Positions 1-64,000 of a DNA stretch of 64,000 nucleotides are shown here, piece by piece. How positions within the stretch are numbered: position 1 is the stretch's first letter; each line of letters starts with the position of its first letter. A model generated the notes under the pieces. The model worked only from the letters and a program-made list of their open reading frames with translations. It made no database searches and was not told the DNA's origin. The position numbers and the translations under genes were made by a program. Origin of the DNA: Neoroseomonas terrae (GTDB taxonomy: Bacteria > Pseudomonadota > Alphaproteobacteria > Acetobacterales > Acetobacteraceae); assembly GCF_018129025.1 (NCBI RefSeq), contig NZ_JAAEDI010000009.1:62001-126000 (forward strand), given 5' to 3'.

Positions 1-1
1 C

Positions 2-907
2 GTGCTGCGCATCTGCGAGATCATGAACCGCGTGCTGCCGCCGGGCGTGTTCAACATGGTCTCGGGCTTCGGTCCCGAATGCGGCGCGCCGCTCGTCGAG
101 CACAAGCTGGTCCGCAAGGTGACGTTCACCGGCTCGGTCGAGACCGGGAAGATCGTCGCCCGCGCCGCTGCCGAGAAGCTGATCCCCGTCACGCTCGAAC
201 TCGGCGGCAAGTCGCCGATGATCGTCTTCGCGGATTGCGACTTCGACAAGACGGTGTCCGGCGCGCTGACCTCGATGCGCTTCACCCGCCAGGGCCAGTC
301 CTGCACGGCGGCGTCGCGCATCTATGTCGAGCGCCCGATCTTCGACCGTTTCGTGAAGGCGATGACGGATGCCGTGAACGGCATGGTCATGGGCGATCCG
401 CTGGATGAGAAGACCGACATCGGTACCATCGTCAGCGAAGGCCAGATGGAGAAGGTGAAGGGCTTCATCGCCGAGGGCACCGCGACGCCGGGTGCGACGG
501 CGCATGTCTGTTCCGCCATGCCGAAGGACCCCGCGCTGAAGAAGGGGCTGTTCATCCAGCCCGTGATCTTCACAGGCCTGACGAAGGACAGCCGCCTAGT
601 GCAGGAGGAAATCTTCGGCCCGGTCACCGTGATCCAGCCCTTCGACACACCGGAAGCCGTGCTCGCCGAAGCCAATGATTCCGACTACGGCCTCGCCGCC
701 TCGCTCTGGACCAACAACCTCAAGGTCGGCCTCGACCTCGCGCACCGGCTGGAAGCGGGGCTGGTTCAGATCAACCAGAACCTCGTCGTCCAGGCGAACC
801 TGTCCTATGGCGGCGTGAAGTCCTCGGGCCTCGGCAAGGAGGCGTCGCTGGAAGCGATGCTCGAGCACTTCACGCACAAGAAGACCATCATGGTGAACAT
901 GGCCTGA
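2..907 (+). CDS. NAD(P)-dependent aldehyde dehydrogenase, C-terminal part (cut by window start)
   Basis: The visible 301 residues are the last two thirds of an aldehyde dehydrogenase, which oxidises an aldehyde to the acid with NAD(P). The cofactor-site FTGSVETGK is at residues 42-50, the ELGGKSP motif with the general-base Glu is near residue 66, and the catalytic Cys101 sits in GQSCTAAS. EEIFGPV follows near residue 200. Families of this type are about 480 aa, so roughly 180 N-terminal residues lie before the window and the GTG at base 2 is not the true start. The substrate cannot be read from this part. The stop overlaps the next gene by one base, suggesting one transcript with the lipoprotein gene. 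Confidence 0.93.
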   Translation: MLRICEIMNRVLPPGVFNMVSGFGPECGAPLVEHKLVRKVTFTGSVETGKIVARAAAEKLIPVTLELGGKSPMIVFADCDFDKTVSGALTSMRFTRQGQSCTAASRIYVERPIFDRFVKAMTDAVNGMVMGDPLDEKTDIGTIVSEGQMEKVKGFIAEGTATPGATAHVCSAMPKDPALKKGLFIQPVIFTGLTKDSRLVQEEIFGPVTVIQPFDTPEAVLAEANDSDYGLAASLWTNNLKVGLDLAHRLEAGLVQINQNLVVQANLSYGGVKSSGLGKEASLEAMLEHFTHKKTIMVNMA

Positions 908-1353
908 TGGCGGCCCGTCACGCGCTCCTCCTCGCGCTGATCCTGGCCGGCTGCGCGGCGGAGCCCCCGCCTCCGCCGCCGCCAGAGCCGCCGCCGCCGC
1001 CGCCGCCAGTCGGCTGGCAGCCGATCGGCACGCTGAGCACCGGCGGCATGATCAGCAGTGGCTTCGTGCAGGAGCGTGGCCTGGTCACCACCGGCGCGGT
1101 CCGCCGCGCCTGGATCCTGCTGAACCTGCGCGAGTCCATCCCGATCCCGGAAACCGGCGGCAATGCCCGGTCGGTGCGCTTCGTCGGCGAGTATCGCTGC
1201 GCGCAGCGCGAGTGGCGCCCGGTGGAAGGTGCCTGGTTCGCCCGCCCGAACGCGCAGGAACCGGTGCACGCCGAACGCCCGCGCGGCGGTTTCCAGCCGG
1301 CCGAGGCTGGCACGCTGGGCGGCGCCTTCCTCGACGCCGCCTGCTCCCTGTAG
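907..1353 (+). CDS. small proline-rich lipoprotein
   Basis: 148 aa. It starts with a lipoprotein signal peptide (MAARHALLLALILAGC, lipobox LAGC with Cys16), so it should be lipid-anchored in the envelope. A nearly pure proline tract of about 17 residues (two seven-proline runs) follows the anchor, and then a compact domain containing RSVRFVGEYRC and WRPVEGAWF. That domain recalls small surface-adhesin E-like lipoproteins of alphaproteobacteria, but this is a resemblance and not a firm assignment. The start ATG shares one base with the upstream TGA, so translation is probably coupled to the aldehyde dehydrogenase. No function is known. Confidence 0.75.
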   Translation: MAARHALLLALILAGCAAEPPPPPPPEPPPPPPPVGWQPIGTLSTGGMISSGFVQERGLVTTGAVRRAWILLNLRESIPIPETGGNARSVRFVGEYRCAQREWRPVEGAWFARPNAQEPVHAERPRGGFQPAEAGTLGGAFLDAACSL

Positions 1354-1457
1354 CGAACCCGCCCGCCCGGCGAGCATCCCGGCCGGGCGCCGTTGCCAGC
1401 GGCGCGCAGCAGGCCCAGCATCCCCCATCGCCAGGCCGCATGGGGAACCCGCCAGCC

Positions 1458-2654
1458 ATGAACGACGACGCCAAAGCCCGTCTCGACGCGCTCCAGCCCG
1501 AACTTGTCGCCATCCGACGCGACATCCACGCCCACCCGGAAATGGGCATGGAGGAGGTCCGCACCTCGGCCCTCGTCGCGGAAAAGCTGCGCGGGTGGGG
1601 CCTCAACGTCACCGAAGGCGTCGGCAAGTACGGCGTCGTCGCGACGCTGAAGGGCCGGCAGCCCGGTCAGCGCGCGATCGGGCTGCGCTGCGACATGGAT
1701 GCGCTGTCGATCACCGAGGCGACCGGCCTGCCGCATGCCTCGAGGAATCCCGGCGTCATGCATGCCTGCGGGCATGACGGCCACACGACGATGCTGCTCG
1801 GTGCCGCGAAGATGCTGAAGGACGACCCCGATTTCGGCGGCACCGTCCACTTCATATTCCAGCCCGCCGAGGAAGGCCGCGGCGGCGCCAAGGCGATGAT
1901 CGAGGACGGGCTGTTCGACCGCTTCCCCGTCGATGCCGTCTATGGCCTGCACAACAAGCCGAACCGCCCCTTCGGCACCTTCGCGATCCAGCCGGGGCCC
2001 GCGATGGCCGCCGGCGACCGCTGGGTCGTCACCTTCCGCGGCACCGGCGGGCATGGCGGTTCCACGCCACACATGGCGACCGACGTCACCGTGCTGACGG
2101 CGCAGTTCATCCTCGCCGTGCAAACCATCATCTCGCGCAACGTCGCGGCGATCGATTCCGCGGTCATCAGCGTTGGCGCCATCCATGGCGGCTCGCTGCT
2201 CTCTACCAACGTCATGCCGGCGGAGATGGTGATCGGCGGCACCGCGCGGTCCTTCACCGAGGAGGTGCGCGACATCATGGAACGCCGGATGCGCGAACTG
2301 GCCGCCGGCCTCGCCGCTTCCTTCGGCTGCACTGCCGAGGTCGAGTATCACCGCCGCGGCACCGCCGTGGTGAACCATGTCGAACAGACCGGCATCGCGG
2401 CCAAGGCGGCGGCGGGCGTCGTCGGCGAGGACAAGGTCAACGCCAATGCCGGCCCCGTCACCGGCGGCGAGGATTTCTCACTGATGCTGAAGGCGCGCCC
2501 GGGATCCTTCATGTTCATGGGCATCGGCGCGGGCGGCCCTTCGTCGGAAGGGCTGCATACGCCGACCTACGATTTCAACGACGATGCGATCCCGGTCGGG
2601 GTGCAGTATTGGCTGAGCCTGGTGAAGCAGGAGCTCGGGTCGGTCGGCGAATAA
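1458..2654 (+). CDS. M20 family amidohydrolase (hippurate hydrolase-like)
   Basis: A 398-aa zinc-dependent amidohydrolase of the M20D group, which cleaves N-acyl amino acids such as hippurate. Metal-site motifs are visible: HAHPE near residue 24, CDMDAL at 78-83, HACGHDGHT at 102-110 and PAEEG at 136-140. GGEDFS near the C-terminus completes the family pattern. Length is typical. An in-frame ATG at 1440 would add six residues; 1458 is preferred because the family usually starts just before this helix. It lies about 100 bp after the lipoprotein gene on the same strand and ends at a strong hairpin. Substrate specificity is not resolved by sequence. Confidence 0.92.
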   Translation: MNDDAKARLDALQPELVAIRRDIHAHPEMGMEEVRTSALVAEKLRGWGLNVTEGVGKYGVVATLKGRQPGQRAIGLRCDMDALSITEATGLPHASRNPGVMHACGHDGHTTMLLGAAKMLKDDPDFGGTVHFIFQPAEEGRGGAKAMIEDGLFDRFPVDAVYGLHNKPNRPFGTFAIQPGPAMAAGDRWVVTFRGTGGHGGSTPHMATDVTVLTAQFILAVQTIISRNVAAIDSAVISVGAIHGGSLLSTNVMPAEMVIGGTARSFTEEVRDIMERRMRELAAGLAASFGCTAEVEYHRRGTAVVNHVEQTGIAAKAAAGVVGEDKVNANAGPVTGGEDFSLMLKARPGSFMFMGIGAGGPSSEGLHTPTYDFNDDAIPVGVQYWLSLVKQELGSVGE

Positions 2655-2671
2655 CGCGGCGCGGGTGCCGC

Positions 2672-2694
2672 GGAGAGGGGCTCAGCCCCTCTCC
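2672..2694. terminator. hairpin terminator between convergent genes
   Basis: A perfect inverted repeat (GGAGAGGGG, five-base centre, CCCCTCTCC) sits 18 bp past the amidohydrolase stop and just before the end of the convergent ABC binding-protein gene. It has no T tract, so it may also be one of the GAGGGG/CCCCTC hairpins that recur in this window. Confidence 0.55.
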
Positions 2695-2712
2695 CGCCCT
2701 GCCCCGCACGCA

Positions 2713-4296
2713 TCAAGCCGGCCGCACATCCTGCGCCAGCGTCATCTCATCCGCGCGCGGCGTATGCGTCAGCCCCTGCCGCATCGCCCAGATGTTCTTC
2801 TGGATGTGCAGCGGGATCCACGCCACGTCGCGCACGGCGATGCGCGTCGCCTCCTGGAACAGCGCCTCGCGCGCATTGTCGTCTGCGGTCGTCAGCGCGC
2901 GCGCCAGCGTGCTGTCGAATTCCGGGTTCGAATAGCCGGAACGGTTCACCGTGCCCCAGCCCCGCGCGACGTCGCGCGTGCCGAGCAGCCCGCGCAGCCC
3001 CGCGGAGGGCTCGCCCGAGGAATTCGCCCAGCCCCCGAAGCCGATCGACGTATCCGACCGCGCATTGCGCTGCGAGTACGCGGCATAGGGCATGGTATCG
3101 ACGCGCACCTTCACCCCGATGCGTGCCCACATCTGCCCGATCGCCTGGCAGATCGGCCCATCGTTCACGTAGCGGTCGTTCGGTCCATGGAGCGTGACGG
3201 TGAAGCCCTGCGGGTAGCCGGCCTCGGCCAGCAGCCGCCTTGCACGGTCGGCGTCGAAGGTGGGCGGTGCGATGTCGGGCGCGTAGCCGAAGGTGTCCGG
3301 CGGCATGAACTGCCCTGTCGGGATCGCCGCCCCCGCCATGATCCGTTCGGCGATCGCCGCACGGTTGATCGACATCGACAGCGCCTGGCGCACCCGCAGG
3401 TCACGCAGCGGGTTGGTCGTCAGCGCTTCCCCGTTCGGCCCGGCAACATACGGGCTCTGCTCGCGGAAATCGGTCCGCAGGTAGACGGAACGCAGGCTGA
3501 CCGTCTCCGACAGCGGGAAGCGCGCCTCCTGCCGCAGCCGGCCGAGATCCGTCGTCGGCACCGCGTCGATGAAGGCGACGTCCCCCGCCCGCAGCGCCGC
3601 GACGCGCGAGCCGTCATTGCCGATGAAGCGGTAATTCACCTGCGCCCAGGCGGGTTTGTCGCCCCAGTAGTTCGCGTTGCGCTCCATCTCCACGCGGTCG
3701 CCATGGCGATAGCTGCGCAGCCGGAAGGGACCGGTGCCGATCACCGCGCGGCCGCTGTTGAAATCCCCGGTCTGGCTGTTGTCGCCGATGCCGTGCCACA
3801 GCACGACGATCTGCGAGAGATCCGCCGGGAGCAGCGGATAGACGCCCTCGGTCCGGAAGCGGATGGTGTGGTCGTCAACCACCTCCGTCGCCTTGATCGC
3901 GCGGGTGAACACGCCGAAGGACCCGGGGCTGTTCACCACCTTCGGGATGCGTTCCAGCGTGTAGACCACGTCGCGCGCCGTGAAGGGCTCGCCATTGTGG
4001 AACGTCACGCCGCGGCGGAGCCGGAACTCCCAGGTGTCGTCGGCGACGAGCCGCCAGGATTCCGCGAGGCCGGGCGCAAGCCGCGCCTGCGCGTCACGCT
4101 CGACGAGCGGATCGAAGAAGTGCTGCGCCAGCGCGTTGTTCGGCGTGAGCGTGTGGTACTGCGGATCGAGCGAGGTCGGGATCGCGCCAACCGCCATCTC
4201 GAGCGTCGCACCGGCCTCCGCAGCGCGTGCCGGATGTGCTGCTGCCGCTGCAGCCGCTGAGAACAGAACTGCGCGTCTCGTCGGTCGGATCATCAA
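2713..4296 (-). CDS. ABC transporter substrate-binding protein, peptide/nickel type (SBP family 5)
   Basis: 527 aa. The N-terminus has [20 protein letters not shown], a signal peptide with two arginines that may be Tat or Sec dependent, so the mature protein is periplasmic. The rest is a complete family-5 (DppA/OppA-like) binding protein: SLDPQYHTLTPNNALAQHFFDPLVE, then WEFRLRRGVTFHNGEPFTARDVVYTLER, then the typical lobe with NPLRDLRVRQALSMSINR near residue 300. It should bind a peptide, glutathione-like or related ligand for import. No permease or ATPase gene lies beside it, so it is an orphan in this window. Downstream on the opposite strand is the amidohydrolase. Confidence 0.9.
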   Translation of the reverse strand: MMIRPTRRAVLFSAAAAAAAHPARAAEAGATLEMAVGAIPTSLDPQYHTLTPNNALAQHFFDPLVERDAQARLAPGLAESWRLVADDTWEFRLRRGVTFHNGEPFTARDVVYTLERIPKVVNSPGSFGVFTRAIKATEVVDDHTIRFRTEGVYPLLPADLSQIVVLWHGIGDNSQTGDFNSGRAVIGTGPFRLRSYRHGDRVEMERNANYWGDKPAWAQVNYRFIGNDGSRVAALRAGDVAFIDAVPTTDLGRLRQEARFPLSETVSLRSVYLRTDFREQSPYVAGPNGEALTTNPLRDLRVRQALSMSINRAAIAERIMAGAAIPTGQFMPPDTFGYAPDIAPPTFDADRARRLLAEAGYPQGFTVTLHGPNDRYVNDGPICQAIGQMWARIGVKVRVDTMPYAAYSQRNARSDTSIGFGGWANSSGEPSAGLRGLLGTRDVARGWGTVNRSGYSNPEFDSTLARALTTADDNAREALFQEATRIAVRDVAWIPLHIQKNIWAMRQGLTHTPRADEMTLAQDVRPA

Positions 4297-4423
4297 GGTC
4301 GCCCCGCTGTTGCACGCGGGACTGCACCAACCGAACCCTCACGCTGTCAAGCGCACGAACCATCTTGGCCACGCGCCAACGGCCGTGGAAGATCCTGCCC
4401 GCCGCAGGCGGTGCGGCATCTGT

Positions 4424-4879
4424 TCAATCGCGTGTTGCCGGGCCCGCCCCGTGGCTCGGGTCGTCGCAATGGCCATGCGCGAAATCCGACAGCGTCTCGA
4501 TCACGCGGCATTCGCCCACCACGCCGCCGGCGCAGCCCGTCGCCATGCGTTGCAGTTCCGCCCGCAGGGCGGTCAACCGGCGCAGCCGCGCATCGATATC
4601 AAGGATCGTCGCCGTCGCCAGCTCATGCACCTGCCCGCAATCGGCCTCCGGATGGCTGGCAAGATCGAGCAGCGTACGGATCGCCGCGCTTTCGAACCCG
4701 AGTTCCCGCGCATGGCGGATGAAGCCGAGCCGGCGCAGATGCGCCTCTCCATAAGCACGGTGCCCGCCCTCGGTGCGCGCGGCAGGCGGCAGCCAGCCTT
4801 CCTGCTCGTACCAGCGGATGGTGGTGGGCTTCACGCCGGTGGCACGTGCCAGATCCCCGATCGACAGCATCGCCATCAT
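4424..4879 (-). CDS. MerR family metal-responsive regulator (ZntR/CadR/PbrR type)
   Basis: 151 aa. The N-terminal winged helix is standard for MerR (IGDLARATGVKPTTIRWYEQEGWLPP), followed by the dimerisation helix. A Cys in ADCGQVHELA and a C-terminal loop C-A-G-G-V-V-G-E-C match the Zn/Cd/Pb-sensing branch, and the tail HGHCDDPSHG resembles CadR tails. Its ATG overlaps the mntR stop (ATGA), so both regulators are translated from one message. No MerR-type operator lies beside its own gene, but a clear one lies before the P-type ATPase at 6741, which is the probable target. Which of Zn, Cd or Pb it senses cannot be decided here. Confidence 0.88.
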   Translation of the reverse strand: MMAMLSIGDLARATGVKPTTIRWYEQEGWLPPAARTEGGHRAYGEAHLRRLGFIRHARELGFESAAIRTLLDLASHPEADCGQVHELATATILDIDARLRRLTALRAELQRMATGCAGGVVGECRVIETLSDFAHGHCDDPSHGAGPATRD

Positions 4880-5316
4880 GTGGTGTCGCCGCGCTCCGAC
4901 AGGAAGCGGGCGAAGGCCGTGAGCGCCTTGTCGCTCGCATGGTGCTCGATGCCCTCGGCATCCTGCTCCGCCGTGCCGGCGTCGAGCCCAACGGCGATCA
5001 GGAAGCGCACGACAAGGTCGTGGCGTGCCTTGGCCTCGGCGGCGAGCGCCGTCCCCGCCGCGGTCAGGAACAGCCCGCGATAGGGTTTGGTCTCCACGAG
5101 CCCATCGCGCTGCAACCGTCCGACCGTCGCCGTCACGGTGGCCTGCGAGACGCCCATGCGCCGGGCGAGGTCGACCGCGCGGGCCTCCCCTTCCTCCCGC
5201 AGCAGGTCGGCAATCAACTCGACGTAATCCTCCGCCGTCGCCTTCCGGTCGGCCTCGCGCTGGCGGACGAAACGGGCGGCCTGATCCTCGGCGGTAGGCA
5301 GGGTGCGGCGTGGCAT
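4876..5316 (-). CDS. mntR: manganese-responsive regulator MntR
   Basis: 146 aa, DtxR family. The winged helix-turn-helix reads RAVDLARRMGVSQATVTATVGRLQRDGLVE (about residues 45-75) and the metal-binding C-terminal helix has EGIEHHASD near residue 123. This agrees with the proteobacterial MntR, which lacks an SH3 domain and represses mntH when Mn2+ is high. It is divergent from mntH with an 80-bp shared regulatory region containing two palindromes. It overlaps the downstream merR gene by four bases, joining a manganese-uptake sensor and a heavy-metal-efflux sensor in one operon. Confidence 0.93.
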   Translation of the reverse strand: MPRRTLPTAEDQAARFVRQREADRKATAEDYVELIADLLREEGEARAVDLARRMGVSQATVTATVGRLQRDGLVETKPYRGLFLTAAGTALAAEAKARHDLVVRFLIAVGLDAGTAEQDAEGIEHHASDKALTAFARFLSERGDTT

Positions 5317-5366
5317 CGATATCCTGGATACGCGACTGAATCCCTTGATAGAGGCGCGAACACTTC

Positions 5367-5380
5367 TTAGCCTAGACTAA
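5367..5380. promoter_or_regulatory. probable MntR operator before mntH
   Basis: TTAGCCTAGACTAA is an inverted repeat with one mismatched pair, 17 bp upstream of the mntH ATG and inside the mntR-mntH divergent region. It is AT-rich against a GC-rich background. A second exact palindrome, TATCCTGGATA, lies at 5320-5330 next to the mntR start and could be an autoregulatory site. Assignment to MntR is by position. Confidence 0.55.
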
Positions 5381-5396
5381 CTTTCGGAGACGAGGC

Positions 5397-6734
5397 ATGA
5401 ACCCGCCGCCCTCGGATGCCGCAGCCGCCCACCCTGCCCGCCCGCCCAGCCTGCCGGAGGTGCATCGGTCCGTGGCCGTGCCGAACGCCGGCGGCTTTCT
5501 GCGCAAGCTGTTCGCCTTCATGGGCCCGGGCTATTTGGTGGCCGTCGGCTACATGGACCCGGGCAACTGGGCGACCGCGCTCGCTGGCGGCTCGGCCTTC
5601 GGCTACACGCTGCTCGCCGTCGCGCTCACCTCCTCCCTGATGGCGATCCTGCTCCAGGCGCTCTGCACGCGCATCGGCATCGCCACGGGCCGCGACCTCG
5701 CGCAGCTCTGCCGCGAACGCTTCCCGAAGCCCGTCGCCTACCCGCTCTGGCTCTTCGCCGAGGCGGCGATCTGCGCGACCGACCTCGCCGAGCTGATCGG
5801 AACGGCCATCGCGCTGCAGCTCCTGTTCGGCATCCCGCTGATCTTCGGCGTCATGCTGACGGCGCTGGACGCCTTCCTCATCCTTTGGCTGCAGAACAAG
5901 GGCGTGCGCTGGCTCGAAGCGCTGATCTTCGGCTTCATCGTGCTGATCTTCGGCTGCTTCGCCGTGCAACTCGCCCTGTCACACCCGGTCTGGGGGGACG
6001 TGCTGATGGGCTACATCCCCTCGGCCACCATCATCACGGATCGCACGCAGCTTTACATCGCCATGGGCATCCTCGGCGCCACGGTGATGCCCCACAATCT
6101 CTACCTGCACACCGCGGTGGTCCAATCCCGCGCGTGGGAGAACACCGAGCCCGCGAAGAAGGAGGCGATCAGGTTCGCCACGCTCGACAGCACCATCGCG
6201 CTCGCCTTCGCGCTGCTCATCAACTCGGCGATCCTGATCACCGCCGCCTCGGTCTTCCACAGCACGGGCAACACCGACGTGGCCGAGATCCAGGAGGCCT
6301 ACCGCCTGATGTCGCCGCTGCTCGGCACCGGCATCGCCGCGACGCTGTTCGCGGTGGCGCTGCTGCTCTGTGGCATCAATTCCACCGTCACGGCGACGCT
6401 TGCCGGGCAGGTGGTCATGGAGGGCTTCCTGCGCTTTCGCCTGCCGCCGGTGCTGCGACGGCTGGTCACGCGCCTGATCGCCATCATCCCGGCGGTCATC
6501 GTCACCTTCTACTATGGCGAATCGGGCACGGCGCAGCTGCTGATCCTCTCGCAGGTCATCCTGTCCATGCAGCTTCCCTTCGCGGTCATCCCCCTGATGA
6601 TGTTCGCAACCGACAGGTCGCGACTGGGGGCACTGGCCGCGCCGCGCTGGCAGGCCGTGCTCGGATGGGCCTGCGCGGCGGTGATCCTGGCGCTGAACAT
6701 GAAGGTTCTGTTCGACGCGCTGTTCGGGGAGTGA
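5397..6734 (+). CDS. mntH: Nramp-type Mn2+/Fe2+ transporter MntH
   Basis: 445 aa, inner-membrane proton-coupled divalent metal importer. The TM1 metal motif DPGNW is at residues 54-58 and the TM6 motif MPHNLYLH is at about residue 230; both are diagnostic of Nramp. About eleven hydrophobic segments are visible. The start ATG has a GGAG sequence about 8 bp upstream. It faces mntR across an 80-bp region with a palindromic operator, so manganese repression is expected. The Zn/Cd/Pb exporter gene follows on the same strand but has its own promoter. Confidence 0.96.
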
Positions 6735-6740
6735 CCCCTC

Positions 6741-6771
6741 TTGAACCTCCAGTGACTGGAGGTGCCATACG
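6741..6771 (+). promoter_or_regulatory. MerR-type promoter/operator of the P-type ATPase gene
   Basis: A -35-like TTGAAC (6741-6746) and a -10-like CATACG (6766-6771) are separated by 19 bp. The spacer is filled by the perfect dyad ACCTCCAGTGACTGGAGGT (6745-6763). The over-long spacer carrying a dyad is the hallmark of promoters that MerR-family activators untwist. The merR gene at 4424-4879 is the obvious partner although mntR and mntH lie between. Confidence 0.8.
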
Positions 6772-6799
6772 TTGCCCATCGGCTGAAGGAGCCAGGGCG

Positions 6800-9052
6800 A
6801 TGGGTGCTGAGAACAGGCGGCAATGGCGCGTCGAGGGCATGGATTGCGCCTCCTGCGTCGCCAAGGTCACCAAGGCGGTCGAGCGGCTGCCCGGCGTCAC
6901 CGACGTCACGGTCAACCTGATGGCGGAACGGCTGACCGCCACCCTCGCCCCCGGCACCGGCGATGCCGAGGCGGTGACGACGCAGGTCCGCTCCCTCGGC
7001 TATGAAATCAGCGCCCTGGCCGACGCGACCGAGCCGGCCCACCGCCACGGCTCCGGCTGCACCCACGACCACGACCATGCGCACGGCCACCACCATGGCG
7101 AAGCCCCCGCGGCGAAGGGCCACGCTCCCGCCGCGCACGGCCACGACCACGACGACCCCGGCGATGCCGGCAAGCCGTGGCACGCCACCGCCAAGGCGCG
7201 CCTCGTCTGGCTGCTCGGCGGGCTGGTGGTTGGCGCCTATGCGCTCTCCCTCGCCCTGCCGCACAGCTTCACCTATCCGCTTTTCCTCGCCGCCACGCTC
7301 GTCGCGCTGATCCCCTTCGGCCGCCGCGCCTTCGCCCTGGCCCGGGCCGGCAGCCCCTTCAGCATCGAGACGCTGATGGTCACCGCCGCGTTCGGCGCCG
7401 TGGTCATCGGCGCCGCCGAGGAAGCCGCCGTCGTCGTCCTGCTCTTTGCCCTTGGCGAGATGCTGGAAGGAGTCGCCGCCGGCCGTGCCCGCGCCGGCAT
7501 CCGGGCGTTGGCCGCGCTGATCCCGCGCACCGCCCTGCGCCTCGGCCCGGACGGCACCACGGAACAGGTCCCCGCGGACCGTCTCGCCATCGGCGACCTG
7601 GTCCTCGTCCGCCCCGGCGACCGCGTCCCGTGCGACGGCACCATCGAGGACGGGACCTCCGCCCTGGACGAAAGCCCGGTGACCGGGGAGAGCGTGCCCG
7701 TCACCCGCGGCCCCGGCGATCCCGTCGTCGCCGGCAGCATCAACGCCGACGGCGCGCTGCGCATCCGCGTCGACCGCGCCGCCGCCGACAACACCATCGC
7801 TCGCATCATCCGCATGGTGGAGGAAGCGACCGCCTCCCGCGCGCCCACCCAGCGCTTCATCGAGCGCTTCTCCGCCTGGTGGACGCCCGGCGCGATGATC
7901 GTCTCGCTCGCCGTCATCCTCGGCGCACCGCTGCTGCTCGGCTGGGGCTGGGAAACCAGCCTCTATCGCGGCCTCGCCGTGCTGCTGATCGCCTGCCCCT
8001 GCGCGCTGGTCATCTCGGTGCCCGCGGCGATGGCCTCGGGGCTGTCGGCCGGCGCCCGGCGCGGACTGCTCATCAAGGGCGGGGCGGCGCTGGAGGCGAT
8101 CGGCCACGCCCGTCATGTCGCCTTCGACAAGACCGGCACCCTGACCGAAGGCCGCCCCCGCGTGACGGACATCCTGGCAGCCGATGGCCCGGGCACCTCG
8201 GCGCTGCTGGCGATGGCCGCCGCCGTCGAGCAGGGTTCGGCCCACCCGCTGGCCCTCGCCATCCTGGCCGAGGCCGAAACGCGGGGTATTCCCGTGCCGG
8301 CCGCCGATTCGCAGGCCGCGATCCCTGGTCGCGCGGTGACCGGCGTGGTCGGCGGCCGCCGCGTCAGCATCGGCAGCCCCCGCCATGCTCGCGAGGAACT
8401 GGCCTCGCTCGGCGCGATGGAGGAGCCGGTCGCCCGTTTCGAAGGTGAGGGCAAGACGGTCGCCGTCGTCCTTGCCGATGCCGCGATCGCCGGCATCATC
8501 GCCCTGCGCGACGAACCCCGCGCCGACGCCGCCGCCGGCATCGCCGCCATCACGTCGCTCGGCCTCCGCGCGGTCATGCTGACCGGGGACAACGCCCGCA
8601 CCGCCGCCGCCATCGCAGGCGGCCTGGGGCTGGACGCGAAGGCCGAACTGCTGCCCGACGACAAGCTCCGCGCCATCGGCGCCCTGCGTGAGGATGGCGA
8701 CGTCATCATGGTCGGCGACGGCATCAACGACGCGCCGGCGCTGGCGGCGGCGACCGTTGGCGTGGCGATGGGCGGCGGCACCGATGTCGCGCTGGAAACC
8801 GCGGACGCCGCCGTGCTGAAGGACCGCGTCTCCGGCGTCGCGGAGCTCGTGGGCCTGTCCCGGGCGACCATGCTGAACGTGAAGCAGAATGTCGCCGTCG
8901 CGGTCGGGCTCAAGGGCGTCTTCCTGGTCACGACGCTGGCCGGCGTCACCGGGCTGTGGCCCGCAATCCTGGCGGATACCGGCGCGACCGTGCTGGTCAC
9001 GCTGAACGCGCTGCGCCTGCTGGGCTGGCGGCCCGGCGCAATGCCGCAGTAA
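6800..9052 (+). CDS. zntA: Zn2+/Cd2+/Pb2+ efflux P1B-type ATPase (ZntA-like)
   Basis: 750 aa. It has an N-terminal heavy-metal domain with GMDCASC (residues 13-19) and a histidine-rich linker at about 80-118 (many H-D-H and H-G-H repeats). Membrane segments follow, with the transport motif CPC (399-401) and the phosphorylation motif DKTGT (443-447), then the hinge GDGINDAPAL. The CPC plus His-rich linker and the upstream MerR-type promoter fit a Zn/Cd/Pb exporter; copper export is less likely but not excluded. Start chosen at ATG 6800, 29 bp after the -10 element; a long open frame extends further upstream but runs through mntH. Confidence 0.92.
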   Translation: MGAENRRQWRVEGMDCASCVAKVTKAVERLPGVTDVTVNLMAERLTATLAPGTGDAEAVTTQVRSLGYEISALADATEPAHRHGSGCTHDHDHAHGHHHGEAPAAKGHAPAAHGHDHDDPGDAGKPWHATAKARLVWLLGGLVVGAYALSLALPHSFTYPLFLAATLVALIPFGRRAFALARAGSPFSIETLMVTAAFGAVVIGAAEEAAVVVLLFALGEMLEGVAAGRARAGIRALAALIPRTALRLGPDGTTEQVPADRLAIGDLVLVRPGDRVPCDGTIEDGTSALDESPVTGESVPVTRGPGDPVVAGSINADGALRIRVDRAAADNTIARIIRMVEEATASRAPTQRFIERFSAWWTPGAMIVSLAVILGAPLLLGWGWETSLYRGLAVLLIACPCALVISVPAAMASGLSAGARRGLLIKGGAALEAIGHARHVAFDKTGTLTEGRPRVTDILAADGPGTSALLAMAAAVEQGSAHPLALAILAEAETRGIPVPAADSQAAIPGRAVTGVVGGRRVSIGSPRHAREELASLGAMEEPVARFEGEGKTVAVVLADAAIAGIIALRDEPRADAAAGIAAITSLGLRAVMLTGDNARTAAAIAGGLGLDAKAELLPDDKLRAIGALREDGDVIMVGDGINDAPALAAATVGVAMGGGTDVALETADAAVLKDRVSGVAELVGLSRATMLNVKQNVAVAVGLKGVFLVTTLAGVTGLWPAILADTGATVLVTLNALRLLGWRPGAMPQ

Positions 9053-9344
9053 CACGCCACCCGCGCGCGCGCCGCGCTTGTCAGGCCGCGCCGCAGCGGC
9101 CAGCATGATTGGAACCACGCGGTCCGGCCCCGGCCGGGCCGCGTTCCGCCCACGGCCCGGCGTAGCGGCGGGCGGCGCCCTTCCAGGCCCCGCCTTCCCG
9201 GAATCGGTGCGGGGCCGGTCCGGGGATCAGGGAAACGACGTCCAGGAAAGGTTGGGATCAGCCATCGGGTGCCGCGCGGCGTCCGCCTTGCACGTGACGC
9301 AAGGCCGGCGCCCGCCCGGTGGCCCGCACCCGAACGGAGTCCTC

Positions 9345-10508
9345 ATGCCGGCCTGGCTACCGCTGCTGCTCGGCTTCCTGACCGCGGTCGGACCGATCTC
9401 GACCGACATGTACCTGCCCGCCTTCCCGGCGATCGAGGCGGAGCTCGGTACCGCGCGCGGCAGCGTCGAGATCACCCTCGCCGCCTGGTTCGTCGGCCTG
9501 GCCATCGGCCAGCTCGTCCAGGGCACGCTCGCCGACCGGCTCGGCCGCCGCCGGCCGCTGCTGATCGGCACCGCGATCTACACCATCGCTTCCGCCGGCT
9601 GCGCCATGGCGACCGACATGCCGACCCTCGCCTTCTGGCGCTGCGTCGCCGCCTTCGGTGGCGCGGCCAGCGCCGTCATCCCGCGCGCCATGGTCCGCGA
9701 CCTCGCGGACGGCCTCGGCGCCGCGCGGCTGATGTCCAAGCTCATGCTGGTCATGGGCGCGGCCCCGATCCTGGCACCGAGCCTCGGCGGCCTTCTCCTC
9801 GGCGCCGGCGGCTGGCGCACGATCTTCTGGTTCGGCGTGGCCTATGGTGGCCTGTCCTGCCTGCTAGCCTGGCGCCTGCTCCCGGAAACCCTGCCGCCGG
9901 AGTTCCGCGCCCGCCGCTCCTTCGTGGCGCTGCTGGCCGATTTCATCCAGATCGCCCGCGAGCGTAGCTTCATCACCCACTCCCTGATGGGCGCGGCCGC
10001 CATGTTCTCTGTCTTCGCCTTCATCGGCGGGGCCCCCGGCGTCTACATCGAGCAATTCGGCGTCAACCCGACCTATTTCGGGCTGCTCTTCGCCATCAGC
10101 GCGACGGGCTTCATCGCCGCCTCCCAGCTCAACCCGTTCCTGCTGAACCGGTTCGGCGCCGAGCGCGTCCCCGCCTACGCCCTGCGCGCATCCGCCGTGG
10201 CCGTTGCCGTGCTGGTCACCGCCGCCGTCTCCGGTATCGGCGGGCTGCTCGGCATCTTCATCCCGGCCGCCGTCGCGATCGCCGTCATGGGCCTCGTCTT
10301 CCCCAACGCCGCGGTCGGCGCACTGTCGCGCCACCCGGCCCGGGCCGGCAGCGCCTCGGCATTGCTCGGCACGCTGCAATTCAGTTGCGCGGCACTGGGC
10401 AGCGCACTGGTGGGGGCGCTGGCCGATGGCACGCCGCGGCCGATGGCATTGCTGATGGTGGCCGGGACGGCGGTCGCGCTGGCAGCGGAGAGGCTGCGGC
10501 CGCGGTGA
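9345..10508 (+). CDS. MFS multidrug exporter, Bcr/CflA type
   Basis: 387 aa, 12-TM major facilitator. The Bcr/CflA signature STDMYLPAFPAIEAEL is at residues 18-33, followed by motif A (GTLADRLGRRRPLL). Drug:H+ antiport across the inner membrane is the family role. The 290 bp upstream hold no recognisable gene. The coding end at 10508 marks the edge of the core-like segment: 30 bp further lies a hairpin, then the serine recombinase remnant, whose minus-strand reading frame runs on into this gene in antisense. Confidence 0.9.
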   Translation: MPAWLPLLLGFLTAVGPISTDMYLPAFPAIEAELGTARGSVEITLAAWFVGLAIGQLVQGTLADRLGRRRPLLIGTAIYTIASAGCAMATDMPTLAFWRCVAAFGGAASAVIPRAMVRDLADGLGAARLMSKLMLVMGAAPILAPSLGGLLLGAGGWRTIFWFGVAYGGLSCLLAWRLLPETLPPEFRARRSFVALLADFIQIARERSFITHSLMGAAAMFSVFAFIGGAPGVYIEQFGVNPTYFGLLFAISATGFIAASQLNPFLLNRFGAERVPAYALRASAVAVAVLVTAAVSGIGGLLGIFIPAAVAIAVMGLVFPNAAVGALSRHPARAGSASALLGTLQFSCAALGSALVGALADGTPRPMALLMVAGTAVALAAERLRPR

Positions 10509-10535
10509 CGCGGCTGATTCGGCCAACGGAGATCG

Positions 10536-10553
10536 GAGGGGCGCTGCCCCCTC
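10536..10553. terminator. GC hairpin after the MFS gene
   Basis: GAGGGGCGCTGCCCCCTC forms a six-pair hairpin 28 bp past the MFS stop. It may terminate the MFS transcript. It has no T tract. Confidence 0.4.
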
Positions 10554-10572
10554 ATAGTCCCCTTTACCGAAC
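10551..10572 (+). repeat. 22-nt near-repeat, left copy (inverted partner at 48984)
   Basis: CTCATAGTCC followed by CCTTTACCGAAC matches the reverse complement of 48984-49005 at 18 of 22 positions without gaps. TGGAT follows both after a small offset. It lies where recombinase similarity ends and core-like sequence begins, so it may be a relic of an attachment or recombination site. Confidence 0.5.
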
Positions 10573-11934
10573 CGCTGGATACGGCGTTGATGAGACTGCG
10601 GCTAGTCTCATCGGCGCCGTTCGCGAAGGCCCCGCCCGCCTGGAGCATGGCCATGAGGTGCCCGACCAACTCGATGCCGGGCGGATCGTCCGGCCCATCG
10701 CCGGGGGTGATGATGACCTTGTCGATCAGGGCACGGGCGGCTTCCAGGACCTCCGTGCCCTTGCCGGCCTGGAGACCTGACTGGAGCTGCGCGACCTTCG
10801 CGGCGTAGACCTGCGCGAGGTTCGGCATGAGGGCCGGCGGCGAGGCCGGTTCGGTGGACGCCATCGTTACCAACTCGTCGCGGCGGGCCTCGAGGTCGGA
10901 CAGCTTCTTCATGACCCCGGCAGCCTTGAGCCCGTCGGAGATCGCCTCAACCAGGTTCTCGATCTTGCGCTCGACGGCCTGGAGTTCGCGCCGACGCATC
11001 TCGGCGCCCGCGGAGGCTTCGGCCGACAGCCGGTTCCATTCCGCGATGAACGCCTTGCAGAACGCCTCGACCAGATCCGGCCGCATCAGCCGCCGGGCCA
11101 ACGCATCGAGCACCCGCGCCTCGAGCGTCACGCGGCGGACCGTCTGGCGGTTTCGGCAGCCCTGCCCCGCGCGGGCCGCGAGACAGGCCAGGTAGTCCCG
11201 CCCCACCGCCGAGAACGCCTTCCCGCAGCAACCGCAGAACACCTTGCCGCTGAGGAGGTGCTTCGGTCGCCGCTGGTCCCAGAAGGAGTTGCCGCGGTTC
11301 TGCTCGACCGGCGACGCCTCCTTGGCGAGGCGGGCCTGCGCCTGCCGCCAGAGTTCGTCGTCGATGATCCGCAGCGTTTCCACCGGCGTCTCGACCATGG
11401 CCTTCTTGGGATGGATGCGCCTGACCCAGCCACCGCGGACGGGATCGCGTCGGCGACTGGTCCGGTTCCAGACCTGGACCCCGGCATAGAGCGGGTTGCG
11501 CAACAGGCCATTCTCGCGGCCCGGCCGCCCGCGGATCGTCCAGTCATGCCAGGGCCGGCCCTCGGGGCCGGGGACGCCTTCGGCGTTGAGCGCTCGGGCG
11601 ATGGCCAACGGGCTGGCGCCGCCGACATAGTCGCGAAAGATCCGCCGCACGACGACCGCGCAGGCCTCATCCACCTCGCGCAGCCCGCGCAGCGGCTCCC
11701 CATCCGGGCCGAACTGGCGGATGGCGCGATACCCATAGGCCAAACGACCGGTCCCGAACCCCTGCCGCGCGCGACCTTCCAAACCGCGATGGGTCTTCTG
11801 CGCCAGGTCCTTGAGATACAGCGCCCCCATCGTGCCCTTGAGCCCGACATGGAGTTCGGAGATCTCACCCTCGGCCACCCGGCGCATCATGACGCCGTGA
11901 CCGGGATGATCGCTGGAGCCGTGTCGGCCGGATC

Positions 11935-12430
11935 GTGGTTGTAGGCCGCCCCGCCACGAACCGGCGCAATGGCGAACGCCTGGCGGTAATCCTCTATAGT
12001 CGCCCCCTCGACCTGGTGTTGGACGACGAAGGCAACCGCTGGCCTGTCGTAGCAGGCGGGGTGCGCCTTGCTGACGGGCGGGGCGTTCGCGTCGAAACCG
12101 ACCGCCACCCCGATAAGCTGGTCGAAGCACTGCGCTGGTCGATCGAGGAAGGCGCCGCTAATCCCCTTCGCCCCGGCCGACATGGTGAAGGCCCGCCCGA
12201 GTGTCTGGGAATCGGTGAAGGGCGCCGAGCACGAGAAAGAGCGCACCATTGGCACGGTAGCCCCGCACCCGCTGGTAGACCCGCAGCGGAACCAACTGCG
12301 CGGCTTCGCCGGCTTCGTCCGTGCCCGGTATCGACGGAGCGCAGGCAGGGGGCGCTGGCCCTTCGCCCTGCTCCCGGCCAGCAACGGCCGCGCAGTGCTG
12401 GAGGCGATCACGGGACCGCTCGCGGTCTAG
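11935..12430 (+). pseudogene. unrecognised coding remnant with a frame change
   Basis: A plus-strand frame encodes ERLAVILYSRPLDLVLDD and onward to EALRWSIEEG (to about 12155). A different frame then continues with ADMVKARPSVWESVKGAE and ends in RWPFALLPASNGRAVLEAIT at the stop 12428-12430. Both stretches look protein-like and the switch suggests one gene broken by a frameshift near 12150-12180. No family is recognised. It sits directly upstream of the truncated recombinase and is probably element cargo. Confidence 0.35.
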
Positions 12431-12575
12431 GAGCGCCTGTCGCCGGCAAGCGCCGCGACGGCGGAGAAGGTACGGCCCGAGGCAACGCAGCCGCAGGAAG
12501 CTCCTCGCCCACGGCCCGAACCTCCCGCCCCCGAATCCCTGATCAGATGACTTACCTGATCGCCCAGGCCGCTAC

Positions 12576-12773
12576 CTACGACTGCGGCCCCTTCTGCCCC
12601 GGCTCGGTCGTTGGGTCTTCCGCATCGGCCGGCACCGGATCCTTCGGCAGGATCTTCTTGCTGGGATCGGTCAGCGAGGGCGGATCGCTGGCCGGGAAGG
12701 AATCATCGAGTTGGTCATCGAGCGGCGTGATGATCTTCCGGGTATCGGACTTCGGCTAGGGTGCCTCGGTCAT
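12576..12773 (-). pseudogene. DDSFPASDPP-motif small protein with an in-frame TAG
   Basis: From the ATG at 12773 the minus strand reads MTEAP, then TAG (12756-12758), then continues in the same frame for 59 codons to a second TAG. The continuation contains ITPLDDQLDDSFPASDPPS, the hallmark of a very common family of 60-80-aa alphaproteobacterial proteins of unknown role. A good ribosome site (GGAGAGGAG) precedes the ATG. So this is a family member interrupted at codon 6 by a stop, or a start further downstream is used (no ATG is obvious). One base change would restore it. Confidence 0.7.
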
Positions 12774-13005
12774 GGTGGCGGCTCCTCTCCTGGCTGAGCG
12801 AAACTAACCGCCGGCCGCCGGAATGGTTGCGGTGCGTCGCCAGAGCGCCGCGCGATTGAAGAGAATGCCAATTGGCAGAATTTTAGCGGATGTTCGCCAA
12901 GAGGCGTGGGCGGATTCCTCGCGAGAATGATGGTTATCGCGACTGATGACCGCAATCGGACCAAAGGGTGAGTGAGCCTATCACCGCCGCCGTCGGGGCG
13001 CGGGC
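12774..13005. other. AT-richer intergenic stretch with palindrome
   Basis: No gene seen. The perfect 12-bp palindrome TGCCAATTGGCA at 12866-12877 lies about 95 bp upstream of the DDSFPASDPP gene and could be a regulator site. Confidence 0.3.
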
Positions 13006-13446
13006 ATGGGCGCCAGGACAAGGGACCAGGGCATGCGTAGGCCAGCAGCAGGCAATACGGGTGGCGCGGTGCGCGGCGCGGGTGGCATGGGACAGACGCG
13101 CGCGTGCGCAGACGCCCGCGAAGCCGCAAGGGTGGGGGCGGCGCTCCGGAGGGGGGCGGGAGCGGACGACCTCCCGGCCGACGATGACGCCCCCGTAATC
13201 AACCGGGTGTGGATGCAGGAAGGCCGGCGGCGTGTGCCGCTCGCGCTGGCTGATGTGCAGATCGGCGCCATGACGCTGACCTTCGGCGTGGCGATGCTGC
13301 GGGGCGGCCGGTGGGAGCTGCGCCCGCCCCTGTCGCCCGATCGGCTGGAGCCCGGCGTTGATATGCCCGCGCCGGACAAGGCCCGCCTGGTCGCTGCCAT
13401 CATCGTCCGCGTGAAAGCCGACCTCGCGCCCAACGCCCGGAAGTGA
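13006..13446 (+). CDS. hypothetical protein, basic N-terminus
   Basis: 146 aa, unrecognised. The first 60 residues are Arg/Gly/Ala-rich and may be partly out of the true gene. The C-terminal 85 residues (from VINRVWMQEGRRRVPLALAD through MTLTFGVAMLRGGRW to RLVAAIIVRVKADL) have the look of a folded domain, so a downstream start is possible. It is 560 bp before the ParA gene on the same strand and ends shortly before a perfect palindromic hairpin. Likely element-borne. Confidence 0.45.
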   Translation: MGARTRDQGMRRPAAGNTGGAVRGAGGMGQTRACADAREAARVGAALRRGAGADDLPADDDAPVINRVWMQEGRRRVPLALADVQIGAMTLTFGVAMLRGGRWELRPPLSPDRLEPGVDMPAPDKARLVAAIIVRVKADLAPNARK

Positions 13447-13551
13447 TGAGGAAGTGATGATTCCGGGAATTGGTGCCCGGCTTCATCACGGCGCCGCCGG
13501 GTTTCGCAGCACCCTACGCAGACGCGCGAGGGATTTGCCCGCCGTACGCGC

Positions 13552-13567
13552 AGCCCCGCGCGGGGCT
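13552..13567. terminator. 16-bp perfect palindrome between convergent genes
   Basis: AGCCCCGCGCGGGGCT directly abuts the stop codon of the leftward small gene at 13567 and lies 105 bp after the rightward gene, a likely bidirectional stop. Confidence 0.45.
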
Positions 13568-13728
13568 CAGCCTTCCTTGGCCGGCTTCTCGAGCCGATCA
13601 AGTAGGGCAATGACCGAATGAAACCCCTGCATGTCCTGCCCGGCGGCGTGGCGGATCTGGGCAGGTGCGACCTCCGCCTGATGATCGGCGGGGGACAGCG
13701 GAGGACGGACGCAAGCTGTTTCCGGCAT
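13567..13728 (-). CDS. small hypothetical protein, 53 aa
   Basis: Start at ATG 13728 is chosen because AAGGAG lies 6 bp upstream; an ATG seven codons further up lacks this. The protein (MPETACVRPPLSPADHQAEV... ending HSVIALLDRLEKPAKEG) has a hydrophilic first half and an amphipathic C-terminal helix. No family recognised. It is leftward, with another tiny ORF just upstream. Confidence 0.5.
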   Translation of the reverse strand: MPETACVRPPLSPADHQAEVAPAQIRHAAGQDMQGFHSVIALLDRLEKPAKEG

Positions 13729-13773
13729 TGAGGTCTCCTTCTGCGCCAAGGTTTCACAGATCCGTGCGGATAT

Positions 13774-13860
13774 CTACCCTGGGTTTAGTAATAGAAACCA
13801 AAGCCCGGTGGCGAGTGCGACGCCTAAGACGAGCAACAGGGCTTCCAGAACCCAATCCAT
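13774..13860 (-). CDS. possible 28-aa single-span membrane peptide
   Basis: The frame MDWVLEALLLVLGVALATG... encodes a near-perfect transmembrane helix ending in two residues before TAG. The sequence GTGAGGGC touches the ATG, so the ribosome site is close and weak. Composition is unlike a random frame, and several similar membrane peptides occur in this region, but this is a prediction only. Confidence 0.35.
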   Translation of the reverse strand: MDWVLEALLLVLGVALATGLWFLLLNPG

Positions 13861-14009
13861 GCCCTCACAACGCAGTATCGAGGCGCCGGATGCGCTGGCG
13901 CCCGCAAGGTTCATCCCCCAGCCGAATTGGTAATTCGCCCATCGCGGCCATTGCCAATCAGACGGGAGCCGGGGCTTAGTGCGGCCAATGTGAGAGAGAG
14001 GCCGCGCCG

Positions 14010-14678
14010 ATGCCGCCGCAAATCCTGGCCGTGGGGAACCTGAAAGGCGGGACTGGTAAAACGACGCTGGCGGTCAACCTGGCCGCCGAGCTGGCGGGAA
14101 AGCGCAAGGTGCATCTGGTTGATGCCGACGCGCAGGAATCCGCTACCGAGTGGTTCCAACTGGATGGCGGGTTGCCCTTCACCTGCGAAGCCCTTCCCCT
14201 GGACGACCCCGGCGAGGCCGCGGGCTGGATTGCGCGCATCACCACTAACCCGGCCGACCTAGTCGTTGTGGATCTTCCGCCGCACACGGGAGCGGCGACC
14301 GCGGCGGCGCTGATCCTGGCCGACCTGTTCCTTGTGCCGATCGGCCCCTCCACCCTGGACATACGGGCCGCGGCGAAGGCGTTGGACATGCTGACCGAGG
14401 CGCGGGAGGCCCGCGAGGACGGGAAACCGGCGGCGCTGCTGATCCTTTCCAAGGTGGACCGGCGCACGGCCGCCGGGCGCGAGATCGAGGCGGCGTTGCA
14501 TGAGATGGGCGAGCCTGTCGGCCCCATGGTCGGGCTGCGCTCCGCCTTCGTGGATGCCGCGTCGGGGGGAAGCTGGATCGGCGCCTATGCGCCCCGCTCC
14601 GTCGCGCACCAGGAAATCGCGACCCTCGCGGCCGTCGCCGCCCGCATTCTGAAAGGCAAGAAACATGGCACCGCCTAA
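14010..14678 (+). CDS. parA: ParA family partition ATPase
   Basis: 222 aa. The deviant Walker A motif KGGTGKTT (residues 12-19) and the following VHLVDADAQ and VVVDLPPHTG place it in the small type Ib ParA group that lacks an N-terminal DNA-binding domain. Such proteins segregate plasmids and are common on plasmid-like or integrative elements. The next gene overlaps it by 14 bp and encodes a ribbon-helix-helix-like partner. No rep gene is present, so partition genes here are probably relics or part of an integrated element. Confidence 0.93.
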   Translation: MPPQILAVGNLKGGTGKTTLAVNLAAELAGKRKVHLVDADAQESATEWFQLDGGLPFTCEALPLDDPGEAAGWIARITTNPADLVVVDLPPHTGAATAAALILADLFLVPIGPSTLDIRAAAKALDMLTEAREAREDGKPAALLILSKVDRRTAAGREIEAALHEMGEPVGPMVGLRSAFVDAASGGSWIGAYAPRSVAHQEIATLAAVAARILKGKKHGTA

Positions 14679-15021
14679 GCGCCCGTCCCTGGTCGGAGCC
14701 ATGAAGGCGGCGAAGGATGCCGCCGGGCGCACCGCGCAGCCGCCCGAGGCAGCCCCGGTCGCTTCACAGCCTTCACCAGCCGCCGAGACGCCCGCGCCGC
14801 TGGCGGCCCCTCCAGGCCCCGCAAAACGCGACCGCAGCCTGTCGGATCGCAGCGCCACCACGGCCCTGCACATTCCCCGCGAGCAACTGCACCTGTTGCG
14901 CCTGGTGGCCGTGGCGCGGGCGAACCGGGAAGGCGGCGGGCGGCCGAGCGTGTCCAACGTCCTGCGCGAGCTGATCGAGGCGAACCGGGCGGCGCTCGAG
15001 CGCGAGGCCGCCGGCGGGTAG
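14665..15021 (+). CDS. ParB-like ribbon-helix-helix partner of ParA
   Basis: 118 aa. A proline/alanine-rich flexible N-terminus (about residues 20-55) precedes a C-terminal RHH-like segment: TTALHIPREQLHLLRLVAVAR, then GRPSVSNVLRELIEANRAALERE. This is the layout of type Ib centromere-binding proteins. It overlaps parA by 14 bp, so the two are translationally coupled. A cognate centromere array was sought around 13900-14010 and 15022-15425, but no clear iterons were seen. Confidence 0.75.
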   Translation: MAPPKRPSLVGAMKAAKDAAGRTAQPPEAAPVASQPSPAAETPAPLAAPPGPAKRDRSLSDRSATTALHIPREQLHLLRLVAVARANREGGGRPSVSNVLRELIEANRAALEREAAGG

Positions 15022-15425
15022 CTGGCGGCCGTTATGGGGCGATAGAAAATGGCGCTGCGGTTGCTGGCGCTCGGGCTTCTAGTCCCGGGATACCCCGGCG
15101 GCGCGCGGCCGGCCGCGCTGGAAGCCGCCCGCATGACCGCCGAAATCCGCCCCTTCCCGCAGGCCCTCGATATCTCGGCCCGCCCCGATCCTGACGAGCT
15201 GGCCGAAGGTGGGGGCGCTCGGGGGCCCGTCCTACGCACACCGCGGCGCGTTGATTGACTGTTAGCCCGGCGGGCATGTTTGCGTGCTGCGGATGGCCGG
15301 GCATCCCCTCGACGGTTCAGGCTTCGGCGCACCGGGGACGATCACGTACCTGATCAACTTGTGGCTCGACCACCAATGCCTGCCACCGTGGATCAGGTTG
15401 GCGGCTGCGGCGAGGGGTTAGTGGG
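15022..15425. other. 403-bp stretch without a convincing gene
   Basis: A 69-codon plus-strand frame at 15049-15258 starts with a hydrophobic stretch but lacks a good ribosome site and has low-information sequence afterwards. Overlapping minus-strand frames are no better. No repeats or iterons seen. Confidence 0.4.
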
Positions 15426-15836
15426 CTACCGGCGGCCACGCCACCCCCAGCGCCGGATTGCGGAGGCAGCGATCGGAACGACTAGCGGGGCGGCCCCGGT
15501 CACCAGCCCTAGCGGAACCTCCTTCCTGGCAGCCATCAGCGCTTGCTGCCGCACCTGCCGTGCTTCCTCAGCAATCGGATCACGACGGCGGGCCAGGACG
15601 ATGAAGCCTCCCGCGACCACGATATCGATAGCAGCGACTATCCCGACGGCAGCTGCAAAGTTGAAATGCTGGCCCAGCAAGGCTGCGAGCGCGACGTGAA
15701 GGGCAATGAGCGCCGCTACCGCGAACACCGCTCCGGCGGCCAGCCATGCCGCGGATACGGCGGCTGCGGCTGCTTTCCTTCGCACGTAGATGGCTTGAGC
15801 CTCGGCCGCCACGGAGAGCAACCGAAGCGGGCGCAT
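15426..15836 (-). CDS. holin-like / phage holin superfamily membrane protein
   Basis: 136 aa with two strong transmembrane segments (about 27-52 and 60-84) separated by a short polar turn, an amphipathic stretch rich in Arg/Gln/Glu, and a short hydrophobic segment near the C-terminus. This resembles the small two-TM 'phage holin family' proteins that in alphaproteobacteria sit beside DUF883/YqjD-type genes, as here (2-bp gap). It is more likely an envelope-stress protein than a lysis protein. Function is unproven. Confidence 0.65.
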   Translation of the reverse strand: MRPLRLLSVAAEAQAIYVRRKAAAAAVSAAWLAAGAVFAVAALIALHVALAALLGQHFNFAAAVGIVAAIDIVVAGGFIVLARRRDPIAEEARQVRQQALMAARKEVPLGLVTGAAPLVVPIAASAIRRWGWRGRR

Positions 15837-15838
15837 CG

Positions 15839-16159
15839 TCAGCCGCGCAGCAAAAGGCCGAGGGTTATACTGCCGAAGAATGCGGTGCAGAGGGCCGCTA
15901 GCGGCTGATCGCGGATCGTGATTCCCGCATGGCGCACCAACGCTTCGGCTTGGTCCGCAGCAGGCCGCAGGCGCGCGGCGGCGGTGCGGCGCGCCACTAG
16001 GCTCTCGACCTGTTCGCGAAGTGCGGCGACCTCAGCAGCAAGCACGCCGGGCGATGGCGCGGCCAACTCAAGAAGCGTGTCCTTTGCTTTCTCGTGCTCC
16101 TTGAGGGCAGCATCCACGCTTTCCGCCAGGTCGGTAGCGCCGTTCGTGGTCGAATTCAT
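15839..16159 (-). CDS. DUF883/YqjD-ElaB-like membrane-anchored protein
   Basis: 106 aa. A long amphipathic helical region (residues 10-75) precedes GITIRDQPLAALCTAFFGSITLGLLLRG, a C-terminal tail-anchor helix, which is the YqjD/ElaB architecture (inner-membrane, ribosome-associated in E. coli). The ATG at 16159 has GAGGGGA just upstream; the longer open frame above it is not needed. It is followed after 2 bp by the holin-like gene, an operon often seen together. Confidence 0.7.
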   Translation of the reverse strand: MNSTTNGATDLAESVDAALKEHEKAKDTLLELAAPSPGVLAAEVAALREQVESLVARRTAAARLRPAADQAEALVRHAGITIRDQPLAALCTAFFGSITLGLLLRG

Positions 16160-16378
16160 GGTCCCCTCGCTACGGCCGCCACAACGGTATTGGCCGGCTT
16201 CCGGCGAGGACGCCCTCGCCGGTCGCGTATGCCCAAAGACACCCGTCCCCTCGTGTTGCATTCCCAGGGACGGCTGCCACGGTCGCAGCGCAGCAGCTCC
16301 CGTCTCGCTGTAACGCGGCCGAAGCCACTTGCGATGCGCCAACACCAGCCGGTGAGCGTGCAGGTGCGAAAGCCGCGT

Positions 16379-16530
16379 TTACGCCGCCTTCAACGCGCGG
16401 AAGGCTGCCTTTGGCTCCCGATCGAGGATCACCAGCAGCGCGCGGGCTGCGGGGTCGAGCTTGGTTGCGGTGCTGTTCCCAATTGCGCACCGTCGCGACC
16501 GGAACGCCGATCGCACCGCCGGTGGCTCAG
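16379..16530 (-). pseudogene. remnant of an XRE-family antitoxin (HigA/NadS-like)
   Basis: One minus-strand frame reads IGVPVATVRNWEQHRN, the recognition helix and following motif of HigA/NadS-type antitoxins. A neighbouring frame then gives TKLDPAARALLVILDREPKA and ends at 16379, the family's C-terminal helix. A single-base frameshift near 16450 separates them and the N-terminal half is missing. No toxin partner is left. Confidence 0.65.
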
Positions 16531-16603
16531 GCGTAAAGTGCGGGCGCGGGAGGTAATTGACCGCGCTGGAGGGGGGCGTCGTGCCGATCATTACTCCAGA
16601 CAG

Positions 16604-17047
16604 ATGACCCTTGAACAAAACGGCGATGATGGCCCCTGTGGTGCCTCGGAGGTGCGTTGGATCGGTGATCCCGGCGGGCTGACTCAGTTCGGGGTTCTCG
16701 AGGAACGTCTAGCTCCTGGCTCAAGGTCTGCCCTGAAGCACTGGCACATGGCGGAAGACGAGATGGTCTACGTCTTGTCTGGGGAGGTAACCGTCGTGGA
16801 GGGAGATGTGGCGACCAGCCTTCGGCCGGGCGATGCGGCGACATTCCCCGCTGGTCTCGCAGTCGGGCACTGCGTGGAGAACCGGTCGTCGGCCCCTTGC
16901 CGTTATCTCGTTGTAGGGACCCGAGCCGACACCGACATAATCACTTACCCTGACAGCGGGAAGCGATGCGTCCGGTTGAGGTGTTTGGATGGGGACTTGT
17001 GGATCGACACGTCAGGGAAGCCCACTGAGTCGCCCTATCGCGACTAA
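16604..17047 (+). CDS. single-domain cupin protein
   Basis: 147 aa beta-barrel cupin. Motif 1 is H-W-H-x4-E (HWHMAEDEMVYVLSGE, about 46-61) and motif 2 contains PAGLAVGHCVEN (about 82-93), so the metal ligands His, His, Glu and His are present. The tail (DIITYPDSGKRC...DLWID) is typical of stand-alone cupins of unknown substrate. Start ATG 16604 begins the family homology; the longer open frame upstream crosses the antitoxin remnant and is not coding. No pathway partner nearby. Confidence 0.8.
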   Translation: MTLEQNGDDGPCGASEVRWIGDPGGLTQFGVLEERLAPGSRSALKHWHMAEDEMVYVLSGEVTVVEGDVATSLRPGDAATFPAGLAVGHCVENRSSAPCRYLVVGTRADTDIITYPDSGKRCVRLRCLDGDLWIDTSGKPTESPYRD

Positions 17048-17167
17048 CGCCGAACCGATGCCTGCCCAACAGGACTGCGCAGCCCACTCAACCCTCAGGC
17101 GGATCGGTGGCCTGGTTGCGAGGTGGCAGTTGAGCGCATCTGCGATGACGGCCGCGAGTACGTAGAG

Positions 17168-17192
17168 GCAACTGCCCATCGGCCGCGGCGTT
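17168..17192 (+). promoter_or_regulatory. candidate EcfG-type stress promoter
   Basis: GCAAC, 16 bp, CGTT, close to the alphaproteobacterial general-stress sigma EcfG consensus (GGAAC-N16/17-CGTT), 27 bp before the small membrane-protein gene. One mismatch in the -35 box. Short degenerate motifs like this occur by chance. Confidence 0.35.
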
Positions 17193-17218
17193 GCGGCTCG
17201 ACACATTAGGGGGCGTCT

Positions 17219-17374
17219 ATGCCTAGTCCCGAAAAGCAGCTGCCGCCGGATGCCCGCGACGCGACGACGCGCATGCGGCAGGGCAAGACGCTCGGCGTGA
17301 TGCGCTGGGTTCTGGGCGCATCGCTTCTGATGGTGGTGGTGGGATTCCTGGTCGCGTTCGTGATCGCGCGATAG
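17219..17374 (+). CDS. 51-aa single-span membrane protein
   Basis: The ATG at 17219 has AGGGGGCG about 6 bp upstream. The first 28 residues are hydrophilic (MPSPEKQLPPDARDATTRMR) and the rest is one transmembrane helix (VMRWVLGASLLMVVVGFLVA). N-in tail-anchored topology is likely. A possible EcfG-type promoter lies before it. Small proteins of this plan are common in rhizobia and acetobacteria but have no assigned role. Confidence 0.6.
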   Translation: MPSPEKQLPPDARDATTRMRQGKTLGVMRWVLGASLLMVVVGFLVAFVIAR

Positions 17375-17395
17375 CTTCGGCTGCCTGGCGTGGAT

Positions 17396-17677
17396 CTAAG
17401 CGAGCCGCGAGAGCCCTGAGGAAAACCATCCCTCCCAGCCGTCCACCTGCAGCGTCACCGTCTTTCCTACCAGTTGCCCGGGCTTCCCGGTCTGATGCGC
17501 GATGTAGGCGCGGAAGTACCGCGTATCCGCGATCCTATGGACCCGGAAGCAGTAGCCCTTATCCCCGTACTCCTGGCGGGCCCGCGCTGCTGCCATGTCG
17601 CGAGCTGCGGCTTCCAGGGCGGCGTCTTCCGCCGCGCGCCGCGTCTTCGCGCCGGGGTCGCTAATCCTGCTGCTCAT
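17396..17677 (-). CDS. small hypothetical protein, YIAH-type paralogue 1
   Basis: 93 aa. An alanine-rich helix (residues 12-36) precedes EYGDKGYCFRVHRIADTRYF and RAYIAHQTGKPGQLVGKTVT. The same plan recurs in the gene at 21580-21837 (EYGEGGVCLQLARIEGTRRF, RAYIAYEDGNPGVLLGKSIV), so these are diverged duplicates inside the accessory region. No known family recognised. No strong ribosome site is seen. Confidence 0.6.
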   Translation of the reverse strand: MSSRISDPGAKTRRAAEDAALEAAARDMAAARARQEYGDKGYCFRVHRIADTRYFRAYIAHQTGKPGQLVGKTVTLQVDGWEGWFSSGLSRLA

Positions 17678-17759
17678 GGGAATGCCCGTACTTGGTGATC
17701 CATCGCGCGGAAGCTAACGACGATCCGGCGGGCAGGTTTGCTGATCGCGCAAAAGAGAA

Positions 17760-17792
17760 GCCCGCCGCGCAGGGGGGGGGCGCGCGGCGGGC
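17760..17792 (-). terminator. strong terminator for the leftward small-gene operon
   Basis: GCCCGCCGCGC pairs perfectly with GCGCGGCGGGC over 11 bp around a G-run loop. On the minus strand it is followed by TTCTCTTTT, so it would stop leftward transcripts coming from 17908-19113. Confidence 0.65.
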
Positions 17793-17907
17793 AGATAGGA
17801 TGGGGGGAACCCTTGCCCTCGCGGGGCTAATTGAGGAACGGATTGATGAAGTCGCGGGTTTCGGCATCCCGCAGTAGTGACCGTGGGATCTAATGAACCG
17901 CCGCGGC

Positions 17908-18015
17908 TCATCCGCCAGAAAGCGCCCAGAAAACGGATGCGCCGGCCATTGCCAGGCAGGCGAGATATTCAGCTGCGGCGCGAGCGAAACTGCTGTTTGG
18001 CCGAGACTGAGTCAT
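17908..18015 (-). CDS. possible 35-aa membrane peptide
   Basis: MTQSRPNSSFARAAAEYLAC followed by LAMAGASVFWALSGG: short polar start, then one membrane helix. GGAAAG lies about 8 bp before the ATG. It overlaps the end of the longer leftward frame 17969-18550 in another phase, so only one of them may be real in this stretch. Confidence 0.35.
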   Translation of the reverse strand: MTQSRPNSSFARAAAEYLACLAMAGASVFWALSGG

Positions 18016-18550
18016 TGAGACGCTTTCCGGCCAGTCGCGCTGCGCTTCCACGAGGATCGAGGGCGGTAACTTCCCGCGGGCAGCAACCGGATATTGCCGA
18101 TGCAGAGGATATGGCATTGCCGGACGGTATGAGCGCCCTTGCCGCAGCATTCTCGCGCGTGCTCGGTGAACGTCCTGATCCCGCAGGGTACGACGGGCGT
18201 TTGACCGGCAATATCTGCGCATGGATGCCTCCGCGCGCACAAACGCTGGGAGCATCAAGCGGTTGCCAACTCATGCTATAGAATTGGTGGTTCGCATAAT
18301 CCGCAATATGGCGATCCAGCCTCTGGTCGTGGAAGGCGTCGCGCTTCGGCGGCATGAGGATATCCGAGAAGCTGGCGGCTTCCTCGCGGGTGAGGTTCAG
18401 GACGATATCCAGGCCGACCGCCGTCATGATGTGCAGGACCGCGGCGCCGTCGCTGTAGTGCGTGACGCTGACGCTGCGCGGCTGATCGAGCGCGAAGCGC
18501 CGGTCGATCTTGGTCGGGGCGCTCTCGCGTTGCGCCGGGGGCTTGCTCAT
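17969..18550 (-). CDS. hypothetical protein, 193 aa
   Basis: Start ATG 18550 has GGAGG eight bases upstream and overlaps the stop of the preceding gene (ATGA). The N-terminal half (RSVSVTHYSDGAAVLHIMTA, then GLDIVLNLTREEAASFSDIL) has the pattern of a small beta-rich domain. The C-terminal 80 residues are low in information and the natural end may be earlier. Unrecognised family. It is the last clear member of a leftward three-gene run (19113 to 17969). Confidence 0.5.
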   Translation of the reverse strand: MSKPPAQRESAPTKIDRRFALDQPRSVSVTHYSDGAAVLHIMTAVGLDIVLNLTREEAASFSDILMPPKRDAFHDQRLDRHIADYANHQFYSMSWQPLDAPSVCARGGIHAQILPVKRPSYPAGSGRSPSTRENAAARALIPSGNAISSASAISGCCPREVTALDPRGSAARLAGKRLNDSVSAKQQFRSRRS

Positions 18551-18795
18551 GCGGGCCTCCGCTTGTCGGCGGGTTGGCGGTGCCTGACGCCGCCGTGCGG
18601 GCACCCGGAACCGCTGGCCGCGATCAAGGCTGCGATCGCCGAGGCGGGTTTGGTGCAAGCGTGGTCGGGGGCGTTGCAGTAGGAGGCCGGCTCCAGAATC
18701 TGCGATTCACTAGCCGCAGGAGGAGCATCTCTGGTGCCCGTCATCACGCCGGCCCACCACGCTATTGCATAAGCGCTGCCGAGGAATGCGAGCAC
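18547..18795 (-). CDS. small Cys-containing exported or membrane protein
   Basis: 82 aa: a hydrophobic N-terminus (MLAFLGSAYAIAWWAGVMTG) that could be a signal anchor, then a polar segment with cysteines at about residues 40, 47 and 64. It starts 18 bp after the end of the upstream gene and its stop overlaps the next start by four bases. That tight spacing is the main support for it being real. Confidence 0.45.
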   Translation of the reverse strand: MLAFLGSAYAIAWWAGVMTGTRDAPPAASESQILEPASYCNAPDHACTKPASAIAALIAASGSGCPHGGVRHRQPADKRRPA

Positions 18796-18813
18796 CCGGA
18801 CGGAACGCGCCGC

Positions 18814-19113
18814 CTAGTTGCCTCCCTCCGCCCGTTGAATTGCTCGGTCGCCGGGGCCAACGAGTATGCGAAGGCACAGTCCGGGGCTATCTCCCGACTC
18901 GATTGTCCGCGCGCGCGCCTCATGCCAAGCGCGCGCCAGGGTTTCGGGCGAGATCAGCGCGCCGGCAGCCGGGATGCTGCGCCAGTTCGGAGCGCGCCGA
19001 TCTACTTCCCTCCGCACCATGATGGCCGCTCCTTCACACGAATCCCACGCGCCGGTGCGGAAAAAGCTAAGTGGGGACAGCAAGATCAGTAGGACCGTGT
19101 AAACGTAGCTCAT
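18814..19113 (-). CDS. small membrane-anchored hypothetical protein
   Basis: 99 aa with an N-terminal hydrophobic segment (MSYVYTVLLILLSPLSFF) and a basic soluble part with a predicted helix (ISPETLARAWHEARARTIES). GGGAG precedes the ATG by 7 bp. First gene of a compact leftward run with 18547-18795 and 17969-18550. No family recognised. Confidence 0.5.
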   Translation of the reverse strand: MSYVYTVLLILLSPLSFFRTGAWDSCEGAAIMVRREVDRRAPNWRSIPAAGALISPETLARAWHEARARTIESGDSPGLCLRILVGPGDRAIQRAEGGN

Positions 19114-19369
19114 TACTGGCTCCCGCTTCCGTAAAAACTATCCCGAATCATTGGGAAAGCCAGCCTTTCACATCATCCACGCCGGCGCTCAAAGCACCGC
19201 GGCGATGACGGCGGACCAGATCAGCGGCCAGAACTCCAGTGGGAGGCGCATGCGGCTTCAACGAGCGCGGAGTGCTGCAGGTCTCACCGCTTTGGTCCGC
19301 CCGTTGCTCCCCGCGACGAGCGGCTTTTTTTACCAGCAGCTGGCCGGGTTCCGCCGGTGACCCACAGCG

Positions 19370-19834
19370 TTACTGAGCCTCCGCGGTCTCGTGGCCGAAA
19401 ATCGCGGCGACACTAGCCCAAACACTATCGTCACCCTGTCCAACGGGGGGCGCGTGGTTCAACGACGCTTCCTGGTACCTCTGCTCAGACCAAAGCAAAC
19501 TACTGACATACGCCACCGATAGGAGCATTGCGATCAGTAGGCTGGCTGCCAAAGCGCTCCATTCTGGGGGGCGGTTCAGGAGCCGCACGCTTTTGCCTCC
19601 CAGAGAAAACGAAGCGAGGCGAGGGCTCGTCCGTTTGAGGCCCAATGCGGAAAACCGCGACTTGGGAACTTCAGGAAACGGGCAGGTGCTTAGCGCGGTC
19701 ATTCCCAGTGCGCTCTCGATCTCCTCGCATCGGATCTTAGCTGCGCGGAACTTCGCCTCGGCGGCTTGCAGTGCGCGCGCGGCAACATCCAACTCCACGC
19801 ACGCACGATGGTATGCGTCCCGCAATTCCGTCAT
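19370..19834 (-). CDS. coiled-coil plus single-TM hypothetical protein
   Basis: 154 aa. Residues 1-42 form an alanine/glutamate-rich helix (ELRDAYHRACVELDVAARAL, then QAAEAKFRAAKIRCEEIESA), likely a coiled coil. A basic linker follows, then one transmembrane helix (WSALAASLLIAMLLSVAYVS, about 90-113) and a short extracytoplasmic tail. A GGGGGG run lies just before the start. Unknown function; one of several small membrane proteins in this gene-poor stretch. Confidence 0.55.
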   Translation of the reverse strand: MTELRDAYHRACVELDVAARALQAAEAKFRAAKIRCEEIESALGMTALSTCPFPEVPKSRFSALGLKRTSPRLASFSLGGKSVRLLNRPPEWSALAASLLIAMLLSVAYVSSLLWSEQRYQEASLNHAPPVGQGDDSVWASVAAIFGHETAEAQ

Positions 19835-20016
19835 TCACCACGCCCCCCAGCACTTGTTTGTATTTTGGGTAATCACGAAAGCGATGGTTAGACCGACAGC
19901 TGCGCGGCAGTCACGCATAAAGACGGGGAGCAAAGGGTTCGCCTGCGCCTTCTGAAGCTACCGGCATGTGGCCGCCATGGCGGCGGGGCGGCAGCTGAGG
20001 CGCTCCGCCGCCCAGC
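19835..20016. other. intergenic, no gene seen
   Basis: AT-richer start (TTGTTTGTATTTTGGG near 19856) that could hold the promoter of the leftward 19370-19834 gene. Nothing else is supported. Confidence 0.3.
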
Positions 20017-20112
20017 AAAAAGCCCGCCGAGCGCAAGTCGGCGGGCAAGTTGGACTGTCCGTCACGATCCCTGGTTCGGGTGACCGCGCGGTCCGGGCAG
20101 GTTGGCAGAGCA
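20017..20112 (-). repeat. terminator-linked intergenic repeat, copy A
   Basis: On the minus strand a conserved ~65-nt leader (CTCTGCCAACC, ACCGCGCGGTCACCCG, GGACAGTCCAACTT) runs into a nine-pair hairpin (GCCCGCCGA/TCGGCGGGC) followed by TTTTT. Copies B (21436) and C (22138) share this plan. It looks like a mobile or duplicated Rho-independent terminator module, or the 3' end of a small RNA. Confidence 0.6.
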
Positions 20113-20243
20113 GCCACGCCCCGCCTAGCCCTCGCCCAGGTCCGCCTGCGTCAGCAGACGCGCTGATCATGCAGGCGGACTTGGCGATAAAGGGCCGCCC
20201 AGCCAGCCTTGCCCGCCCCCTCTCTCCGGTCCATCTCCAGTCT

Positions 20244-20609
20244 ATGCGATGGATGGTGCGCTACGTCGCTTACTGCTGGGCCGGCACGCTCGGGCTACTC
20301 GCCGTGGTGTGGGCTGTCACCGGCTTTCAGTCACTCGGCGTCGAGGGCCATGCCCGTATTGCCCTTATCCTCGGCATCCTATTCACCACAGGCGTGGCTT
20401 CGGTGCTGATAGCGCTGGTGTTCCACAACTCTCGCAGCGGCAAGGACGAGGAATTCTATGTACGGGTTCCGACGGCGCCCCTCCTAAACGTGAGTTGCCC
20501 GCACCATCCGCCGCACATACGGCGCCTGCATGAAATTAGCGGGTATCGCATTGCTGCTCCTGTTGGCGGTGGTCGCCGCGGCGATAGTCAGCCTATGGCC
20601 GCACGATGA
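20244..20609 (+). CDS. two-span membrane protein of unknown function
   Basis: 122 aa. Two clear membrane helices (YCWAGTLGLLAVVWAVTGF and ARIALILGILFTTGVASVLI) precede the sequence VFHNSRSGKDEEFY, a pattern (two TMs then F-x-S-S-R-x-G-x-D-x-E) seen in small conserved alphaproteobacterial proteins, which usually end soon after. The last 45 residues here look unrelated, so a 3' frameshift or read-through is possible. An ATG at 20253 is an alternative start. Confidence 0.55.
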   Translation: MRWMVRYVAYCWAGTLGLLAVVWAVTGFQSLGVEGHARIALILGILFTTGVASVLIALVFHNSRSGKDEEFYVRVPTAPLLNVSCPHHPPHIRRLHEISGYRIAAPVGGGRRGDSQPMAAR

Positions 20610-20682
20610 GGGCAGGCCATCGGTGGCCACCGCGGACCGCCCGTTTGATCCCTACGAAGGGTACGACCGGACTCGGTTCTGA
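20530..20682 (+). CDS. 50-aa exported or membrane peptide
   Basis: MKLAGIALLLLLAVVAAAIV forms a strong hydrophobic N-terminus, followed by SLWPHDEG and a polar tail ending DPYEGYDRTRF. It overlaps the 3' part of the preceding two-span gene in another frame, consistent with that gene ending earlier in its ancestor. Ribosome site not obvious. Confidence 0.45.
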   Translation: MKLAGIALLLLLAVVAAAIVSLWPHDEGRPSVATADRPFDPYEGYDRTRF

Positions 20683-21009
20683 TCTGGTTTTCGAGCGCGA
20701 CCGGGCCGGGTGGGCCGCTGTCGGCGCAGTCCTGACGCCCGCGGAGGAGGCCCGGGCGCAGCGTGGCGACGGTGGGGCTACCGCAGGGAATGAAGACAGC
20801 GGCGAGAGCGGCACCCAATAGCAGCCGACGCAAATCCAGTAGGCGCTGTGTTCCATCGCGGTTCTCCACGGGTAATGTGGGTTTGGCCAAGTCGGCGAGG
20901 CACTAATCAGGACGGAGCCAGGGGCACACGGCGCGCTTTTCGTCCCGCTGTCGATTCTATTCGACGGTATGCCGAGAAGGTGCACGCATGACACTACATC
21001 AGCACAAAG

Positions 21010-21038
21010 AAAAAACCCGCCAGTCATCTCTGGCGGGT
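21010..21038 (-). terminator. Rho-independent terminator (leftward)
   Basis: ACCCGCCAG and CTGGCGGGT form a nine-pair stem with a six-base loop; on the minus strand it is followed directly by six T residues. Confidence 0.75.
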
Positions 21039-21378
21039 GAGTCTGATACCGTGAAACATCACGTCACTAGCGATCGAACGTCGGCACTCTACCTCGCCGG
21101 CGACTGCCGTCGCGTCAAATCTTCCGGCAAGGATGAAGGGGCGTGCAGGGGGCCGATTGGCGGAGGATGGGGAAAAGTGCGCCCGCCAGCGGGGGCAAAT
21201 GCTGGCGGGCTGCTGGTTGAGATGGCCTCGAAAGGGGACGAGGCACCAGCAAACTGGACGATTTGGAACCACCGCGAAATAACCCAGGTTAACGCGGCTT
21301 AGGCGGTGATGCGAACCTCAAGGGGCGTGGCGCGTTCTTCATGTGCCCCCTGTGGGCATATAGCTTGGCAGAACTCTG

Positions 21379-21423
21379 CCCGCCGCTGTCCGATCGCTGC
21401 CAGAGCGGCGGGGCGCCTTTTTT
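21379..21423 (+). terminator. Rho-independent terminator (rightward)
   Basis: CCCGCCGCT at 21379 pairs with AGCGGCGGG at 21404, followed by GCGCC and six T. No gene ends immediately upstream on the plus strand, so an unannotated short transcript between about 21040 and 21379 is possible. Confidence 0.6.
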
Positions 21424-21435
21424 GTCAGGCGCAAC

Positions 21436-21535
21436 AAAAAGCCCGCCGAGCGGATGAGGCCGGCGGGCAAGTTGGTTGTCCGTGACGGTCACCGGGCTTG
21501 GTAACCATGCGGTTCCAGCACCTTGCCCAATTGGG
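21436..21535 (-). repeat. terminator-linked intergenic repeat, copy B (diverged)
   Basis: The hairpin GCCCGCCG/CGGCGGGC with minus-strand T5 and the adjacent CAACTTGCCC are shared with copies A and C; the outer leader has drifted but keeps an ACCGCATGGT equivalent. It starts 45 bp after the stop of the leftward 21580 gene. Confidence 0.55.
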
Positions 21536-21579
21536 AGAACGGCGCCTAGTCCCCATGGGTTGTCCATGGCCGCAGACGA

Positions 21580-21837
21580 TCAAACTTTTACGGACACAAC
21601 GATCGATTTCCCTAGCAGCACGCCCGGATTCCCATCCTCATAGGCGATGTATGCTCGAAAACGGCGAGTTCCTTCGATCCGGGCCAGCTGCAGGCAAACA
21701 CCCCCCTCCCCGTATTCCTCGCGCGCAGCTTCGTTTGCAAGACGGCGGGCCTCGATTTCAAGGTGGTAGTCGGCGTCATCGCGCGGAGCGTTGCGCATGA
21801 GCATCAAAACGCCGAAGGCTCGCGCCCGTTGTCGCAT
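21580..21837 (-). CDS. small hypothetical protein, YIAY-type paralogue 2
   Basis: 85 aa. The core EYGEGGVCLQLARIEGTRRF followed by RAYIAYEDGNPGVLLGKSIV aligns with the 17396-17677 protein, so the two are paralogues about 4 kb apart. A helical, acidic/basic segment (DYHLEIEARRLANEAAREE) precedes it. The ATG shares one base with the upstream stop (TAATG), implying translational coupling with the 66-aa gene 21837-22037. An internal ATG at 21807 is an alternative start. Confidence 0.6.
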   Translation of the reverse strand: MRQRARAFGVLMLMRNAPRDDADYHLEIEARRLANEAAREEYGEGGVCLQLARIEGTRRFRAYIAYEDGNPGVLLGKSIVVSVKV

Positions 21838-22037
21838 TAAACCTCGGGCGGCCTTGGAACTCTGCCCGTTGCAGGCTTCAGCTCCTTTCGCCGATGCGCC
21901 TCGAGGGTTGCTAGAATTTCCTGCACGCTGTCCAGGGCCCGATGAAGCTGCGCTCCGCTTTCACCGTCCGCGACAAGGCGGCGTAGAACGTCCTGGTGCC
22001 GCAGCAGCTCGAACTCCAGTTCGGATACGGTTTTCAC
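21837..22037 (-). CDS. 66-aa helical protein, GTG start
   Basis: Start GTG at 22037 is chosen for the GGAGGAG seven bases upstream. The protein (KTVSELEFELLRHQDVLRRL and QLHRALDSVQEILATLEAHR) is almost entirely amphipathic helix, probably coiled-coil. First gene of a coupled pair with paralogue 2. No family recognised. Confidence 0.6.
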   Translation of the reverse strand: MKTVSELEFELLRHQDVLRRLVADGESGAQLHRALDSVQEILATLEAHRRKELKPATGRVPRPPEV

Positions 22038-22137
22038 TGCGCCCTCCTCCCGTCGGAACGGTCCGCAGCTAGCGGTCAAACGCTGGAGGCCGGCCAAAGG
22101 GGCTGAGGTTCGCAAGAGGGTGATATGCCCGGGAAAG

Positions 22138-22235
22138 AAAAGCCCGCCGAGCGGTGGAGGCCGGCGGGCAAGTTTGGACTGACCGTCCCGGTCCCGGGTA
22201 CGGGTGACCGCGCGGTTCGGTGAGGTTGGCAGAGC
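22138..22235 (-). repeat. terminator-linked intergenic repeat, copy C
   Basis: Near-identical to copy A in the blocks CTCTGCCAACCT, ACCGCGCGGTCACCCG and AAACTTGCCCGCCG, ending in the hairpin GCCCGCCG/CGGCGGGC and TTTT on the minus strand. It begins 14 bp after the leftward gene stop at 22249. Confidence 0.6.
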
Positions 22236-22248
22236 GGCGGCGGGCTGC

Positions 22249-22516
22249 CTAGGCCGGCTCCTTCGCCTCAGGGCTGCCTTCCGGCACCGGCTGCAGGCAC
22301 ACTTGAGCGATGCGCTGGAGCGCTCGGGCGAATGCGTGGTGGAACTCAGGATCGCTGCCGCGGAGGATGTTCGTCTCGGCGGTCGCAGCGATGTCACGCA
22401 GTTCGGTCGCAGTCCATCCGCGCGGCAACACCCCCCTCGCGCTCCAGGTGCCCGGTGAGCCGCGTCAGCAGCGTCACCGAGACCATGCCGAGGATCTTCG
22501 CGTCGATCTTTTCCAT
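22249..22516 (-). pseudogene. small hypothetical gene split by a frameshift in a G6 run
   Basis: From ATG 22516 (AGGAGC upstream) the frame reads MEKIDAKILGMVSVTLLTRL to TGHLEREGGV and then runs into an early stop at 22394. The overlapping frame starting at 22431 reads LPRGWTATELRDIAATAETN and onward to 22249. Removing one G from the GGGGGG run near 22434 joins them as ...LEREGVLPRGWTA..., a plausible single protein of about 88 aa. Either a real frameshift, a sequencing homopolymer error, or slippage. Function unknown; the predicted protein is helical. Confidence 0.6.
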
Positions 22517-22584
22517 GGTGCTCCTAGACGACCACGTGCGGCCGCGCAGCACGATACAGGACAGAAGGCGATAACTCGACGGCC

Positions 22585-22983
22585 TTACCGCAGCAGTACC
22601 AATCGTATCCTGCCCGGCGCGCCCTGCGCTTCGTCGAACCGGTAGTCGCGGCCGGCCAGATCCCGCTCGGCCACGGCGCGAAGCCACGCGGCATACTCAT
22701 CGTAAATACTCGCTCGCGGGCTCTCTCCACTCATTGCGGCGGTTGGATCGTGCCCGCGGAAGTAGCCGAGCCGGTTCGCTTTCGCGGGGTTCGCGGTAAA
22801 GTCGGCAGCCTTCTGCTCGATCGCGCGAACGAGCGCACTGGCCTCTTGATCACCCTGTGTCATCGCCATCAGCAGTCTGATCGAGACTGCCCAACGCGGA
22901 GCGTCGACGAGCAGTTTGGAGGCAAACGCAGCATCCCCCTTCACAATCCCTGGCAGCGGCGGCCGGTGGCCCGATGCTATCAA
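22585..22983 (-). CDS. hypothetical protein, about 132 aa
   Basis: The frame encodes a soluble, helix-rich protein with ASALVRAIEQKAADFTANPA near the middle and ASIYDEYAAWLRAVAERDLA toward the end. The codon at 22983 is TTG; a GTG 13 codons in or the ATG pair at residues 39/41 are alternative starts, so the N-terminus is uncertain. No known domain recognised. Leftward, like its neighbours. Confidence 0.5.
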   Translation of the reverse strand: MIASGHRPPLPGIVKGDAAFASKLLVDAPRWAVSIRLLMAMTQGDQEASALVRAIEQKAADFTANPAKANRLGYFRGHDPTAAMSGESPRASIYDEYAAWLRAVAERDLAGRDYRFDEAQGAPGRIRLVLLR

Positions 22984-23069
22984 CGTGATGTTTCAGTCGC
23001 TGGCCGCAAGCGAACTTCTGCGCATCCGCGGGGTTGTTCTTTCGCGATAACCCCACGGAGGACCAACAC

Positions 23070-23252
23070 ATGAGCCAGAACCAGAATCAGAGCCCCAACC
23101 AGAATCCTGACCAGAACCAGCGCGACAAGAATCAGCAGCAGGGCGGGCAGCGTCAGGACGAGCAACGGCAGCAGACGCAGGACAAGCCCGGCCAGCAGAA
23201 CGACGAGAAGAACAAGAACCAGAACGAGCGGGAGCAGCAGCAGCGCCGTTAG
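23070..23252 (+). CDS. Q/N-rich low-complexity small protein
   Basis: 60 aa made almost only of Gln, Asn, Lys, Asp, Glu and Arg, starting MSQNQNQSPNQNPDQNQRDK. The strong site GGAGG lies nine bases before the ATG at 23070. It has no hydrophobic residues that could form a core, so it should be disordered, like desiccation- or stress-related hydrophilins. Similar short N/Q-rich proteins exist in alphaproteobacteria without assigned function. Its AAC/CAG codon pattern makes it stand out from the surrounding GC-rich DNA. Confidence 0.7.
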   Translation: MSQNQNQSPNQNPDQNQRDKNQQQGGQRQDEQRQQTQDKPGQQNDEKNKNQNEREQQQRR

Positions 23253-23336
23253 TCGCCGTTTACAACGGCAAGATCGGGCAAGGCGCGGGGGGTCTCCCGC
23301 GCCTTGTTCGCGTTTGGAGCTCGGTTAGCGGCCGAC

Positions 23337-23525
23337 CTACCTGGTGGCGGCTGCCGCGTCTTGTGCCGGCACCGCGCGCGGCGACCAGGGAGACGGCCCG
23401 GCCGGCACGCAGCCGCAGCGCTCATCGCCGGGCGTGACTGTCGGTTGCCCGGGCGGGCAGCCGCGCGCATCCTGTTGCCTCGCCCCGCAGGCGGCGCCGA
23501 GCACCCGCACCAGCAGCATAGCCAC
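23337..23525 (-). CDS. possible small secreted Cys-rich protein
   Basis: 62 aa with a short hydrophobic start (MAMLLVRVLGAACG), four cysteines and several prolines (GCPPGQPTVTPGDERCGCVP). The start has GAGGG about 12 bp upstream. Weakly supported; it fills an otherwise empty 350-bp gap before the integrase remnant. Confidence 0.3.
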   Translation of the reverse strand: MAMLLVRVLGAACGARQQDARGCPPGQPTVTPGDERCGCVPAGPSPWSPRAVPAQDAAAATR

Positions 23526-23603
23526 ACGCGCCCTCGTCTCGCCGGCCGTGCCGTTGTTCGAGCGGATTCAAGCGGAGCCGCCCGCCCATGCCAAACGGCT
23601 GAT

Positions 23604-24060
23604 GACTCGCCGAGCTGGTCGGACTGAATGTCGAGGATCTGATCGAGACGCCAGACGGGCTGCGGATGCGGATCGCGCACTCCAAGAGCGACCAGGAATG
23701 CAGCGCGCAGGAAATCGCCATCCCCGCCGTCAGCCGCATCCACCCCATGGAGGCGGTGAAGGCATGCCTCGCCGCGGCCTGCATCGAGGAAGGCCCAATT
23801 TTCGCCGAATCAGCAAGGCCGATCGTGTGCTGGAGGCCGGCTAACCGGCGAGGCTGTCGTGCTGGTGGTGAAGCAGCACGCGCAGGCTGCTGGCCTCGAC
23901 CCCGCCGCCTTCGCCGGGCACAGCCTGCGCAGCGGCTTCCCGACCTCCAGCGCCGAGCGCGGCGCGTCGCTGTTCAAGCTGATGGAGGTGCCCCCCACAC
24001 CCTGCGCGGCTACGTGCGCCGCGCAGAGCTTTTCTAGGATCACGCAGGCGCCGGGTTTCT
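23604..24060 (+). pseudogene. tyrosine recombinase/integrase remnant, multiply frameshifted
   Basis: Three frames in turn encode pieces of an integrase catalytic domain: LAELVGLNVEDLIETPDGLR (from 23604), then FRRISKADRVLEAG with a stop, then AFAGHSLRSGF (the H-x-x-R box) and finally HTLRGYVRRAELF, the segment with the catalytic tyrosine. The order is right but at least three frameshifts and a stop separate them and the N-terminal half is missing. It is a dead integrase, marking another past insertion in this region. Confidence 0.75.
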
Positions 24061-24082
24061 TTGAACCGGCGCCCAGCGCGTC

Positions 24083-24766
24083 CTAGCGACGGCGGGGTAA
24101 CTCGTTCTCTGGCCGTGCGCCGCTGATGTTCGTGCCGGCGATGTCATCGACCGCACGGCTGGCCATGGTGCCGGGCGGATTGCCCGGCGCACCATCCGGG
24201 GGCGACCCGGAAACGGCCATCTCACGATCGACGTAGCCGCTCCACCCCGCTGCCCGATAGTCGGACTCCCGCGTCACGGTGTTCACGGGGGCATGGGACG
24301 CAAGAATGTCTGCCGCACGCGCAATCCGCGCGGCCTCTGCCCGGACGGTGACGATGGTACCGCCGCGGCTTACGCCTTCTGCATACACATGCGCCTCACG
24401 CTCATCGACGCCAGAGCCAGTCAATGAACCGATGATCCCGCCGGTCGCCCCGCCAGCGGCGGCGCCGGCCAGAGCCGTCGCAAGCCATCCCGCTGCGACC
24501 AGGGGCCCGATGCCAGGGATGGCCATTACCCCAATCCCGGCTAGGAGGCCCGCGCCGCCCCCGATAACCCCGCCGACAGATGCGCCGACGCCTGCTCCGC
24601 TCGTGCCATCATCCACGACTTCCGTGGTGCCTACGCTTTCGGGGCGTTTCGCGACGATGCTGACCTCGTTTGCAGTGAAGCCCGCGGCTTCCAGATCGCG
24701 AACCGCGGCGGTAGCCGCCGCATGAGTGTCAAACAGCCAAGTCCGGGTTTGCATAGGCATGACCAA
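24083..24766 (-). CDS. general-stress-protein-17M-like (YflT domain) glycine-zipper protein
   Basis: 227 aa. The N-terminal domain (TRTWLFDTHAAATAAVRDLE, EAAGFTANEVSIVAKR) is the YflT/17M general stress fold. A glycine/alanine-rich membrane-inserting zipper follows at about 58-120, then a short domain with VSRGGTIVTVRAEAARIARA that resembles the repeat found in such proteins. The tail is disordered. Either ATG 24766 or the internal Met5 may be used. It opens a run of stress-type genes (24-30.5 kb). Exact function is unknown for the family. Confidence 0.75.
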   Translation of the reverse strand: MVMPMQTRTWLFDTHAAATAAVRDLEAAGFTANEVSIVAKRPESVGTTEVVDDGTSGAGVGASVGGVIGGGAGLLAGIGVMAIPGIGPLVAAGWLATALAGAAAGGATGGIIGSLTGSGVDEREAHVYAEGVSRGGTIVTVRAEAARIARAADILASHAPVNTVTRESDYRAAGWSGYVDREMAVSGSPPDGAPGNPPGTMASRAVDDIAGTNISGARPENELPRRR

Positions 24767-24823
24767 TCCCTTGCGTTGCCGACGCAGCGCGATGGCGGCG
24801 TCGGTCTGTTTCGTGTTCGGCGA

Positions 24824-25315
24824 TCAGCGAGCGGGTGGCGTTGCTGCCCGCGGCGTACCACCCGGCTGCGCCGGGGCCGGCGTGGACGGCGCGACGGTCG
24901 CGGGCGGCGCGGTCGTACCGCCGCTTGCAAGCGCGATCCTTCCACGGAAGTCCATCGCCAGTTCTACTGCCGCTCCATTCCGCATCCCGCGGCCGCGCCA
25001 GATCCCTGCATCATCTTTGCGGAGGCCATCTATGCCAGTGAACCCGGCTGCTTCGAACCGTCCGCGCGCTTGGCCTTCAGTGAAGCTGTTTGCGCCCTGC
25101 TCCAGTGCCGACAGCGCGACGATCTCGGGCCGGTCATCGGTCCGTTCCGCACGGCCGTCCGTCGCGCGTTCGTTGCCGCGAGATGGAGCCGCTGCAGGCG
25201 GCGCGGACGGGGACACTGTGGAGGGCGTTGTCGGCGCCGGGGAAGTTTGAGCGAGCGTTGGGCTTGCGAGAGCCGCCGAGCCCAACAGAGCGCTGGCTAG
25301 GAGAGTGGCACGCAT
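24824..25315 (-). CDS. secreted PepSY-like domain protein
   Basis: 163 aa. A clean signal peptide (MRATLLASALLGSAALASPT-LAQ) is followed by a Pro/Ser/Thr-rich linker and a compact domain: ANSFTEGQARGRFEAAGFTG, then LRKDDAGIWRGRGMRNGAAV, then DFRGRI. This is the small periplasmic PepSY-like pattern of alphaproteobacteria. A second Pro/Ala/Thr-rich stretch closes the protein. It is likely periplasmic; no binding partner can be named. Confidence 0.7.
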   Translation of the reverse strand: MRATLLASALLGSAALASPTLAQTSPAPTTPSTVSPSAPPAAAPSRGNERATDGRAERTDDRPEIVALSALEQGANSFTEGQARGRFEAAGFTGIDGLRKDDAGIWRGRGMRNGAAVELAMDFRGRIALASGGTTAPPATVAPSTPAPAQPGGTPRAATPPAR

Positions 25316-25475
25316 GGCATTTCTTCCCTGCTTGAGGAAATGCCGACAGTGCTCGACGGCGGGAGGCCTTCAGCAACTGTCGGTCGAAGCGCGAACGCCA
25401 ACGATTAGCGACAGGTTGCGCGCTCGAGCAGCGGGGGTCCCTTGCTCGGCGCCGTTCCTTCCTGGCCTTTTCAAC

Positions 25476-25502
25476 GGAAACGTTCAGCCACACTGCGACG
25501 TT
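25476..25502 (+). promoter_or_regulatory. candidate EcfG-like stress promoter
   Basis: GGAAA, 18 bp, CGTT, ending 28 bp before the 60-aa gene at 25531. The -35 box has one mismatch to GGAAC and the spacer is one longer than usual. Suggestive only. Confidence 0.3.
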
Positions 25503-25530
25503 ACGGGGCTAACCTTGAGGGAGAGCCGCC

Positions 25531-25713
25531 ATGCCCGCTAAGCGCGAGCTGATCGATACCGGCAGCCAGAAGCGCTATGTGCGCCGCGACGACAAAGGGC
25601 GCTTCAAGGAAGTCGACGATGTTGGCCGCTCTCTCTCAGCCGACCGCCGGAAGAAAGCAAAGACGGTCGCGAAGCCTGGCCAGGGCGATAAGGGTGATCG
25701 CAAGGTCCACTAG
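25531..25713 (+). CDS. conserved 60-aa basic protein (RRDDKGRF family)
   Basis: MPAKRELIDTGSQKRYVRRD followed by DKGRFKEVDDVGRSLSADRR and a lysine-rich tail. This short, very polar protein is widely conserved in alphaproteobacteria with these same blocks, without known function. The site GGGAGAG lies seven bases before the ATG. Candidate stress promoter upstream. Could bind nucleic acid given its charge, but that is a guess. Confidence 0.8.
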   Translation: MPAKRELIDTGSQKRYVRRDDKGRFKEVDDVGRSLSADRRKKAKTVAKPGQGDKGDRKVH

Positions 25714-25718
25714 GTCCC

Positions 25719-26180
25719 TCAGGGGCGCCGCAACGTGTCCTGGTGCGCGTGTGGCTGCGGATGGCCCCCCGGTCCGAAGGTACCGCTCGTCGATCTCCGC
25801 GATGATGGCGGCGCCCTTCTCCTGCCAACCAACCGCACCAGCGCGTCGATCTTCGCCTCCATGCGATCATCGTTCTCCTTTGAGGAGGGAGAGCCGATGT
25901 ACAGAAAGTAGGCGAGGCCGACGACCTGCCACAGCAATTGCAGAAACTCAGACTGCCAGTTCTCGAAGGTGTCCCGAGCCATCTCAACGAGATAGCCATT
26001 GATGTCAGGCGACGCGCCGTGTTGCGCCTGGTCGTTCAGGTAGGCCTTCCATCCGAACCACCAGTGCAGCCCGAAGGACACGAGGAAGAACGCCAGGGTG
26101 ATCCATGCATAGGCGTAGCGTTTGAACCAGCCGCTCGGCGTCGTCGCAGGACCGACCGTGCTTTCGTCGCGACCGCTCAT
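25719..26180 (-). CDS. DUF6766-like two-TM membrane protein
   Basis: 153 aa. Residues 23-46 are a membrane helix (AYAWITLAFFLVSFGLHWWF), followed by the family block GYLVEMARDTFENWQSEFLQ and a second helix. The end of the family homology (DDRMEAKIDALVRLVG) is followed in this frame by Arg/Ser/Pro-rich sequence, whereas a neighbouring frame continues with WQEKGAAIIAEIDERYLR, which looks like the proper C-terminus. A frameshift near 25830 is therefore likely. Stress-associated context. Confidence 0.65.
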   Translation of the reverse strand: MSGRDESTVGPATTPSGWFKRYAYAWITLAFFLVSFGLHWWFGWKAYLNDQAQHGASPDINGYLVEMARDTFENWQSEFLQLLWQVVGLAYFLYIGSPSSKENDDRMEAKIDALVRLVGRRRAPPSSRRSTSGTFGPGGHPQPHAHQDTLRRP

Positions 26181-26224
26181 CTTGGCGCTCCTAAGCCCGG
26201 CGAGACCTGTTCCTCTAGCGACAA

Positions 26225-26251
26225 AACGCTCCCGCGCCGCGGGGGTTTTCC
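26225..26251 (-). promoter_or_regulatory. candidate EcfG-like stress promoter (leftward)
   Basis: On the minus strand GGAAA, 18 bp, CGTT, the same arrangement as at 25476, 45 bp before the DUF6766-like gene. Low information content. Confidence 0.25.
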
Positions 26252-26385
26252 CCCTGCGGCATCAGCAACTCGGCCCTGTCGGCACCCGTCTTATGCACCG
26301 GGTGAAACGACGGGATCGTGTGTCAGCTTTGGCGCCAGCAGACAGGGGCGAAGCAGCCACAAAACATCAGCGCCCGACACGCGCC

Positions 26386-27561
26386 TTAGCCGTGCGGCCG
26401 CATCACCACCTTGATGCAACCGTCCTTCTTGTCCCGGAAAGTGTCATACATCTCAGGACCGTCATCGAGTGACGCCAAGCGGTGCGTGATGATGACCGAA
26501 GGATCGAGCTCGCCCCTTTCGATGCGATCGAGCAGGGGCTTCATGTACCGCAACATGTGGGTCTGCCCGGTCCGCAGGATGAGACCTTTGTTCATGAGGG
26601 CGCCAAACGCCACTGGCACCGAGCCCATGTAAACGCCCGGGACCGACAGGACCGTCCCTGGGCGACAGGCAAGGATCGCTGCATTCAAGGCGAACGGTCG
26701 TTCGACTGACGCCGTGTGCGAGGCCACAAACGATGCCGCCTTCTGCATCATTGTTTGCTGGCCATGGCTTTCCATTCCGACTGCCTCGATGACAGCGTCA
26801 GGGCCTAAGCCCCGAGTGAGCTGGAGGATCCGCTCCTGCACCTCCTCCTCGCCGTCGTCGATCGTCTCCGCACCCAGCTTACGCGCGAGCGCTAGGCGCT
26901 CCGGCACCGCGTCGATCGCGATGACCCGTTCTGCGCCCAGAAGGAACGCTGACATGATAGCGAAGAGACCCACGGGGCCGCAGCCAAAAACGACGATGAT
27001 GTTACCCGGCTGGATGTCGCAATTTTCGGCCGCCATGTAGCCCGTGGGCAGGATGTCTGACAGGAACAGCAATTGATCGTCCGGGACACCCGCCGGTACC
27101 TTTAGCGGCCCGACATCAGCAAACGGGACACGAAGATATTCCGCCTGGCCGCCGCTGTAGCCACCCGTAAGGTGGCTGTAACCGAACATGCCCGCCGTCG
27201 GATAGCCCAGTGACTGCGCCTGCTCGCTGGCGTTCGGGTTGGTCGTTTCACACAACGACCACTGCCCGGCCTGGCAGTACCGGCATGCACCGCAGCAGAT
27301 GGTGAAGGGCACAATCACCCGATCGCCGGGCTTGAGCTTCTTGTTGTCGCGGCCGACCTCGACGACCTCGCCCATGCACTCGTGGCCGAGGATATCGCCA
27401 CTCTCCATCCGCGGAACGAAGCCGCCGTACAAGTGGAGGTCCGAGCCGCAGATGGCGCAGGAGGTCACTCGGATGATCGCATCGCGGCCGTCCTTGATCT
27501 CGGGGTCGGGGACGGTCTCGCAGCGGATGTCGCCGCGCCCGTGCCAAGTGAGGGCCTTCAT
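26386..27561 (-). CDS. zinc-dependent alcohol dehydrogenase (formaldehyde dehydrogenase-like)
   Basis: 391 aa medium-chain dehydrogenase. Catalytic zinc ligands lie in CAICGSDLH (Cys38) and GHECMG; structural-zinc cysteines are in CCGACRYCQAGQWSLC (about 96-111). The Rossmann motif is VFGCGPVGL (about 190). The N-terminal WHGRGDIRCETVPDP and a long insertion (SLGYPTAGMFGYSHLTGGYS) are typical of the glutathione-independent formaldehyde dehydrogenase-like subgroup that detoxifies aldehydes or interconverts alcohols. It overlaps the upstream membrane-protein gene by four bases (ATGA). Confidence 0.9.
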   Translation of the reverse strand: MKALTWHGRGDIRCETVPDPEIKDGRDAIIRVTSCAICGSDLHLYGGFVPRMESGDILGHECMGEVVEVGRDNKKLKPGDRVIVPFTICCGACRYCQAGQWSLCETTNPNASEQAQSLGYPTAGMFGYSHLTGGYSGGQAEYLRVPFADVGPLKVPAGVPDDQLLFLSDILPTGYMAAENCDIQPGNIIVVFGCGPVGLFAIMSAFLLGAERVIAIDAVPERLALARKLGAETIDDGEEEVQERILQLTRGLGPDAVIEAVGMESHGQQTMMQKAASFVASHTASVERPFALNAAILACRPGTVLSVPGVYMGSVPVAFGALMNKGLILRTGQTHMLRYMKPLLDRIERGELDPSVIITHRLASLDDGPEMYDTFRDKKDGCIKVVMRPHG

Positions 27562-28355
27562 GAGGAGACTCCTACCCGCCGCGTGACGGCGCGCTGCACG
27601 GCCATGTCACGATCCCCCTGAACTGCGCCGAGTACCGCCGCCGCGGCACCGATCAACAGCGTGGCAAACATCCAGAAGGCCGAAATGGCGGCGGCCGTCG
27701 CGGCGGCGTCGGCAGCCTCGCGGGCCCGCTGCTCGGCCTGCTGGGCCGCCTCTCGTGCCTGCCGTTCATAGGCGGTGATGCGCTGATCGGCCTCGGCGGT
27801 AGAGATCCCGGCTTCCGCCGCGGTCAGGGCCGCCAGGCGATCCCGCTGGCCGGCAGCGAAGGAACCATCGGCCACGCGACGTCCGACGATAGCGGTGATC
27901 TCGGCGGCGCGCTGCTCTGTGGTCATGGTGCCGACGTCATTGGGAGCCGATAGCGCGGAACGGACCCGCTGCGTCAGCGCATTGGGATCGACCTGCTGGG
28001 TCGCCGCGCCGGCGGCGGCCCCGGCACCCCGCAGCGCGCCGCCGAGGATGTTGCCCGCCGCATTCGTCGCGACGGTCGCCGAACCGGCGGCGGCCATGCC
28101 TGCAAGCAGCGCGGAGACGGCAACGGCAACGCCCCACACGCCCAGGCCATGCAGCGCGCTGTCCCGGCGATCGGTGTTCCCGGACACCCGTTCGTCGCTT
28201 CGGCCGTTCTCGTATGGACGTCCTGATTGAACTTCGGCCTGTTGATTGTCCGGCTGAGCGTCGAGTGGATGGCCGGTCTGCTTCGAGGCCTTGCGGCCCT
28301 CTCGTCCAACGGGCGAGCGCCGCGGCGCGGAGATTTGTCCCGTGCGGCATTGCAA
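27558..28355 (-). CDS. two-TM membrane protein with coiled-coil, upstream of the dehydrogenase
   Basis: 265 aa as an open frame. The first ~60 residues are polar and may not be translated; the start is uncertain. A membrane helix (VWGVAVAVSALLAGMAAA, about 73-91), a long Ala/Gln/Glu-rich helical region (AAEAGISTAEADQRITAYER and QAREAAQQAEQRAREAADAA) and a second membrane helix near the C-terminus are clear. Proteins of this plan are found in rhizobia, sometimes loosely named PhnA-like. Coupled to the dehydrogenase by ATGA overlap. Role unknown. Confidence 0.6.
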   Translation of the reverse strand: MQCRTGQISAPRRSPVGREGRKASKQTGHPLDAQPDNQQAEVQSGRPYENGRSDERVSGNTDRRDSALHGLGVWGVAVAVSALLAGMAAAGSATVATNAAGNILGGALRGAGAAAGAATQQVDPNALTQRVRSALSAPNDVGTMTTEQRAAEITAIVGRRVADGSFAAGQRDRLAALTAAEAGISTAEADQRITAYERQAREAAQQAEQRAREAADAAATAAAISAFWMFATLLIGAAAAVLGAVQGDRDMAVQRAVTRRVGVSS

Positions 28356-28378
28356 CCCGGCTCACGTAAAGAGCCGTT
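28352..28378 (+). promoter_or_regulatory. candidate EcfG-like stress promoter
   Basis: GCAAC, 18 bp, CGTT, 31 bp before the GTG start of the broken iron-permease gene. Part of a divergent region with the 28355 leftward gene. Confidence 0.3.
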
Positions 28379-28409
28379 TCCTTCGCCCCGGCCGCACAAG
28401 GAGGTTCCC

Positions 28410-28759
28410 GTGTCAGCTTTGACGCAGCCCGACGCTACTGGTTCGGATCGCGCGGCAAGGTCGGAGCAGCCCACAAAGCGCCACGTGTTCACACGGCGCG
28501 CGACCTGGGCCTGGTGCCAGGCGGGCAGCGCCAAGACCGTTGCCCTGGGGCTCTTCGCCGTGATCGTCCCTGGCAGGTGGGGACTTACACCGGCACCAGC
28601 ATCGTGACCTTTCCGACAGTCTTCTTGATCCAGTCGTCGCAGAACCGGGAAACCCCGACGCTACAGGTCAAGCGCGATGGGTTGATCCGCGCGACTGAAG
28701 GTGCCCGGACCGCCCGAATGAACCTGGAGGAGCGCTGCGAGAGGAGGTTCGAGACGTGA
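28410..28759 (+). pseudogene. low-affinity iron permease (Fet4-like), deleted and frameshifted
   Basis: An ideal ribosome site (AAGGAGG, 5 bp) precedes GTG 28410. The first frame gives FTRRATWAWCQAGSAKTVAL and GLFAVIV, the first membrane helix of small bacterial low-affinity Fe permeases, then runs out at 28607. From about 28578 the next frame gives GTYTGTSIVTFPTVFLIQSS, QNRETPTLQVKRDGLIRATE and ends at 28759, which is the family's second helix and conserved QNRD-x-LQ-K-DELIRA block. About 15-20 residues between the helices (normally WAVTGP...W) are missing. So the gene is inactivated. Confidence 0.7.
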
Positions 28760-28915
28760 GTGGAGACTTGCTCTGAAACGGCTATGCCTGAGAGCTTCAC
28801 CGCACCCGCTCACCAGTCTTGCCGGGGTCGTGTCCCCGCGGCCGAGGAACCTTTTGCCCTTGCGGACGCTTCTGTCGCTGTCCGGTGCCCGCTGCGCGGG
28901 CCGGAGGAGAGGCGC

Positions 28916-29413
28916 ATGGCGACGACCAAGGCCGACTATTTGGCTCAATGGCTCCGCGATGCCCACGCGATGGAGGAGCAGGCGGAGCAAATGCTCGGCT
29001 CCACGGCGGAGCGCGTGGAGGCGTACCCGGAGCTTCGGCAACGCCTGCTGCAACACCAGACCGAGACGCGAGACCAAGCGCGCCTCATTCAGAGCTGCCT
29101 CGCTCGATACGAGACGAGCAACTCCGCCCTCAAGGACATGGCGGGCAAGGCGACCGCCTTAGCTCAAAGCGTCAGCGGCCTGTTCGTCTCCGACGAGGTG
29201 GTGAAAGGGCTCATGGCCGGGATCACCTTCGAACATATGGAGGTGGCCGCCTACTCCATCATCGTCGCCGCCGCCCGCCGGCTCGGTGACAACGAAACCG
29301 TCGAGATCTGTTCCAGGATCCTGCTGGAGGAAGACGAAATGGCGGCCTGGCTCGAAGAGAAGGCGCCGGAGATCGTCGAGCAGTTCCTCGCTGCTGAAGC
29401 CACCTCTGCATAG
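28916..29413 (+). CDS. ferritin-like DUF892 (YciE/YciF family) protein 1
   Basis: 165 aa four-helix bundle. ATG 28916 has GGAGGAG seven bases upstream. Carboxylate/His positions expected for the bundle are seen in HAMEEQAEQML (helix 1), HQTETRDQARL (helix 2), GITFEHMEVAAY (helix 3) and LEEDEMAAWLEE (helix 4). YciE/F proteins are induced by osmotic and general stress; iron binding is presumed. It lies 52 bp upstream of a second DUF892 gene. GGAAC at 28846 with CGCT 16 bp later is a possible EcfG promoter. Confidence 0.85.
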   Translation: MATTKADYLAQWLRDAHAMEEQAEQMLGSTAERVEAYPELRQRLLQHQTETRDQARLIQSCLARYETSNSALKDMAGKATALAQSVSGLFVSDEVVKGLMAGITFEHMEVAAYSIIVAAARRLGDNETVEICSRILLEEDEMAAWLEEKAPEIVEQFLAAEATSA

Positions 29414-29465
29414 CTCTCCGCTCACACCGCGTGACCACCTTTCCACCCTCAATGGAGACGCCACC

Positions 29466-29978
29466 ATGGCTAAGACTAAGACGATGGATGACCTGTTCCT
29501 CGATACGCTGAAGGACATCTACTACGCCGAGAAGCGCATCCTCCGCGCACTCCCGAAGATGGCTCGGGCGGCGGAAGCCCCGGAACTGAAGGAAGCCTTC
29601 CTGAAGCATCGCGACGAGACGCAGGGGCAGATCGACCGGCTCGTGCAGGTGTTCGAGGCGATCGGAAAGCCCGCCCGCGGCAAAACCTGCGATGCCATCG
29701 AGGGCATCGTCGCCGAGGGCGAAGAGATCATGGAGGAGTACGCCGGCACGCCGGCGCTGGACGCCGGCCTGATCGCCGCCGCGCAGGCGGTCGAGCACTA
29801 CGAGATCACCCGCTATGGCACGCTGAAGGCCTGGGCGATGGAGTTGGGGCAGCCTGAAGCGGCGGCGCTGCTCGACGAGACGCTCCAGGAGGAAACCAAG
29901 ACGGACAAGGATCTGAGCGCCCTCGCGAAGAACGGTGCGAACCGGCGGGCGCAGGACATGAAGAAGGCCACTGCTTGA
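29466..29978 (+). CDS. ferritin-like DUF892 (YciE/YciF family) protein 2
   Basis: 170 aa. MDDLFLDTLKDIYYAEKRIL is the classic DUF892 start, followed by FLKHRDETQGQIDRLVQVFE, and AQAVEHYEITRYGTLKAWAM with the metal-ligand E-H-Y-E pattern. GGAGACG lies upstream of the ATG. More typical of the family than its neighbour 1, so the pair are diverged homologues rather than a recent duplicate. A strong hairpin follows. Stress-response role is inferred from family and context. Confidence 0.92.
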   Translation: MAKTKTMDDLFLDTLKDIYYAEKRILRALPKMARAAEAPELKEAFLKHRDETQGQIDRLVQVFEAIGKPARGKTCDAIEGIVAEGEEIMEEYAGTPALDAGLIAAAQAVEHYEITRYGTLKAWAMELGQPEAAALLDETLQEETKTDKDLSALAKNGANRRAQDMKKATA

Positions 29979-29991
29979 TTGAAGACGATGC

Positions 29992-30015
29992 GCGGGGAGG
30001 AGGCTTCCTCCCCGC
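29992..30015 (+). terminator. hairpin terminator after the DUF892 pair
   Basis: GCGGGGAGGA pairs perfectly with TCCTCCCCGC (ten pairs, GGCT loop) 13 bp past the stop. Only TTCTG follows, so the T tract is weak. Confidence 0.65.
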
Positions 30016-30038
30016 TTCTGAACCCGTAAGCTGCTGCC

Positions 30039-30551
30039 ATGAACGCATCGCCTAAGACCATCTCGCCTGCTATCCCGTCGGACATTGCAGACATGGCGTA
30101 CGAGGTGCTGAAAGCAGCCTGTGACCGCAACCTGCGGGTTGCGACCGCCGAGAGCTGCACGGGCGGACTGCTCGCAGCCCTGCTGACGGACATTGAGGGG
30201 TGCTCGCACGCCTTCGAGCGGGGCTTCGTCTCATACACCGATGAGGCCAAGGCTGAGATGCTGGAGATACCCCCGGATCTTTTGAACCGGGTCGGCGCCG
30301 TCTCGAGAGAGGTAGCGGAGGCAATGGTCTTCGGCGCCCTTGCCCGGTCGCACGCCGATATCGCGCTGTCGATAACCGGCTACACCGACGACAGCGGTGA
30401 CGGGGAGCCAGGCCTTGTGTTCTTTGGCATCGGCCGATTTGGCGGTCCGATAGCCGTGGAGGAACGACGCTTTGGCGACATCGGGCGGGGCGCAGTTCGC
30501 ATTGCCTGTCTATCGACCGCGCTGCAGCTGATTCACCGTAGAATGGAATAG
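30039..30551 (+). CDS. CinA C-terminal domain (NMN amidohydrolase-like) protein
   Basis: 170 aa stand-alone CinA-C/PncC-type domain. AESCTGG (37-43) is the conserved nucleophile region; the family then normally has ITG(V/I)AGP, but here it reads ITGYTDDSGDGEPGLVFFGI, so the AGP loop is replaced by an acidic one. PncC enzymes deamidate nicotinamide mononucleotide in NAD recycling; activity of this divergent copy is uncertain. Stand-alone CinA-C proteins are frequent in stress-gene islands with DUF892 genes, as here. Confidence 0.82.
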   Translation: MNASPKTISPAIPSDIADMAYEVLKAACDRNLRVATAESCTGGLLAALLTDIEGCSHAFERGFVSYTDEAKAEMLEIPPDLLNRVGAVSREVAEAMVFGALARSHADIALSITGYTDDSGDGEPGLVFFGIGRFGGPIAVEERRFGDIGRGAVRIACLSTALQLIHRRME

Positions 30552-30754
30552 GACCAGCGGTTACGGGCGCCGGCCAGGACTGTTCAAGGGCCATGCCGGG
30601 GCGGCGTACCTGTGAATACCTTCATGCCCGGAAATCTTCCTGTAACACCCCGACACGCGCGACCCGTTTGGTCGGTCTTGCAGGGGAATGGAACCGAAGG
30701 CACAATGATTCTTTGGGATGGCATGGCTTGCAGGGGGATTGTGGATCGGGCGAC

Positions 30755-30962
30755 GACCGCCGCGGTTACAGCGATTGAAGACTGTTGTGTACGGCCCGTA
30801 TTCCGGAGGCAGGGCATGCCACCGGCACCCTTCGCGCAGCCGATGGACGATGCCGCTGATCACCCGCCGGTCGTCCACGCACCGCGGTCCGGTGTGGACC
30901 GGCGGTAGATGCGGCGCGATCGCCGCCCACGGCGCGTCGTTCAGCCAGAACAGACGCCACAC
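30755..30962 (-). mobile_element. IS5-family transposase remnant (N-terminal)
   Basis: From ATG 30962 the minus strand encodes MWRLFWLNDAPWAAIAPHLP and then CVDDRRVISGIVHRLREGCR to EYGPYTTVFNRCNR, the DUF4096 N-terminal domain of IS5/IS427-type transposases. Similarity stops near 30755 where unrelated sequence begins; the DDE catalytic part is absent. It sits at the boundary between the stress genes and the glycan cluster. Confidence 0.8.
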
Positions 30963-31120
30963 TGTTCATACCCCGCCATTCGGCAGGGTGAATCACCTCT
31001 TCACCTTTGCGTCCAGTCGGTACAGACCCTAGCACGTCCAGCACGACGCGTAGGACACGTTGGTTACTTCACACGATGCGGCTTGATCGGCATACTTCCG
31101 CGGTAACGTGAGGGGCTACA

Positions 31121-31152
31121 ATGACGTCCGAAATAGACCATTGTAGTATAAT
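31121..31152 (+). promoter_or_regulatory. probable promoter of the heptose operon
   Basis: A perfect TATAAT at 31147-31152 stands out in GC-rich DNA, 43 bp before the hddA ATG. The best -35-like match is ATGACG/TGACGT near 31121-31127, with a long spacer (19-20 bp), so the -10 is the main evidence. Confidence 0.45.
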
Positions 31153-31194
31153 GTTGGAATACCCGGCTTTGGTGCGTTGCGCTGAAGCTCCAGC

Positions 31195-32265
31195 ATGAAC
31201 ACTTCGGTATCGGAACGGGGCCGACGCGTGTCGGCCGGTGCCTCAGTCCGAGCCCGCGCGCCGCTACGCCTGGGGCTCGCGGGCGGTGGAACCGACGTCT
31301 CGCCCTACGCCGAGCTGTATGGCGGCGCGGTGATGAACGCGACCATCGATCGTTACATCTACGCGAGCGTCGCCATCGCCGAAGACGGCGAAATGCATTT
31401 TGAGAGCCACGACCTAGGTTACGCTGAGACCGTTCCCGCCACGACGCTGCTGCCGCTCGACGGCCCACTCGGCCTCCACAGGGCCACGTGCAACCGCGTC
31501 ATCGCGGATTACTGCGGTGCGCGCCCGATCCCGCTGAGCATCAAGACATTCTCCGAAGCACCCCCGGGATCCGGCCTCGGCTCATCCTCCACCCTCGTCG
31601 TCGCGATGGTCCAGGCGCTGGCCGAACTGCTTCACCTTCCGCTCGGGGAGTATGACGTCGCGCGCCTCGCCTACATGATCGAGCGCGAGGATCTCGGCCT
31701 GGCGGGCGGTCGGCAGGATCAGTTCGCGGCGACCTTCGGGGGCTTCAACTTCATGGAATTCCGCGGGCACGACGACGTCATCGTGAACCCGCTGCGCATC
31801 CGGCGCGATATCATCAACGAGCTCGAATCGCGCACGATCCTCTGCTTCACGGGCGTCAGCCGTGATAGCGCGAGCATCATCGCGGAGCAAGCGAGCAATG
31901 TGCAGCACGGCGAGTCGAAGCCGATAGAGGCGATGCATCGCCTCAAGGATGCGGCGATCGAGATGAAGGATGCGTTGCTCAAGGGCGACCTCGACGGCGT
32001 GACGCGCACGCTCTCGCAGGGCTGGTTGAACAAGCGCGACATGGCGGGCAGTATCAGCAATGCTGGGATCGAGCGTGCTCTCGAGACGGCCCTCCTCCAT
32101 GGTGCATCCGCCGGCAAGGTCTCCGGCGCCGGCGGTGGCGGCTTCATCATGTTCCTGGTGCCGCTCGACCGGCGCCGCGCCGTATGGGATGGGCTGAACG
32201 CGGCCGGCTTCCGACCCGAGACCGTGCGATACACCGCGGAGGGGGCCACCGCATGGCGGGTGTGA
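31195..32265 (+). CDS. hddA: D-glycero-alpha-D-manno-heptose 7-phosphate kinase
   Basis: 356 aa GHMP-superfamily kinase. [20 protein letters not shown] (about 23-42) and the ATP-binding [14 protein letters not shown] (about 123-136) followed by [20 protein letters not shown] and the C-terminal [13 protein letters not shown] are the HddA pattern. It phosphorylates heptose-7-phosphate at C1 (alpha) for the GDP-heptose route. First of four overlapping genes (hddA-gmhA-hddC-gmhB), with a TATAAT box upstream. L-fucose kinase-like relatives share the fold, but the neighbours settle the heptose role. Confidence 0.9.
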
Positions 32266-32846
32266 CGTTCGTCCGCGCGGCGATCACGGAGACGGCCGAA
32301 CTCCTGGCCGCGATGGCGGGCGACGACGCGCTCTGCGCGGCCACGGCGCGCGCCGTCGACGCCTGCATCGCCGCGCTGAGGACCGGCGGCAAGATCATGC
32401 TCTGCGGCAATGGCGGAAGCGCCGCCGATGCGCAGCACTGGGCGGGCGAGCTCGTCTCCCGCTTTTGCTACGATCGGCCCGGCCTGCCGGCTATCGCGCT
32501 GACCACGGACAGTTCGATCCTAACCGCCATCGGAAACGACTATGGTAACGATCGCCTCTTCGCGCGCCAGGTCGAGGCGCTGGGCACGCGGGGCGACGTG
32601 CTGATCGCGATCTCGACGTCCGGCAACTCGCCGAACGTGCTCGCGGCGCTGGAGGCAGCGCGCGCGAAGGACATCGCGACGGTCGGCTTCACGGGCCGCG
32701 ATGGCGGCCGCATGCCGGCGCTCTCCGATATCTGCATCCAGATCCCCAGCGGCAGCACGCCCCGCATCCAGGAAGGGCATGAGGTGCTGGGGCACGCCCT
32801 TTGCGCGATGATCGAGGCCGCGATCTTTCCCCGGCAGACCGTGTGA
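32253..32846 (+). CDS. gmhA: sedoheptulose 7-phosphate isomerase
   Basis: 197 aa SIS-domain isomerase converting sedoheptulose-7-P to D-glycero-D-manno-heptose-7-P, the first step of heptose synthesis. [20 protein letters not shown] (about 51-70) and [14 protein letters not shown] are the sugar-phosphate loops, and [16 protein letters not shown] has the C-terminal catalytic His. Start ATG 32253 has GGAGGGG upstream and overlaps hddA by 13 bp; the longer frame above is not needed. Confidence 0.93.
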
Positions 32847-33541
32847 TGGTGCAGGAAGCGGTCATACTGGCCGGCGGGCTCGGCACCAGGCTGCGGCCGG
32901 TGGTCACGGAGGTCCCGAAGCCGCTCGCGCCAGTGGCCGGCCGGCCCTTTCTCCATTGGCTGCTCGGCGGGCTAGCGAAGCAGGGCATCAGGCGGGTCGT
33001 TCTCGCCACCGGGTATCGCGCGGATCTCATCCGGCAATGCCTCGGCGATCGCCATGCCGATATCGATCTCGCCTACTCGCCGGAGGCCACGCCGCTCGGC
33101 ACCGGCGGCGCGCTCTGGGCGGCGCTCGCCCAGTGCCGGGAAGACCGGGTCGCCGTGCTCAACGGCGATACCTGGCTTGGCCTCGACATCGCCGCACTCG
33201 CGGGCGAGGCACCGCAGGCGGACATCGTCCTGGCGATCCGCGACGTCGCGGACCGCGCGCGCTACGGGAGCGTGCAGGCCGACGGCAACCGCCTGCTGGC
33301 GCTCGAGGAGAAGGGACTGCTCGGGCCGGGCCTCGTGAATGGCGGCGCCTATCTCGTCCGAACCGACCTGCCACGGCGGCGCCCCATGCCATCCGCCTTC
33401 GCGCTGGAGCAGGATGTGCTGGCGCAGCCGAAAGGGCTGGATATCCGGGTGCATCGAACCGCGGCGCCGTTCCTGGATATCGGCACGCCGGAGGATTTCG
33501 ACCTGGCGCAGGAACTGATCCCCCGCTGGGCTGCATCATGA
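32846..33541 (+). CDS. hddC: heptose-1-phosphate guanylyltransferase-type nucleotidyltransferase
   Basis: 231 aa. VILAGGLGTRLRPVVTEVPK (about 6-25) with PLAPVAGRPFL is the sugar nucleotidyltransferase signature; VLNGDTWLGLD holds the metal-binding Asp. HddC transfers GMP from GTP to D-glycero-alpha-D-manno-heptose-1-P giving GDP-heptose. The gene is embedded between gmhA and gmhB (one-base and four-base overlaps), which supports HddC over other nucleotidyltransferases; nucleotide preference itself is not readable from sequence. Confidence 0.85.
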   Translation: MVQEAVILAGGLGTRLRPVVTEVPKPLAPVAGRPFLHWLLGGLAKQGIRRVVLATGYRADLIRQCLGDRHADIDLAYSPEATPLGTGGALWAALAQCREDRVAVLNGDTWLGLDIAALAGEAPQADIVLAIRDVADRARYGSVQADGNRLLALEEKGLLGPGLVNGGAYLVRTDLPRRRPMPSAFALEQDVLAQPKGLDIRVHRTAAPFLDIGTPEDFDLAQELIPRWAAS

Positions 33542-34119
33542 CCGGCCGGGTCGCGCTTTTTCTGGATCGCGACGGCGTGATCAATGACGATTCAGGCTAC
33601 GTCTACCGTATCGAGGATTTCCGCTTTCGCGACGGCATCTTCGATCTGTGCGCGGCCGCGCAGGCAGCCGGGTTGTCGCTGGTCGTAGTGACGAACCAGG
33701 CAGGCATCGGGCGCGGCTACTACACGGAGGCCGATTTCCATCGCCTGACGGAATGGATGTTGGCGCAGTTCCGCGACCGCGGCATCGCGCTGGCGGGCGT
33801 CGAGTTCTGCCCCGACCACCCCGATCACGGCATCGGCGCCTACCGAAGAGACAACCCGCGCCGCAAGCCTGGTCCGGGCATGATCCTGGACGCCTGCGCC
33901 CGGATGAGGATCGATGCACGATCGTCGCTGATGATCGGCGATCGTGCCACCGACATGCTGGCGGGGCGCGCAGCCGGTATCGGCACGCTGATCCTGATCC
34001 CCGCCGACCGGGCCGAGGCGGATGCCGCACCGCCGGATACGATCGTCCTTCCCGACGACGATCTGCTGTCTGCGGCCGATTACTTCCCTCGCAATGCCGC
34101 GAAGGCGCCGCAACGATGA
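33538..34119 (+). CDS. gmhB: D-glycero-D-manno-heptose 1,7-bisphosphate phosphatase
   Basis: 193 aa HAD-family phosphatase. The catalytic motif FLDRDGVIN has Asp10 and Asp12; VTNQAGIGRG (51-60) and MIGDRATDMLAG complete the HAD motifs. Canonical GmhB has a zinc loop with one His and three Cys; here only CPDHP (Cys91, His94) remains and the second pair of cysteines is replaced by RRDNPRRKPGPG, so zinc binding is probably lost. Overlaps hddC by four bases (ATGA). Removes the 7-phosphate of heptose-1,7-bisphosphate. Confidence 0.9.
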   Translation: MTGRVALFLDRDGVINDDSGYVYRIEDFRFRDGIFDLCAAAQAAGLSLVVVTNQAGIGRGYYTEADFHRLTEWMLAQFRDRGIALAGVEFCPDHPDHGIGAYRRDNPRRKPGPGMILDACARMRIDARSSLMIGDRATDMLAGRAAGIGTLILIPADRAEADAAPPDTIVLPDDDLLSAADYFPRNAAKAPQR

Positions 34120-34204
34120 CGGGCGGCGGAGCTGCCGCCCGGCCGGCCAGGCGCTTCGGCACGCTGGGGGACCGCATCATCTCGATCCACGTCATTCCGT
34201 CTGA

Positions 34205-37200
34205 GTGAGCCAACAGATGACCGACGCCATTGCGCGCCGAAGCGCACGTACCGACGGCAACTTCGTCGTCCCCCGCCCAAGCGTTGATCTGCCCTTCACC
34301 GGCGAACGCATGACCTCCGTTATGGAGGGTCAGATCGAGTTCGAGCACTTTCACCGGTACTGCCTGGCGCGGGATCTCTGCGACGGGCTGGATGTCCTCG
34401 ATGTCGCGTCGGGCGAAGGATACGGGTCTGCGCTCCTGGCAGGCGTCGCGAAAAGCGTCGTTGGGGTCGAGATCGATCTTGCTTCCGTCGCGCATGCTCA
34501 ATCGGCCTATGGCGGCCCGACGCTCCAGTTCCTGCCGGGCGACGCCTTGGCATTGCCGATCGGCGACGCGAGCGTCGATGCCGTCATTTCCTTCGAGACA
34601 CTGGAACACCTCTCCGACCAGCCGCGCTTCATCCGCGAGGTTCGGCGCGTGCTGCGACCCGGCGGCCTGTTCATCGTCAGCACGCCGGATCGCACGGTAT
34701 ACTCGGCTCCCGGCAGCGAACCGAACCCGTACCACGTCCTGGAGCTGACGCCGTCTGAACTGGCCGGGCTGCTGGGCGCCAGTTTCCGCAACTATACGAT
34801 GCTGCAGCAACGCCCGCTGCTCGGGTCCCTCATGGCCGGTGGAACGGGGGAGAATTGGCGGAGCTTCGAACGCCGGAGCGCGGATCGAATCGAAGCGACG
34901 GCGGGATTGTCGCGCGCCCATTACCTCGTGGCGCTCGCCAGCGACGCGCCGCTGCCGGAGATCGGACCGTCCATGTACGCGGATCGGCGCCGCGTCCATG
35001 AGGTCGTGCAGGAGGCTCTGAGCGTCCCATCGCTTCGCCATGCGCTCGCTGCCGCCCAGTCGGAACTCGGAGCGGCGGAGGCGAGGCTCGACGATGCCCG
35101 GCGAGCCGATCGGGACGAGCTGCAAGCCGCCCGCCTGGAACTCGACGAAGTGCGGCGTCTCCACCAGAGCGCGCTGCAGGCTGCTCGCGCGGAGATCGAG
35201 GACGCCCGGAACGTCCAGCAGGCGGCGCTGCGGGCGTCGCGTGCCGAGATCGAAAGCCTTCGCGACGCGCATCACGCTGAACTGCAGGCGTCGGATGCGA
35301 GCCGCGCGCGTGCCGTCACCCTCGACCGCGACCTGGAGATGGCCCTGAAGGAGCGTGATTCCGCCGTCGGGATGCATGCGGCGGCGGCCGCCCAGGCCGC
35401 CAGCATCGCCAACGATCGCGATGAGGCGCAGCGCCAACTCGCGGCGTCTGAGGCACGCCGGGCGCAGACCGAGCAGGCCCTCAATGCGGTGTGGTCCAGC
35501 ACCTCGTGGCGCATTCTGGGTCCGTTCCGCCGCGCCGGCAGGCGCTTTCCTTCCACCGCGCGCCTGCTGCGCCGCGGCTTGAAGGTGGTCTGGTGGACGC
35601 TGTCGATGCAGATCGGTTATCGATACATGCTCTGGCGGCGGCACCGGAACGCGCCGCAGGCCCCCATGCCGGCGCTCCCGATGCTGCCCGGCGCGGCTGC
35701 GGCGCCGCTGAGCCCCGACCCCACGCCGATGGCGGCGAAGGATCTGCGCCTGGCCTTCCAGACGCTCCACGGCACCGCCGCGATCTACTTTCCCCCGGTC
35801 GCCGAGCCTGAAGTCTCCATCATCATCCCCGCCTACCGGCATCTGGACGAGTTGCTGACGTGCCTGCGGTCGATCAGCACCGCTCGCCAGGGGAGCCCCT
35901 CATTCGAGGTGATCGTCATCGATGACTGCCCCGAGTATCCGGTGCTGTGGGCAGTGCCGCGAAGCGGCGGCCTCCTCGGCATCGCGAACGAGGAGAATCT
36001 CGGCTTCCTTCTGAGCTGCAACCGCGCGGCTTCCAAGGCCCGCGGCCGCATCCTCTGCTTCCTTAACAGCGATACGATCGTGACGCGGGGTTGGCTCGAT
36101 CACCTCGTGCGGGCCCTGGAGGAAACGCCGCGCGCAGCGCTCGCTGGCAGCATGCTGCTCAATCAGGACGGAACCATTCAGGATGCCGGCTGGCGTATCG
36201 CGGGCAACGGCTGGGGGCACCCGCTCGGCCGCGGCACCGATGCCCAGAATGGCGCATACACGCATCGCCGCGCCGTCGACTGTGTCACCGGCGCGTGTTT
36301 CTGCGTGCCGCGCGCCGTATGGGAGGACCTCGACGGCTTCGACACCGCCTATGCGCCCGCGTTCTACGAGGAGTTCGACCTCGCCTTTCGCGCGAAGCGA
36401 AAAGGGCTCAAGGTCATCTACGAGCCGGCCAGCCGTGTTGTTCATCTCGGCAGCGCCTCCTACGGGGCGGAGCGGCGGGATGCGCTGTCCACGATCAACC
36501 ACGCGACGTTCTCCGCGCGCTTCGCCGACGTTCTGCGCAAGCAGCCCAACGATCTGTCCGACGAATTCACGATTCGCCATGCCGGCCCGGAGCGGCCGAC
36601 CATCCTGGTAATTGACCAGGACGTTCCTGTACCCGAACAGCACGCGGGCGACGTGACGATGGCGGGCTATCTGCGCATTCTCGTCGATGCCGGATGGCGC
36701 GTCGTCTTCGGACCGCATAGCGGCGTCGCCGCAGGATTGCCCTGCGAGGCGCTCGAGGCGATCGGCATCGAGATGATCCGGGCGCCGCAGACCATCGCCG
36801 GCTGGCTCGCGGCGCATGGGCGGCATCTCCGGCAGGTGTGGATCAGCCGCCCTCACCTGGCGATCGACCTGCTCGCCACCATTCGAGGTGCCACGAATGC
36901 GCCCATCGCGTACTACACGCACGACCTGCATTTCCTGCGGATGAAGCGCGAGGCCGATCTGCACGACAGCGCGGAGATGGCCGAAGCCGCCGAGCGAATG
37001 CGCTCGATGGAACTGGACGTGCTCCGGTCCGTCGATCGCGTCCTCACGCCGAGTGCGGAGGAGGGCGACATGATCGTGCGCCTGGTCCCGGCGGCCAAGG
37101 TCACGACTGTGCCGCCCTACTCCTACAAGGATCATGAAATCCGCGCGCGCAGCGCAGGGGAGTTCAATGGCCTGACCGACGTGCTGTTCGTCGGCGGCTT

Positions 37201-38422
37201 TCCCCATCCGCCGAACGTCGATGCGGCATTCTTCATCGCACGGGAAGTCATGCCGCTCGTCTGGCGCGTCCGGCCTGACGCGCGGCTGCTCCTGGTCGGC
37301 TACGCGCCACCACCCGAGGTCCAGGCCCTTGCCAGCGACCGCATCGTCGTCACCGGGCAGGTTCCAGACCTCGCGCCGTGGTTCGAGCGCTCCCGCGTCA
37401 TGCTTGCGGCGCTGCGCTACGGCGCGGGTGTGAAGGGCAAGGTCGTCGAGGCGATGCGCGCCGGCCTTCCCGTCGTGACGACCGCGGTCGGCGCCGAGGG
37501 CATCGGCATCGTGCCGGATCAGGAAGCGATCGTTGCGGAGGATGCGGCCGGGCTTGCCGCCGGCGTCCTCGCCCTGTTTGACGATCCGGCGCGCTGCACC
37601 CGAATGTCGGCGGCTGGCGCCGCACTGGTCGCCAGGCGCTTCTCGCTCGCTGCGGCACGCGCCACGGTGGATTCGCTTTTCAGCGTGCGGCGCTGCTCGT
37701 CCTGCGGCTCGACGAAGCTCGCACCACCGCCCGCGACGGGCGATGGCCGCGAATCCTTCTTCTGCCATGACTGCTTCGCCCTGGCGCGCTGCGAGGCCCT
37801 GGCCCGGGTGATCCTGGCGCGCTTTGCCCGGCAAGGCGAAACGAGCCTGCCGGAGCTGATGGCGGCGCATCCCGGATTGCGCATGCACGAGCTCGGGTTC
37901 GTCGGGGGCATCGCTGATAGCCTCCGCGGACTTCCGAACTACTCGGAATCGGAGTTCTTCTCGGATGTGCCGGTCGGCACCTCAGGCCCCGGCGGCGTGC
38001 GCTGCGAGGATGTCACGCGCCTGACCTTCGATGACGAAAGCTTCGACATCATTGTCAGCCAGGACGTGATGGAGCATGTGCCGGACCCGGTCTCGGGCTT
38101 CGCCGAAACGGCGCGGGTGCTGCGTCCTGGCGGTTCGCATTTTTTCACGGTCCCGCTTGATCCCGATCTCGATCGGAGTGCCACCCGCGCCACGCTCGGC
38201 CCGAACGGCGTGGTGCACGTGCTTCCGCCGGAATATCACGGCGATCCGGTGCGCTCCGAGGGGGCCCTTGTCTTCACCGAGTACGGCCGCGACCTGCCGG
38301 AGCTGGTCGCCCGCGCCGGTCTTCAGCTCGTTGAGCATGAGCAGGGCGTGTTCGGCGGCGACAGCCGCGCGCCCCTGCGTGTCTTCGAGGCGATCAAGCC
38401 GGCCGGCCCTCCGCCAGGTTGA
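34205..38422 (+). CDS. 1405-aa four-enzyme glycan protein: methyltransferase, coiled coil, GT2, GT4, Zn-ribbon, methyltransferase
   Basis: Starts at GTG 34205, 85 bp after gmhB. Order of parts: SAM methyltransferase (about 30-245; DVLDVASGEGYG at 63-74, ETLEHL); an Ala/Arg/Glu-rich coiled coil (about 275-428); GT2 transferase (about 535-775; VSIIIPAYRHLDELLTCLRS, FLNSDT at 619-624, YEEFDLAFR at 721-729); GT4-like transferase (about 798-1150; DVLFVGGFPHPPNVDAAFF, GAGVKGKVVEAMRAGLPVVT); a zinc ribbon CSSC..CHDC (1164-1190); and a second methyltransferase (about 1225-1400; FDIIVSQDVMEHVPDPVSGF). No SAM glycine loop is obvious in the last domain. Predicted cytoplasmic glycan-assembly enzyme that may also methylate the chain. 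Its size and four catalytic modules exceed usual transferases. Confidence 0.9.
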   Translation: MSQQMTDAIARRSARTDGNFVVPRPSVDLPFTGERMTSVMEGQIEFEHFHRYCLARDLCDGLDVLDVASGEGYGSALLAGVAKSVVGVEIDLASVAHAQSAYGGPTLQFLPGDALALPIGDASVDAVISFETLEHLSDQPRFIREVRRVLRPGGLFIVSTPDRTVYSAPGSEPNPYHVLELTPSELAGLLGASFRNYTMLQQRPLLGSLMAGGTGENWRSFERRSADRIEATAGLSRAHYLVALASDAPLPEIGPSMYADRRRVHEVVQEALSVPSLRHALAAAQSELGAAEARLDDARRADRDELQAARLELDEVRRLHQSALQAARAEIEDARNVQQAALRASRAEIESLRDAHHAELQASDASRARAVTLDRDLEMALKERDSAVGMHAAAAAQAASIANDRDEAQRQLAASEARRAQTEQALNAVWSSTSWRILGPFRRAGRRFPSTARLLRRGLKVVWWTLSMQIGYRYMLWRRHRNAPQAPMPALPMLPGAAAAPLSPDPTPMAAKDLRLAFQTLHGTAAIYFPPVAEPEVSIIIPAYRHLDELLTCLRSISTARQGSPSFEVIVIDDCPEYPVLWAVPRSGGLLGIANEENLGFLLSCNRAASKARGRILCFLNSDTIVTRGWLDHLVRALEETPRAALAGSMLLNQDGTIQDAGWRIAGNGWGHPLGRGTDAQNGAYTHRRAVDCVTGACFCVPRAVWEDLDGFDTAYAPAFYEEFDLAFRAKRKGLKVIYEPASRVVHLGSASYGAERRDALSTINHATFSARFADVLRKQPNDLSDEFTIRHAGPERPTILVIDQDVPVPEQHAGDVTMAGYLRILVDAGWRVVFGPHSGVAAGLPCEALEAIGIEMIRAPQTIAGWLAAHGRHLRQVWISRPHLAIDLLATIRGATNAPIAYYTHDLHFLRMKREADLHDSAEMAEAAERMRSMELDVLRSVDRVLTPSAEEGDMIVRLVPAAKVTTVPPYSYKDHEIRARSAGEFNGLTDVLFVGGFPHPPNVDAAFFIAREVMPLVWRVRPDARLLLVGYAPPPEVQALASDRIVVTGQVPDLAPWFERSRVMLAALRYGAGVKGKVVEAMRAGLPVVTTAVGAEGIGIVPDQEAIVAEDAAGLAAGVLALFDDPARCTRMSAAGAALVARRFSLAAARATVDSLFSVRRCSSCGSTKLAPPPATGDGRESFFCHDCFALARCEALARVILARFARQGETSLPELMAAHPGLRMHELGFVGGIADSLRGLPNYSESEFFSDVPVGTSGPGGVRCEDVTRLTFDDESFDIIVSQDVMEHVPDPVSGFAETARVLRPGGSHFFTVPLDPDLDRSATRATLGPNGVVHVLPPEYHGDPVRSEGALVFTEYGRDLPELVARAGLQLVEHEQGVFGGDSRAPLRVFEAIKPAGPPPG

Positions 38423-38489
38423 TGACAACACGAGCACTCACGAGGGACGCCCCCCACCTCCCGCGTGATCATGGAGCCGGTAGATCGGT

Positions 38490-39206
38490 TCAGGGATAGA
38501 TCGAGACGACCTTGCTGTGGAACATGGTCGTCATCTTCATCGAATCGTGGTGGGCTAGCGTGTTCCGGCAAGCGTCGACGAAATGCGCGTGCCAGCCGAC
38601 GCCGACCATGAACAGCTTGTGGTGCGCATAGAGGAACGGAGCGACCCTCGGGACGCCGGCACAGAAAAGGCTGGCCGCTTGCGTGACACCAGGCCAATGC
38701 GGATGCATGAAATCGTCCAGGATGATCACGCCGCCGGACGACAGGCAATCCTCTGCGGTCCGCAGGTCCGAGAGCGTGTGTTCGACCGTATGGCAGCCAT
38801 CGACCGAGAAAAGACGAAACGGCCCGCGATCCCTGACCAGATTGACGCGATCCAGCGCCGTCAGCGCCGTGCTGTCGGTCGCGATGTAGACATGGTCGAT
38901 GTCGCACCGGCCATAGGCGGCAACGTTGCTTTTGATCTTCTCGAGGCTTCCCTCGCCGGCGCCGTCGATGTTCTTGCTCTGGTCATCGAACACGTCGAGC
39001 GCCGTCATTTTCCCGTCTGGCGGCAGCAGGCTGGCGAGCGCAATGAAGAACTTGCCGTGAAAAACGCCAATCTCCGCTCCGTGCCCGGCAATCCCGGCAT
39101 CCGCCTGAATCTGGTCGACCAGTTTGAGATAGGCGAGCAGGCCCCCATGAACCCAACCCTCGACATGCGGAAAGCCCTCACGCCAATACCTGTCGATGGC
39201 CGACAC
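38490..39206 (-). CDS. class I SAM-dependent methyltransferase (Methyltransf_24 type)
   Basis: 238 aa. GHGAEIGVFHGKFFIALASL (about 42-61) is the SAM loop, TALDVF the second strand, and RLFSVDGCHTVEHTLSDLRT with GGVIILDDF (about 157-165) the family motifs. Proteins of this group methylate sugars or their precursors in polysaccharide clusters. Start is GTG 39206 with AGGAGG six bases upstream. It is convergent with the large transferase and has a TATAAT box upstream. Acceptor unknown. Confidence 0.85.
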   Translation of the reverse strand: MSAIDRYWREGFPHVEGWVHGGLLAYLKLVDQIQADAGIAGHGAEIGVFHGKFFIALASLLPPDGKMTALDVFDDQSKNIDGAGEGSLEKIKSNVAAYGRCDIDHVYIATDSTALTALDRVNLVRDRGPFRLFSVDGCHTVEHTLSDLRTAEDCLSSGGVIILDDFMHPHWPGVTQAASLFCAGVPRVAPFLYAHHKLFMVGVGWHAHFVDACRNTLAHHDSMKMTTMFHSKVVSIYP

Positions 39207-39595
39207 CAGTTGCCTCCTGCGCCGAAACTGAAATCATGATAGATTCGATTTCGAATTATAACAGACTGAAAACCCGGGCAGGTGGCCGATTCGATTAATC
39301 TCAACGGACCAGCCACCTGGCCGGTTAGGGGCCGCCAATGCGGTCCGGCGAAAGCCCAGCTAACAGGGGGTTTACGACTGGCTCATGAGGGCACGAAGAG
39401 CCGATGCCAACGGTCCCCATGGCGGCCGTCCGTATTGTCGTTCGCGATCAGATGATTCCATCTGATCGGGAGCTGCTCGGGTGTCCTGATCGCGAAGTCC
39501 TGCGGCCTGCGCTCACCGGCCACTGACCTTTTCTTTGAGTGGGCTGCTTGTCCGCTTCGTTCGTTGGCAATCCAGCGAACTTCGTTGGCAGGACA
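39207..39595. promoter_or_regulatory. 389-bp AT-rich intergenic region with promoter for the methyltransferase
   Basis: On the minus strand TATAAT occurs at 39261-39256, about 50 bp before the GTG start; no good -35 is seen. The stretch AATCATGATAGATTCGA around it is strikingly AT-rich for this DNA. The rest to 39595 shows no gene. Confidence 0.4.
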
Positions 39596-41122
39596 CTATC
39601 GCCGGGTTTTCGGATGCCCTCGCGCGACCTGTTCGATGGCTTCCTGCCAGCGTGGCGCGAGGGCAGCCGGGGTGTAGAGCGCCGCCTGCCTGAGCCCACG
39701 CTCCGCCAGTTCGCCGAGATGCCCCTGGTCGCGAGGGAGTTCGGCGCTGCGGGCCAGCAGCGCCGCCAGTTCGGTCTCGTCGTAGGGATTGAAATAGTCG
39801 GCGGCCTCGCCATACACCCAGCGATGCACGGGAATATCCGACGCAAGGAGCGGAGCGCCGCACGCCATTCCCTCGACGCCGGAATAGTCGAAGCCCTCGG
39901 CCCGGCTTGGCGCGACGACACAATGGGCCATCGAGTAGAGCACGCGGAGTTCCGGTAGCGGCACGCCCGCCAGGTGGTAGGCTCCCTCCCGAACAAGCAT
40001 CTTCAGTTCGGCGAGTTCGGCGTCGGAACGCCATCCGGGATTGGCGACGATCAGGAGCTGAATCGGCTGCTTCGTCATGCGCTTCGCCATCTCGAACGCA
40101 GTGAACAGCTTCAGGTAGTTCTTCCGAGGCTCCAGCGTCGAGACGGCGATGAACAGCCGCGGCAACTCGGCGGGCTCCGGCCCGGGGCGGCGGCTGGCCG
40201 CGGTGGCGGCGCTGGCGCGGCGGGAGAGGATGGTGCGCAGTTCGTTCTGAGACCGTACATCCGGCCGGTATTCCGGAGCGACGACGGCCGGGATGGTGTG
40301 CACACGCTTCTCGGCCTCCGGGAACAGGCGAAGGACGTCTCCTCGGACCGGTTCCGAGTCGCAGTAGAGGATCGCGCCGTCCTCGATGTTCCGCTGTAGC
40401 ATCCGGCCATGGCTCAGCGCATGCGGCCACGGCTCCCCGATCGTATGGGGGCTGATTAGCGGCAGTGCATCATAGTAGCGAACGAGCTTGGCGGTATTCG
40501 GGGCGAGCGCGTAGGGGGAGACGGTGGCGGCGAAGAACACGTCCCACTCATGACTTTCGATCCTGCGCTCGAAAACGCGGGGCAGCAGCGTAAGCGACCG
40601 GGCGTATTCATGCCCCATCTCGGTCGCGTAGTACTCCGCGCGCGGAAGGATGGCACGGTCCTGGGGCGCGAGCGTGCGGTCGAACAGCTTGACCCAGAGA
40701 TAGTCGTCGAAAACCTCCGGATCGATCCGCAGGTCGAGCTTCTCCCGCCGGAACGCCTCCGTCAGCGCCAGGTACGGGCGAAACAGGCGGCGCCGGACGA
40801 AGCCCGGCAGCTGGGCGAATCCCTTTGCCCAATGCTGCCTCTTGGTGTCCTGGCTGATCAGCACTTGGGTCTGCGCGAGCACCTTCTCGTACGGGGTTCG
40901 CATCTTCGGCCGGCGCGAGGTGTAGTGGATGCCCGAGGCCAGCCCGGCGAAACGCCGCAACGGGAATTCGGAGAACATCGCGAAGAGCAGGCGCGCCTCC
41001 TGCGGGATCCCTGCAAAGCCCTCGTAGCACGGGCGCAGGTCCATCATCAGGGATGGGCCGGATTCGCGCGGGACGGTGTCGGCATTTGGCATCGGTCTTG
41101 GCTTTCGGTCCGGGATTGTCAC
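39596..41122 (-). CDS. GT4-family glycosyltransferase
   Basis: 508 aa. N-terminal acceptor domain starts with DLRPCYEGFAGIPQEARLLF, as in GT4 enzymes of EPS clusters; the donor half has LFIAVSTLEPRKNYLKLFTA (about 323-342) and APSRAEGFDYSGVEGMACGA (about 404-423), the E-x7-E motif with Glu409 and Glu417. Predicted cytoplasmic, retaining, using a nucleotide sugar. Long insert of about 100 residues (80-180) between the first strands. Same strand and 33 bp from the GT2 gene upstream. Confidence 0.88.
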   Translation of the reverse strand: MTIPDRKPRPMPNADTVPRESGPSLMMDLRPCYEGFAGIPQEARLLFAMFSEFPLRRFAGLASGIHYTSRRPKMRTPYEKVLAQTQVLISQDTKRQHWAKGFAQLPGFVRRRLFRPYLALTEAFRREKLDLRIDPEVFDDYLWVKLFDRTLAPQDRAILPRAEYYATEMGHEYARSLTLLPRVFERRIESHEWDVFFAATVSPYALAPNTAKLVRYYDALPLISPHTIGEPWPHALSHGRMLQRNIEDGAILYCDSEPVRGDVLRLFPEAEKRVHTIPAVVAPEYRPDVRSQNELRTILSRRASAATAASRRPGPEPAELPRLFIAVSTLEPRKNYLKLFTAFEMAKRMTKQPIQLLIVANPGWRSDAELAELKMLVREGAYHLAGVPLPELRVLYSMAHCVVAPSRAEGFDYSGVEGMACGAPLLASDIPVHRWVYGEAADYFNPYDETELAALLARSAELPRDQGHLGELAERGLRQAALYTPAALAPRWQEAIEQVARGHPKTRR

Positions 41123-41155
41123 GCGCCGCTGTCGGACGATGTCGTGGTCAATGCC

Positions 41156-43201
41156 TCACGCTTCCCACGGCCGCGCGCGGCGCGGACGGGTCAGGACGAG
41201 CGGCCCGGCCTCGGTGGCCAGCAGATTGGGATTGAGGAAGGGGTCCTCATCGAGCGCGCGTCCCCACAACTCCCGCATCAGCGACTGCTCGGCGCGGAAG
41301 CGCGCCAGTTTGGTCGCGTCGAGCGCCTCGTCGCCGCGCGTCGACAGTTCGCGATGCGTCAGGGTCGCATGCGGCGTCCAAACGACCCGCAGGCCGGCGG
41401 CGCGCACGCGCAGGCAGAGGTCGACATCGTTCCACGCGACGGCCAGCTTCTCCTGCATGCCACCGATCTGTTCGAACACCGAGCGGCGCATGGCCAGGCA
41501 GGCGCCCGTCACGGCCGAAAGGTCGCGCGTGCAGGCGAGTTGTCCGTCGTAGCCCGGATCGTCCGACCTTGCGTGGCGACCGACATGGGTCGCCGACCCA
41601 TTGGGCCCGAGCAGCAATCCGGCATGTTGAAGCCTGCCGTCCGGATAGAGCAGCTTGGCACCGACTGCTCCCACATCGGGGCGCATCGCGTGGGAGACCA
41701 TTTCCCGCAACCAATCAGGGTGCAGCGGCTCCACATCATTGTTCAGGAGCAGCAGCACCTCGCCGGTGGCGCGGGCGGCGGCGACATTGTTCATCGCCGC
41801 GAAGTTGAAGGGCTCGTGCCGGCGCAGGACCGAGGCGCGGGCTGTCGCCGCAAGCCGGTCGAGCAGCGTCAGGGCCTGCGGGTCGGTGCTGCCATTGTCG
41901 ACGATGATGAGTTCGAGCGACGGGTAATCCGTCGCCTCCAGCAGGCCGCGGATGCAGGCGGCAAGTAGCTCCGGCCGATCGCGGGTCAGGATCAGTGTGC
42001 TGACCAGCGGCGGCGGCTCCGGCAGGCGGAACCGCAGACGGGGCCACTCGCCCGGCTCGATCGAGACGAGGCCGGGGGCCTGCCGCGGCGGTGTCGTGGC
42101 GGGGGCCGGCCAATCGGTCGGCGGCGCGGACCGGTGGCAAAGAACGGCGGGGATATGCCCGACGCGGTCCACCCCGATCAGAGCCACCGCCTGCAAGGCG
42201 AGGTCATAGGCGGCGAAGGGCGCGGCGACCGGCCGCCGGACACGCCGCAGCAGGCTCGCGCGATACATCGCCAACTGGCCGATGGCATTGCCTACGAGCA
42301 GAAGATCTGCCGAGAGATCCGGCTTGAAGCGCGGAGCGCGGCGGTGGATCCCGCGGCCGACATCCTCGTCGCTGTAGACGAGTTCAAGTTCGGGGCTTGA
42401 CTGAAACGTCGCAACCACTTCCTGGAGTGCGGAGGGCGCGAGCGTGTCGCCCGGCTCGAGGAAACAGATCAGCGCCTCATCCGCAGCGGGAGGCGGCCAG
42501 GGCTGGCCGTCCGGCGACGGCGCTTTCAGGACCAGCCGCGGCTCGGCCGCCGCAGCGGCGGCCAGGGCCTGGGCGGCCCATGGTGACAGCGTCCTGGCGG
42601 CAAGGTGGAGTTGCCAATGGGGATAGCTCTGGCCCGACAGGCTTTCCACGCTCCGCAGCGCGCTTTCGATGCTCGTGTCGCTCGCGGTCATGACGATGAT
42701 TACGCCCGGTCCCGTCTGGGATGGCGGCGGAGCGATCCCGGCAGGTGCTGGCGTATCGTAGGTGGCAACCCACAGGTGATAGGCGGTATCGTCATCCGGC
42801 GGGCTGCCGGGTGCGAGGCCCGGCAGCAACGGCAGCGACGCGCGAAGCGGCGGCGAATCCGCAAGCATCGCGATGGCCTCCGCCTCGTCCGCGCCAAAGT
42901 CGATCGCCGCCTGAAGCAACCTCATCGCGGCAATGCGCTGGTCGCCGTCAAGTCCGGCGTTCGAAAGGCTGACCTCCAGGGAGATGTTCTTCGGCGCCGC
43001 TGACGGTTCCGCGCGTTGCGTGGACTCGGCAGTCGAGATGACATCGGCCGCAAGACTGCGCAATACTTCGCCCGCCTGCAGCCGCTCTACGCCCGACTGA
43101 AGTTCTGTCCTATTGGGGTCGCGTCCGAGGGCGACGCGATACAGCCGCACCAACCGCTCGCCATGCCGTCTGATCTCGGTGAGAGAGTTGAATGAAGCCA
43201 T
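41156..43201 (-). CDS. double-GT2 glycosyltransferase with DUF4214-like N-terminus
   Basis: 681 aa. Residues 14-55 (RLVRLYRVALGRDPNRTELQ) resemble the DUF4214 linker domain. A first GT2-like domain (about 165-375; VIIVMTASDTSIESALRSVE, LVYSDED at 274-280) is followed by a second, more canonical GT2 domain (about 398-650; STLILTRDRPELLAACIRGL, VDNGSTD at 434-440, LLNNDVEP, WNDVDLCLRVRAAG). The double-domain plan is common in O-antigen/EPS polymer transferases. No membrane helix. Lies upstream of and on the same strand as the GT4 gene. Confidence 0.88.
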   Translation of the reverse strand: MASFNSLTEIRRHGERLVRLYRVALGRDPNRTELQSGVERLQAGEVLRSLAADVISTAESTQRAEPSAAPKNISLEVSLSNAGLDGDQRIAAMRLLQAAIDFGADEAEAIAMLADSPPLRASLPLLPGLAPGSPPDDDTAYHLWVATYDTPAPAGIAPPPSQTGPGVIIVMTASDTSIESALRSVESLSGQSYPHWQLHLAARTLSPWAAQALAAAAAAEPRLVLKAPSPDGQPWPPPAADEALICFLEPGDTLAPSALQEVVATFQSSPELELVYSDEDVGRGIHRRAPRFKPDLSADLLLVGNAIGQLAMYRASLLRRVRRPVAAPFAAYDLALQAVALIGVDRVGHIPAVLCHRSAPPTDWPAPATTPPRQAPGLVSIEPGEWPRLRFRLPEPPPLVSTLILTRDRPELLAACIRGLLEATDYPSLELIIVDNGSTDPQALTLLDRLAATARASVLRRHEPFNFAAMNNVAAARATGEVLLLLNNDVEPLHPDWLREMVSHAMRPDVGAVGAKLLYPDGRLQHAGLLLGPNGSATHVGRHARSDDPGYDGQLACTRDLSAVTGACLAMRRSVFEQIGGMQEKLAVAWNDVDLCLRVRAAGLRVVWTPHATLTHRELSTRGDEALDATKLARFRAEQSLMRELWGRALDEDPFLNPNLLATEAGPLVLTRPRRARPWEA

Positions 43202-43498
43202 ATGATATTGCTATCGTCCTTCTTTGATGCTCGCAACCAGTCGGTTTTGTGTCTAACAGACGATTTTCGGTCCGCCGGTCGCCTCGTTGATTGTCCGGCG
43301 CGCTTTCGTTTCTGTGAGAGGCCTTGACCGGCAAACCTGATACGGGTTTTGATGTCTACTTCGGGAGATGAAGAATGTCGTCGATCCTGGTTCCGTTCCG
43401 TTACGCGTCGTTGGGGTGGTGACGACGTGCGGCAGTAATGGCCAAGCGAGACCGCCGTTTCGTGCATTCCCGATGAATTCAGCGAAACAGGCTGGCCA

Positions 43499-44659
43499 GT
43501 GAACCCATTGCACGCGCTCTGGCGCCGACTGCCGCGTCGTGCCCGACGAGAGGCCCTGTTTTCGACAATGGCGACCCTGGCGCCAAGCCCGGACCGCCCT
43601 GAGCCCGATGGCCACGGGTCGCTGACGGTCGCGGGCTATCTGAGCGCGTCGACGGGTCTCGGCGCCGCTGCGCGGCGTTTGAGCACGGGGCTGCGCAAGG
43701 CAGGGCTCGATCCCGACGAAGTGGATTTGACCAGCGCGCTCTGGCAAGGTCCTGCCTCGTCGGCGTCCAACGTCCAGGAAGGACCAGGCAGCATCATCGT
43801 CGCGGTCAATGGGCCGATGCTTCCTTGGGCGCTGCTGGTCCTGGGGCGACGACGGCTTCGCGGCAAGCGCATCATCGCGCACTGGAACTGGGAGCTTCCG
43901 GTGCTTCCGAGCGACTGGGATCGCGGCTTCCGCGCATGCCACGCCATTTGGGCGCCGAGCCATTTCGCCGGCGCGGCCTTTTCGCGTCCCGGTTCGCCCC
44001 CGGTCCGCATCTGTCCCCATTACGTCCCGCAACCGGACCCGGCCCCGCTTTCCCGCGCCGATTTCGGCTTGCCCGAGGATGCCTTCGTCGTGCTATCCGT
44101 ATTCGATGCGACCTCCTCGCTGGCCCGCAAGAATCCTCTTGCTGCGATTGAGGCGCATCGGGTGGCATTCGACGATCGCCCCGACCGTATCCTCGTCATC
44201 AAGACGCACAACACCCGAAGCGCAGGATCGGCGTGGCAACAGGTGCGTGAGGCGATATCGGGGCGCCCGAATATTCGACTGCTGACCGATGTCATCCCTC
44301 GTCGTGATCTGTGGGCTCTAATGCTGGCCAGTGATGTCCTAATTTCGTTACACCGCGCTGAAGGATTCGGATTCACGATCGCCGAAGCGATGGCCGTCGG
44401 CCGCGCAGTAATAGCGACCGGTTGGTCCGGCAATATGGATTTCATGCACGGGCCGGGTACCTACGCTGTGCCTTACAGTCTCGTTCCGACATATGATCCG
44501 CAGGAAACCTATGCGGTCGGCGGCGCTCACTGGGCTGAACCTGACGTCGGAACAGCGGCGTCGATCCTGAGGAGTCTGGCCCAGAAGCCGGCACACGTAC
44601 CGCAGGCTCGTTTCCCTGTGCCAGACTATCTAAATCTTCTGCGGTATTCTTCGGCTTGA
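43499..44659 (+). CDS. GT4-family glycosyltransferase (mannosyltransferase-like)
   Basis: 386 aa, GTG start at 43499 with only a weak ribosome site. N-terminal VAGYLSASTGLGAAARRLST is the GT4 glycine loop; C-terminal LISLHRAEGFGFTIAEAMAV, GRAVIATGWSGNMDFM (about 280-315) is the donor site with E-x7-E, a signature common in capsule/O-antigen GT4 enzymes. It is divergent from the double-GT2 gene with a 300-bp shared upstream region. Donor sugar not determined; GDP-mannose family sugars are available from the neighbouring genes. Confidence 0.88.
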   Translation: MNPLHALWRRLPRRARREALFSTMATLAPSPDRPEPDGHGSLTVAGYLSASTGLGAAARRLSTGLRKAGLDPDEVDLTSALWQGPASSASNVQEGPGSIIVAVNGPMLPWALLVLGRRRLRGKRIIAHWNWELPVLPSDWDRGFRACHAIWAPSHFAGAAFSRPGSPPVRICPHYVPQPDPAPLSRADFGLPEDAFVVLSVFDATSSLARKNPLAAIEAHRVAFDDRPDRILVIKTHNTRSAGSAWQQVREAISGRPNIRLLTDVIPRRDLWALMLASDVLISLHRAEGFGFTIAEAMAVGRAVIATGWSGNMDFMHGPGTYAVPYSLVPTYDPQETYAVGGAHWAEPDVGTAASILRSLAQKPAHVPQARFPVPDYLNLLRYSSA

Positions 44660-45261
44660 ACCCCATCCGGAAAGGGATTGCGTGGGTTGAATCAGTTGTG
44701 ATTCGCTGTCCTTACGGACGATTCGTGAGGATAGTCGGATGGCTTGGACGGCGGAGCAGCGACATGCGGCGGGCTGGCGCGGCTGCGATATCCCTTTCGG
44801 CTGACGAGCGCTTAATGGGCGCGGGTGGCGGGTCTTGACAATCGATGCGCGTGCGGGAGGGGTCGTGGCTTCCGATGTAGAGTCTGTCGGCGTGCGCTGC
44901 GAGATGGAGATCTCATTGGAAGGAGTATTGGCGCCTAAGCCCGCTGAGAGCGTCACCTGCTTGCGCTTGCGACGCTGGGCGCCACTCATTGGGGCGCGAA
45001 CCTTCGGGCCTCGCTCTGCCGCCAGCGCCTCCGTAGCGGGATCACCGCTCCAAGTCCGGCGCAGGATCAGAAACGCTTGATCGATCCACCACGCCTTTCG
45101 CTGGGCCATCGCGGTCGCCACGAACTTCGACTTGTGGTTCGGTTAGTGACGCTCGAGCCCAATCGCTCATTTGTGCCGCGACGTCTCGGGCGTGACGGCC
45201 GCGACAGCGTAAGCCTGGGCGGATGCGAGTTGTGCTCCAGTCTAAGCCGGATGCTCACGAG
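44660..45261. other. 600-bp stretch without a supported gene
   Basis: Only low-information frames on both strands. A short plus-strand start (MAWTAEQRHAAGWRG near 44739) vaguely recalls IS5-type transposase starts but stops at once. Probably degraded mobile DNA separating the transferases from the dehydratases. Confidence 0.4.
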
Positions 45262-46236
45262 ATGACGCGCGCGCTGATCACCGGGGTTACAGGCCAGGAC
45301 GGCGCCTATTTGGCGGCCTTGCTGCTCGGGAAGGGATATGAGGTCTACGGGCTGCTGCATCGGCATGGCGGTTCGGAGGCAGTGCAGGAGCGGCTCCGGC
45401 GGCTCAACTGCCCTGGGTCCGTCACCATGGTCGACGGCAACCTGATCGACCTGTCATCCCTGATCCGCCTGCTCGATCGCGTGAAGCCGGACGAGATCTA
45501 CAATCTTGCTGCCCAGTCCTTCGTGCGCATGTCGTGGGACCAGCCGCTGCTGACGACGCACGTGACAGCGATTGGCACGGCGAACGTGCTGGAGGCGGTG
45601 CGCATCGCCTCACCCAAGGCGCGGTATTTCCAGGCCAGCTCGTCGGAGATGTTCGGCCGCGCCCAGGGCGCGGCGCAGAGCGAGGCCGCGCATTTCCACC
45701 CGCGTAGCCCCTACGCCTCCGCCAAGGTCTTCGCGCATTGCCTGGTGCAGAATTATCGCGACGCCTTTGGCCTGTTCGGCTGCAACGGCATCATGTTCAA
45801 CCATGACAGCCCGCTGCGTGGCATCGAGTTCGTGCTGCGCAAGATTACCGACGGCGCGGCGCGCATCAGCCTGGGCCTCGCGACCGATCTGCCGATGGGC
45901 AACCTCGATGCGCGGCGGGACTTCGGCCATGCGCGCGACTACGTCCAGGCGATGTGGCTGATGTTGCAGCAGGACGCACCAGACGACTACGTGGTCGCGA
46001 CCGGACGCGCGGCATCGATCCGCGACCTGTGCCGCATCGCCTTCGCGCATGTCGGGCTGGACTTCGAGAAGCATGTCTGCGTCGATCCCGCTTTCCTCCG
46101 CCCCGCGGATGTGGACGTGACGGTCGGCGATCCAACGCATGCGAAGGACAAGCTCGGCTGGACGGCGGAAACCAGCCTGGAAGCCATGATCGCGGAGATG
46201 GTGGAGGCTGACTTGGCACGCTGCAGAGCGGGGTAG
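45262..46236 (+). CDS. GDP-mannose 4,6-dehydratase homologue (possible GDP-heptose dehydratase)
   Basis: 324 aa short-chain dehydrogenase. The NAD(P) loop is TGVTGQDGAYLAALLL; ASSSEMFG holds the Ser/Thr and the catalytic Y-x3-K is in SPYASAKV; NFRD-like NLDARRDFGHARDYVQAMWL is the GMD block. It is clearly diverged from the canonical gmd at 47492. Since the operon upstream makes GDP-D-manno-heptose, this copy could be a GDP-heptose 4,6-dehydratase (DmhA/WcbK type); alternatively a GDP-4-keto-6-deoxymannose-processing enzyme. ATG 45262 is preferred, with an alternative start at 45223. Confidence 0.85.
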   Translation: MTRALITGVTGQDGAYLAALLLGKGYEVYGLLHRHGGSEAVQERLRRLNCPGSVTMVDGNLIDLSSLIRLLDRVKPDEIYNLAAQSFVRMSWDQPLLTTHVTAIGTANVLEAVRIASPKARYFQASSSEMFGRAQGAAQSEAAHFHPRSPYASAKVFAHCLVQNYRDAFGLFGCNGIMFNHDSPLRGIEFVLRKITDGAARISLGLATDLPMGNLDARRDFGHARDYVQAMWLMLQQDAPDDYVVATGRAASIRDLCRIAFAHVGLDFEKHVCVDPAFLRPADVDVTVGDPTHAKDKLGWTAETSLEAMIAEMVEADLARCRAG

Positions 46237-46325
46237 CAGGCTTTAGGTGTTTGGTCCCGGCATTTGGTGGTTCGAATCTGCCGTGAACCTTTGCGGCTTT
46301 GCGGCCCATGATCGGCAGATCGTAG

Positions 46326-47190
46326 GGTGAGGCCCTTCAGGGTCTTAAGGCGCCTGGCGTAGTTGTAGGCATCGAGAAACAGCGCGAGGTGTCTGCGAAG
46401 CTCGTCGTGGCTGCCATAGTGGTAGCGCTGGATGGTGGCTTCCTTGAGCGTCCTGTTCATCCGCTCGACTTGGCCGTTCGTCCACGGTTGATAGGGCTTG
46501 GTCAGGCGGTGCTCGATGCGGTTCTGGGCACAGGCGAGTTCGAAGGAGTGAGCGCGGAAGATCTCGCCACGGTCCATCGCCTCACGGATGAGCGGTGCGG
46601 CGGAGGCGGAGTTGCCGGGCGTGGTGAAGTTCTGGCCGTTGTCGGTGAGCACGGTGTGCACGCGGTAAGGCACGGCCTGCCGTAGCGCGCGGGGGAAGTC
46701 AGAGGCGATGCGCGTGGTGGCGCGCTGGTGCAATTGGGCAAAGGCGAACTTCGACGAGCGGTCGATGGCGACGAAAAGGTGGAGCTTGCCGTGCTCGGTC
46801 CTGACCTCTGCGATGTCGATGTGGAGGTAGCCGATCGGGTAGGACTTGAAGCGCCTGCGAACTGGGCTTGTCGCCATCGGTGTCAGGGAGGCGTGAGATG
46901 CCGTGGCGCTGGAGGCAGCGATGCAGCGCCGAGCGCGTCAGATGCGGGATGGTGAGCTGGAGGGTATAGAGGCAGTCGTCGAGCGGCAGCAGGGTATGAC
47001 GGCGGAAGGCGACGACGATGACCTCCTCCTCGGTCGACGGGGTAGTGGAGCGTGGCTCAGTCGGCCCGGTCCGCCGATCGGCAACACCGCTCGCGCCCGC
47101 CACTTCGCGATGGTCTTGGGGTTGACGCCGTGGCGGCGGCCCAGGGCCTCACGCTCTCTGGACTATGCTGGATTGCGCGACGGACCGCCT
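46326..47190 (-). mobile_element. IS481-family transposase remnant, frameshifted
   Basis: Leftward pieces of one transposase: RAIQHSPESVRALGRRHGVN-PKTIAKWRA (helix-turn-helix, about 47090-47190), then RTGPTEPRSTTPSTEEEVIV and CLQRHGISRLPDTDGDKP, then after a frame change near 46880 RRRFKSYPIGYLHIDIAEVR, VLTDNGQNF, PWTNGQVERMNRTLKEATIQ (DDE integrase core) to RRLKTLKGLT at 46326. At least two frameshifts; the last residues are missing. The element is dead. Confidence 0.88.
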
Positions 47191-47194
47191 CGGC

Positions 47195-47382
47195 CATGTC
47201 GGGCTGGACTACGACCGCCACATCATCGTCGATCCCGCCTTCCTACACCCTGCCGACCTGGATGTGACGGCGGGCGATGCGTCGCGGGCGCGTTCAACCT
47301 CGGCTGGTCGCCAGAGACCGACCTCGAAGCGATGATCGCGGCGATGGTCGAGGCCGATCTCGCGCGGCGGCGCGGTAGATAG
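47195..47382 (+). pseudogene. 3' fragment of another GMD-type dehydratase
   Basis: The frame from 47195 reads HVGLDYDRHIIVDPAFLHPA and DLDVTAGDASRAR, then after a frameshift LGWSPETDLEAMIAAMVEAD to the stop at 47382. It aligns with the last 60 residues of the intact 45262-46236 protein (HVGLDFEKHVCVDPAFLRPA, LGWTAETSLEAMIAEMVEAD) but is diverged. The rest of this copy is gone and the IS481 remnant begins right at its broken 5' edge. Confidence 0.85.
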
Positions 47383-47491
47383 CTTTGATCTCAAAAAAAG
47401 CAGATTGAATAAGCCTGCTGGCGGGTCAAAGTCCGCACACAGACGGTTTAATATTGATACCGCGTAAGCGGCTCGCAACGGGAGGAATAGG

Positions 47492-48583
47492 ATGTCAGAT
47501 CACCGTAAGGTCGCCCTCGTCACCGGCATTACCGGCCAGGACGGCTCCTACCTCGCCGAGCTGCTGCTGGCGAAGGGGTACGAGGTGCATGGCATAAAGC
47601 GCCGCTCCTCCTCCTTCAACACCGGCCGGATCGACCACCTATACCATGACCGGCACGTCCCGGGTGCGTCCTTCCGCCTGCATCACGGCGACCTCACCGA
47701 CGCGACCAACCTGATCCGCATCATGGGCCAGGTGCAACCGACTGAGATCTACAACCTCGGAGCGCAGTCGCACGTCGCTGTGTCCTTCGAGACGCCGGAA
47801 TACACGGCGAATTCGGATGCGCTCGGCACGCTGCGCATGCTTGAGGCGATCCGCATCCTCGGCATGGGGAAGACGGCGCGCTTCTACCAGGCCTCGACCT
47901 CGGAGCTGTATGGCAAGGTGCAGGCCGTGCCGCAGGACGAAACCACGCCCTTCTACCCGCGCAGCCCCTATGCCGCGGCGAAGCTTTATGGCTACTGGAT
48001 CGTAGTTAACTACCGCGAGGCCTACGGCATCCACGCCTCCAACGGCATCCTGTTCAACCATGAGAGCCCGCGCCGCGGCGAGACCTTCGTCACCCGCAAG
48101 ATCACGCGCGCGGTGGCAGCGATCAGTCTCGGACAGCAGGATTGCCTCTACCTTGGCAACCTCGATGCGCGGCGCGACTGGGGCCATGCGCGGGATTTTG
48201 TGGACGGCATGTGGCGCATCCTCCAGCAGGAGCAGGGCGATGATTATGTGCTCGCCACCGGCGAGACTTACACGGTGCGCCACTTCTGTGAACTCGCCTT
48301 CGCGGAGGTCGGCATAACCATCGACTGGCGCGGAGAAGGCGTGAGCGAGACCGGCACCGGCAAGGAGGCCAGGAAGGTTGTCGTGCGGGTCGACCCTGCT
48401 TATTTCCGCCCTACCGAGGTCGATTTGCTGATCGGCAATGCCGCCAAGGCGAAGCGAGTGCTCGACTGGTCGCACACCGTCAAGCTCCCCGAACTGGCAT
48501 CAGAGATGGTCGCGGCCGACATTGCGGAGCTAAGGACCACGGCTGATTCATCGCACCGCATCTGCCAGCGGCGACAAGCGTGA
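47492..48583 (+). CDS. gmd: GDP-mannose 4,6-dehydratase
   Basis: 363 aa, full-length. [20 protein letters not shown] (NADP loop), [18 protein letters not shown] (family block), [11 protein letters not shown], then [20 protein letters not shown] with the catalytic Tyr/Lys, and [20 protein letters not shown]. Converts GDP-D-mannose to GDP-4-keto-6-deoxy-D-mannose, precursor of GDP-rhamnose, GDP-fucose or perosamine. GGGAGG lies 9 bp before the ATG. No reductase (rmd, fcl) or transaminase (per) lies next to it in the window. Confidence 0.94.
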
Positions 48584-48734
48584 AGGACCGCCGAAGGCGG
48601 CCGTTCGCGCGGCTCAGGCTCAGGCAAGACGATCGAGGGACGCAAGCGCCAAACCGTCGGCATCGCCACCAATCTCCGCTGCTGACGTCCGCCCCAGCAG
48701 CCGTTGTGAACCGCTCGGGGATTGTCGGAAATTC

Positions 48735-48880
48735 CAACAACAAGGTTTCGCCGGAGGTTCGTGAGCGAGCCGCACGGATAGTGCTGGGGCAACGAGCGTC
48801 TCGGTTGCCGTTAAGGTCGGTTGCACCGTAAGCGAGGCGACGCGGCCGACGACGATCCGCCACCACGAACATAAGCAAAG
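48735..48880 (+). mobile_element. IS3-family orfA remnant
   Basis: NNKVSPEVRERAARIVLGQR followed, after a frameshift, by SVAVKVGCTVSEATR. This is the helix-turn-helix start of IS3-type OrfA proteins. Only about 45 codons remain. The rest of the 48584-49021 interval shows no gene. Confidence 0.65.
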
Positions 48881-48983
48881 ATCCGTGGGACGGATGCCCC
48901 GCGTTGACCATCCATCGCCTAATGAAAGGTGACCAAGTTCACCGTCGCTCGCTCGTATGAGCTAAGATCTCCCCTACAATCCA

Positions 48984-49005
48984 GTTCGGTATAAAGGAGT
49001 ATGAG
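48984..49005 (-). repeat. 22-nt near-repeat, right copy (inverted partner at 10551)
   Basis: GTTCGGTATAAAGGAGTATG plus AG is the reverse complement of the 10551-10572 sequence at 18 of 22 positions. It lies after the IS3 remnant and before core-like DNA, so it may mark the right edge of the accessory block. Confidence 0.5.
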
Positions 49006-49021
49006 CCTCCGAACCACCCCG

Positions 49022-49213
49022 CCAGGTGCTTGGAGCACCTGGACCGCAATCTCCTTGTGCCGGGCATCCCTGCCTCATTGACCCCTCCAGGCGCGCGCGG
49101 TGCACAAGGCGGGTTCGGGCATCATTCCGGCAGCGGCGCCCAACGCCAAGTGAAGGTTTGCAAAGGCCCTTCGGCCTTTGCTGGGGCGGCTTGGAGGGGC
49201 AAAGCCCCTCCAA
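49022..49213. repeat. three-hairpin intergenic cassette, copy 1
   Basis: Perfect hairpins at 49022-49042 (CCAGGTGCT/AGCACCTGG), 49160-49181 (GCAAAGGCC, loop CTTC, GGCCTTTGC) and 49191-49213 (TTGGAGGGGC/GCCCCTCCAA). The same three, at nearly the same spacing, occur at 55257-55453. It lies 157 bp upstream of the enoyl-CoA hydratase gene. Confidence 0.65.
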
Positions 49214-49369
49214 TCTCGATCGCTGAAGGATCAAGATCGTCCGAAGGGTCCCGGCCGCCCCGGCAACCCAACAGCCCCGAACCCCGGCGATGCCTCTCGC
49301 GTCCGGCCCGTGCGGTTGCTGCCCCCGTCGCGGCTTCCTACTCTCGCCGCCCAGAGAGGAAATGACGCC

Positions 49370-50176
49370 ATGAACGACACGGCACCCCCGCCCGCCGCGG
49401 AGCCCACCACCCGCGCCGCCCTCGCCGACGGCGTCCTGGAGCTGACGCTGAGCAACCCGCGCCGCCGCAACGCCCTCGCGGCCCCGCTGCGGGAGGCGCT
49501 GATCCGCCATCTCGAGGAAGGCCTCGCCGACCCCGCCTGCCGGGTCATCATCCTCACCGGAGAGGGCGGCCATTTCTGCGCCGGCGGGGACATCTCGGCC
49601 ATGGGCCAGCAGACGGCGTTGCAGAGTCGCGCCCGCATGATGCGCGTCAGCCACCGCATGCTCCGCCTGCTGATTGAGGGCGAGAAGCCCGTCATCGCCG
49701 CGGTCGAAGGCCATGCGGCGGGTGCCGGCATGTCGATCGCCTCGGCCTGTGACATCGTCGTCGCCTCGCGCGCGGCCGTCTTCACCTGTTCGTTCAACAA
49801 GGTGGGGCTGGTGCCTGACCTCGGCGCGGCCTGGACGCTGCCGCGGCGCATCGGCCTCGGCCCGACGAAGGTGATGATGTTCCGGGGCAAGCCCGTGCCG
49901 GCGGAGAAAGCAGCCCGCCTCGGCCTGGTCGACGCCCTGGCCGAGCCCGGCGCCGCCCTGGACGACGCGCGCATCCTGGCGCGCGAGATCGCCGCGACCG
50001 CGCCGCTGTCGAACGGCATGGCGAAGCAACTGGTGAACCGCGGCCTGACCGCGCCGCTGTCCGAGTTCCTGAAGGCCGAGGCCGACGCCCAGGGCCTGCT
50101 CTACCAGAGCGAGGACCATCGCGAGGGCCGCGACGCCTTCATGGCCAAGCGCGCCCCATCCTTCACCGGGCGATAA
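49370..50176 (+). CDS. enoyl-CoA hydratase/isomerase family protein
   Basis: 268 aa crotonase-fold enzyme. LTLSNPRRRNALAAPLREAL (about 24-43), FCAGGDISAMG (the oxyanion-hole block, about 64-74) and EGHAAGAGMSIASACDIVVA (about 107-126) identify the family, which hydrates or isomerises acyl-CoA in fatty-acid or aromatic degradation. AGAGGA lies 9 bp before ATG 49370. No acyl-CoA pathway neighbours, so the substrate is open. Preceded by the three-hairpin cassette. Confidence 0.9.
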   Translation: MNDTAPPPAAEPTTRAALADGVLELTLSNPRRRNALAAPLREALIRHLEEGLADPACRVIILTGEGGHFCAGGDISAMGQQTALQSRARMMRVSHRMLRLLIEGEKPVIAAVEGHAAGAGMSIASACDIVVASRAAVFTCSFNKVGLVPDLGAAWTLPRRIGLGPTKVMMFRGKPVPAEKAARLGLVDALAEPGAALDDARILAREIAATAPLSNGMAKQLVNRGLTAPLSEFLKAEADAQGLLYQSEDHREGRDAFMAKRAPSFTGR

Positions 50177-50725
50177 CTACCGCCCGGCGAAGGCCACGAA
50201 GCCCGCCAGGTAGTCACGGAGTTGCTTTTCCACCCCCGCATCGGTCAGCGCGCCGGAGGCATCGAACACCCCGCCGGCGCGCGAGACCATCAGCCGCCCG
50301 CCGGTCCACAGCTCGCAGCCGAGCGTGCGCAGCACCGGCAGCCAGGCGTTCTGCGACAGGATGGTGCCGAAGCCGCCCGGCGAGGCGCCGATCAATGCGA
50401 CCTTGCGCCCGGCGAAGACGCGCGCCGCATCGGCCGGCGGCCGCGACATCCAGTCGATCGCGTTCTTGAACGGGCCGGGCATGGAGTTGTTGTACTCCGG
50501 CGTCACCAGCAGCAGCGCATCCGCCGCCGCGACCTTGTCCTTCAGCGCGGCGACGGCCGGCGGAATGCCCTCGGCTGCCTCGACATCGCCATCGTAGAGC
50601 GGGATGCCGTGAATGGTTTCGACGCCGAGTTCCGCGCCATCCGGCATCAGCCCCGCAGCGGCACGGAGCAGTGCGGTGTTGAACGAACTGCGGCGCAAGC
50701 TGCCCGACAGGCCGATGATCTTCAT
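50177..50725 (-). CDS. NADPH-dependent FMN reductase
   Basis: 182 aa flavodoxin-like fold. MKIIGLSGSLRRSSFNTALL (residues 1-20, phosphate loop GSLRRSSFN) and LLVTPEYNNSMPGPFKNAID (about 70-90) are the ArsH/ChrR/YieF-type NADPH:FMN/quinone reductase motifs. ATG 50725 is chosen over an upstream ATG at 50764 because the fold begins here. Likely protects against quinones or reduces chromate. It ends exactly where the hydratase gene ends (convergent). Confidence 0.88.
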   Translation of the reverse strand: MKIIGLSGSLRRSSFNTALLRAAAGLMPDGAELGVETIHGIPLYDGDVEAAEGIPPAVAALKDKVAAADALLLVTPEYNNSMPGPFKNAIDWMSRPPADAARVFAGRKVALIGASPGGFGTILSQNAWLPVLRTLGCELWTGGRLMVSRAGGVFDASGALTDAGVEKQLRDYLAGFVAFAGR

Positions 50726-50796
50726 GGCGCATGACCCCCTGGGCTGATGACGCCGGTCGATCATCGCGAAGATGACGGCGTTCGGCCAGTGGCGGT

Positions 50797-51261
50797 TCAG
50801 CGGCAGGCGACCACCACCTGCTCCGGTCCGCTGACGACCCGGCCCTGCCGCATGCCACGGCTGTTCTCGCGCCGGCTGGTCACCTCGCAGCGCCGGGCGC
50901 CGGCCGGCACGGCGGCCATGATGCCGGATTCCAGCCCCTCATACCGGCAGACCAGGCGATAGGCCTGGCGGCTGTCGCCCAGGTCCCACCATTCGCGCCG
51001 CGTCCGGGGATCGGCTTCGGGGCGGAGTTGCACCCGCTCGGCCGGGTCGCCCTCGAACAGATCCGCGCCGCGTAGCCAGTGGCGCTGGCGTTCCGGCCGC
51101 ACCGTCCAGCCGGGGGGAGGATGGATCTCATCGCGGGCCGTCACCTCGACGGAAGGCGGACAGGCGATCAGCACGGGCGGGCCCGGCGGGCGGGCGGGCT
51201 GCTGGGCCGTGGCCGCGGTCGCCAACAGGAGCATCGGAATCGAACCGAAGACGAAACGCAT
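50797..51261 (-). CDS. secreted STY0301-like family protein
   Basis: 154 aa with signal peptide (MRFVFGSIPMLLLATAATAQ) and a domain with CPPSVEVTARDEIHPPPGW, WWDLGDSRQAYRLVCRYEGL and PAGARRCEVTSRR. Four cysteines pair plausibly (positions about 34, 104, 124, 153). This matches the STY0301 family of small periplasmic proteins of unknown function. On the minus strand with the ELM1-like gene 15 bp upstream. Confidence 0.7.
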   Translation of the reverse strand: MRFVFGSIPMLLLATAATAQQPARPPGPPVLIACPPSVEVTARDEIHPPPGWTVRPERQRHWLRGADLFEGDPAERVQLRPEADPRTRREWWDLGDSRQAYRLVCRYEGLESGIMAAVPAGARRCEVTSRRENSRGMRQGRVVSGPEQVVVACR

Positions 51262-51276
51262 GGCAACCTCCGAGCC

Positions 51277-52212
51277 TCAGGAACGCAGGAATCGCTCCGC
51301 CACTGCGCGGGCGACGCGGCCGGTCTCGTCCAGCGATGCCCGCGCGAATGGTGCCGGCGCCTGGGCCAACGGTCTCGCCTGTCCGGCAGCATAGACGCTG
51401 TCGTGCAGCCGGTGGTGCCGCGGGCCGAGCCCGCCCGGATCGGCGATGAAGACCGGCACGCTGGTCGCCAGCGCCTCGGACAGCATGGAGACGGAATCGC
51501 CCGTCACCACGATCGCGTCCGCCCAGGCGAGCATCCCCGCATAGGGGTTCGGCCCATCACCGCCCCATCGATGCAGATGCTGCGGGAGCCCGCCGAGTGC
51601 CGCGGCCACCGCGGCCTCCGCGGCCGCGCCGGTGCGACGCGAACCCGTGGCGAGCACCGAGCCGGCGAAGCCTGCGACGTAGCGGGCCATGGCGGCGGCG
51701 GTGCCGGGCGCCATCCCCTCCCCGCGCGGCGGTCCGCCGAGCAGCAGGGCGACGCGCGGTGACGGCAACTCGGAGAAGGCGCGCCATTCCTCCCTCGCGG
51801 CGGCGAGGCGGCCGGGGCTCATGCGATGGGCCGCCCCCAGGATGGGCAGGATGTTGGGGGCAACCGGCGGCGAATCGTGCCGGCCGACCACCAGCAGATC
51901 GAACCGATCCTCGCTGAAGCCCGGGCGCATGCAGTGCACGGTACGGACACCCTGCCGTGCCAGCCAAAGCGCCACCGGTGCGCTGCGCCGGCCGGCGGCG
52001 ATGGCCAGCACTGGCCAGGGCCGGCCGAACGCCTGCCGCGTATCGCCGGCCAGCCCAGCCAGCGTCGCCCACCGCAACGGCAGTCCGGCCAGCCTGCCCC
52101 AGGCGAGATCGACCGTCCGGAACGGCCGGCCGAGGCGCTCCGCAATCCCGATCGCCTGCGCCGCAGTGCCGGCGCGCGGGTCCGCCAGGACCCAGACGTC
52201 GTTCTCCGTCAT
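51277..52212 (-). CDS. ELM1/GtrOC1-like putative nucleoside-diphospho-sugar protein
   Basis: 311 aa. [20 protein letters not shown] (start), [31 protein letters not shown] and [20 protein letters not shown] are the motifs of the alphaproteobacterial 'mitochondrial fission ELM1 family', a glycosyltransferase-B-like fold of uncertain function, possibly envelope-related. It is divergent from pyrE with about 60 bp between starts. Function is not established for bacterial members. Confidence 0.85.
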
Positions 52213-52275
52213 GGACGCGGCGCGCCCCGCCGACTACGACAGCCCAGCGAAGGACCACCACCAGGACGAACCGCC

Positions 52276-52998
52276 ATGACCGCGCTGCACGCCTCCGACT
52301 GGGACCGCGACGCCGCCCTGACCACCGCGCGCATCCTGCTCGAGATCAAGGCCGTGAATTTCCGGCCCGAGGAGCCCTATACCTTCACCAGCGGCTGGAA
52401 GAGCCCCGTCTATATCGACTGCCGCAAGATCATCTCCTTCCCCCGCGCGCGCAACCGCATCATGGAACTGGGCGTCGAGAAGATCGGCCGCCATGTCGGC
52501 TATGAATCGATCGACGTGGTGGTGGGCGGCGAGACCGCCGGCATCCCCTTCGGCGCCTGGATCGCCGACCGGATGATGGCGCCCATGGCTTATGTGCGGA
52601 AGAAGCCGAAGGGCTTTGGCCGCAACGCCCAGATCGAGGGCGAGGTGCCGATCGGCCAGCGCACCCTGCTGGTCGAGGACCTGACGACGGACGGCGGCTC
52701 GAAGATCCGCTTCGCCAACGCGCTGCGCGATGCCGGTGCGATTTGCGACCACACCTTCGTCGTCTTCTACTACGGCGTCTTCCCCGGTTCCTTCGAGAAG
52801 CTGAAGGAGATGGGGCTGAACCTGCACCACCTCTGCACCTGGTGGGACGTGCTCGAGGTTTGCCGCGAGCGCCCGTATTTCAGCGAGGCGGCGCTCAAGG
52901 AAGTGCGCAAGTTCCTCGAGGACCCGGTGAGCTGGTCGAAGGCGCATGGCGGCGTTGCGAGTGTCGATGAGGCGAAGGTGAAGGACGCGGTGGAGTGA
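52276..52998 (+). CDS. pyrE: orotate phosphoribosyltransferase
   Basis: 240 aa. [20 protein letters not shown] (about 38-57), [20 protein letters not shown] (flexible catalytic loop, about 107-127) and [13 protein letters not shown] (PRPP-binding, about 130-142) are diagnostic. Makes orotidine-5'-phosphate in pyrimidine synthesis. Longer than E. coli PyrE owing to a C-terminal extension shared with other alphaproteobacteria. Its stop overlaps the start of the ABC binding-protein gene (GTGA). Confidence 0.93.
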
Positions 52999-54644
52999 GG
53001 CTGCGCCTCGCCGCGCTGCTGCTGGCGGCGGCCACCCCCGCTGCCGCCCAGCCGCGCGATACCCTGACGATCGGCATCACGCAGTACCCGTCGACCTACC
53101 ACCCCAACATCGAGAACATGATCGCGAAGAACTATGTTCTCGGCTTCGCGCGCCGCCCGCTGACCGCCTACGGCGCCGACTGGCGCCTGACCTGCCTGAC
53201 CTGTGAGACGCTGCCCTCCATCGAGAACGGCCTCGCGGTGCTGGAAACCACGCCGGAGGGTAAGCCGGGCATCCGGGTCACTTACCGGCTGCGCGAGGGG
53301 CTTCGCTGGGGCGACGGCACGCCGGTCTCCGCCGAGGATCTGCGCTTCGCGTGGGAGGCAGGCCGCGATCCCGCCACCGGCTTCGGCCCAGCGGAATTCT
53401 ACCGCAGCGCCTATGAGCTGATCGTCGTCGATCAGCGCACGGTCACGCTGCGGCTCGACCGCGTCACCTTCGAATACGCCTCGATGGCCGACTTCCAGCC
53501 GCTGCCCGCGCATATCGAGCGCGCGCGGTGGGAGGCCGATCCTCGCAGCTATCGCACCCGCACCGCCTACGATACCGAGACGACCAATCCGGCGCTGTGG
53601 AACGGTCCCTATCGCATCACCGCGGTGCAGCCGGGTTCCTCGGTCACGCTGGAGCGCAACCCGGCCTGGAACGGCACCGCGCCAGGCTTCCGCCGCATCA
53701 CCATCCGCGCAGTCGAGAACACGCCGGCGCTGGAGGCGCAGCTCCTCGCCGGCCAGGTGGACATGGTGGCGGGCGAGCTCGGCCTGCCGCTCGAGCAGGC
53801 CATCGCGCTGGAACGCCGCGCCGGCACCCGGTTCCGCTTCCACTACCATCCAGGGCTGATCTACGAGCATCTGGAACTGCGCCACGATCATCCGGCGCTC
53901 GGCGACATCCGCGTGCGGCAGGCGCTGCTGCTGGCGACCGATCGGGCGCAGATCAGCGAGCGGCTGTTCGCCGGCCGCCAGCCGGTCGCGCATTCGGCGG
54001 TCAATCCGCTCGACGCCATGTTCGATCCGGAGGTCCGGCAATGGCCCTTCGACCTCGCCCGCGCCCGCGCGCTGCTCGATGACGCCGGCTGGACGCCGGG
54101 CCCCGACGGCATCCGCCGCAATGCCGCCGGTGAGCGGCTCTCGCTGGAGTTCATGACCACCGCCGGCAACCGCGCGCGCGAACAGGTGCAGCAGGTCCTG
54201 CAGGGCATGTGGCGCGCCGCGGGTGTCGAGACGCGCATCCGCAACGAGCCGCCCCGCGTCTTCTTCGCTGAGACGCTGTCGCGCCGCCGCTTCCAGGGTC
54301 TAGCGATGTTCGCCTGGATCAGCGCGCCCGAGAGCGTGCCGCGCACCACGCTGCATTCGGACGAGATCCCGCGCGAAGACCGCAACTGGTCAGGCCAGAA
54401 CTACGGCGGTTACCGCAACGCCGAGATGGATGTGCTGACGCACACCCTGCCCGAGGAGCTGGACGCGACGCGGCGTCGCGAGATGTGGCGGCGCCTGCAG
54501 GCGATCTATGCCGAGGAATTGCCGTCCATCCCGCTGTGGTTCCGCGCCGACGCGCATGTCTGGCCGACGTGGCTCGATGGCGTGCGGCCGACGGGGCATC
54601 TCAACGTGTCGACGCTCTGGGCAGAGGAGTGGCGCGCGCGCTGA
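52995..54644 (+). CDS. ABC transporter substrate-binding protein, oligopeptide type
   Basis: 549 aa, GTG start overlapping pyrE by four bases. Signal peptide [20 protein letters not shown]; mature part is a family-5 binding protein with [20 protein letters not shown] (about 94-113) and [20 protein letters not shown]. Periplasmic ligand capture for the two permeases at 55509-57253; a VOC-domain gene lies between. No ATPase subunits are present in the window, so ATPases must come from elsewhere or follow a shared-ATPase scheme. Ligand unknown. Confidence 0.92.
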
Positions 54645-55030
54645 TGCTCGATCACGTCTCCATCACCGTGTCGGACCTGTCGCGCGCAGCGCGCTTCTAC
54701 GATGCGGTGATGGCGGCGCTGCGCGTGCCGTGCGTAGGCCGGTCGGATGCTTCGATCGGCTACGGCATCCGCAACCGGCCTGACGACGCCGGCCACACCT
54801 ACCTGTCCATCCGCGCGGCGGGCGGGCCGGTGCATGCGGATCGCCGGCATTGGTGCTTCCGCGCGCCCAATCGGGCGGCGGTGGATGCGTTCCACGCCGC
54901 CGGCGTGGCGAATGGCGGTGCGGATGACGGCGCGCCGGGACTGCGCGACTACCATTCGCAATACTACGCGGCGTTCCTGCTTGATCCGGACGGGAACCGG
55001 GTGGAGGCGGTGTGTCACTGCGCGCCGTAA
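54644..55030 (+). CDS. VOC-family (glyoxalase-like) protein
   Basis: 128 aa. [20 protein letters not shown] is the classic VOC start; GAPGLRDYHSQYYAAFLLDP with DPDGNRVEAVCH holds the C-terminal metal-ligand Glu. Family members include lactoylglutathione lyases, dioxygenases and antibiotic-binding proteins; this subgroup is unassigned. ATG overlaps the preceding stop (TGATG), so it is translated with the binding protein. A strong hairpin terminator follows. Confidence 0.85.
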   Translation: MLDHVSITVSDLSRAARFYDAVMAALRVPCVGRSDASIGYGIRNRPDDAGHTYLSIRAAGGPVHADRRHWCFRAPNRAAVDAFHAAGVANGGADDGAPGLRDYHSQYYAAFLLDPDGNRVEAVCHCAP

Positions 55031-55032
55031 GG

Positions 55033-55056
55033 CCGGGGGAAAGTGAATTCCCCCGG
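55033..55056 (+). terminator. hairpin terminator after the VOC gene
   Basis: CCGGGGGAA pairs with TTCCCCCGG (nine pairs, six-base loop) two bases past the stop. It belongs to the GC hairpins repeated in this chromosome and would separate pyrE-SBP-VOC from the permeases. Confidence 0.65.
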
Positions 55057-55256
55057 ACCCCCTTCTATTTCTATCCGTTGCGCTGCCGCGTCGGGCATCG
55101 CGCGATGGTCACGATCCCGACTGTCGCCCCAGGCTCCGGATGGAGGCTTCCAAAGGCTCCTCGACCTTTGGTGGTCTGGGTGCGGGGAAGGCAACACCCC
55201 ATTGGCGCGAAGGTTGGATTAGAGAGGGTCTCCGCCCCTCTCCGAATCTCTCCCCG

Positions 55257-55453
55257 CCAGGCCATGGATGGCCTGGACCGCCGTGACTTGGCGCCGGCCG
55301 CGAAAACCAATTCGCCTGATCTCAAGACCCCTTCGTGCGCAGAGCCGTATGACAGCGACGTTTCGATCCCATGCGCGCAGTGCCAGATCGAGGTTCGCAA
55401 AGGCCTTTCGGCCTTTGCCGGGGTAGGGTTCGGGAAGGGGCAGAGCCCCTTCC
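55257..55453. repeat. three-hairpin intergenic cassette, copy 2
   Basis: Hairpins at 55257-55276 (CCAGGCCAT/ATGGCCTGG), 55397-55418 (GCAAAGGCC, loop TTTC, GGCCTTTGC) and 55433-55453 (GGAAGGGGC/GCCCCTTCC) repeat the plan of 49022-49213; inner bases differ but pairing is kept. It lies 56 bp before the first permease gene. Partial related hairpins occur at about 55140-55190. Confidence 0.65.
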
Positions 55454-55508
55454 TGATCCACCCGCCACCGCCAATCTTCGTGGGCCAAAGCCCTTCCGGT
55501 TCGCGCTC

Positions 55509-56432
55509 ATGATCGCGAAGCGCCTGCTCCAGGTCGCACTTACCCTTGCGATCCTGTCCTTCTGTGCATTCGCCCTCATCGCGCTCATGCCGGGAGACCC
55601 CATCGAGGTCGCCATCGCCGGAGACCCGCGCCTGTCTGCCGAGGATGCCGCGCGCCTGCGGGCCTTGCATGGCCTCGATCGCCCCTTCACCGAGCGCTAC
55701 CTCGCCTGGGCATCGGGCCTGCTGCGGGGCGAGTTCGGTTATTCGCGCCTCTTTGCCCAGCCCGTCGCCTCGCTGCTCTGGCCGGCGCTGCTCTCCACGC
55801 TCACCCTCGCGGGCACGGCGCTGCTCATCGCGCTTGCGGCCGGCATCGCGCTCGGGGCGCTGGCGGCGTCGTGGCCGCGGGCGGCGCCCTTCGTCGATGC
55901 CGTCGCGATCATGGGCCAAGCGATGCCGACCTTCTGGCTCGGCATGCTGCTCATCATTGCCTTCGCGGTCACGCTGGGTTGGCTGCCGGCGGGCGGCGTC
56001 GCGGAGAGCGGCGTCGGCCTGTCCTTCCTGATCCTGCCGGTCGCGACGCTGGCGGTCGCGCATCTCGCCGCCTATGCACGGCATTCGGCAACGAGCCTGG
56101 AAGCCACGCTGACCGAGCCATGGGTGCGCACCGCCCGTGCCCGCGGCGCCTCGGAACACCGCGTCCTGTGGCGGCACGCCTTCCCCAATGCCGCGCTGCC
56201 GATCCTGCAGATCGCCGCGCTCGACGCCGGCGCGCTCGCCGGCGGCGCGCTGGTGACGGAAACGGTCTTCGCGCGTCCGGGAATGGGCAAGCTGCTCTAC
56301 GACGCCGTGATGGGCAACGACACGAACCTCGCCCTCGTCGCGCTGCTGCTGGTGGCGCTCGTGACGATGCTCGCGACGCTCGGCGCAGACCTCGCGCAGC
56401 GCGCGCTCGATCCCCGGCTGCGTGAGCGATGA
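55509..56432 (+). CDS. ABC transporter permease, DppB/OppB type
   Basis: 307 aa with about six membrane helices. ALMPGDPIEVAIAGDP near the N-terminus is the DppB-type periplasmic start, and RTARARGASEHRVLWRHAFP (about 197-216) is the EAA loop that contacts the ATPase. Start ATG 55509 follows the three-hairpin cassette. Overlaps the next permease by four bases. Part of the peptide-type importer whose binding protein is at 52995. Confidence 0.92.
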   Translation: MIAKRLLQVALTLAILSFCAFALIALMPGDPIEVAIAGDPRLSAEDAARLRALHGLDRPFTERYLAWASGLLRGEFGYSRLFAQPVASLLWPALLSTLTLAGTALLIALAAGIALGALAASWPRAAPFVDAVAIMGQAMPTFWLGMLLIIAFAVTLGWLPAGGVAESGVGLSFLILPVATLAVAHLAAYARHSATSLEATLTEPWVRTARARGASEHRVLWRHAFPNAALPILQIAALDAGALAGGALVTETVFARPGMGKLLYDAVMGNDTNLALVALLLVALVTMLATLGADLAQRALDPRLRER

Positions 56433-57253
56433 TCCGCCTCGCCATCGGTCTCACCCTGCTTGGCCTCCTCGCGATCGCGGCGGTCGTCGCGCCGATGGTC
56501 GGCGACGCGCTCGGCCACGACGCCTTCACCCCGGACCTCTTCGCGCGGTTCGAGCCACCATCGGCCACGCACCCGCTCGGCACGGACGACCTCGGGCGCG
56601 ACATCCTGCTGCGACTGCTCTACGGCGCGCGGGTGTCCCTCGCGGTCGGGCTCGCGGCGGCCCTGGCGGCGACCACCATCGGCACGGCCGCAGGCGTCTT
56701 CGCCGCCTGGCGCGGCGGCATCGCGGATGCGCTCGTCATGCGTCTTGCGGACTTCATGCTGGCGCTGCCCGCCCTGCCGCTGCTGGTGCTGCTCGCCGCC
56801 GCGGACCCGTCCCGCATCGGCCTGCCGGCGCGCGGGGAAGCGGCGGGGGACGTGATGCGGATCGTCGTGATCCTGGCCCTGTTCGGCTGGGTCGGCGTCG
56901 CGCGGCTCGCCCGGGCCGCGGCGCTGGCGACGCTGTCGCGCGACCATGTCCGCGCCGCGCGCGCGCTTGGCGCTACCGAGACGCGCATCCTGCGCCGTCA
57001 CGTCCTGCCGGCGCTGCTGCCGCCGGTTGCGGTCGCCACCGCCCTGGCCTGCGCGGGCGCGATCCTCGCCGAATCGACGTTGTCCTTCCTTGGGCTCGGC
57101 ATCAGCCCGCCGGCGCCGTCCTGGGGAAACATGCTGGCGAATGCGCAGGAACTGGTCTTCAGCGCCCCCTGGGCGGCCGTGTGGCCAGGCCTCGCCATCA
57201 TGGCGACCGTCGCCGGCTGCACGCTGGTCGCCGACGGGTTGCGGCGGCGATAG
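56429..57253 (+). CDS. ABC transporter permease, DppC/OppC type
   Basis: 274 aa, starting ATGA-overlapped with the DppB-type gene. HPLGTDDLGRDILLRLLYGA (about 51-70) is the DppC motif; RAARALGATETRILRRHVLP (about 175-194) is the EAA loop. About five membrane helices. No ATP-binding gene follows; the next gene is an unrelated small protein. Confidence 0.92.
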   Translation: MIRLAIGLTLLGLLAIAAVVAPMVGDALGHDAFTPDLFARFEPPSATHPLGTDDLGRDILLRLLYGARVSLAVGLAAALAATTIGTAAGVFAAWRGGIADALVMRLADFMLALPALPLLVLLAAADPSRIGLPARGEAAGDVMRIVVILALFGWVGVARLARAAALATLSRDHVRAARALGATETRILRRHVLPALLPPVAVATALACAGAILAESTLSFLGLGISPPAPSWGNMLANAQELVFSAPWAAVWPGLAIMATVAGCTLVADGLRRR

Positions 57254-57386
57254 CACCGCCGCCGGCTGGCCTCGCCGGGCCGGGTTTCATCACCCGGGAC
57301 CACGCGCCATCTTGCCAGTCATCGCGGGCTGTCCGACATGGCCCAGACTGATCGCCGGAACCTCTGCTGCCAGGGAGAGCAGATCG

Positions 57387-57779
57387 ATGCCCAACACCCC
57401 GCTCGCGAAGTCCATGCTGGACCTGCTCTCGCATATCAGCCTGCCCGCCGCCGGCAGGCAGTTCGCGCCGGCCGACACCCCGCTGGCGGACCCGACGGCA
57501 CGCCTGCCCAGCAACATCGACGGCACCGCCGCACTGCTCGACCAGCTGCTGTCCGAGGTCGAGGACGACCTGCGCGAAGGCCGCAGCCGCGCCGCGGGCA
57601 CCGCGCTTGGCATTGCCGGCACGCGGCTCGCACTCGAGGAGGTGCGCAACAGCCAACCGCCCCGGCATGTGGAATGGCTTGCCGCCTATCTGCGCAGCGC
57701 GGCGGCCGAACTGGCAGCGAACGAACCTGCCAAGGCCCTGAAGGCGGTGCGCCTCGCGCGGCTCTCGCTGCGCCCGTAA
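57387..57779 (+). CDS. hypothetical helical protein, 130 aa
   Basis: Start ATG 57387 has GGGAGAG ten bases upstream. The protein is helix-rich and mildly acidic: a polar linker (residues 20-48), then IDGTAALLDQLLSEVEDDLR, RSRAAGTALGIAGTRLALEE and WLAAYLRSAAAELAANEPAK. No hydrophobic span. Unknown family; probably a soluble helical-bundle protein. Its position after the permeases does not suggest a transport role. Confidence 0.6.
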   Translation: MPNTPLAKSMLDLLSHISLPAAGRQFAPADTPLADPTARLPSNIDGTAALLDQLLSEVEDDLREGRSRAAGTALGIAGTRLALEEVRNSQPPRHVEWLAAYLRSAAAELAANEPAKALKAVRLARLSLRP

Positions 57780-57910
57780 ACATGTCGAATCAGTCATTTA
57801 TCCGATAGTCTTACGACAGGATAGGAGGTGTAGACGCCGATGTAAGGGACGGATCCCCTCGACCGTGCCGACCGCTCCATGGTCCTACCGGCCGAAAGGA
57901 TGACCCTCTG

Positions 57911-58210
57911 ATGTTCCGCGCCTTCCTCCTCGCCGCCGGGCTGATGCTTGCCCTCGGCACGCTCAGCCCCGCCGATGCGGCCCGCAGCCGCACCCGCGCC
58001 GCCGGGACGGAGGCGACCGCCGCCTCCACCGATGCGCCGCGTGCCTCCTCCCGCCGCAGCCGCCGCACCGAGGCGAACCGCCAGCGCCGCAACCGTGGCT
58101 CGGCCAGCGCGTCCCGCCAGCGTCGCGGGACGCAGACTGCCTCGGCGGCCGGCACGCGCCGCGGTTCGCGCAGCGGCAGCAGCGCGCCGGCGCCGGTGAC
58201 GCAGCAGTAA
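57911..58210 (+). CDS. secreted Arg/Ser/Ala-rich small protein
   Basis: 99 aa. A clear signal peptide (MFRAFLLAAGLMLALGTLSP-ADA) is followed by about 75 residues made nearly only of Arg, Ser, Ala, Thr and Gly in R-S-R and R-R-x-S repeats. Strongly basic and disordered. Site AAAGGA lies about 10 bp before the ATG. A near-perfect terminator follows. It could coat negatively charged envelope polymers or phosphate-rich surfaces, but no family is known. Confidence 0.65.
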   Translation: MFRAFLLAAGLMLALGTLSPADAARSRTRAAGTEATAASTDAPRASSRRSRRTEANRQRRNRGSASASRQRRGTQTASAAGTRRGSRSGSSAPAPVTQQ

Positions 58211-58214
58211 TCGA

Positions 58215-58238
58215 AAAGGGGGCCGCGAGGCCCCCTTT
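58215..58238. terminator. bidirectional Rho-independent terminator
   Basis: AAAGGGGGCC, GNRA-type loop GCGA, GGCCCCCTTT: ten perfect pairs with A/T ends usable from both sides, between the basic secreted protein and convergent phoX. Confidence 0.85.
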
Positions 58239-58277
58239 CCATGTCAGACAGCGGCGCGCGGCCTCATGCCGTTCGCG

Positions 58278-60257
58278 TCACTCGCCGATCGTCCCCTCGC
58301 CGCGCTTCACGATGGCGATCACCGAAGGCCGCGGCGGCATGGCGTCCTGGAAGTCCGGCCAGCGCGTCGACGGCCGGTCGAAGGACGATCCGCGATCCTC
58401 GGCCGGATGCTGGATGGCGAGGAAGATCGTCGTGTCGTCGGGCGTGAAGCACGGCCCACAGACCTCCGCCCCGGTCGGCGCCTGGTAGAACAGCCGCGTC
58501 AGGGCCCGCCCCGGCCCCTGCGTATCGGCGGCATAGAGCCCATCCGCCACACCCGCCGCGCCGGGCGCGCCGTCGGTCGAGATCCAGATGCGGCCCTTGG
58601 CGTCGAAGGCGCAATTGTCCGGGCAGGACAGCCAGCCCTGGTCGCTGGTCGCTCGATGATAACGCGCCCCGGCATCCTGGCCGGGCCGGCCGGCGAGCAG
58701 GAAGACCTCCCACCGCGCCTCCGTCGCCGCATGGTCGGGGCGACCGTTCGGCGCCGGCGGCACGATCTCGATGATATGCCCGTGCGCGTTGCGCGCGCGC
58801 GGGTTGACGGGGCTCACCTGGTCTTCCCGGCGGTTGCCGTTGTTGGTGAGGATGACGTAGGTCCGGCCCGTCACCGGGTTGGTCTCGACATCCTCGGGCC
58901 GGTCCATCGGCGTCGCGCCGAGCAGGTCGGCGGCGCGCCGGGCGTTGATCATCACCTCGGCCTGGCTGGGGAAGCCGTTCGCCGGGGTCAGCGGGCCCTC
59001 GCCATGGGTCAGGGGCAGCCACTGCACCTTCCCGTCATCGGCAAAGCGGGCAACGAACAGCGTGCCGTCATCCAGCAGGTCGCGATTGGCCGCGCGGTCA
59101 TTCGGGTTCCACGGCCGTGCCGTGACGAATTTGTAGACGTAGTCGAACCGCTCATCGTCGCCGGAATAGAGCACGACGCGGCCGTCGGGGTTCACGACAT
59201 GCGTGCAGCCCTCGTGCTTGAAGCGACCGAGGGCGGTGCGCTTCACCGGCTGGCTCTGCGGATCGTAGGGGTCGAATTCGACGATCCAGCCGAAGCGGTT
59301 CGGCTCGTTCGGCTCCTTGTCGAGATCGAAGCGCGTCTCGAAGCGGCCCCAGGGGAACATCGCGCGCTCGACGATGCCGTAGCGGCGATACGCCTCGGCC
59401 TGCGGACCGGTCTTCGCGGCCGCGCCGCTGAAGTAGTAGTTGAAGTTCTCCTCGGTGGTGAGGATCGTGCCCCACGGCGTGTTGCCGCCGGCGCAGTTGT
59501 TCAGCGTGCCGAGCACGCGCGTGCCGGTCGGGTCGGCGCTGGTCTTCAGCCAGTCGTGGCCGGCGGCCGGGCCGCTGACGCGCATCGGCGTCTCGCCGGT
59601 GATGCGGCGGTTGAAGCGGCTGTCGGCCACCGCCGCCCAGCGGCCGTCGGTACGGGCGATCTCCACGACACTGAGGCCGTGGGCCATCATCTCGACCTTC
59701 ACCTGCTCGGCCGTGGTGCGGTTGCGCGCGGCGGAACCGGCGCCGAGGCCGGGGAACATCAGCTCGGCATTGCTGTATTCGTGGTTCACCACCAGCAGGC
59801 CGCGATCGGCGCTGCGGGAACCCTGCGGCAACGGCTGGAAGTCGATGAAGTCGTTGTTGTAGCCGAACTGCATGGCCTGCGCGGCCGGGGTCTGCGCCGC
59901 CGGATCGAAGGCCGGCGCGTCGGGCAGCACGGCATCGCCCCAGCGCAGCAGCACCTGGATCTCATACCCCTCCGCGACCGCGTCGCGCTGGGCGAGCTGG
60001 TGGCGCAGTTCGGGGAAGGTCAGGCTGGACGGGCCGCCTGTCATCGGCACCTGCGCCGAGGCTTCCCGGGCGCCGGCCACGAGCTGGTCGGCCAGCGTCG
60101 CCGCGGCCGCGGCGCCGCCGAGGCCGCGCAGCGCGGCGCGGCGCGTCAGGCGGCGGTCGACGAGTTCGCCGATGGTCTCCCGCGGGTCCGGGTTGCTTCC
60201 GATGTCCTCGATCTCGACATCGGTGGCTACTGCGTCAACGGGATACGTGTCGGGCAT
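58278..60257 (-). CDS. phoX: PhoX-type alkaline phosphatase (DUF839), Tat-exported
   Basis: 659 aa. Start ATG 60257 preferred; an upstream ATG at 60338 would add 27 low-information residues. Tat-like motif RRLTRRAALRGLGGAAAAAT (35-54). VVNHEYSNAELMFPGLG, LGTLNNCAGGNTPWGTILTT-EEN and GWIVEFDPYDP..KHEGCTH are the PhoX conserved blocks that bind Ca/Fe and phosphate. PhoX releases phosphate from organic esters in the periplasm and is typical under phosphate limitation. No Pho box could be recognised. A second, shorter PhoX-like gene lies upstream on the same strand. Confidence 0.92.
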   Translation of the reverse strand: MPDTYPVDAVATDVEIEDIGSNPDPRETIGELVDRRLTRRAALRGLGGAAAAATLADQLVAGAREASAQVPMTGGPSSLTFPELRHQLAQRDAVAEGYEIQVLLRWGDAVLPDAPAFDPAAQTPAAQAMQFGYNNDFIDFQPLPQGSRSADRGLLVVNHEYSNAELMFPGLGAGSAARNRTTAEQVKVEMMAHGLSVVEIARTDGRWAAVADSRFNRRITGETPMRVSGPAAGHDWLKTSADPTGTRVLGTLNNCAGGNTPWGTILTTEENFNYYFSGAAAKTGPQAEAYRRYGIVERAMFPWGRFETRFDLDKEPNEPNRFGWIVEFDPYDPQSQPVKRTALGRFKHEGCTHVVNPDGRVVLYSGDDERFDYVYKFVTARPWNPNDRAANRDLLDDGTLFVARFADDGKVQWLPLTHGEGPLTPANGFPSQAEVMINARRAADLLGATPMDRPEDVETNPVTGRTYVILTNNGNRREDQVSPVNPRARNAHGHIIEIVPPAPNGRPDHAATEARWEVFLLAGRPGQDAGARYHRATSDQGWLSCPDNCAFDAKGRIWISTDGAPGAAGVADGLYAADTQGPGRALTRLFYQAPTGAEVCGPCFTPDDTTIFLAIQHPAEDRGSSFDRPSTRWPDFQDAMPPRPSVIAIVKRGEGTIGE

Positions 60258-60389
60258 GGGCTCCGTCCGTGAAGGGTGTGCCCCGCGAGGGACAGGCGCC
60301 ACGGACGGCGGTCCGCGGCGGCACGGTTTTGACCGCACCGCCGAGACGCTGGAACTGCTGCTCGTGTGAAGAATCCGTTGCAGCCGGCG

Positions 60390-61832
60390 TCAGCGCGCCA
60401 GGACCAGCACCGCGCTGCGCGGGGGCTCATCGGGATTGAAGGTCGGCCAGCGCGTGGCCGGCGCGGCCCAGGTCGCGCCCGGGGCCGCGCCGGGATGTGC
60501 CACCGCGGCGAAGACCGTGCCGTCGGCCGCCACGGCCGCGCCGCCCGCCGCGGCACCCGCCGGCATGGCGGCGAGCAGGGCCGGCCGGCCGCGCTCACCG
60601 CCCTCGACGCCAACCCGGTACAGAGCCTCGGGCAAGGCGCCGGGGCGCTGACCCCGATCGGTGCCGACCAGCAGCGCGCCGTCGCGGTCGAAACCGAGCG
60701 AGGCCGGGGCCCAGGGCCAGGCCGGTGCCGAGGGCTGCGCCTCGCCGCGGCGCGTGGGCTGGATGGTGGCCTCGCGGCCGTCCAGCAGAGGCTCCGCGAT
60801 ACCGGTCTCGGCGGCGGCATCCCCGGCGGCGGCGCGGATCTCGATCACGCGCCCAGGCCCGCCGCTCATCGCGATGCAGAGCCGGCGGCGTTCCGGGTCG
60901 AACGCGACGGCCCGGGCCTGGTCGAAGGGGGTCGCTCCCACGTCGCGGGCCACAGCAAGCGCGTCGCCGTCCGGCAGCGGCAGCCAGCGCAGCGATCCGC
61001 CCTCGATGCGCGCGGCCGCCATTCGGCCGGTATCGAGGGCAAGCGCGCCGGCTGCCTCGTCGGACACGAAGCGATAGAGGTATCCACCCGGCCGGCCATC
61101 CACCATCCAGACCACCGCGCGCCCATCGGCGGCGAGGCCGGCGGCGGCGTCGACCGCGCCGAAGCGCCCGGTCGCGAGCCGCTTGACCGGCACCGAGACC
61201 GGGTCCGACGGATCGAGTTCCACCAGCATGCCGGTGCCGGCAGGGTCTACGCCCGGCAGGCGCCCGGCCCATGCGGCGGCCGCGCCTTGGGCGAGCAGCA
61301 CGCTGCCCCAGGGCGTAGCGCACCCGCCGGTGACGCCAAGGATGCCGGCCGATGGTCCGCCATCGCTACCGATCCGGCACAGCGTCGCCGACGTCAGCCG
61401 GCGGTTCTGGTACCCGCCGTCAATCACCAGCCAAGTGCCGCCGCGGCGGGCGAGGTTGAGCAGCGTGACGCCCTGCATCGCACCGGCCACATCCGGCCGG
61501 TCCCGCCCGCCGGGGAAGGCCATCCCCGCATCGACAGTCGGATGCGCGACAGCGAGCACGGCCCGCGCCACGCCGTCATCCGCCGCCTGCGTGGAGATCG
61601 CAGCAAGGATGCGGGCGTCCCAGCCGAACTGGGCGGCGGCGGCCTCGGCGGTCGGGCGGGCGGGCTCCCAGGCCGGCGCGTCGAAGGTGACGCGATCGCC
61701 CCAGCGGATCAGCAGGCTCTGCTGGAGGCCCGGCACCACCGTCGTGTCGGGGCGGATCGTCAGCGGCTGGGCGCGTAGCGCCGTCGCGGTGAGAACCAGC
61801 GGCGCGGCCAGGAGAGCACGACGGTCCATCAT
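60390..61832 (-). CDS. shorter, diverged PhoX-like (DUF839) secreted protein
   Basis: 480 aa. Signal peptide MMDRRALLAAPLVLTATALR (double Arg at 4-5). Motifs parallel PhoX: QQSLLIRWGDRVTFDAPAWE, GVTGGCATPWGSVLLAQGAA (versus NNCAGGNTPWGTILTTEEN), MLVELDPSDPVSVPVKRLAT-GRF, but the E-E-N and NHEY residues that bind metal in PhoX are replaced, so phosphatase activity is doubtful. GAGGAGG lies seven bases before the ATG; its start overlaps the molybdoenzyme stop (ATGA), so they are co-translated. Could serve as a periplasmic partner rather than an enzyme. Confidence 0.8.
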   Translation of the reverse strand: MMDRRALLAAPLVLTATALRAQPLTIRPDTTVVPGLQQSLLIRWGDRVTFDAPAWEPARPTAEAAAAQFGWDARILAAISTQAADDGVARAVLAVAHPTVDAGMAFPGGRDRPDVAGAMQGVTLLNLARRGGTWLVIDGGYQNRRLTSATLCRIGSDGGPSAGILGVTGGCATPWGSVLLAQGAAAAWAGRLPGVDPAGTGMLVELDPSDPVSVPVKRLATGRFGAVDAAAGLAADGRAVVWMVDGRPGGYLYRFVSDEAAGALALDTGRMAAARIEGGSLRWLPLPDGDALAVARDVGATPFDQARAVAFDPERRRLCIAMSGGPGRVIEIRAAAGDAAAETGIAEPLLDGREATIQPTRRGEAQPSAPAWPWAPASLGFDRDGALLVGTDRGQRPGALPEALYRVGVEGGERGRPALLAAMPAGAAAGGAAVAADGTVFAAVAHPGAAPGATWAAPATRWPTFNPDEPPRSAVLVLAR

Positions 61833-64000
61833 GCTGTGGCCTCCTCGATCGGTGGTGGGACATGGGCGCGCACGGGTGGCAGGGCCTCGGTCCATTTCTC
61901 GACCTGCACGAGGCAGGATTGCGCGGAGGGACCCTGGCCAAGGCGCGACGTGCCGATATCCGGCGTCAGCACGTTGGGGTTGCCATGGACGCAAAGGCTG
62001 CCTGGCACGCCGGGTTCCAGCGGATCGTACCAGGCGCCTGTCGCCATCATGGCAACGCCGCGCATCAGGCCAGGATCGGTGCGCAGGCCACCAAGGCAGG
62101 CGCCGCGGTCGTTGAAGACGCGCACGATGTCGCCGGGCGCGATGCCGCGTTCGGCGGCGTCTTCCGGGTTCAGGGTGATGGGCTCGCGGCCCTCGATCTT
62201 GTCGGCGGCGGCGACGCGGCCGGGGTCGAGCTGCCCATGCAGCCGCGTCGCGGGCTGAAAGGACAGCAGATGCAGCGGAAAGCGCTGCGCCTGCTCGCCG
62301 CCGAGCCATTCGCGCGGTTCGATCCACACCGGATGGCCCGGCGCGTCGTTGTAGCGGAAGGAGGCGATGGTCTCGCTGAAAAGCTCGACCTTGCCGGATG
62401 GCGTATCGAGCGGGTGTTCCTCGGGATCGAGGCGGAATTGCGCGAACTGGGTGTACTCCTGACCGTGCGTCGGCGGGTCGGCCTCCCACCAGCCCTTCGC
62501 CCAGAAGCTGTCGAAATCCGGCGTGTCGTAGCCAAGGCGCGCGCAATTCTGACGCCATTGCTCGAACAGATGGCGCAGCCAGGCATCCTCGTTGCGCTGC
62601 TCCGTGAAGCGGTCGCGGAAGCCGAGTTCCTCGGCGATGTCGGCGAGGATGTCGTGGTCGTTCCGCGCCTGGCCGACCGGATCGATCGCCTTGTGCATGG
62701 CGCGCACGAAGCGGTCGCGGCCGCTGCTGGCGATGTCGTTGCGTTCCAGGGTGGTCGTCGCCGGCAGCACGATGTCGGCGTGGCGCGCCGCGGCGGTCCA
62801 GTGCTGTTCCTGGATGATGATGGTCTCAGCCTGCGCCCAGGCGCGTAGCATGCGGTTCAGATCCTGGTGGTGATGGAATGGGTTGCCGCCGGCCCACCAG
62901 ATGATGCGCGCGTCGGGGTAATTCTGCGTGCGCCCGTTGAAATCATAGGCGCCGCCGGGGTTCTCCAGCATGTCGGTGATGCGCGCGACGGGGATGAAGG
63001 CGCCGGTCGGGTTGCGCGTGGCGGGCATGGAGAAGGACGGCACCTCATGCCGCGGTTCGCCCATGCCGTTCACGCTGCCATAGCCATAGGCGACGCCCTC
63101 GCCCGGCTTGCCGATCTTGCCCAGCATCGCGGCGAGCGCAGCAAGCATCCAATAGGGCTGCTCGCCGTAGTCGGCACGCTGGAGCGACCAGGTCGCGGTC
63201 AGCATCGCGGGGTTATCCGCGAGTTCCAACGCGATGCGGCGGATCGTCGCGGCGGGAATGGTGGTGATGGGCTCGGCCCATTCCGGTGTCTTGGCCACGC
63301 CGTCGCTCTCACCGGCGACGTAGGCACGCAGCTTGTCCCAGCCCACGCAGCGCGTGGCGAGGTAGTCGCGATCCTCCCTGCCCGCCGCGATGATCACATG
63401 GGCCATAGCCAGCAGCATCGCCGTGTCGCTGCCCGGACGGATGGGGACCCATTCCGCACTGCACCAGTCGGGCACGTCGGCGCGGTTGGGGGATATCTGG
63501 ATGAAACGCAGCCCCGCCTCCGCGGCGCGGCGCAGGTTGATCTCGTTGGAATGCACACCCGCCGCGCCCGAGGTGACGAAGCCGTTGCGCAGCGGCAGCC
63601 CGCCCAGGCAGAGCATCACCTTCGAATGCCGCGTGATCGCCGCCCAATCCGTGGTGCGGCCGAGCAGCACCTCGTTCGTGCCGAGGATATGCGGCAGCAG
63701 CGCCTGCGCCGCGGCGTAGGAATAGGCGTTGATCTGCCCGGTATAGCCGCCGCCCAGGCCGAGGAAGCGCTGCAGCTGGCTGCGCGCGTGGTGGAACCGC
63801 CCGGCCGAGGACCAGCCATAGGAACCGCCGAAGATGCTGGTCGGGCCGTGTTCGGCACGAACGCGCCGCGTTTCCTCCGCCACCAGTCGCACCGCACGGT
63901 CCCAGGAGACGGGGATGAAGGGGTCACCGCCACGCAACGCGCCCTTGCGGCGGCCTTCCAGCCAGCCTTTGCGGATATGGGGCCGGTCCACGCGACAGGC
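61829..64000 (-). CDS. molybdopterin oxidoreductase, BisC/TorA/DorA type (N-terminus cut by window end)
   Basis: About 720 residues are visible. IFGGSYGWSSAGRFHHARSQ has the Ser ligand motif of DMSO/TMAO/biotin-sulfoxide reductases; IIWWAGGNPFHHHQDLNRML, TIIIQEQHWTAAARHADIVL and TTTLERNDIASSGRD are the bis-MGD-binding family blocks, and LGQGPSAQSCLVQVEKW ends it. Roughly 30-50 N-terminal residues are beyond the window, so Tat signal (periplasmic TorA-like) or its absence (cytoplasmic BisC-like) cannot be judged. It overlaps the PhoX-like gene by four bases. Confidence 0.9.
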   Translation of the reverse strand, partial: ACRVDRPHIRKGWLEGRRKGALRGGDPFIPVSWDRAVRLVAEETRRVRAEHGPTSIFGGSYGWSSAGRFHHARSQLQRFLGLGGGYTGQINAYSYAAAQALLPHILGTNEVLLGRTTDWAAITRHSKVMLCLGGLPLRNGFVTSGAAGVHSNEINLRRAAEAGLRFIQISPNRADVPDWCSAEWVPIRPGSDTAMLLAMAHVIIAAGREDRDYLATRCVGWDKLRAYVAGESDGVAKTPEWAEPITTIPAATIRRIALELADNPAMLTATWSLQRADYGEQPYWMLAALAAMLGKIGKPGEGVAYGYGSVNGMGEPRHEVPSFSMPATRNPTGAFIPVARITDMLENPGGAYDFNGRTQNYPDARIIWWAGGNPFHHHQDLNRMLRAWAQAETIIIQEQHWTAAARHADIVLPATTTLERNDIASSGRDRFVRAMHKAIDPVGQARNDHDILADIAEELGFRDRFTEQRNEDAWLRHLFEQWRQNCARLGYDTPDFDSFWAKGWWEADPPTHGQEYTQFAQFRLDPEEHPLDTPSGKVELFSETIASFRYNDAPGHPVWIEPREWLGGEQAQRFPLHLLSFQPATRLHGQLDPGRVAAADKIEGREPITLNPEDAAERGIAPGDIVRVFNDRGACLGGLRTDPGLMRGVAMMATGAWYDPLEPGVPGSLCVHGNPNVLTPDIGTSRLGQGPSAQSCLVQVEKWTEALPPVRAHVPPPIEEATA

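Follow-up and report, generated by a model that had tools for sequence, protein, structure and literature searches.

A candidate single-chain polymerase, spacer and terminator for a heptose-containing surface glycan in Neoroseomonas terrae

The window, a stretch of 64,000 nucleotides of Neoroseomonas terrae DNA, encodes a 1405-aa multidomain protein (34205..38422, + strand, GTG start, no internal stop) that may well be, on balance, a membrane-associated single-chain polymerase-spacer-terminator for a D-glycero-D-manno-heptose-containing surface glycan. This explanation draws on the heptose gene set directly upstream, the association of relatives with heptose and Wzm/Wzt genes, the helical spacer, the swapping of N-terminal enzymes, the GT2 fold and published enzymes built on the same plan. 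The modules, their order and conserved motifs, the GDP-heptose gene cluster and the recurrent heptose-gene and Wzm/Wzt link of relatives were computed, and from these we infer polymerisation, capping and ruler action, as well as the donor sugars, what the second methyltransferase does and which exporter the strain uses.

In the proposed mechanism, a lipid-linked chain would be extended in the cytoplasm by the GT2 and GT4 modules, beside a basic anchor-like segment, and the N-terminal methyltransferase (MT1), at the coil's distal end, would methylate the non-reducing end when the chain arrives, stopping growth. The C-terminal methyltransferase-like domain (MT2), at the polymerase end, would most likely add its methyl to a sugar within the chain or repeat and not to the cap, and finished chains would be exported by an ABC transporter and then ligated. 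The first-pass annotation had proposed a WbdD-like enzyme that extends, measures and caps, an idea that gains support by analogy from the ABC exporter genes adjoining relatives (7/38 loci) and from the same logic in characterised enzymes. Its suggestion of terminal capping by both methyltransferases is not supported: MT2 is attached beside the polymerase modules, and a relative from the same genus encodes an MT2-like protein in a gene of its own.

Modules of the 1405-aa protein

A database copy of the protein (P0002) has 1401 aa, which fits an ATG at 34217, and the true start may therefore lie 12 nt downstream of the GTG. Database copies, conserved motifs and two structure models rule out a chance ORF or a frameshift artefact. 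The modules follow one another in the order MT1, long helix, basic anchor-like segment, GT2, GT4, four-cysteine zinc ribbon and MT2, and Pfam, alignment and predicted structures all confirm the domain order read in the first pass. The view that this order is rare in sequence databases is not supported, since 33 of the 119 homologs listed share it, which rules out a unique architecture; Roseomonas, Falsiroseomonas and Rhodovarius are among the named sources, with the annotation 'methyltransferase domain-containing protein'.

MT1 is a class I SAM methyltransferase (residues 43-259, 34331..34981, +) with the motif I DVASGEGYG. Pfam Methyltransf_11 matches the protein in two stretches, the better of them at residues 65-158 (E 5e-37), and the predicted structure of MT1 plus GT2 has block pLDDT values mostly of 88-98, with some blocks at 70-80. 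Against the preferred explanation, no kinase family beside MT1 appears among Pfam matches up to E 0.1, and a WbdD-named chain is found neither among the 43 PDB sequences matched nor among the best 60 of 73 for the profile; the fold-match list is filled by GT2 enzymes and methyltransferases other than WbdD.

Four residues after MT1, the predicted structure enters a coiled-coil-like spacer (residues 264-431, 34994..35497, +), in which helices 264-355 (92 residues) and 362-431 (70 residues) separate MT1 from the glycosyltransferases. The composition is low in proline and glycine (0.018) and 31% charged. In the model MT1 lies across the helices from the glycosyltransferases, where the terminator would be in a coiled-coil polymerase-terminator, although the model has a break: blocks are mostly at pLDDT 73-81 and fall below 50 at 351-361, so that the coil could fold back rather than extend, a point against the preferred explanation. 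Five approximate 18-residue repeats lie within it (residues 281-370, 35045..35314, +), detected as self-similarity at offset 18 (z 5.5; reached by 0/500 shuffles), and no tandem repeat was found over the coil at the DNA level. The 18-aa periodicity is not general, with 8 of 34 coils giving a self-similarity reached by 0/500 shuffles and the units differing among them. Coil length also varies among relatives, the MT1-GT2 interval spanning 161-552 aa across 34 sequences, query included. The spacer leads into a basic, partly amphipathic anchor-like segment (residues 431-485, 35495..35659, +) with a net charge of up to +7 per 18 residues, a hydrophobic moment of up to 0.50 and a SxSWRxLxPxR motif present in most relatives, features that would suit a role at the membrane. 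An apparently duplicated cap-coil-anchor cassette occurs elsewhere in the same genome (contig C14).

The GT2 module (residues 514-780, 35744..36544, +; Pfam Glycos_transf_2 at 538-657, E 2e-16) and the GT4 module (residues 796-1160, 36590..37684, +; Glyco_trans_1_4 at 992-1127, E 2e-23), the latter related to the TIGR03087 family, follow the coil in the same chain, as in the layout of WbbB and O7 ORF6. The GT2 fold resembles polymerising enzymes, K4 chondroitin polymerase and GlfT2 among others; its best matches, however, are GalNAc-T2 enzymes, which are non-polymerases and count against the polymerase reading. The half comprising GT4 and the second methyltransferase-like domain was modelled with a mean pLDDT of 90.6. 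Between these two, C1164, C1167, C1187 and C1190 form a putative zinc ribbon (37694..37774, +), invariant in 28/28 aligned sequences, query included, in which the cysteine pattern suggests zinc binding.

MT2 (37775..38419, +) is a SAM methyltransferase-like domain recognised from the second Methyltransf_11 stretch and its predicted fold. In place of the classical Gly-rich SAM loop it carries a conserved HExGFVGGIA-like variant of motif I, and in five homologs (P0024, P0040, P0045, P0046 and P0051) Methyltransf_11 matches MT2 only from profile position 40-47 of 95; given this variant loop and partial match, SAM binding by MT2 is a prediction. In GT2, residues D573, D574, N621, D623, E722, E723 and D725 are invariant in 28/28 aligned sequences.

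Heptose genes and the loci of relatives

Directly upstream lie four + strand genes that overlap one another by 1-13 nt and apparently form a complete GDP-D-glycero-D-manno-heptose set. The first, hddA (31195..32265), encodes a D-glycero-D-manno-heptose phosphate kinase of the GHMP family (Pfam GHMP_kinases), with best PDB matches to 4usm, a 'putative sugar kinase' (E 1e-104), and 3k85, a 'D-glycero-D-manno-heptose 1-phosphate kinase' (E 9e-103). The other three are named from family and gene order: gmhA, a SIS-domain sedoheptulose-7-phosphate isomerase (32253..32846; SIS_2 E 2e-29), whose start codon, an ATG at 32253, lies inside hddA and gives a 13-nt overlap; hddC, a heptose-1-phosphate guanylyltransferase (32846..33541; NTP_transferase, PF00483, E 3e-20), joined to gmhA at TGATG; and gmhB, a HAD-type heptose bisphosphate phosphatase (33538..34119; Hydrolase_like E 8e-12), overlapping hddC at ATGA. 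The heptose link proposed at the outset is supported by these immediately upstream genes, and the deoxyhexose part of that proposal has its counterpart in two genes for GDP-mannose 4,6-dehydratase-like proteins that lie 7-10 kb downstream. The shorter of these (45223..46236, +) matches Gmd best (1rpn, E 9e-115; reductase 2pk3, E 7e-36) and the other (47492..48583, +), identified as Gmd, has its best PDB match in 7kf3 (E 2e-157). Assigning them as GDP-heptose 4,6-dehydratases is unsupported: 7us5 scores E 5e-33 against the first, compared with 9e-115 for Gmd, and is not among the matches listed (to 1e-60) for the second.

The convergent neighbour (38490..39206, -) is a separate Methyltransf_24 methyltransferase (Pfam E 7e-13), a family also found fused at the N terminus in P0040, P0045 and P0046. 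Beyond it lie a GT4 glycosyltransferase (39596..41122, -), whose cluster also adjoins relatives in loci L032, L033 and L050, a GT2-containing partner protein of 681 aa (41156..43201, -), with homologs adjoining relatives in 10 other named-genome loci and in same-genus L086, and a further GT4 glycosyltransferase (43499..44659, +).

Of the 38 loci of relatives, 14 have heptose genes beside the relative and 7 have a Wzm/Wzt pair there. Against the preferred explanation, the flank examined holds no heptose gene in 24/38 loci and no Wzm/Wzt pair in 31/38, and neither is seen beside the five-module genes in L030, L032 and L033. In Rhodovarius (L029), a five-module gene is flanked on one side by an opposite-strand gene for a Wzt with Wzt_C and on the other by a wzm ORF, with which it shares 4 nt. 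In same-genus L082, Wzm, Wzt, HddA, a separate gene for an MT2-like protein and an MT1-coil-GT2-GT4 gene share one strand within ~10 kb, interrupted by a single ORF on the opposite strand. Locus L085 has a Wzt with Wzt_C beside a GT2-GT4 protein that is more distantly related. The genome studied here (completeness 98.27%) has no match to Wzt_C (PF14524), the carbohydrate-binding Wzt domain of cap-gated export (O9a, O12 and O4 type) that a WbdD-type system should have; the search covered 22 genomes, and 19 of them, counting this one, gave no match. In line with a coiled-coil polymerase-terminator, an ABC exporter is encoded in the same genome, by a Wzm/Wzt-like pair on contig C8 that lacks Wzt_C and is not adjacent to the gene for the 1405-aa protein. 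According to PMC11231755, all examples of terminated O-polysaccharides have a Wzt_C-type module; its absence here counts against the preferred explanation.

Exchange of N-terminal enzymes and alternative explanations

On a tree of the GT2-GT4 core, at least 15 switches of N-terminal enzyme are counted among MT1, a pyruvyltransferase-like domain and Methyltransf_24, a figure from a quick tree (LG+G4 without mixture) that leaves out 22 of 122 rows having no recognised N-terminal enzyme. The 'pyruvyl' label was assigned by a phmmer search with part of P0051, without confirmation by Pfam for P0024, and metagenome fragments may be truncated, inflating the 'short N' and 'no zinc domain' rows. The swapped enzymes could all modify the chain end. 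It is conceivable, though doubtful, that these exchanges reflect a plug-in glycan system, in which a portable cassette of capping enzyme, repeat-built coil and membrane anchor is swapped before heptosyl polymerase cores. Caps would be methyl, pyruvyl-like or other, the zinc-ribbon MT2 would mark the chain at the polymerase end, and one polypeptide would write, mark, measure and cap; if so, length would be controlled in this strain without a cap-reading exporter.

The missing Wzt_C module, both in this genome and in its C8 Wzm/Wzt pair, would also suit a rather unlikely alternative in which GT2 and GT4 polymerise, MT1 and MT2 methylate sugars in every repeat, the coil serves just as a scaffold or for oligomerisation, and length follows from export coupling. 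Coupling of extension to export does set length in systems without a cap-reading module (PMC10629545), methylation by WsaE was independent of chain length in vitro (PMC2943079), and the MT2-like protein of L082 comes from a separate gene. Such decoration sits poorly with an MT1 fused across a long helix, away from the glycosyltransferases, and with the Wzt_C-bearing Wzt that adjoins the five-module relative in L029 and the distant GT2-GT4 protein in L085.

Single-residue transfer is common among GT2 and GT4 enzymes. The GT pair might add a fixed short heptose-containing unit (an adaptor, LPS core or glycoprotein glycan) that the methyltransferases finish, with no polymer made. Further GT genes beside that for the 1405-aa protein and an O-antigen-ligase family gene 2 kb beyond the window fit this reading, yet the Wzm/Wzt genes of relatives (7/38 loci) and the long, variable coil suit polymer export better, and we regard it as improbable. 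Least probable, and in our view quite unlikely, is a partly defunct fusion in which MT2 is structural or sugar-binding and MT1 is the sole active methyltransferase. The non-canonical motif I and a Pfam match confined to the latter part of MT2 in the five homologs named above point that way, but the ribbon cysteines together with E1229, G1231, G1234 and D1281 are invariant in 28/28 sequences, indicating that the domain is under selection.

Comparison with known systems

Polymerase-spacer-terminator proteins are already published in WbbB, O7 ORF6 and WsaE. Klebsiella pneumoniae O7 ORF6 (1414 aa; PMC11231755) likewise combines an N-terminal methyltransferase, a central coiled coil and two C-terminal GT modules in one chain, but it pairs a kinase with the methyltransferase, has two GT2 modules and uses dTDP-rhamnose, whereas the 1405-aa protein has no recognised kinase, a GT2 and a GT4, a C-terminal zinc-ribbon methyltransferase and heptose genes. 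As described in the same source, WbbB of K. pneumoniae O12 also polymerises, spaces and terminates in one polypeptide, although its cap is a beta-Kdo added by a GT and its modules are GT99, GT102 and GT103. The source likewise describes the WbdD/WbdA systems of E. coli O9a and K. pneumoniae O3/O5, which share a methyl or methylphosphate cap at the far end of a ruler coil and a membrane-associated amphipathic region; there, however, terminator and polymerase are separate proteins, and the O3/O9a type also has a kinase (PMC11231755). WsaE of Geobacillus stearothermophilus (PMC2943079) fuses an N-terminal O-methyltransferase to two GT modules and its gene overlaps wzm/wzt, but it serves an S-layer glycoprotein rhamnan and has three active domains reported, with no second methyltransferase. 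No heptose-linked methyltransferase-GT fusion was found among the titles and abstract openings listed from open-licence literature.

The core relatives in which a pyruvyltransferase-like domain replaces MT1 recall the pyruvyltransferase WbbZ of K. pneumoniae O1 and candidate pyruvate terminators (PMC10629545). Natural swaps of a probably capping N-terminal enzyme are shown here on one conserved GT2-GT4 core, and together with the natural range of coil lengths they would offer a direct test of whether polymer length is set by the length of the coil and the chemistry of the cap, and of whether length control needs a cap-reading exporter. Relative to the published enzymes, the second methyltransferase, the GT2-GT4 pair, the swapped N-terminal enzymes and the duplicated cap-coil-anchor cassette are new, and the preferred polymerase-spacer-terminator reading would extend the published terminator-ruler principle to heptose-linked glycans.

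The large enzyme and its neighbourhood

The large enzyme (window 34205-38422, plus strand) carries, in order, an N-terminal methyltransferase (MT1), a coil, an anchor-like segment, a GT2-GT4 core, a zinc ribbon and a C-terminal methyltransferase-like domain (MT2; ZnMT2 with its ribbon). The same strand carries hddA, gmhA, hddC and gmhB upstream of it, with overlaps of 13, 1 and 4 nt; gmhB is separated from a GTG start of the large enzyme by 85 bases and from an ATG by 97. The pathway to GDP-D-glycero-alpha-D-manno-heptose is well established, and these genes are its predicted set: HddA matches solved heptose kinases, and the names gmhA, hddC and gmhB are based on Pfam family and gene order.

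Downstream, the minus strand encodes a Methyltransf_24 protein, a GT4 and then a protein containing GT2. Beyond these, a further GT4 gene and two genes resembling GDP-mannose 4,6-dehydratase lie on the plus strand. Homologs of the 681-aa GT2-containing protein (window 41156-43201), a possible partner of the large enzyme, occur beside relatives of that enzyme at 10 other loci from named genomes and at L086, described below. About 2 kb past the window end, an O-antigen ligase family gene with a Wzy_C domain (L071 5915-7135; C9:127915-129135) lies near a further protein whose C-terminal domain is MT2-like (L071 8385-10322).

Relatives and module exchange

A protein search with the large enzyme gave 164 matches among 7999 scored candidates, of which 120 were listed, the window's own copy included. 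Among the other 119, the GT2-GT4 core is present in 115 and the whole order MT1-GT2-GT4-ZnMT2 in 33. The first-pass annotation knew of no described enzyme with this exact order, and no description of it came up in the open-licence literature searched; among homologs the order itself is shared. A search with up to ten scored candidates in each genome covered 59 genomes: our own, 34 others of its genus and 24 of its class. Some match turned up in 56 of them, for the most part to a single domain. Of the listed matches, the only full-length one is in the own genome; the best elsewhere, in the same-genus genome G023, covers residues 14-1160 at 42%. P0086, P0087, P0089 and P0093, and probably L041 8621-15445 (2274 aa), combine the same core with radical SAM/SPASM and B12-binding domains, by the precomputed Pfam list, in proteins of 2135-2274 aa.

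The core tree (143 complete cores cut to 122; quick method, LG+G4) indicates exchange of modules. Across the 100 rows with a recognised N-terminal enzyme (71 MT1, 23 pyruvyltransferase-like, six Methyltransf_24), that enzyme switches at least 15 times, and different enzymes sit on cores as alike as 76% identity. The zinc-ribbon domain, present in 65 rows and absent from 57, switches at least 14 times. Some relatives add FkbM after MT2 or, in P0045, radical-SAM/SPASM.

Gene context was compared in 38 loci (33 from named genomes, five from same-genus genomes), several with short flanks and some holding the core alone or more distant forms. Heptose genes adjoin relatives in 14, with L031, L042 and L049 counted on an HddC-like match alone and a 57-bit nucleotidyltransferase match in L055 left out. 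Over 22 genomes, own included, HddA matches are strong (E 2e-79 or better) in 16, weak in five and absent in one. A Wzm/Wzt-like pair adjoins relatives in seven of the 38 loci. In Rhodovarius (L029), a five-module gene has a Wzt gene that includes Wzt_C on one side and, on the other, a wzm ORF with which it overlaps by 4 nt; L085 has a pair with Wzt_C beside a protein containing GT2 and GT4, and L086 a pair beside a Methyltransf_24-RgpF-GT2-GT4 protein. In the same-genus locus L082, one strand encodes Wzm, Wzt, HddA, a 521-aa MT2-like protein and a 1106-aa MT1-coil-GT2-GT4 protein, with one opposite-strand ORF between. The 521-aa gene (8780-10345), upstream of the latter, has two methyltransferase stretches matching MT2; the two genes are a split form of the window's fusion. 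Fused in one case and separate in the other, MT2 is supported as acting in the same pathway. Another same-genus genome combines methyltransferase and glycan synthesis differently, as a Methyltransf_24-RgpF-WbsX fusion (L083 3995-7291).

The coil

Across 34 sequences, the query among them with 274, MT1 and GT2 lie 161 to 552 residues apart. An 18-residue internal repeat in the query coil (z 5.5) was matched in 0/500 shuffles, as was one in a cassette on contig C14 of the own genome (z 8.4). Eight of the 34 coils, query counted, reach 0/500 (P0001, P0003, P0005, P0012, P0026, P0027, P0031 and P0038; best units of 11, 14, 18, 21, 42 or 49 residues), three fall at 1-4/500 and 23 above that. Internal duplication thus seems to account for part of the change in coil length, which might fit a spacer whose length matters, but such scores are also raised by heptad patterns alone.

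The C14 cassette belongs to two tandem genes (L081 5948-12488; C14:111948-118488), each encoding an FkbM methyltransferase, a coil and an SxxWRxxxPxR segment, then GT4 or GT4-GT2. From the common start codon they share at least 513 residues with four residue differences and 7/1539 base differences, identity stopping about residue 522. This looks like recent duplication or gene conversion; an assembly fault could also account for the pair.

Export and comparison with known systems

By analogy, the large enzyme is most likely a single-chain polymerase, spacer and terminator; the analysis shows its domain anatomy and gene linkage, and from these we infer donors, polymerisation, termination and ruler. 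The chief difficulty for this reading lies with the exporter: according to PMC11231755, Wzt carries a carbohydrate-binding module in every terminated example. Of the 22 genomes compared for HddA, three have Wzt_C; the own genome gave no match. The candidate exporter, a Wzm/Wzt-like pair near a GT4 gene on contig C8 of the own genome (L076 6606-8181; C8:12606-14181), lacks this module. Hence either the cap would be read by something other than Wzt_C, or length would be set by coupling to export, with MT1 a decorator, or another exporter would be used. For want of a Wzt_C match, we keep the large enzyme out of the cap-gated class and place it only as working like a polymerase-spacer-terminator.

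That kind is already known. Terminal pyruvate has been described and candidates for pyruvate-based termination named, as yet unproven (PMC10629545), with which the pyruvyltransferase-like domains of relatives fit. WsaE, encoded beside wzm/wzt, likewise joins an N-terminal methyltransferase to two GT modules, which in WsaE are rhamnosyltransferases (PMC2943079). Against this background, what is new is the order itself, a further methyltransferase at the C-terminus, the pairing of GT2 with GT4, the link to heptose and the naturally occurring swaps.
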